Positions 1-64,000 of a stretch of DNA of 64,000 nt are shown in pieces. Origin of the DNA: Bradyrhizobium sp. NDS-1 (GTDB taxonomy: Bacteria; Pseudomonadota; Alphaproteobacteria; Rhizobiales; Xanthobacteraceae); contig NZ_CP136628.1 of the NCBI RefSeq assembly GCF_032918005.1, positions 496,001 through 560,000 on the forward strand, in the 5' to 3' direction. The stretch's first letter is position 1; every line of letters begins with the position of its first letter. The position numbers were made by a program, and so were the translations under genes. Under the pieces are notes generated by a model. That model ran no database searches. It was not told where the DNA came from and saw only the letters and a program-made list of their open reading frames with translations.

Positions 1-2
1 CG

Positions 3-854
3 AAGCCGGACCAGCCGAAGCTTGCCGCCGCCGCGCCGCCCGCGCCTGCAGCAGTGGCGGCCCCGGCGCCCGAGCCGAAGACCGGCGCGCTGGTCGAGAT
101 TCAGAAGCAGGTCGCGGCGCTGCCCGATCTCGCGCCGGTCAAGCCGCCGCCGGCGGTCGCCGACACCGGCCTCCGTTTCGACGTCGCCCGGGTCGACGAT
201 CGCGGCGAGGCCGCGGTGATTGCCGGCGTGGCCGCGCCGGGTGCAAAGGTCGAGCTGCTGCGCGACGGCAAGCCACTCGACACAGCGGTGGCCGACGCCT
301 CGGGCCAGTTCGTGATGACCCCGCCGCAGCTTCCCTCCGGTTCCTATGAATTGACGCTCCGGGCCAGGGCGCCGGATGGCACGGTCACGCAGTCCGGCCG
401 CACCATGCCGGTCACCATCGCCGAAGCGGCGCCGCCGCCCGCGCGTCCGGGACCGGTCGCGAGGCAAGAGTCGAAGCAAGCCGAGAAGGTGGATGACAAG
501 GCGGATGTCGTGGCGGCGCTGCCCTCGGGCGCGCCGCATCTTGCCTCTGCTCCCGACAGGGCTGCTTCCCGGCCGAAATTGACCGGCGCGCCGAAACCCA
601 AGGTCACGGCGCGGGCGCCCGCGGCGACGACGGTGGCATCGGCCTCGCCGGCGGACGCGCTGCAGGCCGCGCCATTGGAGGCAGGCGGCAGCCGGGTGAT
701 CTCCCGCGGCGACAGCCTGTGGGCGCTCAGCCGGCTCGCCTATGGCGACGGCGCCCGCTACGCCGTCATCTTCAACGCCAACCGCGGCAAGATCCACAAC
801 CCCAATCTGATCTATCCCGGCCAGACCTTTGTGATGCCGCAGAAGCCGGAGTGA
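3..854 (+). CDS. LysM peptidoglycan-binding protein with Ig-like domain (5' partial)
   Basis: The reading frame is open back to base 3, so the gene very probably starts before the window; the first in-window start (GTG at 54) is only an internal codon. Counted from that codon, an Ig-like/carboxypeptidase-regulatory-like fold spans about residues 55-120 (AGVAAPGAKVELLRDGK, then a GSYELTLRA strand). A Pro/Ala-rich linker follows to about residue 215. A C-terminal LysM module covers about 215-262, with the typical ISRGDSLWALSRLAYGDG start and a YPGQTFVMP end. Proteins with this architecture are common in Bradyrhizobiaceae and are thought to bind peptidoglycan in the periplasm. The domain calls are firm; the cellular role is inferred. 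Confidence 0.85.
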   Translation, partial: KPDQPKLAAAAPPAPAAVAAPAPEPKTGALVEIQKQVAALPDLAPVKPPPAVADTGLRFDVARVDDRGEAAVIAGVAAPGAKVELLRDGKPLDTAVADASGQFVMTPPQLPSGSYELTLRARAPDGTVTQSGRTMPVTIAEAAPPPARPGPVARQESKQAEKVDDKADVVAALPSGAPHLASAPDRAASRPKLTGAPKPKVTARAPAATTVASASPADALQAAPLEAGGSRVISRGDSLWALSRLAYGDGARYAVIFNANRGKIHNPNLIYPGQTFVMPQKPE

Positions 855-908
855 GGGGTCACGCCTTCCCGCGAGCGCAGGACTGTCGCTTACGATTTTG
901 CCTGTGGC

Positions 909-1038
909 CATCCTTCGAGACGCCCGCCTTTGGCGGGCCCTCAGGATGAGGACCGGGGTGCGCGGCACGTTTCAACGGCCCGGTGCCAGTTAGCCTCACC
1001 CTGAGGGACCGCGAAGCGGTCGTCTCGAAGGGCGAGGC
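909..1038. repeat. Inverted pair of intergenic palindromic repeats
   Basis: Two related elements lie head to head between the LysM gene and the next gene. The first (909-952) runs from CATCCTTCGAGACG through a CCCGCC/GGCGGG hairpin to CTCAGGATGAGG. The second (994-1038) has the same ends in the opposite order (CCTCACCCTGAG ... CGTCTCGAAGGGCGAGG) around a CCGC/GCGG hairpin. I recognise the unit as a type common between genes of Bradyrhizobium and Rhodopseudomonas. It may act as a transcriptional hairpin, but that is inference. Confidence 0.6.
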
Positions 1039-1208
1039 GTGCGCTCAGGCCGCCGCCGGGCGCCCGGTGAAGCCAGTCTCCCGCGACGCTTTGCCCTGTG
1101 TCTCTGCGGAACAATTGGTTCCCTCGCGAGTCATGTCGATGCGGCGCAGTGCGCCGCTGGCGCCGGGAGGAGGCCGAATTGGTCAGGTCAGCGGTCGTGT
1201 CGGGACGC

Positions 1209-2477
1209 ATGCGACTGGCGCTTGCTGGCGCGGCGCTCCTGATTGCGTCAGTGCTGGTGCCTGAGAGAGCCGAGGCGCAGTTCGGATTGCGCGGCGGTCC
1301 GCTTGGCGTTGCGCGTTTCGCCGTCGGTCACGTGATCGGCATGTCGCGACTGCGCCATTCCCGCATGGCGGTGCGGGGCGGTCGATACCGCTCCGCTGCG
1401 CTGAGGTCGCAAGATCCGCGCGGCGCCGAGCGCGGTCAGGCCGCGAACCCTTACGTGATGCGCGCGGCGCTCACGGCGCAGGCTGCGCTGGCGGGCTGGC
1501 AGGGCGGCCGCCGGGCGCAAGGCTGGTGGCGCCATCCCGATGGCAGCTATGGCTGGGTCGGCCCGGTGTTCTGGCCGTTCGCGCATGATGACCTCACCAA
1601 TGCCGTCGTCCTCGGCGATGCGACCAGTCTCTCGCTCTATGGCTATGGCGACATCTATGCCGCGATCTTCGCGCCCTATGCGGCGACCGAGCTCGCGGCC
1701 TACACCGCGCCGCAAGGCCGGCGTGGACGACGCGTCCCCACCGCGGAAATCCTGTGCGAGGCCAGCGACAGCGGCGGTCTGCCGGTCGAGCGCATCGCTG
1801 CTGCCGTGACGCCGAACGAATTGCAGCGCACCGCGCTCGACGAGCTCGCATCCGCCTGGATCAATGCGCGCGACACCATCCGCGCGGCGTGCCCGGCGCA
1901 GGCCCCCGCCAATGCGGCGGAGCGCCTCGGCCTGATGCGCGAACGTGTCGAGGCCATGATCAAGGCCATCGACGCGGTCGCGCCGCCGCTGGCGAAGTTC
2001 ACGGGTCTGCTCGATGACGATCAGAAGGCCCGGCTCAATTCTCTCGGCAACGAGCGTCGCGCCGCGCTCGCCTCGATGCAGCGCAGGGAAACGAACAAGG
2101 ATGCGCAGGCGGCCGCCGCCTGCGATGCCGACAGCGATCCCCGCTATGACGAAAAGCTGCAGCGTCAGTACGAGCAGCTCGTGCAGCAGCAATGGCCTGC
2201 GGGCGACATCGCCTCGACGCTCCGCCTCGACGAGACCGCCCGCGCCCGCTTCGAGGTGCTGCAGGACACCGCCCTGCGCACCATGCAGACGCTCAGCGCC
2301 TGTCCGTCACAGCCCGCTGCAACACCACAAGCGCGCCTCACCGCCGCCAAGGCGCGGCTGGAGACGATGCTGCAGGCGGTGAACGGCGTCGCCGATGCGC
2401 TGGAAGATTTCGAGGCTGATCTGAGCGACGAGCAGAAGGCGACCTTCGAGGCGATCGGGCCGAAGCGCGGGGCGTGA
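1209..2477 (+). CDS. Exported LTxxQ-motif (Spy/CpxP-like) protein
   Basis: The start chosen is ATG 1209, which gives an immediate signal peptide (MRLALAGAALLIASVLVPERAEA, cleaved before QFG); an upstream in-frame ATG at 1098 would add a basic, unlikely extension. The protein is about 422 residues and exported. Its C-terminal half carries two copies of an alpha-helical unit ending in LTxxQ-like boxes: LLDDDQKARLNSL and LSDEQKATFEAIGPK. That is the signature of the Spy/CpxP-related periplasmic family, whose members bind unfolded proteins or sense envelope stress. Four Cys flank the repeated units. The copy is much longer than classical Spy (about 160 residues), as is usual for rhizobial members with an N-terminal extension. 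Its function here is inferred only. Confidence 0.75.
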   Translation: MRLALAGAALLIASVLVPERAEAQFGLRGGPLGVARFAVGHVIGMSRLRHSRMAVRGGRYRSAALRSQDPRGAERGQAANPYVMRAALTAQAALAGWQGGRRAQGWWRHPDGSYGWVGPVFWPFAHDDLTNAVVLGDATSLSLYGYGDIYAAIFAPYAATELAAYTAPQGRRGRRVPTAEILCEASDSGGLPVERIAAAVTPNELQRTALDELASAWINARDTIRAACPAQAPANAAERLGLMRERVEAMIKAIDAVAPPLAKFTGLLDDDQKARLNSLGNERRAALASMQRRETNKDAQAAAACDADSDPRYDEKLQRQYEQLVQQQWPAGDIASTLRLDETARARFEVLQDTALRTMQTLSACPSQPAATPQARLTAAKARLETMLQAVNGVADALEDFEADLSDEQKATFEAIGPKRGA

Positions 2478-2585
2478 TCACCCGCATGCCCAGTCGAACT
2501 TCATGTCCTTGAAGTCGAGCTGCGCGTTGCCGGTGCCGAAATTGGTTCCGCCGAAATATTCCTCGAACTCGATATAGGCCGGCAT
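2478..2585 (-). pseudogene. 3' remnant of an unidentified gene
   Basis: On the minus strand the frame ending at TGA 2480-2478 reads PMPAYIEFEEYFGGTNFG then LDFKDMKFDWACG before the stop. This is plausible protein sequence, but it has no start codon and its frame breaks down upstream of about 2585. It looks like the surviving C-terminus of a decayed gene. The parent family is not recognised. Confidence 0.4.
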
Positions 2586-2711
2586 TGGGATCGGTCGCGC
2601 GCGGCATCAAGGCGATTCCGCGGTTCTCCGCCAGATCGGCGCGCGGAGGGCCCGCGAACATCTTCTACGCAAAAGACGGCGCGGCCTCGTAGAAGGCGCT
2701 GGCGCCGCCGA

Positions 2712-2789
2712 CCAGAAGTCCGGGCTGTTGCCGAAGACGCGGGCGAGAATCAGCGCGGTGGCCGCGGTAACGTTGCTGCGAGCGCCAGA
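2712..2789 (-). pseudogene. Remnant of a HigA-type antitoxin
   Basis: A 26-residue stretch in one minus-strand frame reads SGARSNVTAATALILARVFG followed by NSPDFW. It matches the end of the helix-turn-helix of HigA-family antitoxins (pattern G-R-S-x-T-A-D-T-A-L-R-L-A-R-x-F-G-N-S-P-E-F-W-L). Neither the N-terminal part nor the expected LNLQ continuation is present, and no HigB toxin is seen nearby. I read it as a short relic of a toxin-antitoxin locus; the match is short, so confidence is limited. Confidence 0.35.
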
Positions 2790-2829
2790 GACGTCTGCAG
2801 GACAGGACGAGTTCGGCCGCAAAGGTCGA

Positions 2830-3586
2830 TGATGTCACTCTGCCAGGTGTTTCGCCCGTCAGGTCAAAGAAGCTTGTCGGGCCCGGCTTTGGCCCCTGTC
2901 CTAACCCATTGATCCGGCTCACCACGTCTACTGTGCATGGGGTTGTTTCGCCGTTTTTTGAATCTTCTCGCGGCATCCGTCTTCGAATAATCGAAATTTC
3001 TCTTTACCAGAACCGCGACACACCCTATGCTCCCTCTCAACTCATCCCATGGTAAGGGACGGATCGCGATCGTCAGGGTTCGTGGGGTGAGGGGCGGTGG
3101 ACGCGGGCGGCGTTGGCGCCAGATGCGGTCGCAGGGCGGGGTGTCCCCGTGAGCGATCAGCGGGCGCGTGTACGACGATGTCGAACGCGTACGGCAAAAT
3201 CGTGTGGTCGTGACGCCCGATATTCCGGCGTCAAGTCTTGCAGTGGTGCGATCGTCCGACCGGACGGCGCATCCGATGACAGCTGCAAGGCGACGGTGGC
3301 AACGGGAAATCGTCTCACCGGCGAGAGCGCGACATAAGCCGTTTCAACCATCGCGCAGGGAAGGCCGGGCATTCGGCCACACCTGTTTCTCCCCTGTGAG
3401 CGTCTATCACGCACTCACGCACAGGGGCCTTGCGGGTGCCAGCCGGTGCCCGGTCTTCCCTGCGCCCTTCCATTTCGAAGGGTAGCAAGATCTACGCAAA
3501 ACCCGGGCGCTGGCGCCGCGGGATCGCGAATTGCTGACGATGAGCGATAATAAGCAACGCCTCGCCATGCGAGGCAGGCGAGGAAG
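2830..3586. repeat. Gene-free stretch; probable dispersed Bradyrhizobium repeat (about 3100-3486)
   Basis: No convincing gene is present. A minus-strand frame at 3157-3414 contains a string (MVETAYVALSPVRRFPVAT) that I recall seeing as spurious short proteins in many Bradyrhizobium genomes. That suggests the DNA itself is a dispersed repeat rather than a gene. The segment 3400-3486 ends in GC-rich palindromic pieces. Assignment rests on recall and is unverified. Confidence 0.35.
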
Positions 3587-6034
3587 TCAGCCCCGCATCC
3601 GCACCGCGGCGGCATCCACCACGTTCGCCGCCTCCTCGCGCCAGTTCAAAATCTCCATCGCCAGCACGGGATGGTTAAAGCCCTTGAGCTGGAGATCGTC
3701 GAGGGCGCGGGCTTCGACGAAAGGCTCGACGATGCCGTAGACGCGGCGGCTGACCACGATCTGGTTGGGCTTGGCCTCGCCGCAGAGGCGCGAGGCGAGG
3801 TTGGTGACGCTGCCGATCGCCGCATATTCCAGCCGCTGCTCGAAGCCGACCTGGCCGAGCGTGGCATAGCCGACCGCAATGCCGATGCCGAAGCCGAGGC
3901 TGTGTCCGCGGTTGCGCCAGCGCTCGGTCAGGGGGCCGATCGTCTCGCGCATCTCCACCGCCATCTTCACGGCGCGCTGGGTGTGGTCCTCGAACTGGAT
4001 CGGCGCGTTGAACAGGATCATCACGCCGTCGCCGGCATATTTGTCGAGCGTGCCCTCGTATTTGAAGATCAGCTTGCCGAGCGCGGCGTGATATTCGCGC
4101 AGCACGTTCATCGCCTCTTCCGGCTCGGTCGCTTCCGTGAACGCGGTGAAGCCGCGCAGATCGCAGAACACCACCGTCACCTCGCGGCGCTGGCTGGTGA
4201 GCAACCCTTCCGGGCTGTCGGACGAGGCGATCAATTGCGCCACCTGCGGCGCCAGGAAGCGCTCGAGCTTGCGGATGCGCTCGATCTCGCCGAGCTGGGT
4301 CTTGACGCGTTCCTCCAGCGACTTGTTCCAGTCCTTGAGCTGCTCGGTCTGCTGCTTGAGCTTGTCGGCCTGGGCGCGCACGGTCTCGCTCGCCGCCTCC
4401 AGCTCGCGGCCCTTGTGATCGACCTCCGTGAACAGGCGCGCATTGCGCATCGCCAGCACCGCCTGGTTGGCGAAGGTGCGCATCAGGCCGATGACGCTGC
4501 TTGCGAACTCGCCACCGGCGCGGCGCAGCACCACCAGCGAGCCGAGCGTGCCCTGCTGGTCGACCAGCGGCACGACCAGCACGGAGCGGAAGCCGGCGGC
4601 AATGGCGGCCTCGCGCAGCGGCTGCTCGGCGGCATGATCGAGATCGGCAAGCGCGATCGGCTCGCCGCTCCCGGCGGCATCGCTCAGGATGTTCTCGCCT
4701 TCGTCGATGGTGACATGGGCGCCGTCGGCGGATTTGTCGATGCCTTCAGCCTCGACCAGGTTGAAGCGGCGCCGCTCGGCATCGAAGCCGTAGATCAGCA
4801 CCGCGTCGGCATGGGTGATCTCGATCGCGCGCGCGGCGATGGTCGGCAGCACGGCGTCGAGATCGAGCGAGGAGGCCAGCGCGCGGCCGACCTCCTCCAG
4901 CACCTTCAGCTCGTTGATCGACTGCGCGAGATCGCGCGTGCGCTCCTCGACCTTGGTCTCCAGGTTCGAATAGGTCTCCTGGATCTGCCCGGCCATGCGG
5001 TTGAACTGGCTGGCGAGGTCTTCCAGCTCGTCGGAGGTGCGCACTTCGATGCGGTGGCTGAAATCACCCTCGCCGAGCTTGTGCGCGCCGTCGCGCAGCG
5101 CCGTGATCGGAATGATCATGCGGCGGGCGAGCAGCGTGCCGGCGAGAATCGCGACCATCAGGCCCATCCCGATCAGCAGCGCGATGCGCACCAGCTGGTC
5201 GCGGATCGGCATCAGGGCCTGCGTGGTCGGCTGCTCGAACAGCACGCTCCAGCCGAGCTTCGGCACGGTGCTGGCCGCGCTCATCACGGCATGGCCGTTG
5301 AAGTCGGTGCCCGAACTGTCGCCCTCGTGGCCGGGCGCGATCGCGGCCGCAACCTGCGGCAGCTTCGAGAGGTCCTTGCCGACCTCGGGTCCCTTGGACG
5401 ACGTCGCCAGCACGCGGCCGCGCGGATCGACCACATAGGCGAAGGCCGCCTTGCCGACTTGCGCGTCCGACAGCAAGTCGGAGAGGAAGCTGAGATCGAT
5501 CTCGGCCACGGTGACGCCGGCATTGAAGCCGGAATGCGCCACCGAGATCGACATCATCGGGGTCCGGTCGGTGAACCAGGCCGGCGCATAGCTGACGCCG
5601 CGGGCGACGGTCTCGGTGAAGCGCATGTCGCGGGAGAGGTCGGCATTGCTGCCGGTCGTGGTCGACTGGCGGGAGACGCGCAGCACCTCGCGGCCCTCGC
5701 CATTGAGCTGGAACAGCTGGTTGACGTCGGAGACCTGGTGCAGCAGCGATGCGTAATCGGCGCGGCGCTTCTCGAGCGTGTCCTGGCTCGCCCGCGTCAC
5801 CCAGCTGATCTGGCGATCGAGCTCCGAGATCGACTGCTCGATCCGCCGGGCCGCGCCTTGCGCCTTGTCCTCCAGGCCATCGGTGAGCTGCGTCCTGGTG
5901 GCGCGATAGGAGATCCAGGTCTCCATCGCGCCGTTGACGGCGAGGACGAACACGACGAGGCCGACGAGGGAGACGACGTATTTGGCGAACAGGCCCTCGC
6001 GCAGAAACCGTCTCTTGTCGTTCGCTCCTGCCAT
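3587..6034 (-). CDS. Membrane class III nucleotide cyclase with sensor, HAMP and GAF domains
   Basis: Start chosen at ATG 6034 (MAGANDKRRF); a longer frame to 6115 adds a basic tail ahead of the first membrane helix. The 815-residue layout is: TM helix about 17-38; periplasmic dCache-like sensor about 40-275; second TM about 282-303; HAMP 304-356; short coiled coil; GAF about 380-533; second coiled coil 540-585; C-terminal cyclase from about 615. The cyclase has both metal-binding aspartates (FCDLRGF, D625; KYAGDG, D669), the purine-contacting Lys665, and the Asn/Arg pair in IGSVTNLASRL. The usual Asp/Thr of the IGDTVN motif is replaced by Ser-Val, so ATP versus GTP preference cannot be read. 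It should make cAMP or cGMP in response to a periplasmic ligand. A Crp-type regulator lies 2.5 kb away. Confidence 0.9.
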   Translation of the reverse strand: MAGANDKRRFLREGLFAKYVVSLVGLVVFVLAVNGAMETWISYRATRTQLTDGLEDKAQGAARRIEQSISELDRQISWVTRASQDTLEKRRADYASLLHQVSDVNQLFQLNGEGREVLRVSRQSTTTGSNADLSRDMRFTETVARGVSYAPAWFTDRTPMMSISVAHSGFNAGVTVAEIDLSFLSDLLSDAQVGKAAFAYVVDPRGRVLATSSKGPEVGKDLSKLPQVAAAIAPGHEGDSSGTDFNGHAVMSAASTVPKLGWSVLFEQPTTQALMPIRDQLVRIALLIGMGLMVAILAGTLLARRMIIPITALRDGAHKLGEGDFSHRIEVRTSDELEDLASQFNRMAGQIQETYSNLETKVEERTRDLAQSINELKVLEEVGRALASSLDLDAVLPTIAARAIEITHADAVLIYGFDAERRRFNLVEAEGIDKSADGAHVTIDEGENILSDAAGSGEPIALADLDHAAEQPLREAAIAAGFRSVLVVPLVDQQGTLGSLVVLRRAGGEFASSVIGLMRTFANQAVLAMRNARLFTEVDHKGRELEAASETVRAQADKLKQQTEQLKDWNKSLEERVKTQLGEIERIRKLERFLAPQVAQLIASSDSPEGLLTSQRREVTVVFCDLRGFTAFTEATEPEEAMNVLREYHAALGKLIFKYEGTLDKYAGDGVMILFNAPIQFEDHTQRAVKMAVEMRETIGPLTERWRNRGHSLGFGIGIAVGYATLGQVGFEQRLEYAAIGSVTNLASRLCGEAKPNQIVVSRRVYGIVEPFVEARALDDLQLKGFNHPVLAMEILNWREEAANVVDAAAVRMRG

Positions 6035-6282
6035 CCCGATCCTCTCGCGCCGCCATCGACGCTGGCGCTGTGGGCCGCAGGCCCTTCGGGGCGGTTCTAT
6101 CACAATTTGGGCCAAAGGACCGCCGCGGGCCGCGTGACCGGCCGGCGTGGTTACTCCCTGTGGACGCCGTGGTCGGGTGGAAAAGGTGAATTGCCCGCGG
6201 CCTCATCCGTTCGGAGGAAGCCGGGCGCGGGAAGGGCCGATGGTCAGGGATTGCCGTGGAATTGAGCCCGCCAGTCCGGCCA

Positions 6283-8334
6283 TTACCGGTTGAAGAGCTG
6301 CCGCAGCACGTCGTTCATTGGCTGACTGTCCTGCTGCGCGACCGGCGGGTCTTCCAAGGCTGGAGCCGCGGGCGAGGCCTGCGGCGCCGGTGTCGTAGGC
6401 GTTCCCGGCAGGCTGCGGTTGCGGCCGCTGCCTGGCGCGGCGCCGGTGCTGCTTCCCGCGCCACTGGAAAGCCCCTGCTGGATCAAATTGCCGATCGCCT
6501 CTCCCAGCGGACCGCCGAGCGGATTGTTCTGGCCCGGCTGCTGGGTTTGCGGATTGGCATTGCCGCCGGGCGGGGTCGTGCCGCCGAGGCCAAGGCTGCC
6601 CAGAATGTTGCCGAGCCCGGCGCCGTCAGGGCCGAACAGGCCCTTGCCCATCTCGCGCAGCTTGGCATAGGCGGCATCCGGATTGTCCAGCATGCCGGCC
6701 ATATCAGGGTAGATCCGCGGCTGCGACCAGCTGCCCTGGATCATCACGGGAATGCCGAAACCGACCGGCTCATTGGCGCGGCCCTGACCTTCCGTCGTCA
6801 TCACCAGCTTCGGCTCGACGCGAAAGCCCATCATCTTGGTGTCGAGCGCGATGGTGCCGGCGCCGGTGACGCGCACCAGCGGCCCGATCAGATTGAGATC
6901 GGTCGTCACGGCCTGCCCCTTGTCGATGCGGAACGAGGCCGAGAGCTGCGACAAATCCGTGCTCTGCTCCTGACCGGAACTCTGGTTGTCCTGCCAGCCG
7001 GACAACGTGCCCGATGTCAGCGAGCGGATCATCTGCGCGACGTTGATGCCGCGGATGGCGCCGTCCTGGAAATTGACGAAGGCGGTGCCCTGCATGTTCG
7101 CCATCAGCGCGCGCTGGCTGGTGCCGGCGCTGCGCAGAGCGAGCTTGGCCTGCAGCTTGCCGTCGATGCGGTCGAATTCGGCAAGGCCCAGGAGCAGCGG
7201 CAGCGCGCGCACGCCGACGAGGTCGGAATGCATGGCAAAGCTCGGCGCGCCGGTGGTCGCGTCCAGGATCACCTCGCCCGAGACCTGGCCGCCATAGGCG
7301 CCGAGATTGGCGGTGCCGGCCTTCAGCACGCCGCCGGCGAGCTTGCCATCGAGCGCCAGCGGCGCGATGCGGGCATCGCCGATCACCGCCTCGTTCGCCG
7401 AGATTCTCACCTGCGCGTCGACATAATTGAGCCCGGAGACGTCGATCGGCGCATTGCTCCAGGGTTGCCCTGGCGCGCCCTGCGGCGATTTCGCCAGCGG
7501 AATCGCCAGACGCTGGAAGTCGAGGTCGACCTTGACCAGGGGCTTGCTCGCAATGTCGACCGAAGCCCAGCCGTTGAAGGTGCCGTCGCCGAGCCTGCCG
7601 TTCACGCCGTTGATCATCACGAGATCGCCGTTCAGCCGCATCTCGGCATGACCGGCGAGTTGAGACTTCAGCACGCTGGGCATGTCGATGGCGAAATCCA
7701 CCGGAATCGTCGGCCGGTCGCCTGGCGCCGCCGGCGAGGTCGCCTTGATGTCGAACTTGGTCGGGTGGTCGCCGACGCGCGCGGTGCCGGCGATGTTGAC
7801 CTTGCGGTCGCGGCCGACGGTCGCATCGGCGTTGATGGCACTGATGCGGCCCTCGACACGATCGCGCACGCGCGAGAACGCGACTTCGCCGTCGGTGATC
7901 TTGACGCGGTCGATGGAAGCGCCGCCGACATCGAGCGCGGGCGGCTTCGACGAGGTGCCCGCATTCGGCAGGCGCTCACGCAGCAGCGGCTGGTAGAGCA
8001 CGGGATGGGTGACGACGAGCTCGCTGATCTCAGGGCGGCCTGCCCACACGCTGGAGAGCGACATGTCGGCCTGCACGCTGTCGACCGTCAGGCGCGTGAT
8101 GCCGCTGCGATCCCGGGGGTCGGCAAGCGTGAGGTCGTTCAGGGTGACGTTCAGCGTCGGCCACAGGCTGATCTTCGTGGTGCCGTCGATCGACAGGCGA
8201 TAGCCGGTCGCACTCTCGACGCGTGCGGCGATCCTCGAGGTCAGGAAGCCCGAGGGGATCCCGACCACCAGCAGGAGTGCGATCACGACGATGACGGCGG
8301 CCAGAGCCGCGCCGGCGAACTTCAATGCTCTCAT
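6283..8334 (-). CDS. AsmA family protein
   Basis: This 683-residue protein has an N-terminal membrane anchor (about residues 5-27, AAVIVVIALLLVVGIPSGFL). A long beta-rich AsmA domain follows, in which typical strings appear (YRLSIDGTTKISLWPTL, TLNDLTLADP, LVKVDLDFQRLAI). The C-terminal region (about 420-600) matches the AsmA-like C-terminal domain, and the last 90 residues are a Pro/Gly/Gln-rich disordered tail. AsmA-like proteins span the periplasm and are linked to outer-membrane lipid transport and assembly. The gene stands alone, 235 bases from the divergent Crp/Fnr gene. Family call firm; role inferred from the family. Confidence 0.9.
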   Translation of the reverse strand: MRALKFAGAALAAVIVVIALLLVVGIPSGFLTSRIAARVESATGYRLSIDGTTKISLWPTLNVTLNDLTLADPRDRSGITRLTVDSVQADMSLSSVWAGRPEISELVVTHPVLYQPLLRERLPNAGTSSKPPALDVGGASIDRVKITDGEVAFSRVRDRVEGRISAINADATVGRDRKVNIAGTARVGDHPTKFDIKATSPAAPGDRPTIPVDFAIDMPSVLKSQLAGHAEMRLNGDLVMINGVNGRLGDGTFNGWASVDIASKPLVKVDLDFQRLAIPLAKSPQGAPGQPWSNAPIDVSGLNYVDAQVRISANEAVIGDARIAPLALDGKLAGGVLKAGTANLGAYGGQVSGEVILDATTGAPSFAMHSDLVGVRALPLLLGLAEFDRIDGKLQAKLALRSAGTSQRALMANMQGTAFVNFQDGAIRGINVAQMIRSLTSGTLSGWQDNQSSGQEQSTDLSQLSASFRIDKGQAVTTDLNLIGPLVRVTGAGTIALDTKMMGFRVEPKLVMTTEGQGRANEPVGFGIPVMIQGSWSQPRIYPDMAGMLDNPDAAYAKLREMGKGLFGPDGAGLGNILGSLGLGGTTPPGGNANPQTQQPGQNNPLGGPLGEAIGNLIQQGLSSGAGSSTGAAPGSGRNRSLPGTPTTPAPQASPAAPALEDPPVAQQDSQPMNDVLRQLFNR

Positions 8335-8568
8335 CTCGACTTTCCAGCGACGGGCAATCGGGCGTTGAATCCCGCAGATGACCGTCCTTTGCGCCTGAGT
8401 TTATCCCCGGACGGGAAGCGGCTCCAAGCGTGTAAAAATAGTCAGGGGGTGCTGCAAAGTTATGTGACTTATGACACACTTCCCCGGCGCGGTTTTACGC
8501 GATCCTGACGTTAATGGTTTCAGGCGATTTCCAAGAATGCTGTCCAGGACGCTCACAAGGATATTGAA

Positions 8569-9243
8569 ATGAGCAAGCAGGCCGAATTTGCGGTCATTCT
8601 GAAGATGAACGCGATGTTCGCGGATCTCGGTACAGACGAGATCCAGCGGCTGTCCAACCTCTGTCATACCCAGCATCTGGGGAACGGCGAGGTGCTGTTC
8701 CAGAAGGGCGATCCCGGGGACGCGCTGTTCGGCGTGCGCCGCGGCCAGGTCCGGATCGAGACCGGCGCCTCCGACGGCAGCCGGCTGACGCTCAATTTCA
8801 TGGGGCCGGGCGACCTGTTCGGCGAAGTCGCGGTGCTGGACGGCCAGAATCGCACCGCGGATGCGACCGCCGGCGAGGCCAGCGAATTGTTCGTGCTGCG
8901 TCGCGAAGATTTTCTCGCCTTCCTCGAACGCGAGCCGAAGGTCGCGATCAAGATCATCGCATTGCTCTGCCAGCGCATCCGCTGGCAGAGCGAGCGGATG
9001 GAAGAATCCATGCTGCAGCCGCTGCCGGTGCGCCTGGCGCGGCGGCTCTGCGCACTCGCCGCCGATTTCGGCTCCGAGGTGCACATCTCCCAGGAGCAGC
9101 TCGGCGTCTTCGTCGGGGCCGCGCGCGAGAGCGTCAACCGTCAGCTCCAGGCCTGGCGCAAGGAGGCGATCCTGGATCTCCAGCGCGGCCGGATATTGCT
9201 GCGGAACATGACCAAGCTGACGGCGATCGCGCGGAACGAGTAG
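8569..9243 (+). CDS. Crp/Fnr family transcriptional regulator
   Basis: The 224-residue protein has an N-terminal cyclic-nucleotide-binding fold (about 15-130; GDPGDALFGVRRGQVRIE and MGPGDLFGEVAVLDG form the phosphate-binding cassette region) and a C-terminal winged helix (about 150-215; ISQEQLGVFVGAARESVNRQL). The cassette reads FGEVAVLDGQNRTADATA, with the Glu of classical cAMP-binding Crp but Asn-Arg-Thr-Ala in the Arg-Ser/Thr area, so a cNMP ligand is plausible. No N-terminal Cys cluster of Fnr type is present. An AAGG box precedes ATG 8569. The nearby nucleotide cyclase makes a functional link tempting but unproven. Confidence 0.9.
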   Translation: MSKQAEFAVILKMNAMFADLGTDEIQRLSNLCHTQHLGNGEVLFQKGDPGDALFGVRRGQVRIETGASDGSRLTLNFMGPGDLFGEVAVLDGQNRTADATAGEASELFVLRREDFLAFLEREPKVAIKIIALLCQRIRWQSERMEESMLQPLPVRLARRLCALAADFGSEVHISQEQLGVFVGAARESVNRQLQAWRKEAILDLQRGRILLRNMTKLTAIARNE

Positions 9244-9247
9244 GGAC

Positions 9248-9361
9248 TCAACCGATCTGGAGCCGGCGTCGGCGGACACGATTCCCGTCGATAGTGATGA
9301 TGTCGTCCTGAATCTCGTCCTCCGTCACAGCGAATAGAATCTCTGCCAGTCGGATTGCAGG
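9248..9361 (-). pseudogene. Possible short gene remnant downstream of the RND operon
   Basis: A minus-strand frame ending at TGA 9250-9248 reads LPAIRLAEILFAVTEDEIQD then DIITIDGNRVRRRRLQIG. It looks coding (acidic then basic, no rare-codon run) but has no usable start, and the neighbouring frame carries an equally plausible ALRYLQSDWQRFYSL ending. It may be a frameshifted small gene. Family unknown. Confidence 0.25.
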
Positions 9362-9423
9362 TAACGGAGCGCCTGGGGGCGTCCTTCGCGAGTGCGTCCT
9401 CCGGCTGCCTTGCCTCGGAAATC

Positions 9424-12400
9424 TCATTCCGCAGCGCGATGTGCGACGTTCTTCGATTCCGGCGTCGCCGCGTGATCACCGTCCGCCTCGGCGTCCTCGC
9501 TGTTCACGATCAACCGTTTGGCGAAGCGCCAGATCAGCGCGCCGAAATCGTCCATCACCATGAACATCGCGGGCACGAACACCAGCGACAGGATGGTCGA
9601 GAAGATCAGGCCGCCGATCACCGCGAGCGCCATCGGTGAACGGAATTCGCCGCCGGCACCGACCGCGAGCGCGCTTGGAATCATGCCCGCGGCCATAGCG
9701 ATCGTGGTCATCACGATCGGGCGGGCGCGCTTCATGCCGGCGTCGATCATGGCTTCCTCGCGCGGCTTGCCGGCCTTGATGGCCTCGATGGCGAACTCCA
9801 CCAGCATGATCGCGTTCTTGGTGACGATGCCCATCAGCATCAAGATGCCGATCCACACCGGCGTGGTGAGCTGCTTGCCGGTGAGGAGCAGGGCCGCAAT
9901 CGCGCCGCCGATCGAGAGCGGCAGCGAGAACAGGATCGTGATCGGCTGCAGGAAGGTGCCGAACAGCAGCACCAGCACCGCGTAGACCATCATCAGGCCC
10001 GCCGTGATCGCGGTGGCGAACCCGTCGGACAGTTCGTTCAGGCTCTCGGCATCGCCGGAGGGGGAGACCTTCACGCCTTTCGGCAGGCTCTTCATCACCG
10101 GCAGGTCGTAGATCTTCTTGGTGGCGTCGCCGAGCGCGGCGGAACCGACGAGGTCGGCGGCAACGGTCGCCTGCCGTTCGCGATCGTAGCGGTTGATGCT
10201 GGTCGGACCCTGGTCGAGCTTGACGTCGGCGATGACGGAGAGGGGCACGCCGCCCTTTTCGCCGCGCTCGCCGAGGGGCACGCGCAACTGTTCCAGCGTC
10301 TTCAGATCGCCGCGTGCGGCATCTTCGAGCTGCACGCGGATCGGCACCAGCCGGTCGCCGACGTCGAACTTGGCGAGCGCGGGCCCGACGTCGCCGATGG
10401 TGGCGACGCGGATGGTCTGCGAGAGGCTTTCGGTCGAGACGCCGAGCCGTGCGGCGAGATCGGCGCGCGGTTGCACGCGCAGCTCGGGCCGCTCCAGCGT
10501 GGTTTCCGAGATCACGTTGGAGATGGTCGGAATCCGCTTCATCTGCGTCGCGAGCTCGCTGGCGACGTTGTTGACGATGTTGGCGTCCGCGCCGGTCACG
10601 ACCAGCGAGATGGCGCGCAGGCCGTTCTCGTCGAGGAACCAGAAGCGGATGTCTGGAATGTTCTCCAGCTCCTGGCTGATCGAAAATTCGAGCTCGCGCT
10701 GGGTGATGTCGCGGCTGTCCTTGGGCGTGTAGTTGATTATCAAGGCGGCGCGCCGGACTTCCTGGGTCCCCGGCGGAACGCGCCCGCCATCGACGAATAT
10801 GCTCCTCACCTCGGGCCGCTTGCGCAGGCGCGCGACGATGTCTTCGGTGACCTTTTCGGTGTAGGCGAGCTGGGTGCCCGGCGGCAGTTCGAGGGCAACC
10901 AGCGAGCGCGAGCTGTCCTGCGCCGGCAGGAAACCCTGCGGCAGCAGCGTGATGCTCCAGATCGAGGCGGCGAAGACGCCGAAGCCGACCAGCACCGTGA
11001 TGAAATAGTGCTTCACCGACCAGGCCACGATCCGATGATAGGACCGCAAGATGCGCCCCGGCGGCGGCTCTTCGTGATGGCCGGGCTTGAGGAAATAGGC
11101 GGCGAGCACCGGCGTGACGAAGCGCGCCGCGAGCAGCGAGAAGAACACCTGCACCGAGACGGTGATGCCGAACTGCTTGAAGAACTGTCCGGCGATGCCC
11201 GACATGAAGCTTGCGGGTGCGAAGATCGCGATGATCGTCAGCGAGATCGCGATAACCGCGAGGCCGATCTCGTCGGCAGCTTCCAGGGCGGCACGATAGG
11301 GCGACTTGCCCATGTTCATGTGCCTGACGATGTTCTCGATCTCGACGATGGCGTCGTCGACCAGAATGCCCGTCGACAGCGTGATGGCGAGGAAGCTGAC
11401 GAGGTTCAGCGAGAAGCCGAGGAGGTCCATCGCCCAGAACGCCGGGAAAATCGACAATGGCAGCGAGATCGCGGCGATGATGGTGGCGCGCAGGTCGCGC
11501 AGGAACAACAGCACGATGACCACGGCGAGGATGGCGCCTTCGAACAGGGTCGAGATCGCCGCGTGGTAATTGCCGTTGGTATATTCGACCGAGGTGTCGA
11601 TCACCTTCAGATCGACGTCGGGATAGGTGACCTTGAGCGCGTCGATGCGCTTCTGCACGGCCTCGGCCACCTTCACGTCGCTGGCGCCCTTGGAGCGCTT
11701 GATGCCGAGCGCGACGATCGGCTCGCCGTTGAAGCGGGCGAAGGTGCGGCGGTCGGCAATGGTGTCGGTGACGGTGCCGAGATCGTCGAGCCGGACTTCG
11801 CCGCCGCCGAACAGCGGGATCATGGTGCCGGCGAGGTCGCTCAGCGTTTTGGCGCCCGCGAGCGTGCGGATCGCCTGGTCATTCTTGCCGATCTCGGCGC
11901 GACCGCCGGCGACGTCGACATTGGTGCCGCGCAGGCTCTGGCTGACATTGACCGCGGTCAGCCCCATCGCCTGCAGGCGGTCGGGATCGAGCGAAACCAG
12001 GATCTCGCGCTCGACACCGCCGATGCGCTCGACCTGGGCCACGCCGCGCACACCTTGCAGCGCGCGTTTGACGACGTCGTCGACGAAATAGGAGAGCTGC
12101 TCCGGCGTCTTGCCGGGCGATATCGCGGCATAGGTGACGATCGGCAGGCCGATGACGTCGACCCGCTGGATCAGCGGCTCGGTGACGTTCTGCGGCAGGT
12201 TCGACCGCACGCGCGTCACGGCATCCTTGACGTCGTTGAGCGCGCGGTCGGTGTTGGTTTCAAGTGCGAACTGGATGGTCGTCACCGACAGGCCGTCGGT
12301 GATCTGCGAGGTGATGTGTCGCACGCCCTCGACGCCGGAGACCGCGTCTTCGACGGTCTTGGTCACCTGGGATTCGAGCTCGGCGGGTGCCGCGCCGAAC

Positions 12401-12558
12401 TGCGACACCGCGACCGAAATCACGGGAATGTCGGCCGAAGGCAGCCGCGTCACGGCGAGCTTGGTGAAAGACACCCAGCCGAGAATCAGTAGGATGATCG
12501 AGAAGACCACCGACGGCAGCGGATTACGGATCGACCATGCCGAGATATTGAGAGCCAT
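9424..12558 (-). CDS. RND multidrug efflux permease (HAE1/AcrB type)
   Basis: A full-length 1044-residue RND inner-membrane pump. The N-terminus is canonical (ISAWSIRNPLPSVVFSIILL, first TM helix), followed by a porter domain with a YFVDDVVKRALQGVRGVAQV segment. TM4 carries the paired aspartates of the proton relay (STGILVDDAIVEIENI). A second porter/TM half repeats the fold, ending in the FVPAMFMVMDD motif of TM12. It exports hydrophobic compounds from the periplasm or inner leaflet using proton-motive force, together with the adaptor encoded just upstream. Its ATG overlaps the adaptor stop by one base (TGATG), so the two are translationally coupled. No outer-membrane channel gene is present. 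Confidence 0.95.
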   Translation of the reverse strand: MALNISAWSIRNPLPSVVFSIILLILGWVSFTKLAVTRLPSADIPVISVAVSQFGAAPAELESQVTKTVEDAVSGVEGVRHITSQITDGLSVTTIQFALETNTDRALNDVKDAVTRVRSNLPQNVTEPLIQRVDVIGLPIVTYAAISPGKTPEQLSYFVDDVVKRALQGVRGVAQVERIGGVEREILVSLDPDRLQAMGLTAVNVSQSLRGTNVDVAGGRAEIGKNDQAIRTLAGAKTLSDLAGTMIPLFGGGEVRLDDLGTVTDTIADRRTFARFNGEPIVALGIKRSKGASDVKVAEAVQKRIDALKVTYPDVDLKVIDTSVEYTNGNYHAAISTLFEGAILAVVIVLLFLRDLRATIIAAISLPLSIFPAFWAMDLLGFSLNLVSFLAITLSTGILVDDAIVEIENIVRHMNMGKSPYRAALEAADEIGLAVIAISLTIIAIFAPASFMSGIAGQFFKQFGITVSVQVFFSLLAARFVTPVLAAYFLKPGHHEEPPPGRILRSYHRIVAWSVKHYFITVLVGFGVFAASIWSITLLPQGFLPAQDSSRSLVALELPPGTQLAYTEKVTEDIVARLRKRPEVRSIFVDGGRVPPGTQEVRRAALIINYTPKDSRDITQRELEFSISQELENIPDIRFWFLDENGLRAISLVVTGADANIVNNVASELATQMKRIPTISNVISETTLERPELRVQPRADLAARLGVSTESLSQTIRVATIGDVGPALAKFDVGDRLVPIRVQLEDAARGDLKTLEQLRVPLGERGEKGGVPLSVIADVKLDQGPTSINRYDRERQATVAADLVGSAALGDATKKIYDLPVMKSLPKGVKVSPSGDAESLNELSDGFATAITAGLMMVYAVLVLLFGTFLQPITILFSLPLSIGGAIAALLLTGKQLTTPVWIGILMLMGIVTKNAIMLVEFAIEAIKAGKPREEAMIDAGMKRARPIVMTTIAMAAGMIPSALAVGAGGEFRSPMALAVIGGLIFSTILSLVFVPAMFMVMDDFGALIWRFAKRLIVNSEDAEADGDHAATPESKNVAHRAAE

Positions 12559-13487
12559 CAGCGTACCCGCGTGCGATCGAGTTCATCGGCGAACATGGTC
12601 TTGATCTGGTCGCCGTCATGGAGCGAAGAGCCGGCGTCGGCCACGACGATTTCGCCGACGTTGAGGCCTTCCAGGATTTCCGTCGCGCTGTCGGACGACA
12701 GTCCGACCCGCACCTTGCGCGTCTCGATGGTGTTGCCTTTGACGACCTGAATGGTGAGATGGTCGATCGCGGTCTTGGGGATCGAGACGCCGCAGCTTCG
12801 CTTGGCGTCGATCGAGGCGCGGGCGAACACGCCGACCTTCAGCGAGGGATTGTTGGTGACGCTGATGCGGACGCGGCCGAGCTGCGTGGCACGGTCGATC
12901 TCGGGCGCAACCAGCCGGACCCGGCCGATCAAATCAGGCGCGTCGTCGCGGCTGATGCGCACGGTTGCGCCGGCATTGAGCTTGGTCATGTGCACCGCCG
13001 GGACCTGGGCATCGAGCTCGATCTCGTTGTTGACGGCGATGCGGAACATCGGGCCGGCCTGCGGCGATGCGGGCGCGCCGACGATCGTGCGGACTTCGGT
13101 GACGAGGCCCGCGGCAGGTGCCTTCAGCGAGACCGGGCCTTGCGGGCCGGGTCGCTGCGGCTGGCCCGGGATCTGCGGCGGCGGGGTGAGGCGCGCCAGC
13201 TCCTGGTTGTCGGCGACGACGGCGCCCTCGGCGACCAGCAGGTCGGTGACCCGGGATCCCTCCTGATCGGCGATGACCACGGCCTCGCGGCGCGGCACGA
13301 AGAAGCCGGTCACCCGCACCAGGTCGGAGAAGCAGGCATTGGTCGACTTCGTCACGATGACGAGTGCCTCGCTCTGCGTCTCCTTCGGCTCGGGGCGCTT
13401 GCGGTGCTCGAACAGATAATAGCCGATGCCGACCGCGACGACGAACACCACGGTGCCGGCAGGCTTGAGATATTCGGTGAACTTCAT
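12558..13487 (-). CDS. RND efflux periplasmic adaptor (HlyD/MFP family)
   Basis: Start chosen at ATG 13487 (MKFTEYLKPAGT), giving 309 residues with one N-terminal anchor helix (VVFVVAVGIGYYLFEH). The frame extends to 13571 but the extra part lacks protein-like character. A split lipoyl/barrel-sandwich domain (about 50-150: VTGFFVPRREAVVIADQEGS and KAPAAGLVTEVRTIVGAP) surrounds a very short hairpin with a Pro/Gln-rich tip. The beta-barrel and membrane-proximal domains follow (VPAVHMTKLNAGATVRI; VGLSSDSATEILEGLNVGE). It links the inner-membrane pump to an outer-membrane channel. First gene of the two-gene efflux operon. Confidence 0.9.
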   Translation of the reverse strand: MKFTEYLKPAGTVVFVVAVGIGYYLFEHRKRPEPKETQSEALVIVTKSTNACFSDLVRVTGFFVPRREAVVIADQEGSRVTDLLVAEGAVVADNQELARLTPPPQIPGQPQRPGPQGPVSLKAPAAGLVTEVRTIVGAPASPQAGPMFRIAVNNEIELDAQVPAVHMTKLNAGATVRISRDDAPDLIGRVRLVAPEIDRATQLGRVRISVTNNPSLKVGVFARASIDAKRSCGVSIPKTAIDHLTIQVVKGNTIETRKVRVGLSSDSATEILEGLNVGEIVVADAGSSLHDGDQIKTMFADELDRTRVR

Positions 13488-13645
13488 CGCCGGATCATCC
13501 TGGCCTGGCTCACGGCCATCCGCGCGAGGCCCATCGAGAGCGTTTCCCTGAAATGAAGCGGCGTCCCGCACGGCTGCGGGACGCGCTTTGGAAGCGAGAC
13601 TTTACACCACATCACGACTCGTCACTGCAAAGGATTGCGTCGTGC

Positions 13646-14317
13646 TTATTTCGATGCGGTGGTCTTGTTTTCCATATTGACGACCTGCACGCGGCGGTTG
13701 GCCTCCGCCAGCGGCTGGCCCGGATCCTTCAGCTTGCTCTTGCCATAGCCGACGGTGACGAGGTCGGTCGCGGAGATGCTGTACTTCTCGACGAGATAGC
13801 GCTTGATCGAATCCGCGCGGCGCTCCGACAGATCCTGGTTGTAGGCCTCGCCGCCGGCGGCGTCGGTATGACCGGCGACCACGAAGGTCGAGCCCTTCAG
13901 GTCGGGACTGGTCAGCGCGCGGCCGAGCGCCTGCACCGAGGGCATCGACTTGGCGCTGATATTGGCGGAGTTGTAGTCGAAGGTGATCTCGAGGTCGATG
14001 TTCGGCTTGTCCTTGGCGGCCAAGGCGATTTCCTCGCGCTCGGTCGACGACAGCGAGCGTGTCGAGCGGCCGCGCACCGACTGGATCAGCTTGGTCTCGG
14101 TCGCGCTCGGCGCGGGCTCGGTCTGCGGGCCAATGGAGAGCCCACGGGTCAGAGGCTTTTTCGCCGGCGGGGCGAGCGCACGGAGGATCTCGTCCTCGGT
14201 GACGTTCTTGCTGTTGCTTTCTTCGCCCGCGAAGGCTGACGAGGCCGGCAGCGACAGAGCCACGCCGATGGTGATGATGGACAGGATCGCGGTCAGTCCC
14301 TTTGCAGCCAGTCTCAT
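13646..14317 (-). CDS. OmpA-family peptidoglycan-binding protein
   Basis: This 223-residue protein starts with a signal peptide ending SSAFA before GEES. A basic and Ser/Thr-rich linker follows, then an OmpA C-terminal domain (about 105-215). That domain shows the hallmark ITFDYNSANIS strand, the VAGHTDAAGGEAYNQDLSER peptidoglycan-binding segment with its conserved Asp and Arg, and the NRRVQV end. There is no N-terminal beta-barrel, so it is a soluble periplasmic anchor protein. It lies 143 bases downstream of the caspase-fold gene on the same strand and could be co-transcribed with it. Confidence 0.9.
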   Translation of the reverse strand: MRLAAKGLTAILSIITIGVALSLPASSAFAGEESNSKNVTEDEILRALAPPAKKPLTRGLSIGPQTEPAPSATETKLIQSVRGRSTRSLSSTEREEIALAAKDKPNIDLEITFDYNSANISAKSMPSVQALGRALTSPDLKGSTFVVAGHTDAAGGEAYNQDLSERRADSIKRYLVEKYSISATDLVTVGYGKSKLKDPGQPLAEANRRVQVVNMENKTTASK

Positions 14318-14460
14318 AGCCAGTCCCTCCTGCAGCCAGCTCGCGTGCTTCCAAATTCGAGCAACAGGCCCCGGAAAAAGACCTGTTGCGGCATCCGCCC
14401 ATTGGTCTTCCCCGGGCTGTTCAAGGTTCGAGGCCTCGACCGCCTCGAGCCAAAAAAATA

Positions 14461-15990
14461 CTAGCGCACTCCGTAGCTTGCGAACTCCTGAACGATGTTC
14501 GGATCCATTGCCTTGGCATTGGCGATATCGAGCGCCCCTTCCTGGGCGGAGCCGTTGCGCTGCTTGGCGAGGCCCCGTCCATAGAGCGAGGAGGTCAGGC
14601 GCGGATTGATCTTCAGGGCCGCATCGAAATCGGCGATGGCATTCTTGACCGCGCCGGATTTCAGGTTGACGAGCCCCCGGCTATCCAGCGCATCGACGAA
14701 GTTGGGCCGCAGCCGCAGCGCCTCGTTGCAATCCTTCAGCGCGCCCTGCAGGTCGCCGACGACGGTGCGAGTCCAGCAGCGGTTGTTCAGCGCCTCGACA
14801 TCCTTGGTGTTGATCCGGAGCGTGTCGTCAAAATCCTTGATGGCGAGGTTGTAGGCGCCCTTGCTGGCATAGACCTGGCCGCGCCGGTACAGCGCGTTCA
14901 CGTCGTCCGGATTGGCGGCAATCTTGGAGGTCAGGCTCTTGATCGTGGGATCGTCGGCCAGGGTGGCGGCACTCGGCCCGCTGTCCGTGCTCGGGGCCGG
15001 ATCAATCGGTTTCACAGGCAGTGGCGGTGGCGGCGGCGGCAGGGCCGCCTCGACCTGAGGCTTCGGCGTGGGAGCCGGCGCGGGCGCAGGGGGAGGAGCT
15101 GGCGCGGGTGCCGCAGCGGTGTCTGCCGGCTTCGGCGGCGGAGGTGGGGTCGGCGGCGCGGGCGGCGGAGGATTGTTGGCGACGACCGGCGGCGCGGGAG
15201 GCGCAGGCGGCGTGGCCGGTGCGGGACGCGATCCGCCGCCTCCCGGGCTGAACGAGAAATCTTCGGCCAATGAAGAGGATATCCACGGCACCTGCTCGCC
15301 GCGCGAGGCGCGGGTGACGCCCATCTTGGTGCGGTTCAGCGTCTCCTCGGCCATCAGGTCGGGGACACGGATTTCCTTCAGGAGTTCCTGGACGAACAGG
15401 CTGCGGTCGCCGCCGGCGTCCGAGACCACCGAGGCCAGCGCGGCCGAATACATCACCAGCGTGCCGTTCGGCGCGATGACCGGGGTCAGGCCGGCCGAGA
15501 AGCTGCGGAACCGCCGCTCGAACGGGTTCCGCCTGGAGGCGTCGATCAGCGCGATCTTCACGCCGGCACCGCGGGTGTTGAGCTCGCCGAGAACGGTCTC
15601 GAGGCTGAAACCGTCGCGGCGCACGTCGGATTCCGTCCAGATCTGCGCATCGACCGGTAGCATGTAGCTCTGGCGCGCCGACTGGATACCGAAGCCGCTG
15701 AAGAACACCAGCGCCACCGATCCCGGCTTGATCTTGCCGTAGAGCTTGTCGAAGGCGCGGCGCATGCCGTCGCCGGTCAGATTCTCCCCGATCTCGACCG
15801 CAAAGCCGTCGCGCTTGAGCTCGTCGGCCACGTCGCGCGCATCGTTGATCGGTTCCTTCAGCGGGGCATCCGCATCGGGATACTTGGCGTTGCCGATGAC
15901 CAGCGCAAAACGATCCCCGGCCGCAAGCGATGGGGCAGTCGGGACGAGTGAGATGAGCAAGGGCAGAAGAAAAAAGAAGCGAATTTTCAT
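14461..15990 (-). CDS. Secreted caspase-fold pseudoenzyme with TPR repeats
   Basis: 509 residues: signal peptide (about 1-23); caspase/metacaspase p20-like domain (24-250); Pro/Ala-rich linker (about 255-335); tetratricopeptide repeats (about 355-500; ALYRRGQVYASKGAYNLAIK, ALNNRCWTRTVVGDLQGALK). The fold is recognisable from RFALVIGNAKYPDADAPL and INDARDVADELKRDGF. Both catalytic positions are altered: the His of the usual SGHG box is Phe100 (FFSGFGIQ), and the Cys of DACRNNP is Ser152 (IDASRRNPF). Proteolysis is therefore unlikely, and a scaffolding or binding role in the periplasm fits better. I believe related rhizobial proteins share these changes, but have not verified it. Confidence 0.85.
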   Translation of the reverse strand: MKIRFFFLLPLLISLVPTAPSLAAGDRFALVIGNAKYPDADAPLKEPINDARDVADELKRDGFAVEIGENLTGDGMRRAFDKLYGKIKPGSVALVFFSGFGIQSARQSYMLPVDAQIWTESDVRRDGFSLETVLGELNTRGAGVKIALIDASRRNPFERRFRSFSAGLTPVIAPNGTLVMYSAALASVVSDAGGDRSLFVQELLKEIRVPDLMAEETLNRTKMGVTRASRGEQVPWISSSLAEDFSFSPGGGGSRPAPATPPAPPAPPVVANNPPPPAPPTPPPPPKPADTAAAPAPAPPPAPAPAPTPKPQVEAALPPPPPPLPVKPIDPAPSTDSGPSAATLADDPTIKSLTSKIAANPDDVNALYRRGQVYASKGAYNLAIKDFDDTLRINTKDVEALNNRCWTRTVVGDLQGALKDCNEALRLRPNFVDALDSRGLVNLKSGAVKNAIADFDAALKINPRLTSSLYGRGLAKQRNGSAQEGALDIANAKAMDPNIVQEFASYGVR

Positions 15991-16362
15991 AATCAGCGCG
16001 GTCCAGCCAAAAAGGCGCCGTTCCCAGCTTGCGCCGCGGCGACCTTAACTTACGCTTCCTGCATTATCAAACCGGGGACGGGGGGCGTCAACCACTTGGA
16101 GATTCGGCGTTATCGCGACGATCGACCGCAACGTCCGGGCGAGTCGCAAGGGCAGTATGTGGGCTGTCATGGTTGTGCTCGACGGCATCCGGCTCGATGT
16201 TTACCGGCGGGACGTTAGGGCCTTCATGGCGACGAAAATGTGATGGATCGCACATTGATGGCCTGCTCGTCGCGCCGCGAGGCGTTTGACCTTTGCAGCG
16301 GACAATGGCTTGCTGCGCAGGATCGTCCTGGAAGACCCACTCAGAAAAGCAAGCAAAAACCC
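15991..16362. other. Gene-free interval between divergent genes
   Basis: This interval separates the caspase-fold gene (minus) from the metallo-hydrolase gene (plus) and must hold promoters for both. No gene, repeat or clear operator is visible. An in-frame upstream ATG at 16240 would extend the hydrolase by 41 residues of unlikely sequence. Confidence 0.5.
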
Positions 16363-17169
16363 ATGGGAAACACCTACGAGATTTACGCCCTGCGCTATGC
16401 GACGATGTCGCCGCGCACCCCCAGCATGAACTTTCTTCAGCCCGATCCACATGACAGCGCGGCGCAGGACCTCGACTATTTCGTCTGGCTGATCCGGGGG
16501 CACGGCCGCGACATCCTGGTCGACACCGGCTTCAATGCGGAGGAGGCGAGCGCGCGGGCGCGCAAGCTGACGCTCAATCCGGTCGATGCGCTGGAGCGCT
16601 TTGGCGTTGCGGCGTCGAGCATTCGCGACATCATCGTGACGCATCTGCACTACGATCATGCCGGCAACCTCGATCGCTTCCCCAATGCGCGATTCCATTT
16701 GCAGGAGCGCGAGATGGCCTATGCGACCGGCCGCTGCATGTGCAACGGCCTGCTGCGCCATCCGTTCTCGGTCGAGCACGTCACGCAGATGGTGCGCCAC
16801 GTCTATGGCGAGCGTGTCAATTTCTATTCGGGCGACGGCGAGGTCGCGCCCGGTGTCACCGTGCATCGCGTCGGCGGCCATTCCGACGGCTTGCAGGTGG
16901 TCAAGGTCGAAACCGCGCGCGGGCCGGTGGTGCTGGCATCCGATGCCGCGCATTACTACGCCAATCTGCAGCGCAGGAGCCCGTTCCCGATCGTCTACAA
17001 TGTCGGCGACATGGCGGTGGGCTGGGAGACGATCGAGCGCCTCGCCGGCCACCCCGATCGATTCATCCCCGGCCACGATCCAATCGTGACGGAGATCTAT
17101 CCGCGCGCCAGCGACAAGGTCGATGCCTGGGCGCTGCATCTGCCGCCGTCGCGGTCGTTTGCGACATAG
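16363..17169 (+). CDS. Metallo-beta-lactamase-fold hydrolase, N-acyl homoserine lactonase-like
   Basis: Start ATG 16363 (MGNTYEIYALRYATM) gives 268 residues, close to the 250-270 of AttM/AiiB-type lactonases. The zinc site is complete: THLHYDHAGN with His94, His96, Asp98 and His99; a further His in GGHSDG; Asp in LASDAAHYY; and a final His in FIPGHDP. These proteins open lactone rings or hydrolyse related esters. Here it points toward the MarR gene and the homogentisate operon, so a ring-cleavage or detoxification role on an aromatic intermediate is as likely as quorum quenching. It ends 16 bases from the convergent MarR gene. Confidence 0.8.
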   Translation: MGNTYEIYALRYATMSPRTPSMNFLQPDPHDSAAQDLDYFVWLIRGHGRDILVDTGFNAEEASARARKLTLNPVDALERFGVAASSIRDIIVTHLHYDHAGNLDRFPNARFHLQEREMAYATGRCMCNGLLRHPFSVEHVTQMVRHVYGERVNFYSGDGEVAPGVTVHRVGGHSDGLQVVKVETARGPVVLASDAAHYYANLQRRSPFPIVYNVGDMAVGWETIERLAGHPDRFIPGHDPIVTEIYPRASDKVDAWALHLPPSRSFAT

Positions 17170-17184
17170 GAATGACGGAAGAAG

Positions 17185-17727
17185 CTAATACGCCTGCTTC
17201 GCGTCGGCCTCTTCGCTGGTCTGGATCAGGTCGAGGCTCTGCTCGATCTTGCCGAGCAGCACTGAGAGCTGCTTGCGCTCCTGTGCGGAGAGGCAGGCGA
17301 GGATCTCGTCTTCCCGCCGCAGCAATTGCGGGAACAGCTCCTCGTAGAGCACGCGGCCCTTCTTGGTCAGTTGCAGGCGAAATTCGCGGCGGTCGGCTTC
17401 GTTCTCGACCCGCTCGATCAGGTCCTCGTGGAGCAGCGTGGTCACCGCGCGGCTGATGGTCGATTTGTGCGTGCGGGTGCATTGCGCGATGTACTGCGCG
17501 CTGCAGGCATCAACGCGGAACCCGAGCGTGGCGATCACGCGCCAGGCCGGAATGTCGAGACCGTGCCGTTCCTGATATTCGACCGAGAGCGCGGAACTGA
17601 CTTCGGCCGCGAGCCGGTTGAGGCGGAACGGGACGAACTTGAAGAGGTCGAGCCGTGCCTTTGGCCGTGCCGAAGCCTCATCGGCTTCGCGTGCCTTCAA
17701 TGCGATATCGCTGGATGTCCTCGCCAA
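17185..17727 (-). CDS. MarR-family transcriptional regulator
   Basis: A winged-helix MarR protein: dimerisation helix (about LDLFKFVPFRLNRLAAEVSS), HTH (CSAQYIAQCTRTHKSTISRA), wing (ENEADRREFRLQLTKKGR) and C-terminal helix. The frame is open to ATG 17856, but that start would run through the palindromic operator and past the start of the divergent gene. TTG 17727, with a GGAG eight bases upstream, is preferred and gives 180 residues, normal for the family. It most likely represses the divergent aromatic operon and itself, with an aromatic intermediate as inducer. The low-complexity acidic tail is unremarkable. Confidence 0.8.
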   Translation of the reverse strand: MARTSSDIALKAREADEASARPKARLDLFKFVPFRLNRLAAEVSSALSVEYQERHGLDIPAWRVIATLGFRVDACSAQYIAQCTRTHKSTISRAVTTLLHEDLIERVENEADRREFRLQLTKKGRVLYEELFPQLLRREDEILACLSAQERKQLSVLLGKIEQSLDLIQTSEEADAKQAY

Positions 17728-17775
17728 GGAGTGCGCTCCGAATTCCAGTTGACGGCCGGCCGGCTCCGGTCCAAA

Positions 17776-17795
17776 ATAGTTGCACGTGAGACTAT
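17776..17795. promoter_or_regulatory. Palindromic operator, probable MarR site
   Basis: ATAGTTGCACGTGAGACTAT matches its own reverse complement at 16 of 20 positions, with perfect 5-base outer arms (ATAGT/ACTAT) and a CACGTG core. It sits between the divergent MarR gene and the hydroxylase operon, 42 bases before the operon's ATG. Size and symmetry fit a MarR dimer site. Regulation of both directions is inferred. Confidence 0.7.
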
Positions 17796-17837
17796 CTAGC
17801 AGATCGGTCCTCTCCTGACCAGAGCCGGGGTTCGTGC

Positions 17838-19463
17838 ATGGCGCAGGCCAAGACACATGAGGCCAAGACGCATCAGGCCAAAGCCCAGTTCGGCTATCGC
17901 CGCCATCCCGATCAGGACCGCGCCAGCCAAAGCCCGGCCGAGCATCCGGTCGTGGTTGTCGGCGCCGGCCCGGTCGGGCTGTCGCTCGCGATCGATCTCG
18001 CCCAGCGCGGCCAGCGCGTCGTCCTTCTGGATGACGCCGACCGCATCGGCGAGGGCTCCCGCGCGATCTGCTTCTCGAAACGCTCGCTGGAATATTGGGA
18101 CCGGCTCGGCGTCGGCGACCGCATGGTCGCCAAGGGCGTGGTGTGGAGCGTCGGCCGGATCTTCCACGGGGAGTCTCAGCTCTACCAGTTCAACCTGCTG
18201 CCCGAAGACGGCCACAAGCGGCCGGCCTTCATCAATTTGCAGCAATACTACGCCGAGGCCTATCTGGTCGATCGCATCCAGGATCTGCCCGAGATCGATT
18301 TGCGCTGGCGCAACAAGGTGACGGCGCTGGAGCAGCGCAACGATTCCGCCCTGTTGACGATCGAAACGCCGGAGGGCGCCTATCGTCTGCATGCGCAATA
18401 TGTGATCGCCTGTGATGGCGCGCGGTCCTCGCTGCGGCAGATGGTTGGCGCCGAGTTCGCGGGCCAGGTGTTCGAGGATCAGTTCCTGATCGCCGACGTC
18501 AAGATGACCGCGGAATTCCCGACCGAGCGCTGGTTCTGGTTCGATCCGCCGTTCCATGCGGGACGCTCGGCGCTGCTGCACCGGCAGCCCGACGACGTCT
18601 GGCGCATCGATCTCCAGCTCAATCGCTACGCCGATCCCGTTGTCGAAAAGAAGCCTGAAAACGTGCGGCCGCGGATCGCGCGCATGCTCGGTCACGATAA
18701 GTTCGAGTTCGAGTGGATATCGCTGTACAAATTCCAATGCCGGCGGATGGACCGCTTCATCCATGGCCGCGTGATTTTTGCCGGCGATTCCGCGCACCAG
18801 GTTTCGCCGTTCGGCGCGCGCGGCGCGAACTCGGGACTCGAGGACGCCGAAAATCTCGCCTGGAAGCTCGACCGCGTGCTGCGCGGCACCTCGCCGGCCA
18901 GCCTGCTGGAGAGCTATCATGCCGAGCGCAGCATGGCGGCGGACGAGAACATCCGCGAATCCACCCGCTCGACCGATTTCATGGCGCCGAACTCGCATCA
19001 GGAAGCCCGGCTGCGCAAGGCGGTGTTGTCGCTCGCCAGGGAGACCGAGTTCGGCAAGCGCATGGTCAATGGCGGACGGCTGTCGGTGCCGTGCAGCTAC
19101 GATTCGCCGTTGTCGTCGCCGGATACGGATGTGTGGGGCGGCGGACCTTTTCCCGGCTGCTCCATGCTCGACGCGCCGATTGCCGAGCAGAGCTATCTGA
19201 CGGATGCATTCCGAAAGGGTGGAACGGACTTTACGCTGCTGTCGTTCAGCAACGGCGCGGCGATCCCGGGGCCCGATGGGGTGAAGGAGATCCGCATCGA
19301 CGGCGGACTTGCCGATCGCGCGGGCCTCGTCGCAAAGCGCTATCACGCCGAGCCGGGCGCCGCCTATCTGCTCCGGCCCGACGGCTACGTCGCGGCGCGC
19401 TTCCGCCATCCGACGCCAGCGGCGATCGCGGCGGCCCTGTCGCGGGCGCAAGGTCTGAATTGA
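17838..19463 (+). CDS. FAD-dependent aromatic hydroxylase (MhpA/PheA-type flavoprotein)
   Basis: 541 residues. After a short odd Lys/Thr/Ala-rich leader containing two AKTH units comes the Rossmann FAD motif (VVVVGAGPVGLSLAIDLAQR). The DG motif follows (YVIACDGARSSLRQMVG), and then the second FAD motif (GDSAHQVSPFGARGANSGLE). The C-terminal thioredoxin-like extension of the phenol-hydroxylase subgroup is present but short. Such enzymes hydroxylate phenolic rings with NAD(P)H and O2. First gene of an operon with hmgA and fahA, so a plausible job is making homogentisate or a ring-cleavable relative from a hydroxylated aromatic acid; the substrate is not readable. The DUF2783 gene follows after 7 bases. 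Confidence 0.85.
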   Translation: MAQAKTHEAKTHQAKAQFGYRRHPDQDRASQSPAEHPVVVVGAGPVGLSLAIDLAQRGQRVVLLDDADRIGEGSRAICFSKRSLEYWDRLGVGDRMVAKGVVWSVGRIFHGESQLYQFNLLPEDGHKRPAFINLQQYYAEAYLVDRIQDLPEIDLRWRNKVTALEQRNDSALLTIETPEGAYRLHAQYVIACDGARSSLRQMVGAEFAGQVFEDQFLIADVKMTAEFPTERWFWFDPPFHAGRSALLHRQPDDVWRIDLQLNRYADPVVEKKPENVRPRIARMLGHDKFEFEWISLYKFQCRRMDRFIHGRVIFAGDSAHQVSPFGARGANSGLEDAENLAWKLDRVLRGTSPASLLESYHAERSMAADENIRESTRSTDFMAPNSHQEARLRKAVLSLARETEFGKRMVNGGRLSVPCSYDSPLSSPDTDVWGGGPFPGCSMLDAPIAEQSYLTDAFRKGGTDFTLLSFSNGAAIPGPDGVKEIRIDGGLADRAGLVAKRYHAEPGAAYLLRPDGYVAARFRHPTPAAIAAALSRAQGLN

Positions 19464-19470
19464 GGTTTTC

Positions 19471-19695
19471 ATGCCGCTGTCCACCAGCTCCAACTTCGCG
19501 CGACCTGACGACGCCTTCCGTGCCATCGCGGAGGCGCATCGTGGTCTCACGGAGGAGCAGAGCGCCGATCTGGACGCGGCGCTGGTGCTGATCCTCGCCA
19601 ACCATGTCGGCGACATCGATGTGCTGCGCGAGGCGATCGCTCTCGCCAAGAGGCGCATGATCGACGGCCAGCAGCAACAACAGCAACAACAATGA
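19471..19695 (+). CDS. DUF2783 small protein with poly-Gln tail
   Basis: A 74-residue helical protein of the DUF2783 type (DDAFRAIAEAHRGLTEEQSADL, LANHVGDIDVLREAIALAK). Members typically sit next to FAD hydroxylases, as here, suggesting an accessory role for the monooxygenase; function unknown. The last eight residues before the stop are all Gln, encoded by mixed CAG/CAA codons (19669-19692). This is unusual for a bacterial protein and likely length-variable between strains. Spacing to both neighbours is short, so it is translated within the operon. Confidence 0.75.
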   Translation: MPLSTSSNFARPDDAFRAIAEAHRGLTEEQSADLDAALVLILANHVGDIDVLREAIALAKRRMIDGQQQQQQQQ

Positions 19696-19719
19696 CCCTG
19701 TGACCTGAAGGACGAATTG

Positions 19720-20676
19720 ATGGCGAAGAACTTCGCATCCACCGGCGACCTCTCCGAGAAGACAATCACCTTTTCCGAGATCGGCACCGATCTCTATGCC
19801 TTCACCGCCGAGGGCGATCCGAACACGGCGATCATCGTCGGCGACGACGGCTGCCTGGTGTTCGACGCGCAGGCGACGCCGGCGATGGCGAACAAGGTGA
19901 TCGAGCGCGTGCGCGCGGTCACCGACAAGCCGATCAAATATGTCGTGCTGTCGCACTATCATGCCGTGCGCGTGCTGGGCGCCTCCGCCTACAAGGCGCA
20001 AGGCGTCGTCGCCTCGCAGGAGACGTACCGGCTGATCGAGGAGCGCGGCCAGCAGGATTGGGATTCCGAATATGGCCGCTTCCCGCGGCTGTTCCAGGAC
20101 GCGCAGAGCATTCCCGGCCTGACCTGGCCGACGCTGACCTTCGAAGGCGAGATGTCGATCTATCTCGGCAAGCGCGAGGTGCGGCTGATGCAACTCGGAG
20201 CCGGCCACACCTCCGGCGACATCGTCGCCTGGGTGCCGGACGCCGAGGTGATGTTCTCCGGCGACCTCATCGAATATCACTCGGCCTGCTATTGCGGCGA
20301 TGCGCATTTGCGCGAATGGCCGATGACGCTGAACGAGATCCGCAACTTCAATCCCAAGGCGATCGCGCCGGGCCGCGGCGATGCGCTCAAGGGCACCGCC
20401 ACGGTGCGCGAGGCCATTGCCATGACGCGCGACTTCGTCACCTCGCTCTATGGCGCCGCGGAGATTTCGGTCGCCAAGGGTCGCAGCTTGAAGGAATCGA
20501 TGGCGGCGACGCGCGAGGTGATGGATCCGAAGTTCAGCAGCTTCGCCATCTACGAGCACTGCCTGCCGTTCAACGTGTCGCGCGCCTACGACGAGGCGTC
20601 GGGCATCGATGATCCCGTGATCTGGACCGACAAGCGCGACCAGGAAATGTGGGCCGCCCTGCAAGGAGGAGGATAG
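19720..20676 (+). CDS. Metallo-beta-lactamase-fold protein with altered metal site
   Basis: 318 residues from ATG 19720 (the TTG three bases upstream is also in frame). The fold is clear ([59 protein letters not shown]). The signature HxHxDH reads His79-Tyr-His81-Ala-Val83-Arg84: the Asp and second His that bind the second metal are lost, while His79, His81, the GHT His and the SGD Asp remain. A single-metal site or a non-hydrolytic role is likely. It lies between the hydroxylase/DUF2783 pair and hmgA, ending 2 bases before the hmgA start, so it belongs to aromatic degradation; the reaction is unknown. Confidence 0.8.
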
Positions 20677-20678
20677 TC

Positions 20679-22025
20679 ATGAACATCAACACCTCGCCTG
20701 ATCAGATCATCCGCAGTTCGGCGCAAGTCACGCCGGGCTACATGTCCGGCTTCGGCAACAGCTTCGAGACCGAGGCGTTGCCGGGCGCGCTGCCGATCGG
20801 GCGTAACTCGCCGCAACGCTGCGCCTATGGGCTCTATGCCGAGCAGCTCTCGGGCTCGCCCTTCACCGCGCCTCGCGGCAGCAACGAGCGTTCCTGGCTC
20901 TATCGCATCCGCCCCTCGGTGAAGCATTCGGGGCGTTTCGAGAAGGTCGATGCGGGCCTTTGGCGTTCGGCGCCGTGCCACGAATACGATCTGCCGATCG
21001 CGCAGATGCGCTGGGATCCGACGCCGCTGCCGAAGGACGACGTGACCTTCGTTCAGGGCGTGCAGAGCATGACGACGGCGGGGGACGTGAATACGCAGGC
21101 CGGCATGGCCGCGCATGTCTATCTCATCACCAAGTCGATGGTGGACCAGCACTTTTATAATGCAGACGGCGAGCTGATGTTCGTGCTCCAGCAGGGAAGC
21201 TTGCGCCTCGTCACTGAGTTCGGCCGCATCGACGCCGAGCCGGGCGAGATCGTGGTGATTCCGCGCGGCGTCAAATTCCGGGTCGAGGTTCCGAACGGGC
21301 CGGCGCGCGGCTATCTCTGCGAGAACTACGGCGGCGCGTTCACCCTGCCGGAGCGCGGGCCGATCGGCGCCAATTGCCTCGCCAATGCGCGCGACTTTCT
21401 CACGCCGGTTGCGTTCTACGAGGATAAGGACACGCCGACCGAGCTTTACGTGAAGTGGGGCGGCTCGCTGTTCAAGACCACGCTGCCGCACTCGCCGATC
21501 GACGTCGTCGCCTGGCACGGCAATTACGCGCCCTACAAATACGATCTGCGCACGTTCTCGCCGGTCGGCGCGATCGGCTTCGACCATCCCGATCCCTCGA
21601 TCTTCACGGTGCTGACTTCGCCGTCGGAGACGGCGGGCACCGCGAATATAGACTTCGTGATCTTCCCCGAACGCTGGATGGTCGCCGACAACACCTTCCG
21701 CCCGCCCTGGTACCACATGAACATCATGAGCGAGTTCATGGGCCTGATCTACGGTGTCTATGACGCCAAGCCGCAAGGCTTCGTCCCCGGCGGCATGAGT
21801 CTGCACAATTGCATGCTGCCGCACGGCCCGGACCGCGACGCCTTCGAGCACGCCAGCAACGGCGAATTGAAGCCGGTGAAGCTGACCGGGACCATGGCCT
21901 TCATGTTCGAGACCCGATATCCGCAGCGCGTCACCGCGCATGCCGCGAACGCATCCACGCTGCAGGACGATTATGCGGATTGCTGGAAGGGTTTGGAGAA
22001 GCGGTTCGATCCGAGCAAGCCGTAG
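20679..22025 (+). CDS. hmgA: Homogentisate 1,2-dioxygenase
   Basis: 448 residues, the normal length. Start ATG 20679 follows a strong AAGGAGGAGG ribosome site. Characteristic segments: [20 protein letters not shown] at the N-terminus, the cupin core ([19 protein letters not shown] and [11 protein letters not shown]), [12 protein letters not shown], and the iron-site region [18 protein letters not shown] followed by [15 protein letters not shown]. It opens the homogentisate ring with O2 and Fe(II) to give 4-maleylacetoacetate in the cytoplasm, the central step of tyrosine and phenylalanine breakdown. It follows the atypical metallo-hydrolase within the operon; fahA comes next after a repeat element. 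Confidence 0.97.
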
Positions 22026-22030
22026 CTTTC

Positions 22031-22185
22031 TTCCCCTCTCCCCTTGTGGGAGAGGGGGGCTCGCCGTGTAGCGGCGAGACGGGTGAGGGGTTCTCCCAGC
22101 ACGGAAATCTCTCATTGGAATTCGCGGAGACAACCCCTCATCTGGCGCTTCGCGCCAGGTTCTCCCACAAGGGGAGAAGGAAGAA
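22031..22185. repeat. Dispersed intergenic repeat between hmgA and fahA
   Basis: Ends are inverted copies (CCCTCTCCCCTTGTGGGAGA at the left, TTCTCCCACAAGGGGAGAAG at the right). Inside are GACGGGTGAGGGGT and its partner ACCCCTCATC. The same unit recurs at 40371-40521. It lies inside a predicted operon, so it may trim or stabilise the mRNA between hmgA and fahA; this is inferred. Confidence 0.75.
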
Positions 22186-22200
22186 AGAATTGAGCCAGAC

Positions 22201-23475
22201 GTGACAACCCATCCCAACGACCCCAGCCTCCGCTCCTTCATCGAGGTCGATCCTTCCTCCGACTTCCCGATCCAGAACCTGCCCTATGGCGTGTTCTCGA
22301 CCCCTGCCAATCCGACGCCGCGCGTCGGTGTCGCGATCGGAAACTACGTGCTCGATCTCTGGGAGCTCGAGCAGGACTCTCGCCTTGACGTCGGTCCGCT
22401 CGGCGTGTTCTCCGGAGGCTCGCTCAATCCCTTCATGGCGCTGGGACCGAAGGTCTGGAGCAAGACGCGAGCGCGGCTCAGCGAATTGCTGCGTCACGAT
22501 CATCCGGAGCTGCGCGACAACGAGGAGCTGCGCAAGCAGTCACTCGTGCCGATGCGCGATGCAAGACTGCATCTGCCCTTCACCGTCTCCGGCTACACCG
22601 ATTTCTATTCCTCGAAGGAGCACGCCACCAATGTCGGCGTGATGTTCCGCGGCAAGGACAACGCGCTGCAGCCGAACTGGCTGCATATGCCGATCGCCTA
22701 TAACGGCCGCGCCTCGACGGTCGTGGTCTCGGGCACGAAAGTGAAGCGGCCGCGCGGACAGCTGAAGCCACCGAATGTCGAGGTGCCGAGCTTTGGCCCG
22801 TGCAAGCGGCTCGATTTCGAGCTGGAGATGGGCGTCGTCATTGGCCAACCCTCGCCGATGGGCGGCATGCTGAGCGAGAGCCAAGCCGAAGAGATGATCT
22901 TCGGCTTCGTGCTGCTCAACGACTGGAGCGCGCGCGACATCCAGCAATGGGAATATGTGCCGCTCGGCCCGTTCCTTGCGAAAGCATTCGCGACCTCGAT
23001 CAGCCCGTGGGTGGTGACGCGCGAGGCGCTGGAGCCGTTCCGCCGGAAGGGGCCGGAGCAGGATCCGGTGCCGCTGGACTATTTGAAGCAGACCAAACCG
23101 CAGAACTACGATGTCGAGCTCGACGTCTCCTTGCGCGCGGCGGGTGCCAATGCGCCGGCCGGCATCAGCCGCACCAATTTCGAGTACATGTACTGGTCCT
23201 CGGTGCAGCAGTTGATGCACCACGCCTCCTCAGGCTGCGCCATGAATGTCGGCGATCTCCTGGGGTCCGGCACCATCTCCGGCCCGGAGAAGAACCAGCG
23301 CGGCAGCCTGCTCGAGATCAGCTGGAACGGCACCGAGCCGGTCGAGCTGCCCGGCGGCGCCAAGCGTTCGTTCCTGGAAGACGGCGACAGCCTCGTGATG
23401 CGCGGCTGGTGCCAAGGCAACGGCTATCGCGTTGGGTTCGGCGAGGTCGAGGGGACGATTGTGGCGGCGGAGTGA
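22201..23475 (+). CDS. fahA: Fumarylacetoacetase
   Basis: 424 residues from GTG 22201; no better start lies downstream before conserved sequence begins. It has the N-terminal FAH domain (DFPIQNLPYGVFSTPANPTP) and the catalytic FAH fold. Metal-binding and active-site segments are seen in YTDFYSSKEHATNVGVMFRG, LDFELEMGVVIG and NDWSARDIQQWEYVPLGPFL, and the C-terminal SGTISGPEKNQRGSLLE is typical. It cleaves 4-fumarylacetoacetate to fumarate and acetoacetate, the last step after hmgA. The intervening isomerase (maiA) is not in this window. The GTG start follows the repeat element by 15 bases with a GAAGGAAGAAAG stretch as possible ribosome site. Confidence 0.97.
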   Translation: MTTHPNDPSLRSFIEVDPSSDFPIQNLPYGVFSTPANPTPRVGVAIGNYVLDLWELEQDSRLDVGPLGVFSGGSLNPFMALGPKVWSKTRARLSELLRHDHPELRDNEELRKQSLVPMRDARLHLPFTVSGYTDFYSSKEHATNVGVMFRGKDNALQPNWLHMPIAYNGRASTVVVSGTKVKRPRGQLKPPNVEVPSFGPCKRLDFELEMGVVIGQPSPMGGMLSESQAEEMIFGFVLLNDWSARDIQQWEYVPLGPFLAKAFATSISPWVVTREALEPFRRKGPEQDPVPLDYLKQTKPQNYDVELDVSLRAAGANAPAGISRTNFEYMYWSSVQQLMHHASSGCAMNVGDLLGSGTISGPEKNQRGSLLEISWNGTEPVELPGGAKRSFLEDGDSLVMRGWCQGNGYRVGFGEVEGTIVAAE

Positions 23476-23487
23476 GTTGCCCGCCGG

Positions 23488-23664
23488 CTATAAGTCGAGG
23501 CCCGCCTTGTCGAGCTCAGTTCGCATCCGAGCTGAAAAATCGATAATCTGCTGCCTGTCGAAATTGCAGTAGGTAGGAAGAGATTTGTCGGGGACGTGCT
23601 GAACCAGCGCTGCGCCGACCCGAATAATGTACCGAAGTTCTTCCGGCGTTACCTCAATCTGCAT
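23488..23664 (-). CDS. Small conserved-looking protein, 58 residues
   Basis: A short gene on the minus strand: MQIEVTPEELRYIIRVGAAL at the start and FSARMRTELDKAGLDL at the end. Its ATG lies three bases after the stop of the DUF1272 gene, so it is translated as the second gene of that operon. It is helical, without membrane segments or recognised motifs. Coding character and tight spacing support it; function unknown. Confidence 0.6.
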   Translation of the reverse strand: MQIEVTPEELRYIIRVGAALVQHVPDKSLPTYCNFDRQQIIDFSARMRTELDKAGLDL

Positions 23665-23667
23665 TCG

Positions 23668-23979
23668 CTATCGAGCCTCCGGCGGCACGTCACGGATCCG
23701 CGCGCAATGCGCCGCGACATCCTCCGCGCTGTACTTCAAATGCACGCGCTTGTCCGACGGCACCTGCCTGGTCGTGCACACGCCCGGCCGCCATTCCTGC
23801 GTGGGACGGATCGGGCGCGGGGCAAAACCGCCGCCGCAGTTTGGGCAGACGTTGAACAGCTTCGTGTCGACGCAATCCGCGCAGAACGTGCATTCATAGG
23901 AGCAGATCCGCGCATCCGTTGCATCAGGCGGCAGGTCGCGGTCGCAATATTCGCAGTTCGGTCGAAGCTGGAGCGCCAT
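23668..23979 (-). CDS. DUF1272 zinc-ribbon-like protein
   Basis: 103 residues. The N-terminal 50 residues hold a dense Cys pattern (PNCEYCDRDLPPD, ICSYECTFCADC, NVCPNCGGGF) typical of DUF1272, probably binding two zinc ions. The tail is basic and Pro-rich. The family is often described only as small Cys-rich proteins; its biochemical role is unknown. It heads a two-gene unit with the 58-residue protein and lies convergent to fahA. Confidence 0.85.
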   Translation of the reverse strand: MALQLRPNCEYCDRDLPPDATDARICSYECTFCADCVDTKLFNVCPNCGGGFAPRPIRPTQEWRPGVCTTRQVPSDKRVHLKYSAEDVAAHCARIRDVPPEAR

Positions 23980-24050
23980 GGCGGAATTCCCGATTTGGTC
24001 GGATCATCGCAGATCGCGGGGCTAGCGCGAATGCCGCATTTCCCTCGATT

Positions 24051-24530
24051 TCAGCCGGCCTTGATCTCCTTGAGCGGCAGCCGCGAACTCTCCTTCAGCC
24101 TATCCAGAACGATCGAGGAGCGCACATGCGCGACGCTCTGGTGCGGCATCAACACGTCGTTGACGAGGTTGGAGAGGCCCTTGAGGTCGCGCAGCACCGC
24201 CTTGAGCACATAGTCGGCATCGCCGGTGAGCGAATAGGCCTCCTGGATTTCATCGATCCGGTTCACCAGCGCGCGAAACCGCTTCGAATTATCCGGCGAG
24301 TGGGTCGCAAGCCCCACCTGGATGAAGGCGATGACGCCGAAGCCGAGCGCTTCGCTGGAGAGATCGGCGTGATAGCCCGCGATCACCTTCTCCTCCTCCA
24401 GCCGCATGCGCCGGCGCGAGCATTGCGACGCCGAGAGGCCCGCGAGGTCGGCGAGCTCCTGATTGGTGAGGCGGCCGTCGTCCTGGAGCGCACTGAGAAT
24501 CTTGAGATCGAAGGCGTCAACAGAGGTCAT
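24051..24530 (-). CDS. Lrp/AsnC-family transcriptional regulator
   Basis: Start ATG 24530 (MTSVDAFDLKILSALQDDGR) gives 159 residues; a frame extension to 24554 adds eight residues that overlap the palindrome. The N-terminal HTH reads LTNQELADLAGLSASQCSRR. The C-terminal RAM effector-binding domain contains YSLTGDADYVLKAVLRDLKG. Lrp/AsnC proteins sense amino acids. It diverges from hpd with a 17-base palindrome between them, so it probably activates or represses hpd in response to tyrosine or phenylalanine, as seen for related divergent pairs. Confidence 0.88.
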   Translation of the reverse strand: MTSVDAFDLKILSALQDDGRLTNQELADLAGLSASQCSRRRMRLEEEKVIAGYHADLSSEALGFGVIAFIQVGLATHSPDNSKRFRALVNRIDEIQEAYSLTGDADYVLKAVLRDLKGLSNLVNDVLMPHQSVAHVRSSIVLDRLKESSRLPLKEIKAG

Positions 24531-24548
24531 GCGTCCTTGGCCCATTTG

Positions 24549-24565
24549 ATGCACGGATCGTGCAT
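24549..24565. promoter_or_regulatory. Palindromic operator between the Lrp gene and hpd
   Basis: ATGCACG-GAT-CGTGCAT is a perfect 7-base inverted repeat with a 3-base spacer. It lies 18 bases upstream of the Lrp/AsnC start and 88 bases before hpd. Size and symmetry suit an Lrp-family dimer site; autoregulation and hpd control are inferred. Confidence 0.65.
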
Positions 24566-24653
24566 ATCATAGCCAAATGGCGCCCCGTTTGCACGTTCAT
24601 TGCAGGCCCCATGAAGGATAATTCCTCTCAGTAGCAATTCGGGAGAGCCTCCA

Positions 24654-25772
24654 ATGGGACCGTTTCCGCACGATGCACCGCCGGCCACCGTCAGCGCCGA
24701 GAATCCGAGGGGCACCGACGGGTTCGAGTTCGTCGAATATGCGCATCCCAACCCGGCCGAGTTGCACACGCTGTTCAAGCTGATGGGCTATGCGCCTGTC
24801 GCGCGCCACAAGACCAGGAAGATCACGGTCTATCGTCAGGGCGACATCAACTATCTCGTCAACGAAGAGCCCGGCACCCACGGCTATGAGTTCGTCGCCG
24901 CGCACGGGCCTTGCGCTCCGTCGATGGCGTTCCGTGTCGTCGATGCCAAGGCCGCCTATGAGCGCGCGATCGCACTCGGCGCCGAGCCTGCGGGTGTGTC
25001 CTCGGCACAGAAGACGCTCGACGTGCCCGCGATCAAGGGCATCGGCGGCAGCCTGCTTTATCTGGTCGATCGCTACGGCGCCAAGGGCTCGGCCTATGAT
25101 GCCGAGTTCGAATGGCTGGGGGTGCGTGATCCGCGGCCGGTCGGCGCCGGTCTGTTTTATCTCGACCACCTCACCCACAACGTCCATCGCGGCCGCATGG
25201 ATGTCTGGGCCGGCTTCTATGAGAAGCTGTTCAACTTCCGCCAGATCCGCTTCTTCGACATCGAGGGCCGCGCCTCGGGCCTGTTCTCGCGCGCCCTGAC
25301 CAGCCCCGACGGCAAGATCCGCATTCCGATCAACGAGGACGCCGGTGATTCCGGCCAGATCGAGGAATATCTGAAGACCTATCGCGGCGAGGGCATCCAG
25401 CACATCGCCTGCGGCTGCCGCGACATCTACCGCACCATCGAGGATCTGCGCGAAGCCGGCCTGCCCTTCATGCCGGCGCCGCCCGAGACCTATTTCGAGA
25501 AGATCGACACGCGGCTGCCCAAGCATGGCGAAGACCTCGCACGTCTCCAGAGGAACGGCATCCTGATCGACGGTGAAGGCGTGGTGGAGGGCGGCCAGAC
25601 CAAGGTGCTGCTCCAGATCTTCTCGGCCAACGCCATTGGTCCGATCTTCTTCGAGTTCATCCAGCGCAAGGGCGACGACGGATTCGGCGAGGGCAATTTC
25701 AAGGCCCTGTTCGAATCGATCGAGGAGGATCAGATCAGGCGTGGGGTGCTGAAGGTGGGCGACGCGGCGTAG
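24654..25772 (+). CDS. hpd: 4-hydroxyphenylpyruvate dioxygenase
   Basis: 372 residues, the normal bacterial length, from ATG 24654 after a GGGAGAG box. Two vicinal-oxygen-chelate halves. The iron triad is visible: His172 (YLDHLTHNV), His250 (GIQHIACGC) and Glu334 (IFFEFIQRKG). The C-terminal helix (GFGEGNFKALFESIEEDQIR) that gates the active site is intact. It converts 4-hydroxyphenylpyruvate, O2 and Fe(II) chemistry into homogentisate and CO2, feeding hmgA and fahA encoded 2-4 kb upstream on the same strand but in a separate unit. Confidence 0.97.
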   Translation: MGPFPHDAPPATVSAENPRGTDGFEFVEYAHPNPAELHTLFKLMGYAPVARHKTRKITVYRQGDINYLVNEEPGTHGYEFVAAHGPCAPSMAFRVVDAKAAYERAIALGAEPAGVSSAQKTLDVPAIKGIGGSLLYLVDRYGAKGSAYDAEFEWLGVRDPRPVGAGLFYLDHLTHNVHRGRMDVWAGFYEKLFNFRQIRFFDIEGRASGLFSRALTSPDGKIRIPINEDAGDSGQIEEYLKTYRGEGIQHIACGCRDIYRTIEDLREAGLPFMPAPPETYFEKIDTRLPKHGEDLARLQRNGILIDGEGVVEGGQTKVLLQIFSANAIGPIFFEFIQRKGDDGFGEGNFKALFESIEEDQIRRGVLKVGDAA

Positions 25773-25800
25773 GTCCCACCCTACGGGACTGTGCGCGGGG

Positions 25801-26958
25801 TTACTTCGCTGCCGCCCACGCCTTCGTCACCGCGCCGATCTCCGCGCCTTCCGGCTCCCGCACCGCTGACGGCGTGCGCGAGAATCTCGGCGCCGGCGCA
25901 GGCTGCTTCACGCCGTGGCGTTCGACGAAGACGTTGCGGGCGACCATGTGTGGATGCTTTGTTGCCTCCGACATGGTCAGCACCGGCGCGAAGCAGATGT
26001 CGGTGCCTTCCATGATCTTGCACCAGTCCTCGCGCGTCTTGCTCTTGAACACCGCCTTGAGCTTCTCCTTCAGCGCCGGCCATGCCTTGGGATTCATCTG
26101 CGCGTCGAAATCGGCATCGGTGAGGCCCGCATGCTCGCGCAGCAGCGCGTAGAATTGCGGCTCGATCGAGCCGATCGAGACGAAGTGCCCGCAGGCACAT
26201 TCATAGACGCCGTAGAAATGCGCGCCGCCGTCGAGGAAGTTCTGGTCCCGCTGTTCGGTCCAGCGGCCCATATTGGTCATGTCGAAGAAGAACGACATCA
26301 GCGAGGCCGCGCCGTCGCACATCGCGGCATCAACCACTTGGCCCTTGCCGGAGCGCGAGGCTTCCAGAAGCGCAGCGAGCACGCCGACGACGAGATAGAG
26401 CGCGCCGCCGCCGAAATCACCGACCAGATTGAGCGGCGGCACCGGCGTCTCCTTGGTGCCGATCGCGGCGAGCGCGCCGGTGATGGAGATATAATTGATG
26501 TCGTGACCGGCCGCGTTCGCCAGTGGGCCTTCCTGGCCCCAACCGGTCATGCGGCCATAGACCAGCCTGGGGTTGCGCGCGAGCACGACGTCAGGCCCGA
26601 GGCCGAGCCGCTCCATCACGCCGGGACGAAAACCTTCGACCAGCGCATCGGCGGTGGCCAGGAGGTCGAGCACTTGCGCGATCGCCGCCTTGTCCTTGAG
26701 ATCGAGCTCGATCACCTTGCGGCCACGGCCCGCCACCGACTTCATGCTCTTCTTTGCGCCGACGCGGTCGAGCGTGACGACGTCGGCGCCCATGTCGGCC
26801 AGCATCATGCAGGCGAACGGGCCGGGCCCGATGCCGGCGAATTCGACGATGCGAAAGCCCGACAGCGGGCCGGAGGCGCGGGCGGACGCGGAGGGGGCTG
26901 ATTTATCGAGCACGTGTTGTTTCCTCGGATCGCGGGCGATTGCCGATGGTTCGGCCAT
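25801..26958 (-). CDS. CaiB/BaiF family CoA-transferase (alpha-methylacyl-CoA racemase-like)
   Basis: Start ATG 26958 ([13 protein letters not shown]) gives 385 residues. The frame is open to 27015 but that part contains the palindromic operator, so the longer start is rejected. The class III CoA-transferase/racemase fold is clear: [40 protein letters not shown] and the catalytic Asp in [13 protein letters not shown]. The pattern GIGPGPF plus [17 protein letters not shown] points to the alpha-methylacyl-CoA racemase branch, which epimerises 2-methylacyl-CoA thioesters for beta-oxidation. No partner acyl-CoA gene is adjacent. Confidence 0.88.
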
Positions 26959-26982
26959 CGCCGCTGCACTGTTCTTGAGCGA

Positions 26983-27000
26983 GTTAATCGGCTGATTAAC
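26983..27000. promoter_or_regulatory. Palindromic operator upstream of the CoA-transferase gene
   Basis: GTTAATC-GGCT-GATTAAC is a perfect 7-base inverted repeat with a 4-base spacer, 24 bases upstream of the chosen ATG. Such AT-armed palindromes are typical of TetR-family repressors of fatty-acid or acyl-CoA genes. No TetR gene is in the window. Confidence 0.65.
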
Positions 27001-27048
27001 TTTTCTCGCCTTCACGCCAGCGAGGCAAGCGCTTTCGATGCCGCAGCC

Positions 27049-27081
27049 AAAATAAAACGGCGCGCACCGAAGTGCGCGCCG
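27049..27081 (-). terminator. Intrinsic terminator of the cox operon
   Basis: A perfect 10-base stem (CGGCGCGCAC / GTGCGCGCCG, 27058-27081) closes on a CGAA tetraloop. Read on the minus strand it is followed by TTTTATTTT. It lies 36 bases beyond the coxM stop and is the clearest terminator in the window. Confidence 0.85.
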
Positions 27082-27116
27082 CGGAAAATTTGCGTCGAGA
27101 CGCTAGCGCATGAGCG

Positions 27117-27917
27117 TCAGCCGGCAGATGCGACCGCGCGCTGTGCCATCACCTTGACGAGGTTGGCGCGGTATTCCGCCGTGCCGTGGATGTCGGCCAG
27201 CAGTCCGTTCGCCGAAATGCTGACGCTGTCGATCGCCGATGGCGACCAGTTCGCCTTCAGCGCGGCTTCGATCGCGGGCACCCGCATCACGCCGCTCTGC
27301 GAGGCGCCTGTGGCGGCGACCCGAACCTCGCCCGATTTGGTCTGAGCGACGAACACGCCGGTCAGCGCGAAACGCGAGGCCGGGTGCCGCATCTTCTCGT
27401 AGCCTGCCTTCGCCGGCACCGGGAACGATACGGCCGTGATGATCTCGCCGTCTTCGAGCGCCGTCGTGAACAGGCCCTGGAAGAAGTCCTCCGCCCCAAT
27501 CGACCGCTTATTGGTCTTCACGGTGGCGCCGAGCGCGAGCAGGGCGGCGGGGAAGTCCGCCGCGGGATCGTTATTGGCGATCGAGCCGCCGATCGTGCCG
27601 CGGTAGCGCACGGCAGGGTCGCCGAGCACCGAGGTGAGATGGGCGATCGCGGGGATCGCCTTCTTTACATCGGCATTCGTCATGATGTCGTAATAGATCG
27701 TGGCGGCCTTGATGGTCAGCGTGTCACCCGACAGTTCGACGCCCTGCAGCTCCTTGATCTTGCCGAGGTCGATGACATCCGAGGGGCTGGCGAGCCGCTG
27801 CTTCATGACGGGCAGCAGCGTCTGGCCGCCGGCCAGAAACTTCGCCTCGCTGCTTTTGCCGAACAGGCTGACGGCCTCGTCGACGGAGGAAGCGCGATGA
27901 TATTTGGTCTGATACAT
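27117..27917 (-). CDS. Molybdenum hydroxylase FAD subunit (CoxM-like)
   Basis: 266 residues of the xanthine dehydrogenase/CO dehydrogenase medium subunit: YHRASSVDEAVSLFGKSSEA at the N-terminus, FAD-binding loops AGGQTLLPVMKQRL and TIGGSIANNDPAADFPAALL, and the C-terminal CO_deh_flav_C domain (KMRHPASRFALTGVFVAQ). It passes electrons between the FeS subunit and the final acceptor. Third gene of the coxS-coxL-coxM order, starting 15 bases after the coxL stop and followed by a strong terminator. Confidence 0.93.
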   Translation of the reverse strand: MYQTKYHRASSVDEAVSLFGKSSEAKFLAGGQTLLPVMKQRLASPSDVIDLGKIKELQGVELSGDTLTIKAATIYYDIMTNADVKKAIPAIAHLTSVLGDPAVRYRGTIGGSIANNDPAADFPAALLALGATVKTNKRSIGAEDFFQGLFTTALEDGEIITAVSFPVPAKAGYEKMRHPASRFALTGVFVAQTKSGEVRVAATGASQSGVMRVPAIEAALKANWSPSAIDSVSISANGLLADIHGTAEYRANLVKVMAQRAVASAG

Positions 27918-27932
27918 CTTGGTTGCTCCCTC

Positions 27933-30275
<2,343 letters not shown>

Positions 30276-30361
30276 GTCTGGTCCTCCCGACCGGAAATTA
30301 TATGGCTGCGCCTTCCTTCGAGAGCGGCAGCGGTCATTTTGTTCGTTCGAGGCGCGCCGCT

Positions 30362-30847
30362 TTACTCGGCCGCCTGCGAGACCTTCATGCGTCCGGCCGC
30401 ATCCAGCACGGCTTTCACGATGTTGTGGTAGCCGGTGCAGCGGCAGATATTGCCTTCCAGCTCTTGGCGGACCGTTGTCTCGTCGAGCTGGCCACCATGG
30501 CGCTGCACGATGTCGATCGCCGACATGATCATGCCCGGCGTGCAGTAGCCGCATTGAAGGCCATGATTGTCGCGGAAAGCGGCCTGCATCGGATGCAGTT
30601 CGTCGCCCTTGGCGATGCCCTCGATGGTGGTGATGCTGGCGCCGTCGGCCTGGCCCGCCAGCATGGTGCAGGATTTCACCGCCCTGCCGTCCATATGCAC
30701 GACACAGGCGCCGCACTGGCTGGTGTCGCAGCCCACATGGGTCCCCGTGAGATTGAGGTGATCGCGCAGGAGTTGGACCAACAGCGTGCGGTCCTCGACG
30801 TCGACAGCCACGGCCTTGCCGTTCACTGTCAGTTTGACTGTAGACAC
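30362..30847 (-). CDS. Molybdenum hydroxylase 2Fe-2S subunit (CoxS-like)
   Basis: Start GTG 30847 ([13 protein letters not shown]) preceded by GGAGGA at 7 bases gives 161 residues, standard for the family; an upstream ATG at 30913 adds an unlikely leader. Both [2Fe-2S] clusters are complete: the plant-ferredoxin type in [16 protein letters not shown] with a later Cys (KSCTML), and the all-helical type in [11 protein letters not shown] and [12 protein letters not shown]. First gene of the operon, 86 bases ahead of coxL. Confidence 0.93.
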
Positions 30848-31198
30848 GGTGTAGTCCTCCCGGGATTGATTTTGATTGCTTCTAATTAGAGACAGCGACC
30901 CGGAACTTTGCAACTAGGATTTTGGTCGCCCGCGTCATGGAAAGGTCATTGATCCAGCCGAAGACATGAGGCGCCCGTTCAGGGACCAAGGCCGGCGAGG
31001 GCGATCCCCGGCTATTTTCCCTGCTAAAAGTGCACAGTTTGCGTGGGATGCCAGCCGTTGCCTGTTCGGTGGGCCTTTGGCGGAGGAGCGCGGATGCGGC
31101 GAATTTACCGCCCTTTATCCATTCTGCCCTAGTTTTGCGCATTCGGATCTGGGGGCAGGGCGCCTCCGGATCAGGGCTGAATGAAAATGGGGGTGGGA
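30848..31198. other. Gene-free interval between the cox operon and the first chemoreceptor
   Basis: Divergent promoter region for coxS (minus) and the chemoreceptor (plus). No gene, repeat or distinct palindrome is seen. A GGGGGTGGGAATG stretch at the right end serves as the chemoreceptor's ribosome site. Confidence 0.45.
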
Positions 31199-33238
31199 AT
31201 GTCCGGGCGTATCGCGTCGCCGTCAAAGCGCACAATATTTCCCACTCTCAGGTTTCGCGCCAAGATCATCCTCGGCTTTGCCGTCGTGCTGGCGATCTCC
31301 GCCGGGAGCATGGCCTTCTCCTATTTCGGCTTCGAACGCGTTTCGGAAGGCGTCGGATCCTACCGCAGCAGCGTTTCGGAGGCCGATCGTGCCCGCGATA
31401 TCGATCGCGAACTGCTCGGCTATCGTTCGGCTGCCCGTTACTTCGTGGTGACCGGCAAGGAAGATGACGCCAAGGCGGCGCTGGACGCCGAGGCCGGCCT
31501 GAGGAATGCCATCGATCAGGCGATCAGGAATGCCAAGAAGCCAGCGCGGCTGGAGAGCCTCAACAAGCTCGCCAAGGAGTTTTCCAACTTCTCGGCGACC
31601 TTCGCCCAGATTTTGCAGGCCAAGCGCGACAGCGCGCTTCTGGTCCAGAATCAGCTTCAGCGCAACGCCAACCTCCTCAAATACAAGCTGGATGACGTCG
31701 GTAACAACGCCTCCGACTCCGAGGCGCAGGCGATCGAATTCGGCACCAAGCAGGTCAACGCCCAATTCCAGACCGCGAGTGCGGCCGCGAGCAATTTCAT
31801 CCTCAACTCCGACCAGGCCGTCGGAGCAAGTGCGATGGCGCGGCTGAAGTTCGTCGAGAACTCGCTCGGCGCGGTCTATTCCATGGATGACAAGATCGTC
31901 GCCGGCCTGAAGGAGGCCAAAGCGCTTCTCGGTGCCTATCGCGAAGCGCTGGAGAAGCTGATTGCGAAAGCCAAGCTGGTCGACGACCTCGTCTCCGAGA
32001 TGAGCGGCTCGGCCGGTGCGATCCTGCAAGGAGCTACCGCCATGAAGGCGGACCTCGTCGCCGAACAGCAGCGGCTGGAATCGGAGTCGGAAGCGACCAT
32101 CGGGCAGACGGAGCAACTGGTTCTGATCCTCGCCATTGGCGGCACGCTGCTTGGCGCGGTCCTCGCCTTCCTGCTCGGCACCGGCATTTCGCGTCCGATG
32201 ATCGCGATGTGCAAGGCGATGCGCGAGCTGGCCTCGGGCAATTTCGACGTCGTGCTGCCGGGCCTTGGCCGCAAGGACGAGATCGGCGAGATGGCCGGCG
32301 CGGTCGAGGAATTCAAGGTCCAGGCCGTGGCCAAGGCCGAGCGCGATGCCGCCGCCAGCGAAGTCCAGAACCGGGAGCAGGCGGCCAGCCGCCGCGCCGA
32401 GCTGATTCGGTTCGCCGACGATTTCGAGAGCGCGGTCGGCGCCATCGTCTCCAACGTCTCGGCCTCCGCCGTGCAGCTGGAATCGGCGGCCTCGACGCTG
32501 ACCCGCACCGCCGAGACCACCCAGAGCCTGTCGAGCCAGGTCGCCGGCGTCTCCGAGCAGGCTTCGAGCAACATGCAGTCGGTTGCCACCGCGACGGAAG
32601 AGCTCTCGGCCTCGGTCGAGGAGATCGGCCGCCAGGTGCGCGATTCCAGCCGCATTGCGGAGGCCGCCGTGGTTCAGGCCAGGGAGACCGACGGGCGCAT
32701 CGGCAAGCTGTCGCATGCGGCCCAGCAGATCGGCGAGGTGGTCAAGCTGATCACCGCGATCGCCGAGCAGACCAATCTGCTGGCGCTCAACGCCACCATC
32801 GAGGCGGCGCGCGCCGGCGAAGCCGGCCGCGGCTTCGCGGTGGTTGCCAGCGAAGTGAAGTCGCTGGCGAGCCAGACCGCGAAGGCGACCGACGAGATCT
32901 CGTCGCACATCACGGGCATGCAGGGCGCCACGGCGGAATCGGTTGCCGCGATCAAGGAGATCGGGGCGACCATCGGCCAGATCTCGTCAATCTCGACCTC
33001 GATCGCGAGCGCGGTCGAGCAGCAGGGCGCGGCGACGCAGGAGATCGCGCGCAGCGTCCAGACGGTCGCACAAGGGACTCAGACCGCGGCCACCGACATC
33101 GGCGAGGTCAACCGCGGCGCCGCCGAGACCGGCTCGGCCTCGGAGGAGGTGCTGCACTCGGCCAAGACGCTGTCATCCGAAAGCACCCGCCTGCGCGCCG
33201 AGCTCAACCGCTTCATGGGGAATATCAGGGCGGCGTAG
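31199..33238 (+). CDS. Methyl-accepting chemotaxis protein (first of a tandem pair)
   Basis: Start ATG 31199 ([14 protein letters not shown]) gives 679 residues; an in-frame ATG at 31181 adds six. Layout: basic cytoplasmic tip, TM1 about 25-47 ([21 protein letters not shown]), helical periplasmic sensor to about 300, TM2 about 307-330 ([20 protein letters not shown]), HAMP ([20 protein letters not shown]), then a long signalling coiled coil with the hairpin tip [20 protein letters not shown]. It signals ligand binding to CheA/CheW. No C-terminal pentapeptide for CheR/CheB docking. The sensor is unlike that of its neighbour, but from base 32183 to the stop the two genes are nearly identical. 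Confidence 0.93.
32183..33238 (+). repeat. 1,056-bp repeat shared by tandem chemoreceptor genes (copy 1)
   Basis: Matches 34578-35633 at a constant offset of 2,395 bases, with about 15 differences that I counted by eye. Nearly all are silent; the clear amino-acid change is Asn to Asp near the C-terminus. The border falls within the TM2/HAMP junction at GGCATTTCGCG. Confidence 0.85.
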
Positions 33239-33280
33239 GGCGTACCTGTCGCCCGACGCCCTCGCTGCAGCCTCATACAC

Positions 33281-33453
33281 CGCTGTCGTCCCGGGCGCGA
33301 AGCGAACCCGGGACCCATAACCACAGGGCTTGGTTATGGAGTGAGCCGATAACTCCGAGTCTTCGCCAAACTTGTGGCTGCGGCTATGGCGACGAGCGCA
33401 GGCGCTCGCGCTGAGATCCCGGATCTGCGCTTGCGCTTGTCCGGGACGACAAG
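33281..33453. repeat. Inverted-repeat element after the first chemoreceptor
   Basis: Ends are CGCTGTCGTCCCGGG (33281) and GTCCGGGACGACAAGC (to 33454), near-perfect inverted copies, with an internal CCCGGG palindrome. A shorter element with the same ends follows the second chemoreceptor at 35655-35733. I recognise this as a common intergenic repeat of Bradyrhizobium. The rest of the 33239-33599 gap holds no gene. Confidence 0.65.
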
Positions 33454-33599
33454 CTGACCCGCCCGCATCACCTAACCGCCAGTTGCGGTGCCACAAATTT
33501 ACCACAGCTTATCCTTTGCGCCGTAACGTGCCGGCGAGTCTGGAAGCGGGCTGCTTCCCGGCTGCGCCTGGTTTTCCGCGAATGGAATGGGGTGGGGGA

Positions 33600-35633
33600 A
33601 TGTCGGTCAAGTCGAAGTCGCGCCAATCGAAGCTGCCAACGTTGCGTTTTCGTGCAAAAATCATCCTCGGCTTCGGGGCATTGCTAGCCATCCTCGCCGT
33701 CAGTATGACTTTCGCCTATTTCGGCTTCGAGCGGATCCAGGGCGCCGTCGCCTCCTACCGAACCAGCGTGTCGGAAGCCGACCTCGCCCGGACGGTCGAT
33801 CGCGAGCTGATCGCCTATCAGGGATTGGCGCGGGCCTATACCCTGACCGGCGCGGCCGAGGACGAGACCGCGGCCAAGGCGGCTGAAGAGAATCTGAGGA
33901 GCGCGATCGCAAAGTCGATGGCCGCTACGACCGGTGCCGTCCGCCGCGAGCAGGTCGGCAAGCTCGAGGGCGAATTCCAGCGCTTCACGAAGGTGTTCGG
34001 CGAAATCATCACCCTGACGCGCGAGAACAACAAGATCGCGGCCGACGAGCTCAACAGCGTCGGCAACAAGATCCGCTTCAAGTTCGACGACCTTGCCGAT
34101 ACCGCCGCGCTGGCCGGGCTGGCCTCGGTCCAGACCACGGCCAAGGACATCACCTCGCAATATCTGGCGGTCTCCACCTCGGTCAGTGCCTTCGTCGCCA
34201 AGCCGGAGCCGAAGACCGCAGATGGTGTGATCGCGCGGATCAAATTCCTGGAGACCCTGCTGGTCTCGATCTATGCGAACGACCAGAAGATCACCGATCG
34301 CGTAACCGAGATCGGCACCCTCCTGAAGCAATACCGCACCTCCTTCACCAAGCTGTCGGAGAATGTGAAGATCATCGTCAAGCTGAACGGCGATATGACC
34401 AAGACGGCGGCCGGCATCCTCAAGCTCTCGGGTGAGCTGCGGTCGGATCTGACTGCCGATCAGCAGCGCATCGAAGCCAGCGCCAATGCGGAGATCGTTG
34501 ATACCGAGCGGCTGATGGTGATGCTGGCGCTCGGCGGCCTCGCCATCGGCGCGGTGCTCGCCCTGATGCTCGGCAACGGCATTTCGCGTCCGATGATCGC
34601 GATGTGCAAGGCGATGCGCGAGCTGGCCTCGGGCAATTTCGACGTCGTGCTGCCGGGCCTCGGCCGCAAGGACGAGATCGGCGAGATGGCCGGCGCGGTC
34701 GAGGAGTTCAAGGTCCAGGCCGTGGCCAAGGCCGAGCGCGATGCCGCCGCCAGCGAAGTCCAGAACCGGGAGCAGGCGGCCAGCCGCCGCGCCGAGCTGA
34801 TTCGGTTCGCCGACGATTTCGAGAGCGCGGTCGGCGCCATCGTCTCCAACGTCTCGGCCTCCGCCGTGCAGCTGGAATCGGCGGCCTCCACGCTGACCCG
34901 CACCGCCGAGACCACGCAGAGCCTGTCGAGCCAGGTCGCCGGCGTCTCCGAGCAGGCCTCAAGCAACATGCAGTCGGTTGCCACCGCGACCGAAGAGCTC
35001 TCGGCCTCGGTCGAGGAGATCGGCCGCCAGGTGCGCGATTCCAGCCGCATTGCGGAAGCCGCCGTGGTTCAGGCCAGGGAAACCGACGGGCGCATCGGCA
35101 AGCTGTCGCATGCGGCCCAGCAGATCGGCGAGGTGGTCAAGCTGATCACCGCGATCGCCGAGCAGACCAATCTGCTGGCGCTCAACGCCACCATCGAGGC
35201 GGCACGCGCCGGCGAAGCCGGCCGCGGCTTCGCGGTGGTTGCCAGCGAAGTGAAGTCGCTGGCGAGCCAGACCGCGAAGGCGACCGACGAGATCTCCTCG
35301 CACATCACGGGCATGCAGGGCGCCACGGCGGAATCGGTTGCCGCGATCAAGGAGATCGGGGCGACCATCGGCCAGATCTCGTCGATCTCGACCTCGATCG
35401 CGAGCGCGGTCGAGCAGCAGGGCGCTGCGACGCAGGAGATCGCGCGCAGCGTCCAGACGGTCGCGCAAGGGACTCAGACCGCGGCCACCGACATCGGCGA
35501 GGTCAACCGCGGCGCCGCCGAGACCGGCTCGGCCTCGGAGGAGGTGCTGCACTCGGCCAAGACGCTGTCATCCGAAAGCACCCGCCTGCGCGCCGAGCTC
35601 GACCGCTTCATGGGGAATATCAGGGCGGCGTAA
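33600..35633 (+). CDS. Methyl-accepting chemotaxis protein (second of a tandem pair)
   Basis: Start ATG 33600 ([20 protein letters not shown]) after GGGGTGGGGGA gives 677 residues. Same layout as the neighbour: TM1 ([20 protein letters not shown]), a helical sensor of similar length but clearly different sequence, TM2 ([20 protein letters not shown]), HAMP and signalling hairpin. The start context and TM1 of the two genes also match ([11 protein letters not shown]), so the pair arose by duplication; only the sensor has diverged, which suggests different ligands feeding the same signalling output. Confidence 0.93.
34578..35633 (+). repeat. 1,056-bp repeat shared by tandem chemoreceptor genes (copy 2)
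   Basis: Second copy of the HAMP-signalling segment described at 32183-33238. Together with the abrupt left border this is the pattern expected from gene conversion. Confidence 0.85.
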
Positions 35634-35654
35634 GTTCGCCGCGGCGTCATACTC

Positions 35655-35733
35655 CGCTGTCGTCCCGGAGTCGCGCTGCACACCTGACAGCGCTGCGCGC
35701 CGCCAGGTGCTCCGCTTCTCCGGGACGACAGCG
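35655..35733. repeat. Short element with perfect 16-base inverted ends
   Basis: CGCTGTCGTCCCGGAG (35655-35670) and CTCCGGGACGACAGCG (35718-35733) are exact reverse complements around a 47-base centre that itself folds (GCGCTG/CAGCGC). Related to 33281-33453. It lies just past the second chemoreceptor stop and could act as a 3' mRNA hairpin. Confidence 0.75.
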
Positions 35734-35771
35734 AAGTCAAGATCGCGCTCTGAGGGCCTCACCTCTCATCC

Positions 35772-36158
35772 TCACTCCCGCCCAAACGCCCGCTTCAGCT
35801 CGACCTTCGCCTTTTCCAGCCGCGTGCGCTGCGTTTTCGGCAAGGTCTTGCCGGCGCGGTTGATGTAGAAGGTCAGCATCGACAGTGCCGACCGATAGGC
35901 GCCGGTCTTGCGTCGTGAGCTGTGCTCGGCCGATCGCTTCAGTGACGTCGCGATCTTCTTCGGGCTGGTCAGCTTGAACACGCCCTGCTTGAGGTCGAGT
36001 GCGTCGCTCTCTTTGGTCACACGCTGCGACCAGCGCTTTGGCGTTGCGCGTTTGGCGCTCTTGCGCGTGGTCGCGCTACGCCGCGTGCCTGTCTTCCGGC
36101 GGCCGGACTTGCCTGTGCCGCTGTTTCGAGAATGTGTCGTCTTTCTGACATGAGCCAT
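35772..36158 (-). CDS. DUF3175 protein
   Basis: 128 residues. A very basic N-terminal third (Lys/Arg/Thr/Ser-rich, about 1-42) precedes the DUF3175 core: RWSQRVTKESDALDLKQGVF, SPKKIATSLKRSAEHSSRRK, then YRSALSMLTFYINRAGKTLP. The family is small, uncharacterised and often stress-associated; the basic tail suggests nucleic-acid contact. AAGGAG precedes the ATG. Its promoter is a perfect GGAAC-N16-CGTT on the minus strand, 28 bases upstream of the ATG, so it should be induced by the general stress response together with the divergent trehalose genes. Confidence 0.85.
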   Translation of the reverse strand: MAHVRKTTHSRNSGTGKSGRRKTGTRRSATTRKSAKRATPKRWSQRVTKESDALDLKQGVFKLTSPKKIATSLKRSAEHSSRRKTGAYRSALSMLTFYINRAGKTLPKTQRTRLEKAKVELKRAFGRE

Positions 36159-36185
36159 GCGTCAACTCCTTGCGGCTCCATCGGA

Positions 36186-36210
36186 AACGGGCGGTGCTGG
36201 CGGCCGTTCC
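36186..36210 (-). promoter_or_regulatory. EcfG-type general stress promoter for the DUF3175 gene
   Basis: On the minus strand GGAAC (36210-36206), 16 bases, CGTT (36189-36186): an exact match to the alphaproteobacterial EcfG/RpoE2 consensus GGAAC-N16-17-CGTT. The predicted start site lies just before the gene. Confidence 0.8.
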
Positions 36211-36214
36211 TGCG

Positions 36215-36239
36215 GGAACCCGGCCTCCCCGCGGACGTT
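36215..36239 (+). promoter_or_regulatory. EcfG-type general stress promoter for MFS-otsB
   Basis: GGAAC (36215-36219), 16 bases, CGTT (36236-36239), an exact consensus match. Its -35 box is only 4 bases from the -35 of the divergent promoter, forming a compact two-way stress promoter. Confidence 0.8.
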
Positions 36240-36340
36240 GTCGCAGGTGGCAGGCGGAATGCCGCACCCCAATGATCGGATCGACCCCGTTCACGTCCTG
36301 TGAATCGGGGCCGCTTCCATTGATCGAACGCAACAGCTCG

Positions 36341-37825
36341 ATGGAATTGCAGCAAAGCCCAGCGCGGAACTATGCATCTGGGGTCTCGGCGGCCGCGACC
36401 GACCGCATCGTCGAGACCAGCATTCCGTCGCGACTCGACGCGCTGCCCTGGAGCGGCTTTCACACCCGCGTCGTGCTCGCGCTCGGCATCACCTGGATTC
36501 TTGACGGGCTCGAGGTGACGCTTGCCGGCGCGCTTTCGGGCGCCCTGAAGCAGAGCTCGTCGCTGCATTTCACCAATCTGGATCTCGGCATTGCCAATTC
36601 CGCCTATCTCGCCGGTGCCGTGCTCGGCGCGCTCGGCTTCGGCTGGCTCACCGACCGCATCGGCCGCAAGAAGCTCTTCTTCATCACGCTGGCGCTCTAT
36701 CTTTCGGCGACGGCCGCGACGGCTCTGTCGTGGGATGTCGCGAGCTACGCGCTGTTTCGTTTTCTCACCGGCGCCGGCATCGGCGGCGAATACACGGCGA
36801 TCAACTCGACCATCCAGGAGCTGGTGCCGGCGCGCTATCGCGGCTGGACCGATCTCGTCATCAATGGAAGCTTCTGGATCGGCGCTGCGATGGGCGCGGT
36901 CGCGGCCATCGTGCTGCTCGATCCTGCCGTGATCAACCCCGACCTCGGCTGGCGTCTCGCTTATCTGATCGGCGCGGCGCTGGGCCTCGTCGTGCTCCTG
37001 ATGCGGATGTGGATCCCGGAAAGTCCACGCTGGCTGATGATCCACGGCCGTCCCGACCAGGCGCACGCCATCGTCGACGAGATCGAGCGCTCGGTGGTCG
37101 GACACCGCCAGGATGCGGGCGACGGGCGCTTCACGAAGATCCGTCTGAGGATGCGCGACCACACGCCGATCCGCGAGGTCGTCCACACGCTGTTCTCGGT
37201 GTACCGGCAGCGCGCGCTGGTCGGCCTCGTTCTGATGAGTGCGCAGGCGTTCTTCTATAACGCCATCTTCTTCACCTTCGCGCTGGTGCTGACCGATTTT
37301 TACGGCATCAGCGCCGAAAACGTCGGCTGGTACCTGCTCCCCTTTGCTGCCGGCAATTTCCTCGGGCCGCTGCTGCTCGGCCGCCTGTTCGATACGCTGG
37401 GACGCCGCACCATGATCATGTTCACCTATGGCATGTCGGGCTTGCTGCTGGCGCTCTCGGGCTATCTGTTCTCCATCGGCGCGCTCACCGCGCAGGGGCA
37501 GACCGTCGCCTGGATGGTGATTTTCTTCTTTGCCTCACCCGCCGCGAGCGCGGCCTATCTCACCGTCAGCGAGACGTTTCCGCTTGAAGTTCGCGCGCTG
37601 GCGATCGCGGTGTTCTATGCGGTCGGCACGGGCATCGGCGGCGTGATCGGGCCGGCGCTGTTCGGCGTGCTGATCGACACGGGGTCGCGCACCAGCGTAT
37701 TCGCGGGCTACCTGCTGGGCTCAGCCCTGATGATCGCGGCCGCGATCGTGGCGTGGCGCTACGCCGTCTCGGCGGAGCGCAAATCGCTCGAACAAATCGC
37801 GCGGCCGCTCGCCTATATGGAGTAG
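36341..37825 (+). CDS. MFS transporter (sugar-porter/metabolite:H+ symporter type)
   Basis: Start ATG 36341 (MELQQSPARNYASG) gives 494 residues; an upstream in-frame ATG at 36272 is possible, as it also lies after the predicted promoter. Twelve TM helices are expected. The inter-helix 2-3 motif GWLTDRIGRKKLFF and its counterpart GRLFDTLGRRTMIM in the second half are classic MFS signatures, and PESPRWLMIHGR after TM6 is the sugar-porter motif. Substrate unknown; the tight linkage to otsB (4 bases) and the stress promoter suggest a compatible-solute or sugar role. Confidence 0.9.
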   Translation: MELQQSPARNYASGVSAAATDRIVETSIPSRLDALPWSGFHTRVVLALGITWILDGLEVTLAGALSGALKQSSSLHFTNLDLGIANSAYLAGAVLGALGFGWLTDRIGRKKLFFITLALYLSATAATALSWDVASYALFRFLTGAGIGGEYTAINSTIQELVPARYRGWTDLVINGSFWIGAAMGAVAAIVLLDPAVINPDLGWRLAYLIGAALGLVVLLMRMWIPESPRWLMIHGRPDQAHAIVDEIERSVVGHRQDAGDGRFTKIRLRMRDHTPIREVVHTLFSVYRQRALVGLVLMSAQAFFYNAIFFTFALVLTDFYGISAENVGWYLLPFAAGNFLGPLLLGRLFDTLGRRTMIMFTYGMSGLLLALSGYLFSIGALTAQGQTVAWMVIFFFASPAASAAYLTVSETFPLEVRALAIAVFYAVGTGIGGVIGPALFGVLIDTGSRTSVFAGYLLGSALMIAAAIVAWRYAVSAERKSLEQIARPLAYME

Positions 37826-37829
37826 ACTG

Positions 37830-38648
37830 ATGAAATCGGAACTTGCAGAGATGGCGTTGGATCAGAAGCGCACCATGCTGGATGACGATGCACCCGACGC
37901 GGTGCCGGTGCCGCATGCGCTGGTGCCGCATCTCGATGAGACCGCAATTCTGCTCGACATCGACGGGACCCTGCTCGACCTGATGCCGACGCCGCGTGAA
38001 GTGTGGGTGCCGCCGGGGTTGTCGGAAACGCTGAAACATCTGACCGAGCGCACCTCCGGCGCGCTGGCGCTGGTCAGCGGCCGCTCGCTCAACGACATCG
38101 ACCTGATCTTCGCACCCGACGTGTTTCGCGCCGTCGCCGGCCACGGCGCCGAGATGCGGCTGTCGGTGGACAATGAAGCCGACGCCGTGCATGCGCCACC
38201 GCTGGACAAGGAGCTGAAGCGCCGCCTGGCGGCCATTGCCAAGCTCAGCCCGGGCATTCTGCTCGAGGACAAGGGCTATTCGCTCGCCCTGCATTACCGG
38301 CTCGCGCCGCACGCGGAGAAAGCGATCTACGAATCCGTCTCGGTGATCCGTGCCGACCTGCCCAATGCGCCCATCGAGGTGCTGCCCGGCAAGTTCGTTT
38401 GCGAGATCAAGCATTCCGGATTCACCAAGGCGACCGGCGTGCGTGAACTGATGAAGCGGGAGCCGTTCAAGGGGCGGCGTCCGATCTTCATCGGCGACGA
38501 CGTCACCGATGAAACCGTGTTTGCGATCATGCCCGACATGAACGGGCTTGCCTTCTCCGTCGGCCGCCGTGCCATGGGCGTAAACGGCCATTTCGATGCG
38601 CCAAGCGACGTGCGGGCGTTCCTTGCCCGCCTGCTCGATCCGAGGTGA
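37830..38648 (+). CDS. otsB: Trehalose-6-phosphate phosphatase
   Basis: 272 residues of the HAD superfamily. Motif I is LLDIDGTLLD with the nucleophile and acid/base Asp pair; motif II is LVSGRSLNDID; motif III/IV are KFVCEIKHSGFTKATGV and FIGDDVTDETVF. The C2-type cap of OtsB lies between (GHGAEMRLS, SLALHYRLAP). It removes phosphate from trehalose-6-phosphate made by otsA. Starts 4 bases after the MFS stop, so they are co-transcribed from the EcfG-type promoter. Confidence 0.95.
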   Translation: MKSELAEMALDQKRTMLDDDAPDAVPVPHALVPHLDETAILLDIDGTLLDLMPTPREVWVPPGLSETLKHLTERTSGALALVSGRSLNDIDLIFAPDVFRAVAGHGAEMRLSVDNEADAVHAPPLDKELKRRLAAIAKLSPGILLEDKGYSLALHYRLAPHAEKAIYESVSVIRADLPNAPIEVLPGKFVCEIKHSGFTKATGVRELMKREPFKGRRPIFIGDDVTDETVFAIMPDMNGLAFSVGRRAMGVNGHFDAPSDVRAFLARLLDPR

Positions 38649-38830
38649 AACTGAGGCGGCGCCACGTCGCAGACCATGATGCTCGGGAAGCGGCGCCGTT
38701 GGGTGCCACAATGTGCTGCGCAAAAGGCCGCAATCGCTGTCTTTGCAGTGGAAAGTCCCGGTTCCCTCAAGCGAAACCAGTTCCAACGCGCGCGCCCGAT
38801 TTTGGTTTCAATTCGTTGAAACGATGGTCA

Positions 38831-38855
38831 GGAACCATATTGATGAACGGCAGTT
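38831..38855 (+). promoter_or_regulatory. EcfG-like promoter upstream of otsA
   Basis: GGAAC (38831-38835), 17 bases, GTT (38853-38855), with A instead of C ahead of GTT. It lies 35 bases before the otsA start. Weaker than the pair at 36.2 kb, but position and target make it plausible. Confidence 0.6.
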
Positions 38856-38889
38856 AAACGGGGTGGAATGAAACAGGAGGGGACGACCT

Positions 38890-40353
38890 GTGAACTTAGT
38901 CGTCGTTTCGAATCGTGTCGCGCGCGGCAAGCCTAACGAGCCCATGACGGGCGGCCTCGCGGCAGCCTTGTTGCCGGTGGTGGAACATTCCGGCGCGATC
39001 TGGGTGGGATCTTCGGGGCGGGTGCGTGACGGCCATCAGAAGGAACCGTTCGCCGAGATCGAAGCGCTGGGAACGGGCGCGATTGCGACGCTGGATCTGC
39101 CGGCGGCGCATTACGGCGGCTATTACGAGGGCTTTGCCAATTCGGCGCTGTGGCCGGCGCTGCATTCGCGCAGCGATCTGATCCGCGTCTCGCGTGAGGA
39201 TTATGTCAGCTATCGCGAGGTCAACGCCTTCATGGCGCGCGCCTTGATGCGGTTCCGAAAAACAAAGACCGCGTTCTGGGTGCAGGATTATCACTTCCTC
39301 GCGCTCGGTGCGGAACTGCGTGATCTCGGCGTCGACGATCCGATCGGCTTCTTCCTGCATACGCCGTGGCCCGTCACTGCCGTGATGCAAGGCGTGCCCA
39401 ATCATCGCGAGCTGATCACGGCGATGCTGGCCTACGATCTGCTCGGCTTCCAGACCAACGAGGATTGCCAGAACTTCCTCGCCTATGTCGGCGGAGAGCT
39501 CGGCCTCGCCGTCGAGGACGGCGTTGCGATCTCGCAGCATGGCCGCACCCGCTGCGAGGTCTTTCCGATCGGCATCGATGCGGAGAAGTTCGCAGCCTAT
39601 GCCGCGAAATCGGCATCGCACCCCGACGTGTCGCGGCTGAGGCGCAGCCTCAACGGCGAGCGGCTTGCGATCGGCGTCGACCGCCTCGATTATTCGAAAG
39701 GCCTCGTCAACCGCATCAGCGCATTCGACCGGCTGTGGACGGAGCAGCCGCAGTTCGCGCGCAGCATCTCGCTGCTTCAGATCGCCAACCCCTCGCGCGG
39801 CGCGATCGAGGCCTATGGCAATCTTCAGAACGAGGTCGCGCGCCTCGTCACCGACGTCAACGGCCGTCACGGCGAGGTGGACTGGACCCCGATCCGCTAT
39901 TTGAACAAGGGATTCAGCCAGGCCGTGCTCGCTGGTCTTTATCGGACGGCGCAAGTCGGCGTGGTGACGCCGCTGCATGACGGCATGAATCTCGTCGCCA
40001 AGGAATATGTCGCCGCGCAAAACCCGGCCGATCCCGGCGTGCTGGTGCTGTCGAAGTTCGCGGGCGCGGCCAACGAGCTCGAGACCGCCTTGCTCGTCAA
40101 TCCGCACGACATCGACGGCATGGCGCGCGCGATCGCGGTCGCGGCCGCAATGCCGCTCCCCGAGCGCAAGATGCGGTGGGATGCGATGATGAAGAAGCTG
40201 CGCGGCCATACCATCCAGCAATGGTCGGCCGACTTCGTCGCGGAACTGGAAAAGTGCCGGACCGAGAAGGCCGCGGTCGCCCCGCTCGCAGCGCAACCGC
40301 CGCAAGCCTTGCGCTGGCTGAAGTCGGCGATATCAGGCGTGCGGTTGATTTAG
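38890..40353 (+). CDS. otsA: Trehalose-6-phosphate synthase
   Basis: 487 residues from GTG 38890, with GGAGGGG upstream. GT20 family GT-B fold: N-terminal NLVVVSNRVA, the glucose-6-phosphate loop (FANSALWPALHSRSDL), WVQDYHFLALGAELR, DRLDYSKGLVNRISAF at the UDP-glucose site, and HDGMNLVAKEYVAAQ. It joins UDP-glucose and glucose-6-phosphate; otsB then dephosphorylates the product to trehalose, an osmo- and desiccation protectant. A 241-base gap with its own promoter separates it from otsB. Confidence 0.96.
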   Translation: MNLVVVSNRVARGKPNEPMTGGLAAALLPVVEHSGAIWVGSSGRVRDGHQKEPFAEIEALGTGAIATLDLPAAHYGGYYEGFANSALWPALHSRSDLIRVSREDYVSYREVNAFMARALMRFRKTKTAFWVQDYHFLALGAELRDLGVDDPIGFFLHTPWPVTAVMQGVPNHRELITAMLAYDLLGFQTNEDCQNFLAYVGGELGLAVEDGVAISQHGRTRCEVFPIGIDAEKFAAYAAKSASHPDVSRLRRSLNGERLAIGVDRLDYSKGLVNRISAFDRLWTEQPQFARSISLLQIANPSRGAIEAYGNLQNEVARLVTDVNGRHGEVDWTPIRYLNKGFSQAVLAGLYRTAQVGVVTPLHDGMNLVAKEYVAAQNPADPGVLVLSKFAGAANELETALLVNPHDIDGMARAIAVAAAMPLPERKMRWDAMMKKLRGHTIQQWSADFVAELEKCRTEKAAVAPLAAQPPQALRWLKSAISGVRLI

Positions 40354-40370
40354 AAGCTGAGCAACTTTGC

Positions 40371-40521
40371 TTTCCCTCTCCCCTTGGGAGAGGGTGGCTC
40401 GCGGCGAGACGGGTGAGGGGTATGTTTCCTCACGCGTACCTCTCGCGGTATAACTCGTGGACGCAACCCCTCATCCGTCGCGCCTGCGAGTGCCACCTTC
40501 TCCCACAAGGGGAAAAGGAAG
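40371..40521. repeat. Dispersed intergenic repeat after otsA
   Basis: Second copy of the element at 22031-22185: TTCCCTCTCCCCTTGGGAGA at the left end, GACGGGTGAGGGGTAT and ACCCCTCATCCGTCGCG inside, CTTCTCCCACAAGGGGA at the right. Fills the gap between otsA and the convergent small exported protein. Confidence 0.75.
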
Positions 40522-40527
40522 AAGGTC

Positions 40528-40869
40528 TCAATAACAGTACGACACGCCCTCCAGAACCGCACACTGCCGCTTGTTCGGCGCGTTGGGATCGTCCAGCGGC
40601 ACCACGCCCTTGCCCTGGCCGACGAACACGCCGGGCCCGACATGCACCGAGCTCTTGTTGCCGATGATGACGCTTTGATGCGGCGTCGAGCTCGAGCGCG
40701 TGCCGTCCGGCCAGATGATGGCATCGCCGGACAGCACCCCGCGGCGCCCGTCGTTGCAGCTCACATCGACGCCCTGCCGGATGCAGACCTGGGCCAGAGC
40801 CGGCACGGCGAAGGCGGGGACAAGGGCCGATAGCAGGCTCAGCACGGTGATGGTCTTGCGGATGGTCAC
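40528..40869 (-). CDS. Small exported protein of unknown function
   Basis: From GTG 40869 (VTIRKTITVLSLLSALVPAF) it is 113 residues with a signal peptide ending PALA before QVCIRQG. The mature part carries four Cys (VCIRQ, VSCND, RQCAV, YCY at the end) that could form two disulfides, and a beta-rich middle (GVLSGDAIIWPDGTRSS). An upstream extension to 40986 is not protein-like. Family not recognised; a periplasmic location is supported, role unknown. Confidence 0.7.
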   Translation of the reverse strand: MTIRKTITVLSLLSALVPAFAVPALAQVCIRQGVDVSCNDGRRGVLSGDAIIWPDGTRSSSTPHQSVIIGNKSSVHVGPGVFVGQGKGVVPLDDPNAPNKRQCAVLEGVSYCY

Positions 40870-41063
40870 GGCGTCCCCGGTCGTGGTTGGCGTCCTCACG
40901 TGAATCGTCGCGGCAAACCCGCCATGGGTTCGGCCCCCGGGCGGTTCAGGGCATGTAGGATCACAGATATTATCTCGTAAATACAACAGGTTGCGGAAAA
41001 TTCACCCGATTTTCCTTCGATCTCTTGCAAAATCATCGGCGCCCCTTCAAGAGAGGGCGCTCC

Positions 41064-41153
41064 GGAGAGATGGCCGAGTGGCTTAAGGCGCACGCTTGGA
41101 AAGCGTGTGTGCGGGAAACCGTACCGTGGGTTCGAATCCCACTCTCTCCGCCA
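41064..41153 (+). tRNA. tRNA-Ser (anticodon GGA)
   Basis: Complete type II tRNA of 90 bases including encoded CCA. The acceptor stem GGAGAGA pairs with TCTCTCC, followed by discriminator G and CCA. D-arm TGGCCGAGTGGCTTAAGGCG; anticodon stem-loop CGCTTGGAAAGCG with GGA; long variable arm; T-arm GTGGGTTCGAATCCCAC. It reads UCC and UCU. It marks the left border of the accessory island, though no duplicate of its 3' end was found in the window. Confidence 0.97.
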
Positions 41154-41321
41154 GTTTCGTTTCCTGAACGCCCTCTCCGGCCCAGTCGAAGCAGCTCGTC
41201 GACGCTCATTTCCCGCGTTTTTTAGCGCTGAACCGTACTTTGCCGGTCCGGTGTGCACGCGCCCCCCTTCTCCGCTACCCTGCTTTTCTCCAAACCTCTG
41301 TACTTTCTGAGCGGGTAACGG

Positions 41322-41483
41322 ATGACAAAAGCCATTGAAAATCAAAAGATTTCAATCGTCGGAAAAACAGAAGGGTTCGTTTCTTACTTGGCTGCCAAGA
41401 TGACGACTTCTGGCGGAACTTATGTGAGTACGGTCGCGCGAGACGCTTTGCACACGTTCGATGATGTAAACCTGAGACAATAA
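41322..41483 (+). CDS. Small unknown protein, 53 residues
   Basis: MTKAIENQKISIVGKTEGFV begins and ALHTFDDVNLRQ ends this short frame just inside the island. It has a beta-strand then helices, reminiscent of small DNA-binding or antitoxin proteins, but no family is recognised. AT-richer than the flanking chromosome. No strong ribosome site; moderate confidence that it is a gene. Confidence 0.45.
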   Translation: MTKAIENQKISIVGKTEGFVSYLAAKMTTSGGTYVSTVARDALHTFDDVNLRQ

Positions 41484-41564
41484 CCGCCTCAAGCGACGTG
41501 GAATGGTTGCTCCTGCTCCAGCGGTAGCTGCCCGGCCCTTTCGGGTAGAAGCCTCGCCGCCCCA

Positions 41565-41760
41565 TCATGGGTCGGGGATGCGAGCGACTGCCTTCGCGAT
41601 CTTCCTGGCCTCTTCAGGTTTCTGTGCCCGACCGACTACGTCTGTAAGTCGTCTCGGGCGATGACTGTCGCGATCGCGATGCCGTTGGCGTCCTCCACGA
41701 ACGGATCGGCCTCTGGTCGTTCCACACTCCGGAGGAAAACGCCGGGCTTGGGCCGTCTTC
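41565..41760 (-). pseudogene. Frameshifted small gene remnant
   Basis: On the minus strand one frame reads GRRPKPGVFLRSVERPEADP, then FVEDANGIAIATVIARDDLQ before a stop at about 41650. The next frame continues DVVGRAQKPEEARKIAKAV and ARIPDP to TGA at 41567-41565. The two halves join into one plausible protein if a single base is shifted, and no start codon is present. I read it as a decayed gene left by an earlier insertion. Family unknown. The rest of the 41484-41895 gap holds nothing else. Confidence 0.5.
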
Positions 41761-41895
41761 CATTGCTGAACAAAACTAGAACATGAATCAAGCGTGTGGT
41801 AGCGTGTGCCGCGCCAAAATACGAATCAGGGGTTGCACGGAACCTACCGGAACCTAATGAACGGGAACGGGCTAACTAGCTATGGGGGCCAAGGA

Positions 41896-42969
41896 ATGGC
41901 CGACTTTTACGAACTCGACTTCTTACCTGTTCATACGTCTAAGAGTGGGGACTGTATCACCATTCGCTATTCGATCGGAGGTGCTTCGCCGGTTCTGCAC
42001 GTTGTGGACGGCGGATACACGAGCACAGCGCCTGACCTCGTGGCCCACATTAAAAAGTGGCACAGCGTTACGCACATTGACCATGTGGTTGTCACACACC
42101 CGGACAAGGACCATGCCGAGGGCCTGGCTCCGATACTGGAAGGTTATTCCATTGGCACGCTCTGGATGTTGCGGCCGTGGATTTATGCGGACCAGCTCAT
42201 CCAGCATTTTCCTCGCATGCAGTCGGCAGACACGCTGCGTGAGCGGCTGCGCGATGACTACCCGTACATTGCGACACTCGAAGAGATCGCACTCCGGCGG
42301 GGAATCAATATTCAGGAGCCGTTTCAGGGTCGCCAGATCGGCGCATTCACCGTGCTCGCTCCCTCGCCGACGCGGTATGGACAGCTGATCTTGCGGTCTG
42401 ACCGGACCCCGCAGCTCGCGCAGGGTATGGGGGGCCTGTTGGCCGCTCTGGTCGTTCCGATGAAAGCAGCGGTACGCATGCTGCGGGACAGTTGGGGATC
42501 TGAACGTTTCTCCAGCGAAGAAACGAGCGTCGAAAATGAAATGAGCGTCGTGCAGTTCGCCAACATTGCCGGCGACAACATCGTGCTCACGGGTGACGCG
42601 GGTCGGTCCGGCATGGCCGAGGCCGCAGACTTTGCGCCAAACGCAGGCCTGTATCTCCCCGGCGTGAAGCAATTTCAGGTGCCGCATCACGGCGGCCGTC
42701 GAAATCTTTCTACCGAAATCTGTGACCGGTGGCTCGGGCCAAGGCTTCCGTCACTTTTGCCCGAAGGCAGCGAGCTCTTTCACGCGCTTATTAGCTCGGC
42801 GAAGGAAGACACAGACCATCCGCGTAATGCCGTCATCCGGGCCATGCGGCACCGCGGGGCGTTTGTCGCGACGACCGAAGACTCCGCGTTCCGCGCTCAC
42901 AAGAACTCACCTCAGCCATGGGCTGGGGCACTGACGAATTACCCCTACCCCAATGAGCAGGAGGAGTAG
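41896..42969 (+). CDS. ComEC-type metallo-beta-lactamase-fold hydrolase
   Basis: Start ATG 41896 (MADFYELDFLPVHTSKSGDC) with AAGGA upstream gives 357 residues; the frame back to 41806 lacks protein character. The metal motif is HxDxDH as in the ComEC/Rec2 nuclease-like domain: THPDKDHAEG with His68, Asp70, Asp72, His73. NIVLTGDAGRSG and FQVPHHGGRRNL supply the further Asp and His ligands. Unlike ComEC it has no membrane channel; the next gene, two bases downstream, encodes a separate membrane protein. First gene of a four-gene cluster proposed here as a defence locus. Substrate unknown; nucleic acid or nucleotide is possible. Confidence 0.8.
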   Translation: MADFYELDFLPVHTSKSGDCITIRYSIGGASPVLHVVDGGYTSTAPDLVAHIKKWHSVTHIDHVVVTHPDKDHAEGLAPILEGYSIGTLWMLRPWIYADQLIQHFPRMQSADTLRERLRDDYPYIATLEEIALRRGINIQEPFQGRQIGAFTVLAPSPTRYGQLILRSDRTPQLAQGMGGLLAALVVPMKAAVRMLRDSWGSERFSSEETSVENEMSVVQFANIAGDNIVLTGDAGRSGMAEAADFAPNAGLYLPGVKQFQVPHHGGRRNLSTEICDRWLGPRLPSLLPEGSELFHALISSAKEDTDHPRNAVIRAMRHRGAFVATTEDSAFRAHKNSPQPWAGALTNYPYPNEQEE

Positions 42970-42971
42970 CG

Positions 42972-43727
42972 GTGTTCAAATTCCTCGATGCGTACACCCT
43001 CCGCGCACGGCTGTTTCCCGCCATCCTGGGCGCGGCACCGGCACTGGCCGCGCTCGCCTTGCTGGTGTCGTGGCAACACGTCCACATGTCCAACGTGATT
43101 GCGAGCATCACGCTCTTCGTTTTGGTGTTCGCGCTGGCTGACTTCGCCCGCAAACTCGGTGTAGCTATCGAGCCGAAGATTTACGCAGAAATGGGCGGCA
43201 AGCCATCGGTCACCATGTTTCGCCGGTCGGATCACACGATTGAACAAGCCACCAAAGAACGCTATCGGACCTTCATTGCCGGCAAGATTAACCAGCTGGT
43301 GCCGTCGTCGCGGCAGGAGGCGGCCAATCAAGCTGTGGCTGATGAGTTCTATGAGGCGTGCGGTACCTGGCTCCGCGCGCACACGCGTGATGCCAAGAAA
43401 TTCCCGTTGGTGTTCGGCGAAAACGTCGGCTACGGCTTTCGCCGTAACCAGTTCGGCCTGAAGTGGGTTGCGCTCGGGCTGAACCTGATCGTAGTCCTGA
43501 TCTGCGCCGGGCTCCTTTGGTATCGCGTGCCGCTGGACATGGGGGCTGACCTCACGAACCGCACGACGCTCGTGTTCATCGTAGCAGCGATCCACGCCGC
43601 CTATTTCGCATTTGCCGTCACCAAGGAAAGCGTCAAGACCGCAGCCCGGAAGTACGGCCGTGAACTAATCTTGTCCACGGAAGCGCTGATCTCTCCGTTG
43701 CCGGCGCCGCGTAAAGAGGGAAAGTAA
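42972..43727 (+). CDS. Four-helix membrane protein paired with the ComEC-type hydrolase
   Basis: 251 residues from GTG 42972, two bases after the preceding stop. Two N-terminal TM helices (about 16-35 and 40-60) and two C-terminal ones (about 164-184 and 193-214) flank a cytoplasmic domain of about 100 residues. That domain holds EPKIYAEMGGKPSVTMFRRS and KKFPLVFGENVGYGFRRNQF. The last string resembles an uncharacterised bacterial family I recall near metallo-hydrolases and phage-defence genes; unverified. Its stop overlaps the next start by one base (TAATG), so translation is coupled on both sides. Confidence 0.65.
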   Translation: MFKFLDAYTLRARLFPAILGAAPALAALALLVSWQHVHMSNVIASITLFVLVFALADFARKLGVAIEPKIYAEMGGKPSVTMFRRSDHTIEQATKERYRTFIAGKINQLVPSSRQEAANQAVADEFYEACGTWLRAHTRDAKKFPLVFGENVGYGFRRNQFGLKWVALGLNLIVVLICAGLLWYRVPLDMGADLTNRTTLVFIVAAIHAAYFAFAVTKESVKTAARKYGRELILSTEALISPLPAPRKEGK

Positions 43728-44413
43728 TGGTCGACCAAACAGCAGCGGAAGCCAAGGAGAAGTACATCAAGGTCATGGGTGAAGAGCTCGGCACGCAGTA
43801 TGCCGAACTTTGGCAGGAACTCGCTCAACTGAACATCAGGTGGTTGGAGTTCATCGAGCTCTACGGAACGAAGAAGAGTCGAATCGAATTGATGAACCGA
43901 TCTACCGGCCACTTCTTCCGGATGGTGCAAGACTGCCTATGGGAAGGATTGATGCTGCACATAGCACGATTGACTGACCGACCGGTATCTTTCGGTCGGA
44001 CAAATTTGACGCTGCATAACCTTCCTGCGCTGATCCCTGACGTGGCGTTGAAGAGGAAGCTAGAAGCGCTGTGCTTGGATGCAACGAACAAGACGAAATT
44101 TGCTCGGGATTGGCGCAACCGCCACATAGCTCATCGTGATCTTGACCTAGCTCTCGGCACTACGGCAAAGCCGTTGCCCGCCGTTGAGATTCGGCAGGTG
44201 AACGATGCTCTGGGTTGCTTTACCGAGATATTGAACAGCATCGCTGGGCCTTATCTGCATTCCACGACATCGTTCAAGCATGGTGTACGCCTGCACGGAG
44301 CGATCGAATTGCTGTATCTCTTGGACGATGGGCACGCGCTGCAAGCCGAGCGCAGGAGGCGGTTGGATGCCGGCGACTACAGCCCGGAGCTATCTGAGGC
44401 GAACGACGTCTAG
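43727..44413 (+). CDS. AbiU2-like HEPN-domain protein
   Basis: 228 residues, all helical. The sequence fits the HEPN AbiU2-like group: RSTGHFFRMVQDCLWEGLML, then a central DWRNRHIAHRDLDL with the R-N-x4-H arrangement (Arg130/Asn131/His136) characteristic of HEPN ribonucleases. AbiU2 was described as part of an abortive-infection phage-resistance locus in Lactococcus. Here it would be an RNase toxin or RNA-binding effector. Coupled by a one-base overlap to the membrane protein upstream. The HEPN motif is clear; AbiU2 grouping is by recall. Confidence 0.65.
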   Translation: MVDQTAAEAKEKYIKVMGEELGTQYAELWQELAQLNIRWLEFIELYGTKKSRIELMNRSTGHFFRMVQDCLWEGLMLHIARLTDRPVSFGRTNLTLHNLPALIPDVALKRKLEALCLDATNKTKFARDWRNRHIAHRDLDLALGTTAKPLPAVEIRQVNDALGCFTEILNSIAGPYLHSTTSFKHGVRLHGAIELLYLLDDGHALQAERRRRLDAGDYSPELSEANDV

Positions 44414-44455
44414 CGGCAAGTTGCTTTAGCGGCTTATCACACAATTGGGGTCGGC

Positions 44456-45994
44456 ATGGCGAAGAACATTGTTATCTTCTCGGATGGCACTGGGCAGGAC
44501 GGCGGAGCTCGTCCCGAACAGCGGATAAGCAACATCTATAAGATGTACCGCATATCGCGCGACCATGCTGACACCGGCATCGATCCGTCAAAGCAGGTTG
44601 TATTCTACGATGCGGGTCTCGGAACCGACATAGGTGCAACTGCGCTGACTGCCCCGGTGCGCTTCGTTCAAAAGATGCTTGGCTCTGTCACTGGTGCCGG
44701 TATCAAGCGCAACATCGCAGACTCCTATGAATTCATTATCAACCACTACGAAGACGGCGACAGGATCTTTCTGTTTGGCTTCAGCCGAGGCGCTTACACA
44801 GTGCGCAGCCTCGCGAATCTGCTGATGTTCTGCGGTGTCCCAACCAAAACGCCCAGCGATCCATTGATGCGGTACAGAAAGGCTGCAAAGGATATCGCTT
44901 GGGAGGCGGTAGATGCGGTGCTTGAACATGGCGCCGGGCACCCGAGAGCCGACTTTGAGGATGAACGAGTTGAATTAGCCAAGCGCTTCCAACTCAAATA
45001 CGGTTCGGGCGATGGGTCCGACTCGAACGTCGCTCCCTATTTCATCGGCGTGTTCGACACCGTCGCGGCGTTGGGAGCGAATGGATTACGCTATTTCATC
45101 ATTCAGGCTGCACTCGCCGCAGGAGTTGGAGTAGTCGCATTCATTGCCGGATTCATTCCTGCTGTAATGCTGGCCGCTCTTTGCACTTGGTTGCTCGGCA
45201 CGAATTTCATGCTAATTGGCTTCGTCGCTCAAGTCGCCATCGTGGGAGCTGCCCTCGCTCTCTTCTGGTACTGGCAGAACAAGGCTGACATCAAGACTAT
45301 CACTGACTACCCGAAGCCTGGCGAGTCGCGATCCCATAAGGCAGTTTGGAAAGGTGCCAATTTTGATCGTCTCCTGAGCCGCCATGTCGCTTTTGCTCGC
45401 TCAGCGAACGCGATAGACGAAACCCGGAAGGACTTCGACCGCGTACCGTGGGGCGGCAGCGACGAGGGCGCTCCGCATTTCCCGGGTCATGAGCGGCTTC
45501 TCCAATGGTGGTTCGCGGGCAACCACTCGGACATCGGAGGCTCCTATCCGGAACCGGAGTCCCGCCTCTCGGACGTCGCGTTGGAATGGATGTGCGGCGA
45601 GGCTGTCGCCGTTCCAAACGGATTGCTAACTGGTCCAATTTTCGTTGGCGGCAGGAAGATGCCGAATACAGGGGACACCGGTCCCGCATTAAATATCTTT
45701 CCTGCGGCCGACGGGGTCCAGCACTGCGAGGTCGCAGGTATGCGAGACACGCTCGATTCGCAGGCCGCAAAGCTTCCAAAGTGGCCTTGGCTTCAGAAGT
45801 TAGTCAGCAGTCAGAATTGGGAAGCGAAAACTCGCGACATTCAGCCGGAGGCCAAAGTTCACCCTGCGGTTCGGGAGCGTTTCAATCTCTCAGAGATCAT
45901 TCAGTGCGCCTCCGGCAGCGGTCCTTATCGTCCTGCTGCACTTGCAAATCACGTTGAATTCAAACCCTATTATTCGGGTCCCGCAAAGGGTTGA
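44456..45994 (+). CDS. DUF2235 alpha/beta-hydrolase with internal membrane helices
   Basis: 512 residues. The N-terminus MAKNIVIFSDGTGQDGG and the nucleophile elbow LFGFSRGAYTVRSLA (Ser110, GxSxG) define DUF2235, the Tle1-type phospholipase/esterase fold. A likely catalytic Asp is in IGVFDTVAALG (about 203) and a His in WWFAGNHSDIGGSYPEPE (about 365). Three hydrophobic stretches (about 213-275) are inserted in the middle, so the enzyme is membrane-attached. T6SS effectors of this family are known, but no T6SS gene is present; a membrane-damaging effector of the same cluster is the better guess. 42 bases after the HEPN gene. Confidence 0.75.
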   Translation: MAKNIVIFSDGTGQDGGARPEQRISNIYKMYRISRDHADTGIDPSKQVVFYDAGLGTDIGATALTAPVRFVQKMLGSVTGAGIKRNIADSYEFIINHYEDGDRIFLFGFSRGAYTVRSLANLLMFCGVPTKTPSDPLMRYRKAAKDIAWEAVDAVLEHGAGHPRADFEDERVELAKRFQLKYGSGDGSDSNVAPYFIGVFDTVAALGANGLRYFIIQAALAAGVGVVAFIAGFIPAVMLAALCTWLLGTNFMLIGFVAQVAIVGAALALFWYWQNKADIKTITDYPKPGESRSHKAVWKGANFDRLLSRHVAFARSANAIDETRKDFDRVPWGGSDEGAPHFPGHERLLQWWFAGNHSDIGGSYPEPESRLSDVALEWMCGEAVAVPNGLLTGPIFVGGRKMPNTGDTGPALNIFPAADGVQHCEVAGMRDTLDSQAAKLPKWPWLQKLVSSQNWEAKTRDIQPEAKVHPAVRERFNLSEIIQCASGSGPYRPAALANHVEFKPYYSGPAKG

Positions 45995-46438
45995 ATTGCG
46001 CTTAAAGAGATTCGAATGGTCGTTGTCTAGATTGTACGTTTCGATGATCACGCCTCTTGTCGTTGGAAGAGGGCGCCGTGACCAAATTCAATCGCATATT
46101 TCCGGGTATGCTTCTCTGCGGTCGGAGATACGTGGTGCTCGACCCGGACGATTTTCGCGCGATTGGGATGCCAATCCGCGGCAGCGCCGGAGCGAAGTAA
46201 TCTCGCGAGAGATTGCTGGGTTGGCCAATCAAATCTCCTGATTTTATGATTGCGGGGGAGACTGGTTCGCGATGAATGCTGATGAATTGGGGCGAGCTCG
46301 GGAGGCCGACCCACCCCACTGTACTTAGCAAGCGCACAAGCTCCGCGTGGTAGCCAACGTATTATCTTACAAAAAGCTTTTCGCGGTGAGCCGAGGCCCG
46401 TGACTATCACCTCTGCGAGCAATCTTGCTCTCCGCACT
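45995..46438. other. Interval with no secure gene
   Basis: A 40-codon plus-strand frame (GTG 46078 to TAA 46200, VTKFNRIFPGMLLCGRRYVV) has a GGAAGAGGG upstream and may be a small gene or a fragment, but no family is recognised. Otherwise nothing is seen. Convergent ends of the DUF2235 and recombinase clusters meet here. Confidence 0.35.
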
Positions 46439-46858
46439 TCACGAACGGAAGTGAGTTCGTTGCGCGCCCCAGTCCGCAGGGAATGGCTTCAACACCGACT
46501 TCAGCTCAAGGGTCTTGCTTTGTCGACCATCCAAGATAGTCTGGACTAAATCCGGAGCGAGCAAGGTAAGGCGAAGCACACGGCAGACGTACGACTCGTT
46601 GACTGCTTCACGTTTTGAAAGTTCTGCCGCGGAAGAATAGCATCCAGTCTCGATGAGCCGGCGCCATCGATGCGCTTTCGCGAGAGCGGTAATTAGGCTG
46701 TTGCTTGGTCGTGATCGAGGAGCGGTCCAGACCTCCACGCCGGCAGGGACTACAATTTGCTTTCTCCCGCCGCTCTGCCGGAAATCGACCGGGATGCTTA
46801 CAACCAACTCACGTCCATCACGGCTGAGTCGAACATTCTGTTTGGGATTGGTGGTCAC
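46439..46858 (-). CDS. HTH protein of the recombinase cassette
   Basis: 139 residues. The C-terminal half holds a helix-turn-helix of the ParB/KorB-like type (SSAAELSKREAVNESYVCRV, then LRLTLLAPDLVQTILDG). The N-terminal half is beta-rich and carries basic residues. Its ATG overlaps the recombinase stop by 4 bases (ATGA). Such a gene commonly ends this cassette in alphaproteobacteria; it may help target or regulate recombination. Function inferred from context. Confidence 0.7.
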   Translation of the reverse strand: MTTNPKQNVRLSRDGRELVVSIPVDFRQSGGRKQIVVPAGVEVWTAPRSRPSNSLITALAKAHRWRRLIETGCYSSAAELSKREAVNESYVCRVLRLTLLAPDLVQTILDGRQSKTLELKSVLKPFPADWGAQRTHFRS

Positions 46859-48171
46859 GCGGCCACCTCCGCGATCGTCCCTTTGCCCTTCAGATCCGCG
46901 ATCAGCGAAGCGAAGCCGTCCACCCGAAGGTGCATATCAACCTTTGCAGAGGCGACGACTACCTTAGCCGCAATGAGCTGCAGGATGCGGGATTGCTCGG
47001 CGGGGAATAACTCGCTCCAGACTTGGTCAAAGTCGATAAGGGCATCGCGGACCCATCGCTCGGTGGTCCCGGACACGTGGGTGCGCATCTTCTTCCAGGT
47101 CGCCACTATCAGCTCAGGAGAGGAGAGTACGCGCCGGACCTGGTCGACGACCATCTCCTCAATCTCCCCTGCGGGGACGCGAAATGCCGCGCTCGACGCC
47201 GCCGCGCCTTTGAGGGTCTGCTGGCTGACGTAGTAGCGGTACAGTTTGCCTCGACGCCGAGTATGGGTGGGAGACATTGCCACGCCAGCGGAATCAAAAA
47301 TGAGCCCTTTGAGCAGGGCGGGGGTCTGCGCCCGGTGCTTTGCGGCTCGCTTACGAGGGCTTTCCTGCAGGATGGAGTGCACCTGGTCCCAAAGCTTGCG
47401 TTCGATGATCGCATGGTGCTCGCCAGGGTACGCGGTGCCCTTATGCACCGCGTCTCCAATGTAAGTTTGGTTGTTGAGCATCTTGTAAATCACGCCCTTG
47501 TCGATGGCTTGGCCATAGCGGTTTCGGACGTCTTTTTGCTTGAGCTCTCGGGCGAGAAGGGTGGCTGACCCCAGGGTCACGAACCTGCGGAAGATCCAAC
47601 GGACGGTCTCCGCGTCCTGGTCATTGATCACCAACTTGCGGTTTTTGACCTCGTAGCCGAATGGGGCCCAACCGCCCATCCACATGCCCTTCTTGCGAGA
47701 AGCCGCGAACTTGTCGCGGATGCGCTCGCCGGTGACCTCGCGCTCGAACTGGGCAAAGGACAGCAAGATGTTGAGTGTGAGCCGGCCCATCGAAGTTGTG
47801 GTGTTGAAGGCCTGGGTGACCGAGACAAAGGTGACGGTGCGTCGGTCAAACGCCTCCACCAGCTTCGCAAAGTCCATCAATGACCGTGACAGCCGATCGA
47901 TCTTGTAGACCACGACGATGTCGACCTTGCCCGCCTCGGTGTCCGCCAGCAGGCGCTTGAGGGCAGGGCGCTCCAGCGTGCCGCCGGAGAACCCGCCGTC
48001 GTCATAGTGATCAGGAACGAGAAGCCAGCCTTCCTGTTTGTGGCTTGCCACATAAGCCTCGCACGCCTCTCGTTGGGCCTCCAGGGAGTTGAACTCCATG
48101 TCCAGGCCTTCCTCGCTGGACTTGCGGGTGTAAACCGCACACCGCAGCTTGCGGACAACCGGCTTGCTCAT
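46855..48171 (-). CDS. Large serine recombinase
   Basis: 438 residues from ATG 48171 (MSKPVVRKLRCAVYTRKSSE). The resolvase catalytic domain has the nucleophile Ser18 in YTRKSSEEG and the Arg-rich active site (KIDRLSRSLMDFAKL, GRLTLNILLSFAQFEREVTG ERIRDK). A recombinase domain with a zinc-ribbon-type region lacking clear Cys pairs follows (GWAPFGYEV, TPALLKGLIF). It cuts and rejoins DNA through a phosphoserine link and is the likely mover of the surrounding element. Overlaps both neighbours by 4 bases, so the cassette is one translational unit. Confidence 0.92.
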   Translation of the reverse strand: MSKPVVRKLRCAVYTRKSSEEGLDMEFNSLEAQREACEAYVASHKQEGWLLVPDHYDDGGFSGGTLERPALKRLLADTEAGKVDIVVVYKIDRLSRSLMDFAKLVEAFDRRTVTFVSVTQAFNTTTSMGRLTLNILLSFAQFEREVTGERIRDKFAASRKKGMWMGGWAPFGYEVKNRKLVINDQDAETVRWIFRRFVTLGSATLLARELKQKDVRNRYGQAIDKGVIYKMLNNQTYIGDAVHKGTAYPGEHHAIIERKLWDQVHSILQESPRKRAAKHRAQTPALLKGLIFDSAGVAMSPTHTRRRGKLYRYYVSQQTLKGAAASSAAFRVPAGEIEEMVVDQVRRVLSSPELIVATWKKMRTHVSGTTERWVRDALIDFDQVWSELFPAEQSRILQLIAAKVVVASAKVDMHLRVDGFASLIADLKGKGTIAEVAA

Positions 48172-48617
48172 ACCGACGCCCGCTGGCTCTTCAGGCCAAA
48201 GAAGATCAGGCCATTCCACCGCGTGCCCGTAATGGCTCTGGCGACCGCAGAGAGCGATTTGTACGGCCGGCCTTGGTACTCGAAGTCGGCGTCGCGGACC
48301 GTCACCCGGTGCTCGACACCCTTCCACTCCCGAATGAGGCGGGTGCCGCTGACGGGGCGGTCCAAATTTTTGTGCCGAATGCGCTTGCTGCCCTTGGTCG
48401 GCAGGTCGGCCGCCAAGGCTTCCAGCCGCCGGACGGTGTCGGTGGACAGTCCACCATACGCCAGCTCCTGGATACGGTACGCCAGCCGGCTTTCGAGAAA
48501 GCGGCGGTTGTAGGGAGGCGGCTCGGAGCCGAACAGCTCGCGCCAGCGCGCCTTCAGCGTGCCCACCGGGGCACTCTTAAGAGCCGAAATCTGCGCCAAA
48601 ACGCCGCCGCTAGCCAT
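48168..48617 (-). CDS. DUF2924 protein
   Basis: 149 residues from ATG 48617 (MASGGVLAQISALKSAPVGT). The family core is clear: LKARWRELFGSEPPPYNRRF, LESRLAYRIQELAYGGLS, TRLIREWKGVEHRVTV and YQGRPYKSLSAVARAITGTR. DUF2924 genes nearly always sit directly upstream of such recombinases in alphaproteobacteria; they are probably accessory DNA-binding factors. Stop overlaps the recombinase start by 4 bases. Confidence 0.9.
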   Translation of the reverse strand: MASGGVLAQISALKSAPVGTLKARWRELFGSEPPPYNRRFLESRLAYRIQELAYGGLSTDTVRRLEALAADLPTKGSKRIRHKNLDRPVSGTRLIREWKGVEHRVTVRDADFEYQGRPYKSLSAVARAITGTRWNGLIFFGLKSQRASV

Positions 48618-48810
48618 CTGCCGTTCTCCCTTCCAAAGGCGCGGCATGTCCGCTCTGGTCAGGCGAGATGTCGAGTGAAACATCTCCCGTGTGGTCGGAA
48701 AATCCGCTTGCCTTTCGGGCCTGGATCCGGCTGAGGCCGAGCGCCAAAAGCTCGGCGATTTCGGCAATTCGGTCGTCGGCGGAAGGAATGTGTGGAGATC
48801 CTGTGATCAT
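48610..48810 (-). CDS. Small first gene of the recombinase cassette
   Basis: 66 residues (MITGSPHIPSADDRIAEIAE; then ALGLSRIQARKAS and DVSLDISPDQSGHA). The pattern of a basic helix followed by SLD...DQSGHA is typical of the small protein that precedes DUF2924 in these cassettes. It overlaps the DUF2924 gene by 8 bases. Function unknown. Confidence 0.65.
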   Translation of the reverse strand: MITGSPHIPSADDRIAEIAELLALGLSRIQARKASGFSDHTGDVSLDISPDQSGHAAPLEGRTADG

Positions 48811-48908
48811 CCACGCTGTTTGCAGATGATTCGGGAGGTTGTCCGGCGGTCAACCTCCCCCGTTCTGGGTTAGGTTCACAGAAACCGATTCAGGGTCTGC
48901 GGACGAAC

Positions 48909-49841
48909 ATGTCTAACCATCACTTTGCGCCAGGACCTAAAGCAGAAATCGAGCCGAAAGGCCCTCAACATGCGTTTGAAGGAGCGGTAGCTTTACTGGC
49001 GCCCTTTAAGCGCAGGCTGGAGGCGCATGCGCCAGCGGATGCACGAGAGGCAATTGCGGCACAGGATCCCCGCCTTTTGGCTTCTGCGGAAGTCCATAGC
49101 TTGGCGGAGGACCTCAATAGTGCGCTGTATCGGGCTCGTCAGGCACCAAGGGTCAAGGACGTCGTCGCCGAACTCGGCCGAGCCCGAGATCTTCTTCGCG
49201 AAGCCAATTCGGCGATTGTCTCTCTCGGGGGATGGTCCCGCTTCCATCTTCGAACGCCTTCCGAAGTTTATGGCGATGGTGTCGAGCCTCGCTGGTTGCC
49301 TTCCTACGAAGACGGAAATGCCGGTGAATTCGTTGGACTAGCCTCGCGCATAGCCGACCAGATGGACGAGGTCGTCGGCAAGCTGCAAAAGGTGTTCGGC
49401 GACGGTCAGATCGCTGACCGCGGCGGCGCTCAAAATTATGAAGACCGTTTCCTCGGCCCCGTGAAGAACAGGTTCATCCGAGAGGCGTTCGACGTGTTCG
49501 ATGCCTATCACCCGGGAAGCGCGAGCTCGTCGGACGGCTCGCCGTTTTTTTGCTTCGTACACAAGGTCTTTGAGTTTGCGACCGGCGAGCATGACGAAGA
49601 TAAGATGGCGCTCGGTTATAAGCTGCGAGAGCTGATTAGCGCGCTGCACGGTTATAGCCGTGCCAAGGCGGAGTATTGGAGCATTGAGCTGATGCTCGAT
49701 CCCGGCGACCAAAGCGACCCAACCAGGGACGATCTCGAAAGGCGCCAAAGGAAAGCGAAGAGGCAGATGGAGCTGCACGAAAGGAAGCTCGTCCCAGCCC
49801 TCGGTCAAAAAGGCCTACCTCCTCAAAAAACCGGCAAGTAG
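48909..49841 (+). CDS. Unknown island protein, 310 residues
   Basis: No family recognised. The protein is hydrophilic and mostly helical, with two long helical blocks (about 45-105 and 135-165) and a middle WSRFHLRTPSEVYGDGVEPR stretch; no signal peptide, membrane segment or catalytic motif stands out. The last 60 residues are strongly charged (RDDLERRQRKAKRQMELHER), suggesting a coiled coil or nucleic-acid contact. It stands between the divergent recombinase cassette and the primase-helicase gene, 67 bases upstream of the latter, so it may share its operon. Confidence 0.7.
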   Translation: MSNHHFAPGPKAEIEPKGPQHAFEGAVALLAPFKRRLEAHAPADAREAIAAQDPRLLASAEVHSLAEDLNSALYRARQAPRVKDVVAELGRARDLLREANSAIVSLGGWSRFHLRTPSEVYGDGVEPRWLPSYEDGNAGEFVGLASRIADQMDEVVGKLQKVFGDGQIADRGGAQNYEDRFLGPVKNRFIREAFDVFDAYHPGSASSSDGSPFFCFVHKVFEFATGEHDEDKMALGYKLRELISALHGYSRAKAEYWSIELMLDPGDQSDPTRDDLERRQRKAKRQMELHERKLVPALGQKGLPPQKTGK

Positions 49842-49908
49842 GCCGCGTGCTAAAATCATCCGGTTAACGGCCTTCTTCGACCTCGTTTTCGAGGTGGAAG
49901 GAAGCACG

Positions 49909-52449
49909 ATGAATAGCCGGGAACGGAAGCGGGCCGGGAAACCTGGCGGCATGAAGGCCGCGGCGCTGGCGTACGCTGCCAAGGGTTGGCCGGTCTTCCC
50001 GTGTCATCCCGAGACTAAGCAGCCGCTCGTCAAGGGAGACGCTGATCCGGCCACCGGCAAAGCCATCCCAGGGTCTGGGGGTCTCAAGAAGGCGACCAAA
50101 GACGAGGCGCAGATCGAAGCTTGGTGGCGAAAATATCCTAACGCGATGATCGGGGTGCCGACTGGGGCGCCCATTGCCGCCTTCGTGGTCGATATCGACG
50201 CCGGAACGGATAGCAAGACAGGCGAGGTTTATGACGCGGCGGAAATCCTCGGCCGCCTGGAAGCGACGCTTGGCTGCCCACTGCCGCTGACACGGGTCTG
50301 CCGCACCCCGCGCGGCGGTTTGCATCTGTACTTTCGATTGCCCGAGGGCGGCGGGGCGATGCCGCGCAATCGTGCTGGCATCTTAAAACGCATCGATGTG
50401 AGAGGGGATGGCGGATATGTTATCGTCCCTCCTTCACTTCGGTCAGACGGCGCCGGCTATATTTGGCAGGGCGAGGAGGATGCTGCCGAGGCCTGCGCTT
50501 CCGACGAACTCCTGCGCTTCTTGGCGGCAACAGCTCGTCGCGATAGTTTGCCCCAGACCAGCGCCAGGGCATCGTCAAAAGAGGCCTACGGTCTGAAGGC
50601 CCTTGCCGATGAAATCCGCGCGTTGCGCGGCGCGGTGGATGGGACCCGCAATGACACGCTGTTTCATAGCTCCATAAAGCTGGCGCAACTTGTAGCCTCG
50701 GGCAATCTCGACGAAATAGTCGCCCGCTCTTCCCTTGAGGCGGTCGCGGGGCAGTGGCCAAACTTTCAAAAGTCAAAAACAACGATCGCCTCCGGCTTTG
50801 CCCGCGGTCTCGCGGAGCCGAGGTCCGTTCCGATGCGCGCAGCCAAGAGCCGTCTTGCTGAGCCGGTTGCCCACGTCGCGCCGACTGCACCAAAAATCGC
50901 CGCCTCTATCCTTGAGCGCCTTGGATTGGATGAGGATCATCAAATCCAGCTCGACAGAGAACTGGCTCAGTGTCCCCTGACGGACCTGGGTAATGCCGAA
51001 CGCTTTGCCCGCCGGTTGCAGGATCGGCTCATGGCGGTGCCGACGCGCGGCTGGTTTCAGTGGGACGGCTGCCGCTGGACGATGAACGGTGCGGAGGACT
51101 CGGCGCGAATTGCGGCTCAGTACGTCGCGCGATCCATCCAGCGCGAGGCGGATGCGCTTTGCGGGAGCGATGAAGATGCAGTCGTTGAAGTTCGATCTCC
51201 CGGCGCCAAATGCGAGCGCGAAATCAGGCTGTCCGACAAGTTGAGGGATTGGGGCAGAGAAACAGAAAACGATCGGCATTTGACCGCATTGCGCAAGCAG
51301 GCCGCACCGATGATGGCGGTCGACCAGGCGCGGCTCGATGCTGATCCCATGAAGATCAACACAAAGAACGGGACTCTTAAGGTCAATCGGAACTGCGCAG
51401 ACGAGGATCCGATCAGCTTTTATCCTCATGATCCCGCTGATCTGATCACGAAGGTCATCGATGCCGAATACGAGGCAGGCGCGACGTGCCCGGTCTACGA
51501 CGCTTTCCTGAAGAAGGTTCAGCCCTCATCTAAAGTGCAGCGGTTCCTGCACCAATGGGCTGGACTCGGGCTGACCGGCGACACGTCAGAACAGAAACTG
51601 CTGTTCTTCTGGGGAAAGGGACGCAACGGTAAGACGACGTTGGTGGAGGCGTGGGCGTCGATTTATGGCGACTACGCGTGCTCGCTTGCTGTTGAAACCT
51701 TCATGGACAATGGCAGGGGACGGAGTGGAGGCCAGGCGACGCCGGATCTCGCGCTCCTGCCGGGGATCAGGTTCGTTCATACTGACGAGCCGGCGCGCAA
51801 CGCGCGTTTGTCGGAAAGCCATGTGAAGCTGCTGACGGGTGGCGATACCATCCAAGCCCGCGAGCTGAACAAGGGCTTTTTCAGCTTCAAGCCGCAGTTC
51901 AAGTTGACGATGTCGGGCAACTACCGGCCGAAGGTGGACGGTGGTGAGGCGTCTCAGGGGACGTGGCGCCGTCTGATCATGGTTCGGTGGGCCATTACGG
52001 TTCCCGAGCAAGATGTTGATAGGCAGCTGTCGACGAAGCTCAAGGCCGAGGCTTCGGGCATCTTAAACCGATTGCTCGATGGGCTGCGCGATTGGATAGA
52101 CCGCGGCCTTCTTGTCCCCGATGAGATTAAGGAGACGACGGAGGAGTACCGCAGTGATAGCGACGTTCTCGGTCGCTTCCTCCAAGAATGCACTATGCGG
52201 GCGGAGGGGCAGCGTCTGTCCAATGCGGAGCTCCATAACCTGTTTGTAGTTTGGAGCAGGAGGAACGGCGAGCGCCCGTGGACGAAGAAGAGCCTCACCA
52301 GTGCGATGAAGGAGCGAGACTACGAGCAATCCCGAGGGGAGGAGCGCTATTGGAAAGAGATCGTGGCCACCAAGTCAGTCGGTGACTTCGCGGTTGGCGC
52401 CTCGGCTGAGGACGATTTGGAGGTAGATGAGCCAGAAAACGACAGTTGA
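49909..52449 (+). CDS. PrimPol-D5 primase-helicase (P4/plasmid replication type)
   Basis: 846 residues from ATG 49909 with GGAAGGA upstream. N-terminal primase-polymerase domain (about 12-200): AALAYAAKGWPVFPCHPETK, catalytic FVVDIDAGTDS, and RGGLHLYFRLPEGG with the conserved His. A D5_N region follows (about 450-540), then an SF3 helicase: Walker A FFWGKGRNGKTTLVEAW (about 565-581), Walker B RFVHTDEPA (about 620), and sensor LTMSGNYRP. It primes and unwinds DNA for an autonomous replicon such as a P4-like satellite or integrated plasmid. Directly followed by an iteron-like repeat cluster. Confidence 0.93.
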   Translation: MNSRERKRAGKPGGMKAAALAYAAKGWPVFPCHPETKQPLVKGDADPATGKAIPGSGGLKKATKDEAQIEAWWRKYPNAMIGVPTGAPIAAFVVDIDAGTDSKTGEVYDAAEILGRLEATLGCPLPLTRVCRTPRGGLHLYFRLPEGGGAMPRNRAGILKRIDVRGDGGYVIVPPSLRSDGAGYIWQGEEDAAEACASDELLRFLAATARRDSLPQTSARASSKEAYGLKALADEIRALRGAVDGTRNDTLFHSSIKLAQLVASGNLDEIVARSSLEAVAGQWPNFQKSKTTIASGFARGLAEPRSVPMRAAKSRLAEPVAHVAPTAPKIAASILERLGLDEDHQIQLDRELAQCPLTDLGNAERFARRLQDRLMAVPTRGWFQWDGCRWTMNGAEDSARIAAQYVARSIQREADALCGSDEDAVVEVRSPGAKCEREIRLSDKLRDWGRETENDRHLTALRKQAAPMMAVDQARLDADPMKINTKNGTLKVNRNCADEDPISFYPHDPADLITKVIDAEYEAGATCPVYDAFLKKVQPSSKVQRFLHQWAGLGLTGDTSEQKLLFFWGKGRNGKTTLVEAWASIYGDYACSLAVETFMDNGRGRSGGQATPDLALLPGIRFVHTDEPARNARLSESHVKLLTGGDTIQARELNKGFFSFKPQFKLTMSGNYRPKVDGGEASQGTWRRLIMVRWAITVPEQDVDRQLSTKLKAEASGILNRLLDGLRDWIDRGLLVPDEIKETTEEYRSDSDVLGRFLQECTMRAEGQRLSNAELHNLFVVWSRRNGERPWTKKSLTSAMKERDYEQSRGEERYWKEIVATKSVGDFAVGASAEDDLEVDEPENDS

Positions 52450-52668
52450 AAGTGTCGGGGAATGCGAGGGTTCAGGAAGTGTCGGGGCTAAAAAAGCCCG
52501 ACAAAAGTAAGGCTTCCCGACAGTTTCGACACTTTCGACACTTCTTTGCACATAACTCCCTAAGCGCGCGCCCGCGCGCGCAGGAAGGACTAGCTCAGGA
52601 CACCGAAGTGTCGGAAGCGTCGGGCAGGTTCGGTGTCAACCGGTGTCAACCTTGTCAACCGTGTCAAC
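52450..52668. repeat. Iteron-like cluster downstream of the primase-helicase; candidate origin
   Basis: AAGTGTCGG-type octamers occur at 52450, 52477 and 52606 on the plus strand, and as CGACACTT at 52527 and 52536 on the minus strand; CCCGACA variants lie at 52498 and 52516. From 52631 four tandem units follow at about 10-base period: CGGTGTCAAC twice exactly, then CTTGTCAAC and CGTGTCAAC. A GC-alternating tract (52564-52581) separates the two groups. Reiterated sites on one face of the helix next to a replication initiator are the hallmark of an iteron origin. The frame running through this stretch (to 52871) encodes CQPCQPCQP and is judged not to be a gene. No gene is seen up to 53029. Confidence 0.6.
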
Positions 52669-53029
52669 CTAACTTTTGGAGTGCTCCAGCTAGCGAGACC
52701 GAGGGGTGCGAATTACCCGCGGTCGTTTGGAAGCCAGAGGGACCCGTGAAACGAAGAAGGGCCGACCGCGATGTAGCGATCGAACTGCTGGATGCAAACA
52801 CCCAAGGAGGGCAGCGGCAGCGTCAACCACAAAGGCCGCGCATAGCGTTAGAGCCGGTGCTACCTCAATAGCAGACCTATGGCGTACGCCCTAGCATGGG
52901 CTGCTTGTGACCCGAAGCGGACGTCAGTGGCCAAGTTTGAATTTGGGAGTGGCAAAGCCCGTTCCAGCGCGGGAACTGAACTTACCTTTCTCGTTGTGGA
53001 GTCGTTGTTAACCGCACGAGGAAAGCGCC

Positions 53030-53230
53030 ATGACAAAGCGCCGGAAGGTGCAGCAAACAAAGTCCCTTGATGAACGAATGATCGCTCTAGCCGCAAAACT
53101 CAAAGGGGAGGCTAGCGCACTGCTCGCCGGCGCGGAACGGGACGCCCTCCTGAGGAAGGCCAAGTTAGCCGACACCTGCGCGCACATCACTGATTGGCTG
53201 ACTTCTCCCGGCCTACAATCGCCGAAGTGA
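53030..53230 (+). CDS. Small cytoplasmic protein, 66 residues
   Basis: MTKRRKVQQTKSLDERMIAL then LKGEASALLAGAERDALLRK and ITDWLTSPGLQSP. The layout (basic start, L-x-P/A-G-x-x-R-D-A-L-L-R-K-A, ending with a W-L-x-S-P-G-L motif) is a small protein type I recall as very common in Bradyrhizobium, of unknown function. GAGGAAAG precedes the ATG. A GGAAC...CGTT pair lies upstream but with a 15-base spacer, one short of consensus. Confidence 0.7.
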   Translation: MTKRRKVQQTKSLDERMIALAAKLKGEASALLAGAERDALLRKAKLADTCAHITDWLTSPGLQSPK

Positions 53231-53386
53231 GACACACCGAAGCTACGAAATTGAACCGGCCCCAGCGGGTGGGGCAAGGGCTGACCACCATTCCCACGGC
53301 CGACGCAATCGGCGTTAACGCGCGTACGACATATTTTGAGCAAAGACAGAACTTAGGGTTCAACGTTTCCTTGCGTCAAACGCAAA

Positions 53387-53411
53387 GGGCCGCTGTCTTA
53401 GACAACGGCCC
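53387..53411. terminator. Hairpin, possible bidirectional terminator
   Basis: GGGCCGCTGTC / GACAACGGCCC, 11-base arms with one mismatch, closes on TTA. No clear T-tract follows on the plus strand (CCATAC); on the minus strand a short CTTTG. It lies in the gene-poor stretch 53231-53542, which otherwise holds nothing supported. Confidence 0.4.
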
Positions 53412-53542
53412 CATACTGTCCGGGGTTCAATAAATCCGAAATGAAAACTTGGCCAGCCCGGCATGCGATTTTTCCCGATTGGCCACTCGTTGCCACAACA
53501 AATGTGAATCACGCTTGTCTTTGGGTTGACATTGCCAGCGAG

Positions 53543-53782
53543 CTAATTGAATTTTTCGGGAATGCTGGGAGGCGGGAGCCCATATTGCTTTGCCCGCTTG
53601 GCAGCCAGCTTGCGATAGGATGCTGCTTGCTCCAGTAAATCAGCCTTAAACTTGGGGTCCGTCTCCCCGTCTGCCAGCGCTTCCAGTTGCAGCGCTCGCT
53701 CAATGTACTCAGTCAGCAACTTCACCGGAGGACCCACCAAATCGGGAGTTCCATTATATCGCAACAGTTCTCCGTCCAACAT
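53543..53782 (-). CDS. Small helical protein, 79 residues
   Basis: MLDGELLRYNGTPDLVGPPV, then KLLTEYIERALQLEALADGE, TDPKFKADLLEQAASYRKLA and AKRAKQYGLPPP. The heptad-like Y-I-E-R-A-L-x-L-E-x-L-A-x-x-E-x-D-P-K-x-K-A-D-L pattern is a small family I recall as widespread in Bradyrhizobium, often in several copies; function unknown. Two helices forming a hairpin are expected. Confidence 0.7.
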   Translation of the reverse strand: MLDGELLRYNGTPDLVGPPVKLLTEYIERALQLEALADGETDPKFKADLLEQAASYRKLAAKRAKQYGLPPPSIPEKFN

Positions 53783-54060
53783 AGTTGTTAGCTACGCTCG
53801 TTTTCATTTTGTGCTCACCTTGAGATGGCAAGGAATTTAGTCCGCGCGGAAACACATTGAGAACGGCGAATGTATACGCCTGCGGAATGCCCGAAGGGAA
53901 TGCACGAATAGAGTATGCTTTGTCGATGACTTGTTGAGCTATGGAGCTCGCAAGTTGGCTTCTTGCCCGCCGGACAAGAAGAGCGGCCCGCTCTATAAAG
54001 TTTCCGTTTTGTACCGACCCTTGACCTACCTCAAGGGAATTAGTCCGCACCGAACGTTCA
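53783..54060. other. Interval with no gene seen
   Basis: Neither strand shows a frame with convincing protein character here. Two short AT-richer stretches may hold promoters for the small genes on either side. Confidence 0.4.
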
Positions 54061-54156
54061 ATGAACGCCATGGATCGGCACACCCTGTACTACCGGCTTT
54101 CTCTGGTCTGGCTGGCAGTCGTGGTCGCCTGCCTAGTCGTGGTTCTGATGCAGTAA
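54061..54156 (+). CDS. Single-pass membrane microprotein, 31 residues
   Basis: MNAMDRHTLYYRLSLVWLAV then VVACLVVVLMQ: a short charged N-terminus and one hydrophobic helix ending at the stop codon, the typical build of an inner-membrane microprotein. A second ATG at 54070 would remove three residues. There is no strong ribosome site. Such proteins often modulate larger membrane complexes; role here unknown. Confidence 0.45.
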   Translation: MNAMDRHTLYYRLSLVWLAVVVACLVVVLMQ

Positions 54157-54298
54157 GGTCGCTTCAGTGAGCGGCCTCTTTCTTCCCCGCAAGTAAACTT
54201 CCGCTTGTGGCCCGTTGCTGACGTCCAGCCCCCACGGACCGCGGTCCGATAACCGCCCTTAGCGGAGTCAGGCCGCCCCTGCATCGCCCGGCTTCCAG

Positions 54299-54323
54299 GG
54301 AACCGAAACGAACGCGCAGGGTT
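54299..54323 (+). promoter_or_regulatory. Possible EcfG-like promoter upstream of the hybrid kinase
   Basis: GGAAC (54299-54303), 17 bases, GTTAAA, the same spacing and -10 as the candidate before otsA. If real, the kinase's ATG at 54326 would lie at or before the transcript start, and GTG 54347 would be the true start. Weak evidence. Confidence 0.35.
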
Positions 54324-54325
54324 AA

Positions 54326-56326
54326 ATGTTACCTTCGTCGTGTCCCGTGGAGCCCTTCCTCTTGCCCTCCCCAAGCTCGCGACTAGACAGCCTTGACGAT
54401 ACTCGGCGGCTTCAGCTTCTGATCGATGCGATTGTCGATTATGCCATCTACATCATTGACGTGGATGGGACGGTACGCAGCTGGAATTCGGGGGCACAGC
54501 GACTAAAGGGCTACGCACCCCAAGAGATCATCGGTAAGTCTTTCTCGTCTTTTTATACTCCCGAGGACAGGACCAACGGCCTCCCCGAGCGCGCTCTGAG
54601 TATTGCATCAAGAGAAGGTCGCTTCAGCGCCGAGGGATGGCGAGTCCGGAAAGATGGGAGCCGCTTCTGGGCTTCCGTCATCGTTGATGCCATCCGCGAC
54701 GAGACCGGCGAGCTGATCGGATTTGCGAAGGTCACCAGAGACATTACTGAGCGCCAGCAGGCCCACGAGGAAATACTTAGCAGTGAACGGCGCTATCGCC
54801 AGCTCATCGAAGCAGTGATCGACTACGCGATATTCCAGCTCGACCCGTCTGGCCTCGTGACGACTTGGAATCCGGGAGCCCAGCGGATCAAGGGTTACGC
54901 GCCATCGGAAATCATCGGTCGGCATTTCAGCGCGTTTTATACCCCCGAGGACCTCGCGGCTGGCGTGCCGACGCGAGCGCTCTCCGAAGCCGCACAGCAA
55001 GGCCGGTTCGAGGCTGAAGGCTGGCGAATGCGAAAAGACGGCACGCGATTCTGGGCATCAGTCGTCATCGATCGCATCACGGACGAAGCTGGCAGCCTCG
55101 TCGGGTTTGCAAAGGTCACCCGTGACCTGACTGACCGAAAGCGGACTGAAGACGAGCTTCAGAAAGTTCAGGAGCAACTGGTCGCATCTCGAAAGCTCGA
55201 AGCTGTTGGGCAACTCAGCGGAGGCATCGCGCACGATTTCAACAACCTGCTTATGATCGTTCTCGGCAATATTGAGACCGCTGAGCGGCACGCAGTTAAG
55301 ACGCAGTCAGCAAACCTGAACAGAGCGTTGGCCAATGCCAAACGAGGAGCACAGAGAGCGTCGGCGTTGACAAGCCGCTTGCTGGCCTTCTCGCGACGTC
55401 AGGCTCTCGACCCCAAGCCCATCAACGTGAACAACTACCTCAATGGCCTGCAGGAATTCCTCCAGCGCACGCTCGGAGAGCGCATCGAGATTGAGACCGT
55501 CGGAAGTGCTGGGCTCTGGCAGATCGAAGCTGATTCCAATCATCTGGAATCGGCTATCGTGAACCTGGCAATCAATGCCCGCGACGCAATGACGGAAGGC
55601 GGAAAGCTGACTTTGGAAGCGGCCAACATTTCAGCTGACGAGGACTACTGTCGTCTCAATCCTGAATTGGCGCCCGGTCAATACGTGGCCATTTGCGTGA
55701 CTGATACCGGCGGCGGGATGTCCCTGGACGTTCTACAGCACGCATTCGAGCCCTTCTTCACGACGAAGGAGCCAGGCCACGGTACCGGCCTAGGCCTTAG
55801 CCAGGTCTATGGCTTTGTCAAACAATCTGGCGGCCACGCCAAGATCTACAGCGAGGTCGGGCTCGGCACGACAATCAAGATGTACTTTCCGCGCTTTTCT
55901 GGGGAAACGCGACAGGAGGCAATTGAACCCGAAGAAATCGCCGCAAGCGAATTGTCCGAGACAATTCTCGTCGTCGAGGATGATGAAGATCTGCGCGGCT
56001 ATATTTCTGACGTCCTAAGAGAACTTAACTACCGCGTTCTCACGGCCCGCAGCGCTCAGGTTGCTCTGACCATTCTCCTGCAGGACGAGTCTAAGGTGGA
56101 TCTTCTTCTAACCGACGTTGTCATGCCGGGCATCAACGGGCGCGAGCTCGGGAGGCGCGCGCAGCAAATTCGACCGCGCTTGAAAATCTTGTACATGACC
56201 GGATATTCGCGCAATGCAGTCGTTCACCAGGGTAGGCTCGATGAAGGCGTCAATTTGCTTGAGAAGCCGATCTCGCAGGCAAAGCTCGCGCTGCGGGTGC
56301 GGGAAATCCTAGATCAGAGCCATTGA
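54326..56326 (+). CDS. PAS-PAS hybrid histidine kinase with C-terminal receiver
   Basis: 666 residues, no membrane segment, so a cytoplasmic sensor. Two closely related PAS domains (about 28-145 and 155-275) share FYTPED, GRFxAEGWRxRKDG and GFAKVTRDxT strings and probably arose by duplication. HisKA follows with the H-box GGIAHDFNNLL (His303). The HATPase shows NLAINARDAM (N box), DTGGGM (G1) and GHGTGLGLS (G2). A receiver domain (about 550-660) carries VVEDDED, phospho-Asp597 (LLTDVVMPG), YMTGYS and EKPIS. The receiver has no output domain, so a separate partner or a feedback role is expected. Start may be GTG 54347 if the upstream promoter candidate is real. Confidence 0.92.
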   Translation: MLPSSCPVEPFLLPSPSSRLDSLDDTRRLQLLIDAIVDYAIYIIDVDGTVRSWNSGAQRLKGYAPQEIIGKSFSSFYTPEDRTNGLPERALSIASREGRFSAEGWRVRKDGSRFWASVIVDAIRDETGELIGFAKVTRDITERQQAHEEILSSERRYRQLIEAVIDYAIFQLDPSGLVTTWNPGAQRIKGYAPSEIIGRHFSAFYTPEDLAAGVPTRALSEAAQQGRFEAEGWRMRKDGTRFWASVVIDRITDEAGSLVGFAKVTRDLTDRKRTEDELQKVQEQLVASRKLEAVGQLSGGIAHDFNNLLMIVLGNIETAERHAVKTQSANLNRALANAKRGAQRASALTSRLLAFSRRQALDPKPINVNNYLNGLQEFLQRTLGERIEIETVGSAGLWQIEADSNHLESAIVNLAINARDAMTEGGKLTLEAANISADEDYCRLNPELAPGQYVAICVTDTGGGMSLDVLQHAFEPFFTTKEPGHGTGLGLSQVYGFVKQSGGHAKIYSEVGLGTTIKMYFPRFSGETRQEAIEPEEIAASELSETILVVEDDEDLRGYISDVLRELNYRVLTARSAQVALTILLQDESKVDLLLTDVVMPGINGRELGRRAQQIRPRLKILYMTGYSRNAVVHQGRLDEGVNLLEKPISQAKLALRVREILDQSH

Positions 56327-56374
56327 AGGCAAGCAAGAGCTCCCGTCTAAGAGCATCGGAAACGGCGCATCTGA

Positions 56375-56680
56375 TCACTGCACTTTTCGCCCGAGGTCTC
56401 TCAGGAGCGAGTGGAGAAAATCGCTCGCATGGTCGTACCGCGCGCCGCCGCTCGCGATTTCATGGGCGCGTGGCTCCACTACATTGCCGTCGGCTTCTGG
56501 GCCGAGTAGATCGGCTTTTTCAGACCATTGCTGCAGTAGGCGATCAGGAATGTACTCCGCAGACCCGAACAACCTCAAAAGGCAATCCTCGGCTTCGGCT
56601 TTGTGATCGTGATGAGCTTTCGCCGCGTAGAAAGCGAATAGTCCACGAAAAGCATCACGGGAAACGGCTGGTTTTGCCAT
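56375..56680 (-). CDS. Unknown small protein, 101 residues
   Basis: MAKPAVSRDAFRGLFAFYAA, KAHHDHKAEAEDCLLRLFGS, then acidic and His-rich helices to GRKVQ. Amino-acid composition is protein-like and this frame is preferred over the overlapping plus-strand frame, which is basic and Arg/Ser-rich. GGGGACATTGCA upstream gives only a weak ribosome site. Converges with the hybrid kinase gene; family not recognised. Confidence 0.45.
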   Translation of the reverse strand: MAKPAVSRDAFRGLFAFYAAKAHHDHKAEAEDCLLRLFGSAEYIPDRLLQQWSEKADLLGPEADGNVVEPRAHEIASGGARYDHASDFLHSLLRDLGRKVQ

Positions 56681-56689
56681 TGCAATGTC

Positions 56690-57058
56690 CCCGCAAGGAT
56701 TGCGTTCTAAAGGAAGAGGCCACCGAAAGGCGGCCTCAGGAGTTCATGAGTTGGTCTAAATAACGCGTACTGAAAAGCCTGCCGCAGCGTTCCCGTTGCT
56801 GCAGAACCCCGGGTAGTAAATAGATGCGAAATGAACGTGCCAGCCCCGGTCTCAGGAGCATGCCAGCGTGATTCGCTTCTGCCAACTAAAATCTGACGAC
56901 TGCCGGGAGATTCTGGCAATCCCAATCTATGTCAGTTTAATTGACGTACGCAGCGAGCCGTTCGCGAGCGAAGTATCATGATGATCTATAACGTTCCGCT
57001 TGTGGCCCGTAGCCGTCTGTGAGGGCAGCGCAGAGTACGTCTGCTCCGCCCCCGAAGT
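56690..57058. other. Interval with a hairpin and no gene
   Basis: GAGGCC-A-CC-gaaa-GG-C-GGCCTC (56716-56737) forms a strong hairpin without a T-tract. A short motif GTTCCGCTTGTGGCCCGT at 56994 also occurs at 54197 (CTTCCGCTTGTGGCCCGT). A 72-codon minus-strand frame at 56707-56925 is not protein-like. Confidence 0.4.
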
Positions 57059-57690
57059 TCAGACATCAACTTGTTCTGCTATCGCGAGGGCGTCGTCGAC
57101 CTCGATGCCTAGATATCGGACGGTGCTCTCGATCTTGGTATGCCCCAGTAGGAGCTGTACGCTCGCAGGTTGCCGGTTCGGCGATAGATCAAGGTCGCCT
57201 TGGCCCGGCGAAGGGAATGCGTCCCGAACAAGTGCGGGTCCAGTCCGATATCAACGATCCAGTGTGATAGGAGTCTGGCGTACTGGCGGGTCGTCAAATG
57301 TCCACTCCGCCGCCGGCCAGTGAACAAGTATTCTCCTGACTTCTTGCCAGTAAGCCGCAGGTAGTCGTCGATTGCCTGCCGGGTCGATTCCGTGAGTTCG
57401 AATTTGACCGGCCGGCCGGTCTTCTTTTGTCGGACGGTCGCGCGGTCGGCGGCATATCCGCCTGGCGCAAGGTCATCGACCTTCAAGGCTACGACGTCGC
57501 AGCCGCGCAGCTTGCTATCAATGGCGACGTTTAACAGCGCCAGATCGCGCATTCGGCCTTCGACCTGGAGCTTGGTTCGGATTGACCAGACGTGCTTCGG
57601 ACGGAGCGGCGGCTTTGCGCCGACGACCTTGCCCTTGTTCCAAGGAACGTGTTTCGAGACAGCAGGGATGGTGCTTGGGATATCGGTCAT
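57059..57690 (-). pseudogene. Tyrosine integrase, frameshifted before the catalytic His/Tyr
   Basis: From ATG 57690 (AGGAGG upstream) the intact part reads as a small tyrosine recombinase: SIRTKLQVEGRMRDLALLNV, catalytic Arg in AIDSKLRGCDVVALK, Lys in RQKKTGRPVKFELT, and HxxR in FGTHSLRRAKATLIYRR. After NLRA (bases 57161-57160) the frame shifts to YSSYWGIPRSRAPSDI and stops at 57109. Adding one G (GCG-GTA) restores AVQLLLGHTKIEST then VRYLGIEVDDALAIAEQVDV and the TGA at 57061-57059. That segment holds the second His and the nucleophilic Tyr, so as written the enzyme is dead. Either a true pseudogene or an indel error in the assembly. Confidence 0.85.
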
Positions 57691-57704
57691 GTTGACCTCC
57701 TCAG

Positions 57705-57901
57705 CTAGTGAGGCTGGTCATTTTCAGCCCGAAGCCCTCCCAATCCCACCTCCGCTTCTAGAAGATTGAAGACGTACTTGTGTCCATTTCGATCTATGAC
57801 AAGACCGATTTTGACCCATTGAAGACTTGCGGCCTCAGTGAGATCCCTCGCGACCGCGTAAGGACGGCGAGCAATCAGCTTTGAATGGTTGATGCATTCT
57901 T
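57705..57901 (-). pseudogene. Possible small gene lacking a normal start
   Basis: A minus-strand frame reads INHSKLIARRPYAVARDLTE, AASLQWVKIGLVIDRNGHKY and VFNLLEAEVGLGGLRAEN, then stops at TAG 57707-57705. Coding character is strong, but an in-frame TAA lies directly before it and no ATG, GTG or TTG starts the frame; an ATG one base out of frame is at 57896. A frameshifted or decayed gene upstream of the integrase is most likely. Unknown family. Confidence 0.45.
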
Positions 57902-58096
57902 AATGCGCAGGGTAGTTGCTCCTAGAGCACACCTCCGGTTGTTCCCGCCTTCAATGCACTTCGGTTTCGTTGACACGATCAAAAGCGATCTCTTACCTTG
58001 GATGCACGTCCGAGTCCGCCGTCGTGCGCGCCACAACAGCGCCGCGGGTCGATGGATGTGACGGTGATCGGGCTCGGGTGACTGGGGGCGGGTGAC

Positions 58097-61000
58097 TTGA
58101 AAGTTGGGAATACTCCAGGCGCAATCGCTTGGTTTCAGGCCGTCATATCGTCGGCACGGGCGCCCGGCGCGACTGCAACAACGACCCGGCAGCTTCTCCT
58201 CGCAACCGTTTCCGCCGCCGCACTAATGGCCCTCTCCGCAGGCTCGGCGGCAGCGCAGACCTGGAACGGCAGCGTCAGCACCGACTGGACGAATGCCGCC
58301 AACTGGACCGGCGGCGTGCCTGCGAACGGCCCCGTCACCATCAATACGACGGCACCGAATCCCACCATCCTGGGTGTCTCAGGCGCCGCTACAGGCACGA
58401 GCGGCACAATGTTTGTCAGCTCCGGCGGCGGATCGGCCAGCCTGACTATCCAGAACGGCAGCACGTTGACAAGCAATCCGTCGGGATTCTCCTTTGTTGG
58501 TGTGAACGCGGGGTCCGTCGCCGTCGTAAGCGTCACGGGGGCGGGATCGACATGGAACATCAATGGCGTCGCCAACTCCCTCATCCTAGGCCGGAATCTA
58601 GGCGGGCTCGGCTCTGGCACGCTGAACATCAGCAATGGTGGCGGGGTTAGGACGGCTGGCGATATCGTCGTTGGCGAGACTAACGCCACCGGCGTTTTGT
58701 CGGTGACAAGCGGTGGCACACTTACAACCGGGCGGGACGGTTATATCGGGCGGTTTGGTGGCTCGAACGGGACCGCCACGATCACCGGGGCTGGTTCATC
58801 CTGGGCCATCACCAATCGCCTCTTCATCGGCAACGGCGGTCCTGGCGCATTGACGATCAGCAACAACGCTGTGGTCGATGTTGGAACCTCCGCGATCGTT
58901 GGCGATTCTGCGAGCCAGGGCACATTAAACGTCATAAGCGGCGGCGTGTTGCAGACGCAGACGCTCGTCCGCGGCACCGGCCCGGTTCAGGTCAATTTCG
59001 ACGGCGGCACGCTCCGCGCCAAAGCAGGTACCACGAGCTTCGTCAGCGGCTTTTCCGGCACTGAACTCAATATCGCGTCCGGCGGACTGACCGTCGACAC
59101 GGCAGGCTTTGACGTTACGGCGTCCTCCCCCTTCAGCGGGACGGGCACGTTCACCAAGGTCGGCGCCGGCACGCTCACGCTCAGCGGTGCAAACAGCACC
59201 AATTTTTCCGGTGTGATGGCCATCAATGCCGGCACGCTTTCGGTGGCCGCCGCGACCAATCTCGGCACGGGCGGACTGGCCTTTGATGGTGGTACGCTAC
59301 AGAACACGGGGGCCTTCACGACCGCGCTGCCGGTCACGCTCAACGCGGGTGGCGGCACCTTCCAGACCGACGCTGATCTGACGCTTTCCGGAGTTCTCGC
59401 TGGTAGCGGCGCGCTCACTAAGACCGGCGGAAGCATGCTCACGCTGACGGGCGCCAACACCTACTCCGGCCAGACCTGGATTCAGACCGGCACCCTGGCG
59501 CTGTCCGGCAGCGGCGCAATTGCCAGCTCCAGCCGCGTGGTCGCCGACGGCACGTTCGATATTTCCGCGGCGACACCAGCGAACGCAAGCATTCAGAGCC
59601 TTGCCGGCAGCGGCACCGTCAATCTCGGCGCCAAGACTCTGACCTTGACCAATGCCAACGACACGTTCGCGGGCGCGATCACAGGCACCGGCGGCCTGAC
59701 GGTTTCGGCGGGCATAGAGACCCTCACCGGGATCAGCAACTACACCGGCGTCACGAACGTGACCGGCACCGGCACTTTGCAGCTCCTGAATGGCGGCCAG
59801 ATCACGGGCACCAGCAGTACTGGGCTGAACGGCCCCAGCGCGACGGCGACGGTCAGCGGCACCGGCTCGCTCCTGCAGACCGGGAGTCTGGCGGTAGGTG
59901 GTGTCAGCGCGGGAAGCAACGCCACCCTGAACGTCCTGAACGGAGGCGTCGTCAGGACAACTGCCAACGTCACGGCCGCTATCGCCGGCCCCGCCGCACA
60001 AACAGGGACAGTCAATGTCGATGGCGGGGGATCGCTGCTGGACCTCGCCGGCGGCTTCGGGGTTGGCCATCAAAATGGGATTACGAACGCATTCCTGAAC
60101 ATCACGAATGGTGGTGCCGTCCATAGCGCTAGCGGGACGATCGGAGCCTTCGCCCCCGGGAGCGGCACAAAGTCGGTTCTGATCTCGGGGACGGGATCGA
60201 GCTGGACCGTGACCGGAGCGCTCAATTTCCAGAGCAATGCATCGATGTCGGTCCTCAATGGCGGCGCGGTAACCGCAGCGACATCAACGATCGGCACCTC
60301 GGCGAATGGGACCGCCAATTTGCTGGTTTCTGGTGTCGGCTCAATCTATTCCGTCACCGGCAATCAGGTGATGGGAGCCGTCAACGGCAAAGGGTTCGTC
60401 ACGCTGGCGGATGGCGCACAAATGACGGTCGGCGGCGCATTGACGCTGGCAAGCTCCGCCGGAGCAACCGGCGTCCTCAACATCGGCGGCGCGGAAGGCC
60501 AGGCGGCCACCGGCGCGGGTACGCTCAATGCAGCGACGCTGGTGTTCGGACCCGGAACGGCACGCGTTAACTTCAATCACACCGACGCCAATTATGTCTT
60601 CTCGACCGCCATATCAGGAGGCGGCGCGGTGAATCAGACCGGGCCCGGCACCACCGTGCTCACCGGCGCCAACACCTATTCGGGCCCGACCACGGTGTCG
60701 GCCGGTACGCTGCGCGCAGGCGGCGCCAATGTGCTGAGCCCGAACTCGGCGTTCTCAGTGCTCTCAGGCGGCATGCTCGATCTCGCGGGGCACGACCATA
60801 CGCTGACGACACTGAGCAACGCCGGCACCGTTGCGCTGAATGGCGTGCCGGGAACGACCCTCACCATCGCCAATAACTATGTCGGCAGTGGTGGCCTGGT
60901 CCAGCTCAACGCCGCGCTCGGCGGCGATGCGTCGCCGACCGATCGGCTGGTCGTTCAGGGAAATACCTCGGGTAGTTCCACGCTCAGGGTCACCAATGTC

Positions 61001-62227
61001 GGCGGCGCCGGTGCGCCCACAAACGAGGGCATCAAGGTCGTCGACGTCGTCGGCGCCTCGAACGGCACGTTCGCCCTGCAGGGCAACTTTGTGCTTCAAG
61101 GCCAGCAGGCGGTGGTCGGAGGCGCCTATGCCTATACGTTGCAGAAGAACGGCATCGCTAGTCCCGGTGACGGCGATTGGTATCTGCGCTCGTCGCTGAT
61201 CAATCCGCCCCCCTCGGCGCCTGCCGGCCCGCTCTATCAGCCCGGCGTTCCCCTTTACGAGAACTACGCGCAGGTGCTGCTCGGCATGAACGACGCGCCT
61301 TCGCTGCAGCAGCGCGTCGGCAACCGCTACTGGGGGGGCAGCGAGGCGATGGCGCGCGCCGGCGTCAACACGACCCAGGCTGATGCGTCCTGGACGCAGT
61401 CCGCGTTCTGGGGCCGCATCGAGGGCGGCCAAACCAGCTTGCAGCCGTCCAACACCACTGGCTCGACCTACAACGCCGACCAGATGAAGGCGCAGACCGG
61501 GCTCGACGGCCTTGTGCTCGACAATGCCTACGGCCGACTCATCGTCGGGCTCACGGCGCAGTACGGTCTGACCACGGCTTACGTCAACTCGTTCTTCGGC
61601 AACGGCACAATTCGCGCGTCCGGCAGCGGCGTCGGCGCTACCGCAACCTGGTACGGCGACAACGGCTTCTATGTCGACGGCCAGGCGCAGACGATGTTCT
61701 ATCGCACCGATCTGTCGTCGGCGCTGGCCGGCAGCATGACCCATGGCAACGAAGGCTTTGGCTACGCCTTCAGCCTCGAAAGCGGCAAGCGGTTCGGCGT
61801 CGGCAACGGCTTCTGGCTGACACCGCAGGCACAGCTCGCCTATTCGAAGGTCGACTTCGCTCCGTTTGCCGATCGTTTCGGCGCGCAGGTTTGGCTTGGC
61901 AATGCCGAAAGCCTACTCGGCCGCCTCGGGCTCTCGGTCAACCACCAGCGCACCTGGAACGACGCGTCGGGCATCGTCCGCTCCGACGTCTACGCGATCG
62001 GCAATCTGCACTACGAGTTCCTCAACGGCACCAGCATCGATGTCGCAGGCTCGGGGTTTGCTAGCGCCAACAATCGGCTGTGGGGCAGCATCGGCGGCGG
62101 CGGCACCTATAGCTGGGCCAACGGTCGTTACGCTGTGTTCGGCGAGGTCACGTACCGCGCCAGTTTCGACAATGCCGATCAGAACCACGGCTACAAGGGC
62201 ACTGGCGGGTTCCGCCTGACGTGGTGA
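58097..62227 (+). CDS. Large autotransporter (type Va) with beta-helical passenger
   Basis: 1,376 residues from TTG 58097. A long signal region ends in an Ala-rich segment (LLATVSAAALMALSAGSAAA before QTWNGS). The passenger (about 55-1030) is built of repeated beta-helix rungs rich in Gly, Thr, Asn and Ser: GxGTLTLSGANxxxFSG, GANTYSGxTxVxxGTL and GGxVxT units recur throughout. A short linker with PSAPAGPLYQPGVPLYENYA leads into a 12-strand beta-barrel (about 1090-1376) ending FRLTW, the aromatic C-terminal signature read by BAM. It displays or releases the passenger at the surface, likely for adhesion. It uses few Cys and no catalytic motif is visible. Confidence 0.92.
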   Translation: MKVGNTPGAIAWFQAVISSARAPGATATTTRQLLLATVSAAALMALSAGSAAAQTWNGSVSTDWTNAANWTGGVPANGPVTINTTAPNPTILGVSGAATGTSGTMFVSSGGGSASLTIQNGSTLTSNPSGFSFVGVNAGSVAVVSVTGAGSTWNINGVANSLILGRNLGGLGSGTLNISNGGGVRTAGDIVVGETNATGVLSVTSGGTLTTGRDGYIGRFGGSNGTATITGAGSSWAITNRLFIGNGGPGALTISNNAVVDVGTSAIVGDSASQGTLNVISGGVLQTQTLVRGTGPVQVNFDGGTLRAKAGTTSFVSGFSGTELNIASGGLTVDTAGFDVTASSPFSGTGTFTKVGAGTLTLSGANSTNFSGVMAINAGTLSVAAATNLGTGGLAFDGGTLQNTGAFTTALPVTLNAGGGTFQTDADLTLSGVLAGSGALTKTGGSMLTLTGANTYSGQTWIQTGTLALSGSGAIASSSRVVADGTFDISAATPANASIQSLAGSGTVNLGAKTLTLTNANDTFAGAITGTGGLTVSAGIETLTGISNYTGVTNVTGTGTLQLLNGGQITGTSSTGLNGPSATATVSGTGSLLQTGSLAVGGVSAGSNATLNVLNGGVVRTTANVTAAIAGPAAQTGTVNVDGGGSLLDLAGGFGVGHQNGITNAFLNITNGGAVHSASGTIGAFAPGSGTKSVLISGTGSSWTVTGALNFQSNASMSVLNGGAVTAATSTIGTSANGTANLLVSGVGSIYSVTGNQVMGAVNGKGFVTLADGAQMTVGGALTLASSAGATGVLNIGGAEGQAATGAGTLNAATLVFGPGTARVNFNHTDANYVFSTAISGGGAVNQTGPGTTVLTGANTYSGPTTVSAGTLRAGGANVLSPNSAFSVLSGGMLDLAGHDHTLTTLSNAGTVALNGVPGTTLTIANNYVGSGGLVQLNAALGGDASPTDRLVVQGNTSGSSTLRVTNVGGAGAPTNEGIKVVDVVGASNGTFALQGNFVLQGQQAVVGGAYAYTLQKNGIASPGDGDWYLRSSLINPPPSAPAGPLYQPGVPLYENYAQVLLGMNDAPSLQQRVGNRYWGGSEAMARAGVNTTQADASWTQSAFWGRIEGGQTSLQPSNTTGSTYNADQMKAQTGLDGLVLDNAYGRLIVGLTAQYGLTTAYVNSFFGNGTIRASGSGVGATATWYGDNGFYVDGQAQTMFYRTDLSSALAGSMTHGNEGFGYAFSLESGKRFGVGNGFWLTPQAQLAYSKVDFAPFADRFGAQVWLGNAESLLGRLGLSVNHQRTWNDASGIVRSDVYAIGNLHYEFLNGTSIDVAGSGFASANNRLWGSIGGGGTYSWANGRYAVFGEVTYRASFDNADQNHGYKGTGGFRLTW

Positions 62228-62433
62228 GAGGTGCATATAGGTGTGCGCGCAAGGTCACCTGTTGGCCCATTGCTGACGTCCGCACTGAATGTGGAAAGTC
62301 CGCTAAGTGCATCAGAACCGGAGGTCGCCAATGACCGGCTTCTTCCATAACAACGGATATAGAATGGCGTCAGCTGCATATGAGAGCGGACGTGCCGTAA
62401 ACGACTGAGCCTTGAGGATAATCGTTAGGGGCA

Positions 62434-62661
62434 ATGTTGATCGCCGGCGAGCGGATTGGCGCGATCTTGCATCTAGTCCGCGTCATCCTGCTTGGCCCCA
62501 AATTCTCTGGAAAACTGTCGATCGTTGTCTATGCAAATCGGCTCACTGCGCCTTTGCTTTTGGACGACGAACGTCGACCTGTCGGTTTTTGCATAGACCA
62601 AAGCCAAAACCGAATACAGGCTGCAGGAGGAGCTGTTCAGCTTGCGACCTCTAACCGGTAG
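62434..62661 (+). CDS. Possible small membrane-associated protein, 75 residues
   Basis: MLIAGERIGAILHLVRVILL starts with a hydrophobic helix, followed by a polar strand-rich tail (KLSIVVYANRLTAPLLLDDE). The overlapping frame at 62412 is Arg/Cys-rich and rejected. No strong ribosome site and no family recognised, so it is listed with caution. Confidence 0.35.
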   Translation: MLIAGERIGAILHLVRVILLGPKFSGKLSIVVYANRLTAPLLLDDERRPVGFCIDQSQNRIQAAGGAVQLATSNR

Positions 62662-62670
62662 GGTGCCATT

Positions 62671-62985
62671 ATGCCATTCTCGATCTCAATGATGATTGTG
62701 GGTTCACAGCTGCTTATACCAGTGGCCGACACCGTGCCGAAGTTTGACGTTGCCCGCAGTTGCAAGCTCGATTTAGCTGCAACGGCCGGGCTCAGTGTAG
62801 GTCAGTCGCCCAAGAGCTGCGTCAACGATGAGCAAAAAGCACGGCGGCAGCTCGGCTCCCTGTGGTCAAAAATGTCGGGGCCGCAAAAGGAGAGCTGCGT
62901 CGGGCAGGAGGCAGTCGGCGGCACCCCGAGCTATGTCAGCTTGCTGACGTGTCTTCAGATGGATCAGTGGGCTCGTAAGCCCTGA
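62671..62985 (+). CDS. Small exported four-Cys protein
   Basis: 104 residues. The start (MPFSISMMIVGSQLLIPVAD) is a short possible signal sequence. The mature part reads VPKFDVARSCKLDLAATAGL, VGQSPKSCVNDEQKARRQLG, ESCVGQEAVGGTPSYVSLL, TCLQMDQWARK. The four evenly spaced Cys suggest two disulfides in the periplasm. I recall this family as common in Bradyrhizobium and usually annotated hypothetical; function unknown. The 14-base gap upstream contains a GGTAGGG stretch as possible ribosome site. Confidence 0.75.
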   Translation: MPFSISMMIVGSQLLIPVADTVPKFDVARSCKLDLAATAGLSVGQSPKSCVNDEQKARRQLGSLWSKMSGPQKESCVGQEAVGGTPSYVSLLTCLQMDQWARKP

Positions 62986-63009
62986 TGCATTTTCAATGAG
63001 CTCTGGCGC

Positions 63010-63480
63010 TCAACGGCGAAACGTAGCGGCACTCCGGCACGGCATCAGGCGAAATGATCTAGCTCGCTCAGCGCAATTCGCACCTTCGCGGGCAAAATCA
63101 ACGAGCGATACAGCGAACGCGGCGAGAGCAACCATGAAAAGAATAGCCACGCCGTGCTCGTGGCGTATCTGAAGGAAAGCGCTCGCAAACGCGACCATGA
63201 CAAGGGCGGTCACGGCGATACTGCCGATTACCGCCCAGAAAATTGCGCGGTTCAGCATCGCCGCTCGGCGCATTAGGCGCGGAAGATCCAGCTTTAACCG
63301 TAATCTGACTGCATCTTCGTCGGCGATGCCGTTCAGGAGCATCGTTCTATCGATGATCCTGTTCAGGCGAGAAATCAGCACAGAAATGAAGGCGGCCAGC
63401 GCTCCAAGAAGGAACGCCGGCGCTGCCGACTGAGAAATGACATGAGATAACTGACTGACGGTTGGTGTATCTGCAGACAT
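63010..63480 (-). CDS. DUF2721 membrane protein with shifted C-terminus
   Basis: 156 residues as written. The DUF2721 core is clear: SAAPAFLLGALAAFISVLIS (TM1), RLNRIIDRTMLLN, RRAAMLNRAIFWAVIGSIAV (TM2) and VAILFMVALAAFAVSLVDFA (TM3). After DFARE the frame reads GANCAERARSFRLMPC and runs on to 63010. Removing one G at 63083-63084 restores DFAREVRIALSELDHFA and a TGA at 63047-63045, matching the family's usual ending (EVRIAL.E.D). A single-base insertion has thus replaced the last 13 residues. The membrane part should still fold. Function unknown for the family. Confidence 0.8.
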   Translation of the reverse strand: MSADTPTVSQLSHVISQSAAPAFLLGALAAFISVLISRLNRIIDRTMLLNGIADEDAVRLRLKLDLPRLMRRAAMLNRAIFWAVIGSIAVTALVMVAFASAFLQIRHEHGVAILFMVALAAFAVSLVDFAREGANCAERARSFRLMPCRSAATFRR

Positions 63481-63757
63481 CGCACTCGTTCTGTTGCCTG
63501 CGCTGAGGACTATCTCAGTGCCATGAAATCCTCTTTGTGCCAGGCCGCTGAGAGTGACCCTCTGCAGCAGGCACTAGAAAGCTCCTCAGTTTCGGGACTA
63601 TAGAGCCGCTCCGCGATAGAGATTGGACCCTTAGCGCCGGCGGCCAGTTCGACTCCTGGGTTAACCATAGCCATTTCGGCGTCAGCGGGCCGCCGCGACT
63701 ACCGAGGGCCCGCTCAACCAAACGCCTCGTTGGCAAAAGCCTAACGCGGTCTCAAAT
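63481..63757. other. Interval with no supported gene
   Basis: A 73-codon minus-strand frame (63515-63736) is Arg/Ser/Pro-rich and not protein-like. Nothing else is seen; the region follows the DUF1214 stop and precedes the DUF2721 start on the same strand. Confidence 0.45.
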
Positions 63758-64000
63758 TCAATTCACGAGTTCGATCTCGCCGGGCCGCCAGGTCTTGTTG
63801 AACCACGGTTCCAGCGGACCGTAGAGGCGAAGGATCATGAACCAGCTCTTGTCCGGAATCGTCTGCACCCAGTTGTTCTCCATTCCCGTCGGGGACTTAG
63901 GGCTGAAATAGACATCGACCGAACCGTCGGCGTTGATCTTGAGAGCTTTGTTCTGGCTGCTGACGCTCGGGAATTGCTCATCAGTCTGTAGCATCGAGCG
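63758..64000 (-). CDS. DUF1214 protein, C-terminal part (gene continues beyond the window)
   Basis: The frame is open to the window edge, so the 78 codons from ATG 63994 are only the 3' end. SWFMILRLYGPLEPWFNKTW followed by RPGEIELVN is the conserved C-terminus of DUF1214 (the partner of DUF1254 in larger exported proteins), and DGSVDVYFSPKSPTGMENNW with VQTIPDK is its preceding signature. These are periplasmic proteins of unknown biochemical function. Confidence 0.9.
   Translation of the reverse strand, partial: RSMLQTDEQFPSVSSQNKALKINADGSVDVYFSPKSPTGMENNWVQTIPDKSWFMILRLYGPLEPWFNKTWRPGEIELVN

Follow-up and report, generated by a model that had tools for sequence, protein, structure and literature searches.

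Four co-directional genes (g1 to g4) in a 64,000-nucleotide stretch of Bradyrhizobium sp. NDS-1 DNA, called the window here, may form a mobile anti-phage operon of the abortive-infection type, comprised of a conserved metallo-beta-lactamase (MBL)-membrane core and two exchangeable effectors. We give this reading a probability of about 65%. A sequence-only reading of the same DNA had proposed a new defence module. The immune-gene neighbours of related genes in other genomes favour a defence role, but not a fixed four-gene system. The features are as follows.

g1: 41896-42969, + strand, ComEC-like MBL-fold hydrolase, 357 aa, PADLOC PDC-M48B family, without channel domain
g2: 42972-43727, + strand, four-helix membrane protein, 251 aa, MBL-enzyme partner
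g3: 43727-44413, + strand, HEPN_AbiU2 predicted ribonuclease, 228 aa
g4: 44456-45994, + strand, Tle1-fold serine hydrolase, 512 aa, PF09994/DUF2235, TM hairpin inserted
tRNA-Ser(GGA): 41064-41153, + strand, called by ARAGORN; island insertion site, left junction 41154/41155

Gene junctions and the island

Recomputing the coordinates, strand and junctions of the four genes returned those first read from the DNA, with gaps of 2, -1 and 42 bases between successive genes. The overlap of g2 and g3 reads TAATG, and the start of g3 falls within the g2 stop codon. The 42-base gap ahead of g4 permits separate expression of this gene. A promoter and terminator scan found signals no more frequent than in shuffled sequence.

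The cluster had been placed on an island starting at tRNA-Ser, and genome comparison agreed with this. A genome of the same species (G132) lacks the island and is 98% identical to the window up to base 41154. Because its bases past this junction match the genome bearing g1-g4 (G000) from position 581430 onward, we calculate an island of 44,275 bp. The right junction contains a degenerate copy of the tRNA 3' end, and the GC content of the island is 58.8% versus 65.1% to its left.

Protein families and catalytic residues

The g1 protein matched the PADLOC model PDLC04676 (PDC-M48B) over 357 of 357 positions (429.5 bits, 1.9e-129). The match to Pfam PF12706 (E 0.00029) was under that model's cut-off, and similarity to RTasMBL in PADLOC was remote (42.7 bits). 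The metal residues H68-x-D70-x-D72-H73, D234 and H264-H265 are invariant in six of six aligned sequences, the window's own included, and a scan for TM-like stretches found none, which upholds the description of a ComEC-like HxDxDH metal site with no channel domain. Among solved structures, MBL domains from competence proteins matched best. We disfavour a role in competence: the active site is ComEC-like, but the channel part is missing.

The separate four-helix membrane protein that had been predicted is borne out for g2 by four TM-like stretches and a confident AF2 model (pLDDT 89.2). Searches of Pfam, NCBIfam and PADLOC with g2 gave nothing significant (best DUF2207_C at 0.013, under cut-off, and a PADLOC 2TM effector at 0.023), and a fold search, in which a MotA/ExbB/TolQ-like stator was considered for g2, gave no significant match. 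One g2 relative reached an E of 0.042 at best against RTasTM.

The g3 protein scored 87.8 bits against PF18734 (HEPN_AbiU2; cut-off 26.8). Its R-N-x4-H residues (R130, N131 and H136) are invariant in 10 of 10 sequences. Thus, the AbiU2-like assignment stands. Among 242 Bradyrhizobium genomes we counted 10 full-length HEPNs of this type, a set that leaves out the partial matches in three of the 13 HEPN genomes (G022, G014 and G035). PDB sequence searches with g3 and with g4 found zero matches at E <= 1.

The g4 protein scored 209.9 bits against PF09994 (cut-off 27), as expected of the DUF2235 hydrolase first reported, and Tle1-fold hydrolase is the better description. Fold comparison assigned it a Tle1 fold with Ser-Asp-His catalytic residues; this rests on a comparison separate from Foldseek, which found nothing below E 0.001 (top 4o5p, E 1.0e-3, TM-score 0.26). 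All 32 rows keep S110 (in GFSRG), D201 and H357, and TM-like stretches begin at residues 224 and 252, confirming a GxSxG hydrolase with internal membrane helices.

Tle1-type lipases are mostly familiar as toxins that type VI systems inject. The fold and Pfam name of g4 would suit a type VI secretion effector with neighbours for immunity or delivery, and Tle1 phospholipase effectors share its catalytic residues; they differ from g4 in that g4 has a TM hairpin. TssK (PF05936), one baseplate marker, was found in none of 10 genomes (the complete genome G000 and nine others carrying g1-, g2- or g4-type genes), and in the control search it matched E. coli only (1/14). There were no type VI genes among the scanned neighbour proteins. 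Given this absence of type VI markers, we consider secretion of g4 as a toxin unlikely and rejected a type VI effector operon as extremely improbable.

In the proposed anti-phage operon, g1 and g2 would form a membrane-bound pair, presumably through physical contact, that senses or processes an infection-linked substrate. Because the active site of g1 is ComEC-like, this substrate is probably a nucleic acid or nucleotide. The HEPN protein would cut RNA and the membrane-anchored g4 would attack host phospholipids. Once released, this output would arrest growth or kill the infected cell.

Conservation of the g1-g2 pair and its neighbours

We examined g2 relatives in a wider set, comprising the best 80 of 212 relatives retrieved with one peptide pattern and drawn from several phyla, and g1 and g2 matches in 41 Bradyrhizobium loci. 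The wider set overlaps the genus set in ten loci that have Bradyrhizobium in their titles; the g2 copies of L130-L132 are identical to one another, as are those of L153-L154. In 42 of the 80 loci, and in 34 of the 70 not titled Bradyrhizobium, a g1 gene lies immediately upstream of g2 in the same orientation. Between -3 and 20 bases separate the g1 stop from the estimated start of g2 in all 42, and the arrangement is therefore more than chance. This adjacency is consistent with the functional pair suggested earlier. Cap2_3 (E2-E1-JAB, of 6A-MBL) adjoins a g2-type gene in 22 of the 80 loci, within 30 bases in 21 of them. On a quick tree of g2, with rows under 180 aa excluded and six rows having no context label, partner type changed at least 18 times versus a mean of 27.1 with shuffled labels, and labels are thus more clustered than when shuffled.

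In each genome the searches scored 6-12 top-ranking first-look candidates, making their counts lower bounds. The genus loci exclude contig-end pieces (G274), a 63-bit match (G139:C13), a 120-aa piece (G165) and degenerate g2 pieces (G142 and G017:3197207). Within 5.5 kb, 12 of the 41 genus loci have a Tle-type gene, six a TIR gene and four a HEPN gene, with Tle missing in 29 and HEPN in 37. Two of the 12 Tle matches are weak (E ~1e-19) and three are within or beside 6A-MBL-type operons. Our estimate of the chance expectation, which ignores the clustering of mobile genes, is at most ~1.3 Tle loci even at 19 first-look candidates per genome, the highest number obtained. In G192 the Tle gene and g1 overlap by 4 bases. 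HEPN is present in one of the 80 wider loci and Tle in six.

None of the 40 remaining genus loci and none of the 80 wider ones showed the exact order g1-g2-g3-g4, and the nearest arrangement is g1-g2-g3 with a Tle gene ~13.5 kb away (G031). Thus, a search for conserved co-occurrence recovered the pair and not the set, and we rejected the four genes as a fixed system; only g1-g2 is widely conserved. This bears on an explanation in which g1 and g2 make up an entire immune system by themselves, with g2 as its own membrane-damaging effector and with g3 and g4 as separate defence cargo of the island. The majority of g1-g2 pairs have no HEPN or Tle gene, and g4 follows after 42 bases with no overlap. 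In three genomes (G218, G173 and G174) g1 precedes other proteins with 3-4 TM-like stretches, one weakly Csx27-like, as if an MBL enzyme with some membrane protein suffices. However, the start of g3 lies inside g2, HEPN genes of its type also sit beside g1-g2 genes in G031, G034 (a g2 remnant only) and G241, together four of the 10 full-length HEPNs, and the Tle and TIR genes recur near g1-g2 at the frequencies given above. We consider the two-gene explanation unlikely.

A further four of the 10 HEPNs come after CBASS-type cyclases (CD-NTases). Among 22 close relatives of g4, a set that leaves out partial matches such as those in G200, G217 and G170, 10 are located at CBASS, Pycsar, 6A-MBL, caspase-helicase or Mokosh genes; for 11 no immune neighbour was recognised, most of their neighbours being outside the scan. 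Association with known defence genes, proposed earlier as a check, was found for part of the g3 and g4 relatives. One g4 relative overlaps a SMODS cyclase (G058, with the same gene cluster in G002), one has the order cyclase-E1E2-JAB-Tle (G024), one is in a Pycsar-type setting (G165), and two are in 6A-MBL-type settings (G102 and G223). These associations suggest that g3 and g4 could be effectors, as first proposed, but optional ones whose relatives also occur in CBASS, Pycsar and 6A-MBL loci. MBL or MBL-g2 loci adjoin or lie near Hma, Ssp, Shango and type I and III restriction genes.

HEPN proteins are frequent toxins, and the cluster sits on a 44-kb integrated island, which would fit a selfish, toxin-antitoxin-like module for stabilisation or stress with no part in phage defence. 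We regard this as quite improbable; neither of the genes that g3 touches, g2 and g4, resembles an antitoxin, and relatives of g2, g3 and g4 adjoin CBASS, Pycsar, 6A-MBL, Ssp, Hma and restriction genes.

Relation to known immune systems

The 6A-MBL system (enzyme NF058524, cap2_3 NF058523) resembles the locus in its MBL enzyme. A g2-family protein is the third gene in many 6A-MBL loci, as observed in this analysis and with no published definition found, and is sometimes followed by a Tle-type hydrolase (L130-L132 and L149). However, g1 scored 18 bits against NF058524, where the cut-off is 220 and two 6A-MBL members scored 395 and 443, and no E2-E1-JAB (Cap2_3) match was present in window positions 35001-55000. 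We therefore rejected plain 6A-MBL membership. With PDC-M48, listed by PADLOC as a candidate for phage defence, the locus shares a full-length PDC-M48B, but no PDC-M48A match at E <= 1 occurred among eight scanned window proteins, g2 included. We take membership to require both components. One PDC-M48A model (PDLC04672, 125 positions) matched in none of 10 genomes, but it matched in no control either.

Some close relatives of g3 and g4 are attached to cyclases in other Bradyrhizobium genomes, whereas no cyclase or CD-NTase was found among g1-g4 and the four further window proteins scanned, and plain CBASS membership was rejected. DRT with RT-associated MBL and TM proteins differs in that no RT is among these eight proteins. 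AbiU2 shares its Pfam family and R-N-x4-H motif with g3, whose partners are an MBL enzyme and a membrane protein; PMC3710099 lists AbiU2 operons with a Sel1-repeat gene and with restriction-modification genes. The sequence-only reading knew of no named system with this set. The exact set was unseen in the loci examined, but its MBL enzyme is PDC-M48B and the g2 family is third in 6A-MBL-type operons.

In open-licence PubMed Central, the name PDC-M48 was not found among the matches listed, no text mentioned 6A-MBL, none mentioned CBASS together with DUF2235, and a search on ComEC-MBL-transmembrane anti-phage genes gave nothing related, judged by title. The listed articles on DUF2235 and phage defence mostly concerned type VI secretion. 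A term search for MBL in PMC10097602 found none.

More broadly, and at slightly less than even odds, g2 may found an unnamed membrane signalling or pore family, shared as output by three immune MBL types (g1, 6A-MBL and PDLC04673). The MBL enzyme with g2 would then be a general immune switch that takes HEPN, TIR or membrane-anchored Tle1-type lipases as alternative killing components, and the membrane Tle1 lipases would be a new effector class common to CBASS, Pycsar, 6A-MBL and MBL-g2 systems. If so, PDC-M48B-type and 6A-MBL defences, catalogued apart, would be tied to one membrane partner, the immune role of MBL enzymes would be testable through a two-gene core, Tle1 lipases could be proposed as self-directed effectors of nucleotide-signalling immunity, and AbiU2-type HEPNs would be placed within CapV-CdnE CBASS operons. 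Some copies of these genes are broken: g2 has a stop in G241, the g4 relative of G024 is in two pieces, and CdnE of G163 is in two frames.

Pairing of the MBL hydrolase with the membrane protein

The genes for a ComEC-like MBL-fold hydrolase (g1), a four-helix membrane protein (g2), a HEPN_AbiU2 predicted ribonuclease (g3) and a Tle1-fold serine hydrolase (g4), with their families and intact catalytic residues established computationally, form a real island-borne operon, probably with an immune role. The operon rests on an MBL-membrane protein pair that is widespread and largely unnamed. The sequence-only reading had proposed the four genes as one defence module, to be checked by co-occurrence of the families across genomes. 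The g1-g2 pairing is indeed widespread (27 of 41 genus loci, 42 of 80 wider loci), whereas the combination g1-g2-g3-g4 is local as far as seen, with HEPN at one and a g4-type hydrolase (Tle) at six of the 80 wider loci.

In the genus set of 242 Bradyrhizobium genomes, profile matches to g1 were found in 38, to g2 in 31 and to g3 in 13 (10 full-length). The 41 genus loci, from which five weak or fragmentary matches were left out, also include 10 with g1 and no g2, three with g2 and no g1, and one at a contig end with neither as an intact frame; at two of the 27 paired loci (L082, L084), g1 and g2 are on opposite strands with some kilobases between them. Within 5.5 kb we found a Tle-type gene at 12 of the 41 loci, TIR at six, HEPN at four, an MBL of the PDLC04673 type at four and a protein like Cap2_3 (the E2-E1-JAB protein of the 6A-MBL system) at four. 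Two of the Tle matches are weak (L209 and L213, ~1e-19) and three are in or beside 6A-MBL-type operons (L082, L083, L213). By chance, a Tle is expected at about 1.3 of the 41 loci, a figure that assumes 19 first-look candidates, the highest for any genome, and ignores the clustering of mobile genes on islands.

Gene order varies: g1-g2-g3 in G031, g3 behind the remnant of a g2 in G034, and HEPN-g1-g2-TIR in G241. In G192, Tle and g1 overlap by 4 bases and g2 was not found at the locus. Some copies are decaying, with a stop within g2 at L085 (G241) and within the TIR match at L035 (G017). In G218, G173 and G174, the gene after g1 codes for a different protein with 3-4 TM-like stretches; one of the three weakly resembles (E 7e-5) Csx27, which belongs to CRISPR type VI-B. 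Such proteins after g1-type MBLs are:

L205, 8891-9583: protein with 3-4 TM-like stretches
L206, 9066-9707: the same
L209, 6918-7574: the same

A protein of about 490 aa with a signal-like N-terminus occurs near MBL-g2 loci (L032:10358-11839, L035, L085, L086, L030, L031), directly 5' of a Tle-type gene in L032, L035, L085 and L086; the two copies tested had no Pfam match.

Partner exchange beyond the genus

A search of species genomes with the g2 alignment gave 212 relatives, the best 80 of which (70 not titled Bradyrhizobium) were analysed. These 80 come from several proteobacterial classes, Thermodesulfobacteriota, Cyanobacteriota, Planctomycetota, Verrucomicrobiota, Acidobacteriota, Bacteroidota, Nitrospinota and Caldifarciminota. 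On the same strand and within 300 bases, g2 has g1 as a neighbour at 42 loci (two of which carry a PDLC04673-type MBL as well), Cap2_3 at 22, a PDLC04673-type MBL alone at seven, a 6A-type MBL at two and none of these at seven; at the 70 loci without a Bradyrhizobium title the numbers are 34, 21, 7, 2 and 6. Between the g1 stop and the estimated start of g2 there are -3 to 20 bases at all 42 loci, and Cap2_3 and g2 are at most 30 bases apart at 21 of 22. NCBIfam models assigned the 6A-MBL enzyme and cap2_3, far over cut-off, at both loci tested (L121, L142), and the other 6A-MBL-type loci were placed by similarity. The genes at L121 run 6A-MBL enzyme, Cap2_3, g1, g2. The g2 proteins tested had no significant NCBIfam or PADLOC match, and NCBIfam assigned no name to the three tested against it. 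A g2-family protein is the third gene in many 6A-MBL-type operons (L142, L144, L149, L150, L155, L157-L160 and others).

Partner type switches at least 18 times over a quick tree of the 80 g2 proteins, and well-supported branches force at least 10 changes for g1. Because the shuffled mean is 27.1, partners are partly inherited. From these changes it follows that different MBL systems have repeatedly re-recruited g2.

Scanned neighbours of MBL and MBL-g2 loci, picked as informative-looking and thus an illustration of defence surroundings and not a measure of enrichment, included, beside or near the loci, HmaB/HmaC (L028), SspB/SspC (L124), SngB (L094), SngC (L080), type III restriction genes (L095, L165), a type I restriction enzyme (L179) and HEC-05 (L183). 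Nothing was found among those scanned at L096 and L148.

Genomic settings of g3 and g4 relatives

Four of the 10 full-length HEPN genes, the window copy included, are beside g1-g2 genes (G000, which is this genome, G031, G034, G241). Three follow CapV and CdnE, 7 bases past the CdnE stop (G142, G163, G104), one comes after a CD-NTase-like gene from which a single gene separates it (G200), and two are elsewhere (G208, G278). CdnE of G163 is split over two frames. Three CBASS operons carry an AbiU2-type HEPN as an additional gene in third place:

L219, 4323-6474: CapV-CdnE-HEPN_AbiU2
L220, 3962-6112: the same, CdnE in two frames
L221, 8122-10273: the same

The 22 other g4 relatives are full or near-full length (54-79% identity; that of G024 in two pieces), and 10 have a recognised immune gene as partner or neighbour. 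G058 and, judged by its gene cluster, G002 have a SMODS cyclase as partner; G024 has a cyclase-E1E2-JAB-Tle operon; in G231 one small gene separates the relative from a cyclase; G165 has PycC, a TIR effector and NACHT; G117 and, again judged by the cluster, G107 have a caspase-helicase; G022 has MkoA; and in G223 and G102 the relative is divergent from a 6A-MBL-type operon. In G169 a cyclase lies on the opposite strand at a distance of 2 kb. The other 11 showed no recognised immune neighbour among the minority of their neighbours that were scanned. Three loci carry close relatives of g4 as apparent effectors:

L115, 7862-12876: Tle1-type hydrolase at a type II CBASS
L101, 6301-9314: Tle1-type hydrolase in a cyclase-Tle pair
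L104, 4270-11803: Tle1-type hydrolase at a Pycsar-NACHT locus

With E values up to 1 allowed, g4 had no match among the PADLOC models, and no paper among those searched joined CBASS with DUF2235. Just upstream of the MkoA-adjacent Tle-type gene, a 66-aa beginning of an MBL-like gene was seen by eye (L105:9619-9819) and is probably a remnant.

CBASS and Pycsar effectors act in the host cell, and the best argument that g4 likewise acts within its own cell is that its relatives occupy CBASS and Pycsar-type operons. Secretion of g4 is disfavoured, since the type VI baseplate marker TssK was found in none of the 10 genomes examined. The MBL domains of ComEC act on DNA during uptake. We infer that g1 would work at the membrane with g2, on nucleic acid or a nucleotide, and that upon infection g3 would cleave RNA and g4 would hydrolyse membrane lipid.

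The island carrying the operon

The window matches G132, of the same species, at 98% identity through base 41154, the end of tRNA-Ser, past which the G132 sequence rejoins this genome at G000:581430. This gives the island a length of 44,275 bp, with its left 22.8 kb inside the window. A degenerate copy of the tRNA 3' end is present at its right junction, and its GC content is 58.8% versus 65.1% to its left. Other genes of the island in the window include:

46439-46858: small gene, overlapping the end of the recombinase
46855-48327, opposite strand: large serine recombinase, perhaps the island integrase
49894-52449: P4-type primase/helicase (Prim-Pol and D5_N), suggesting that the island may replicate as an element
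54326-56326: apparent hybrid histidine kinase that combines PAS and response-regulator parts, from reading of the sequence
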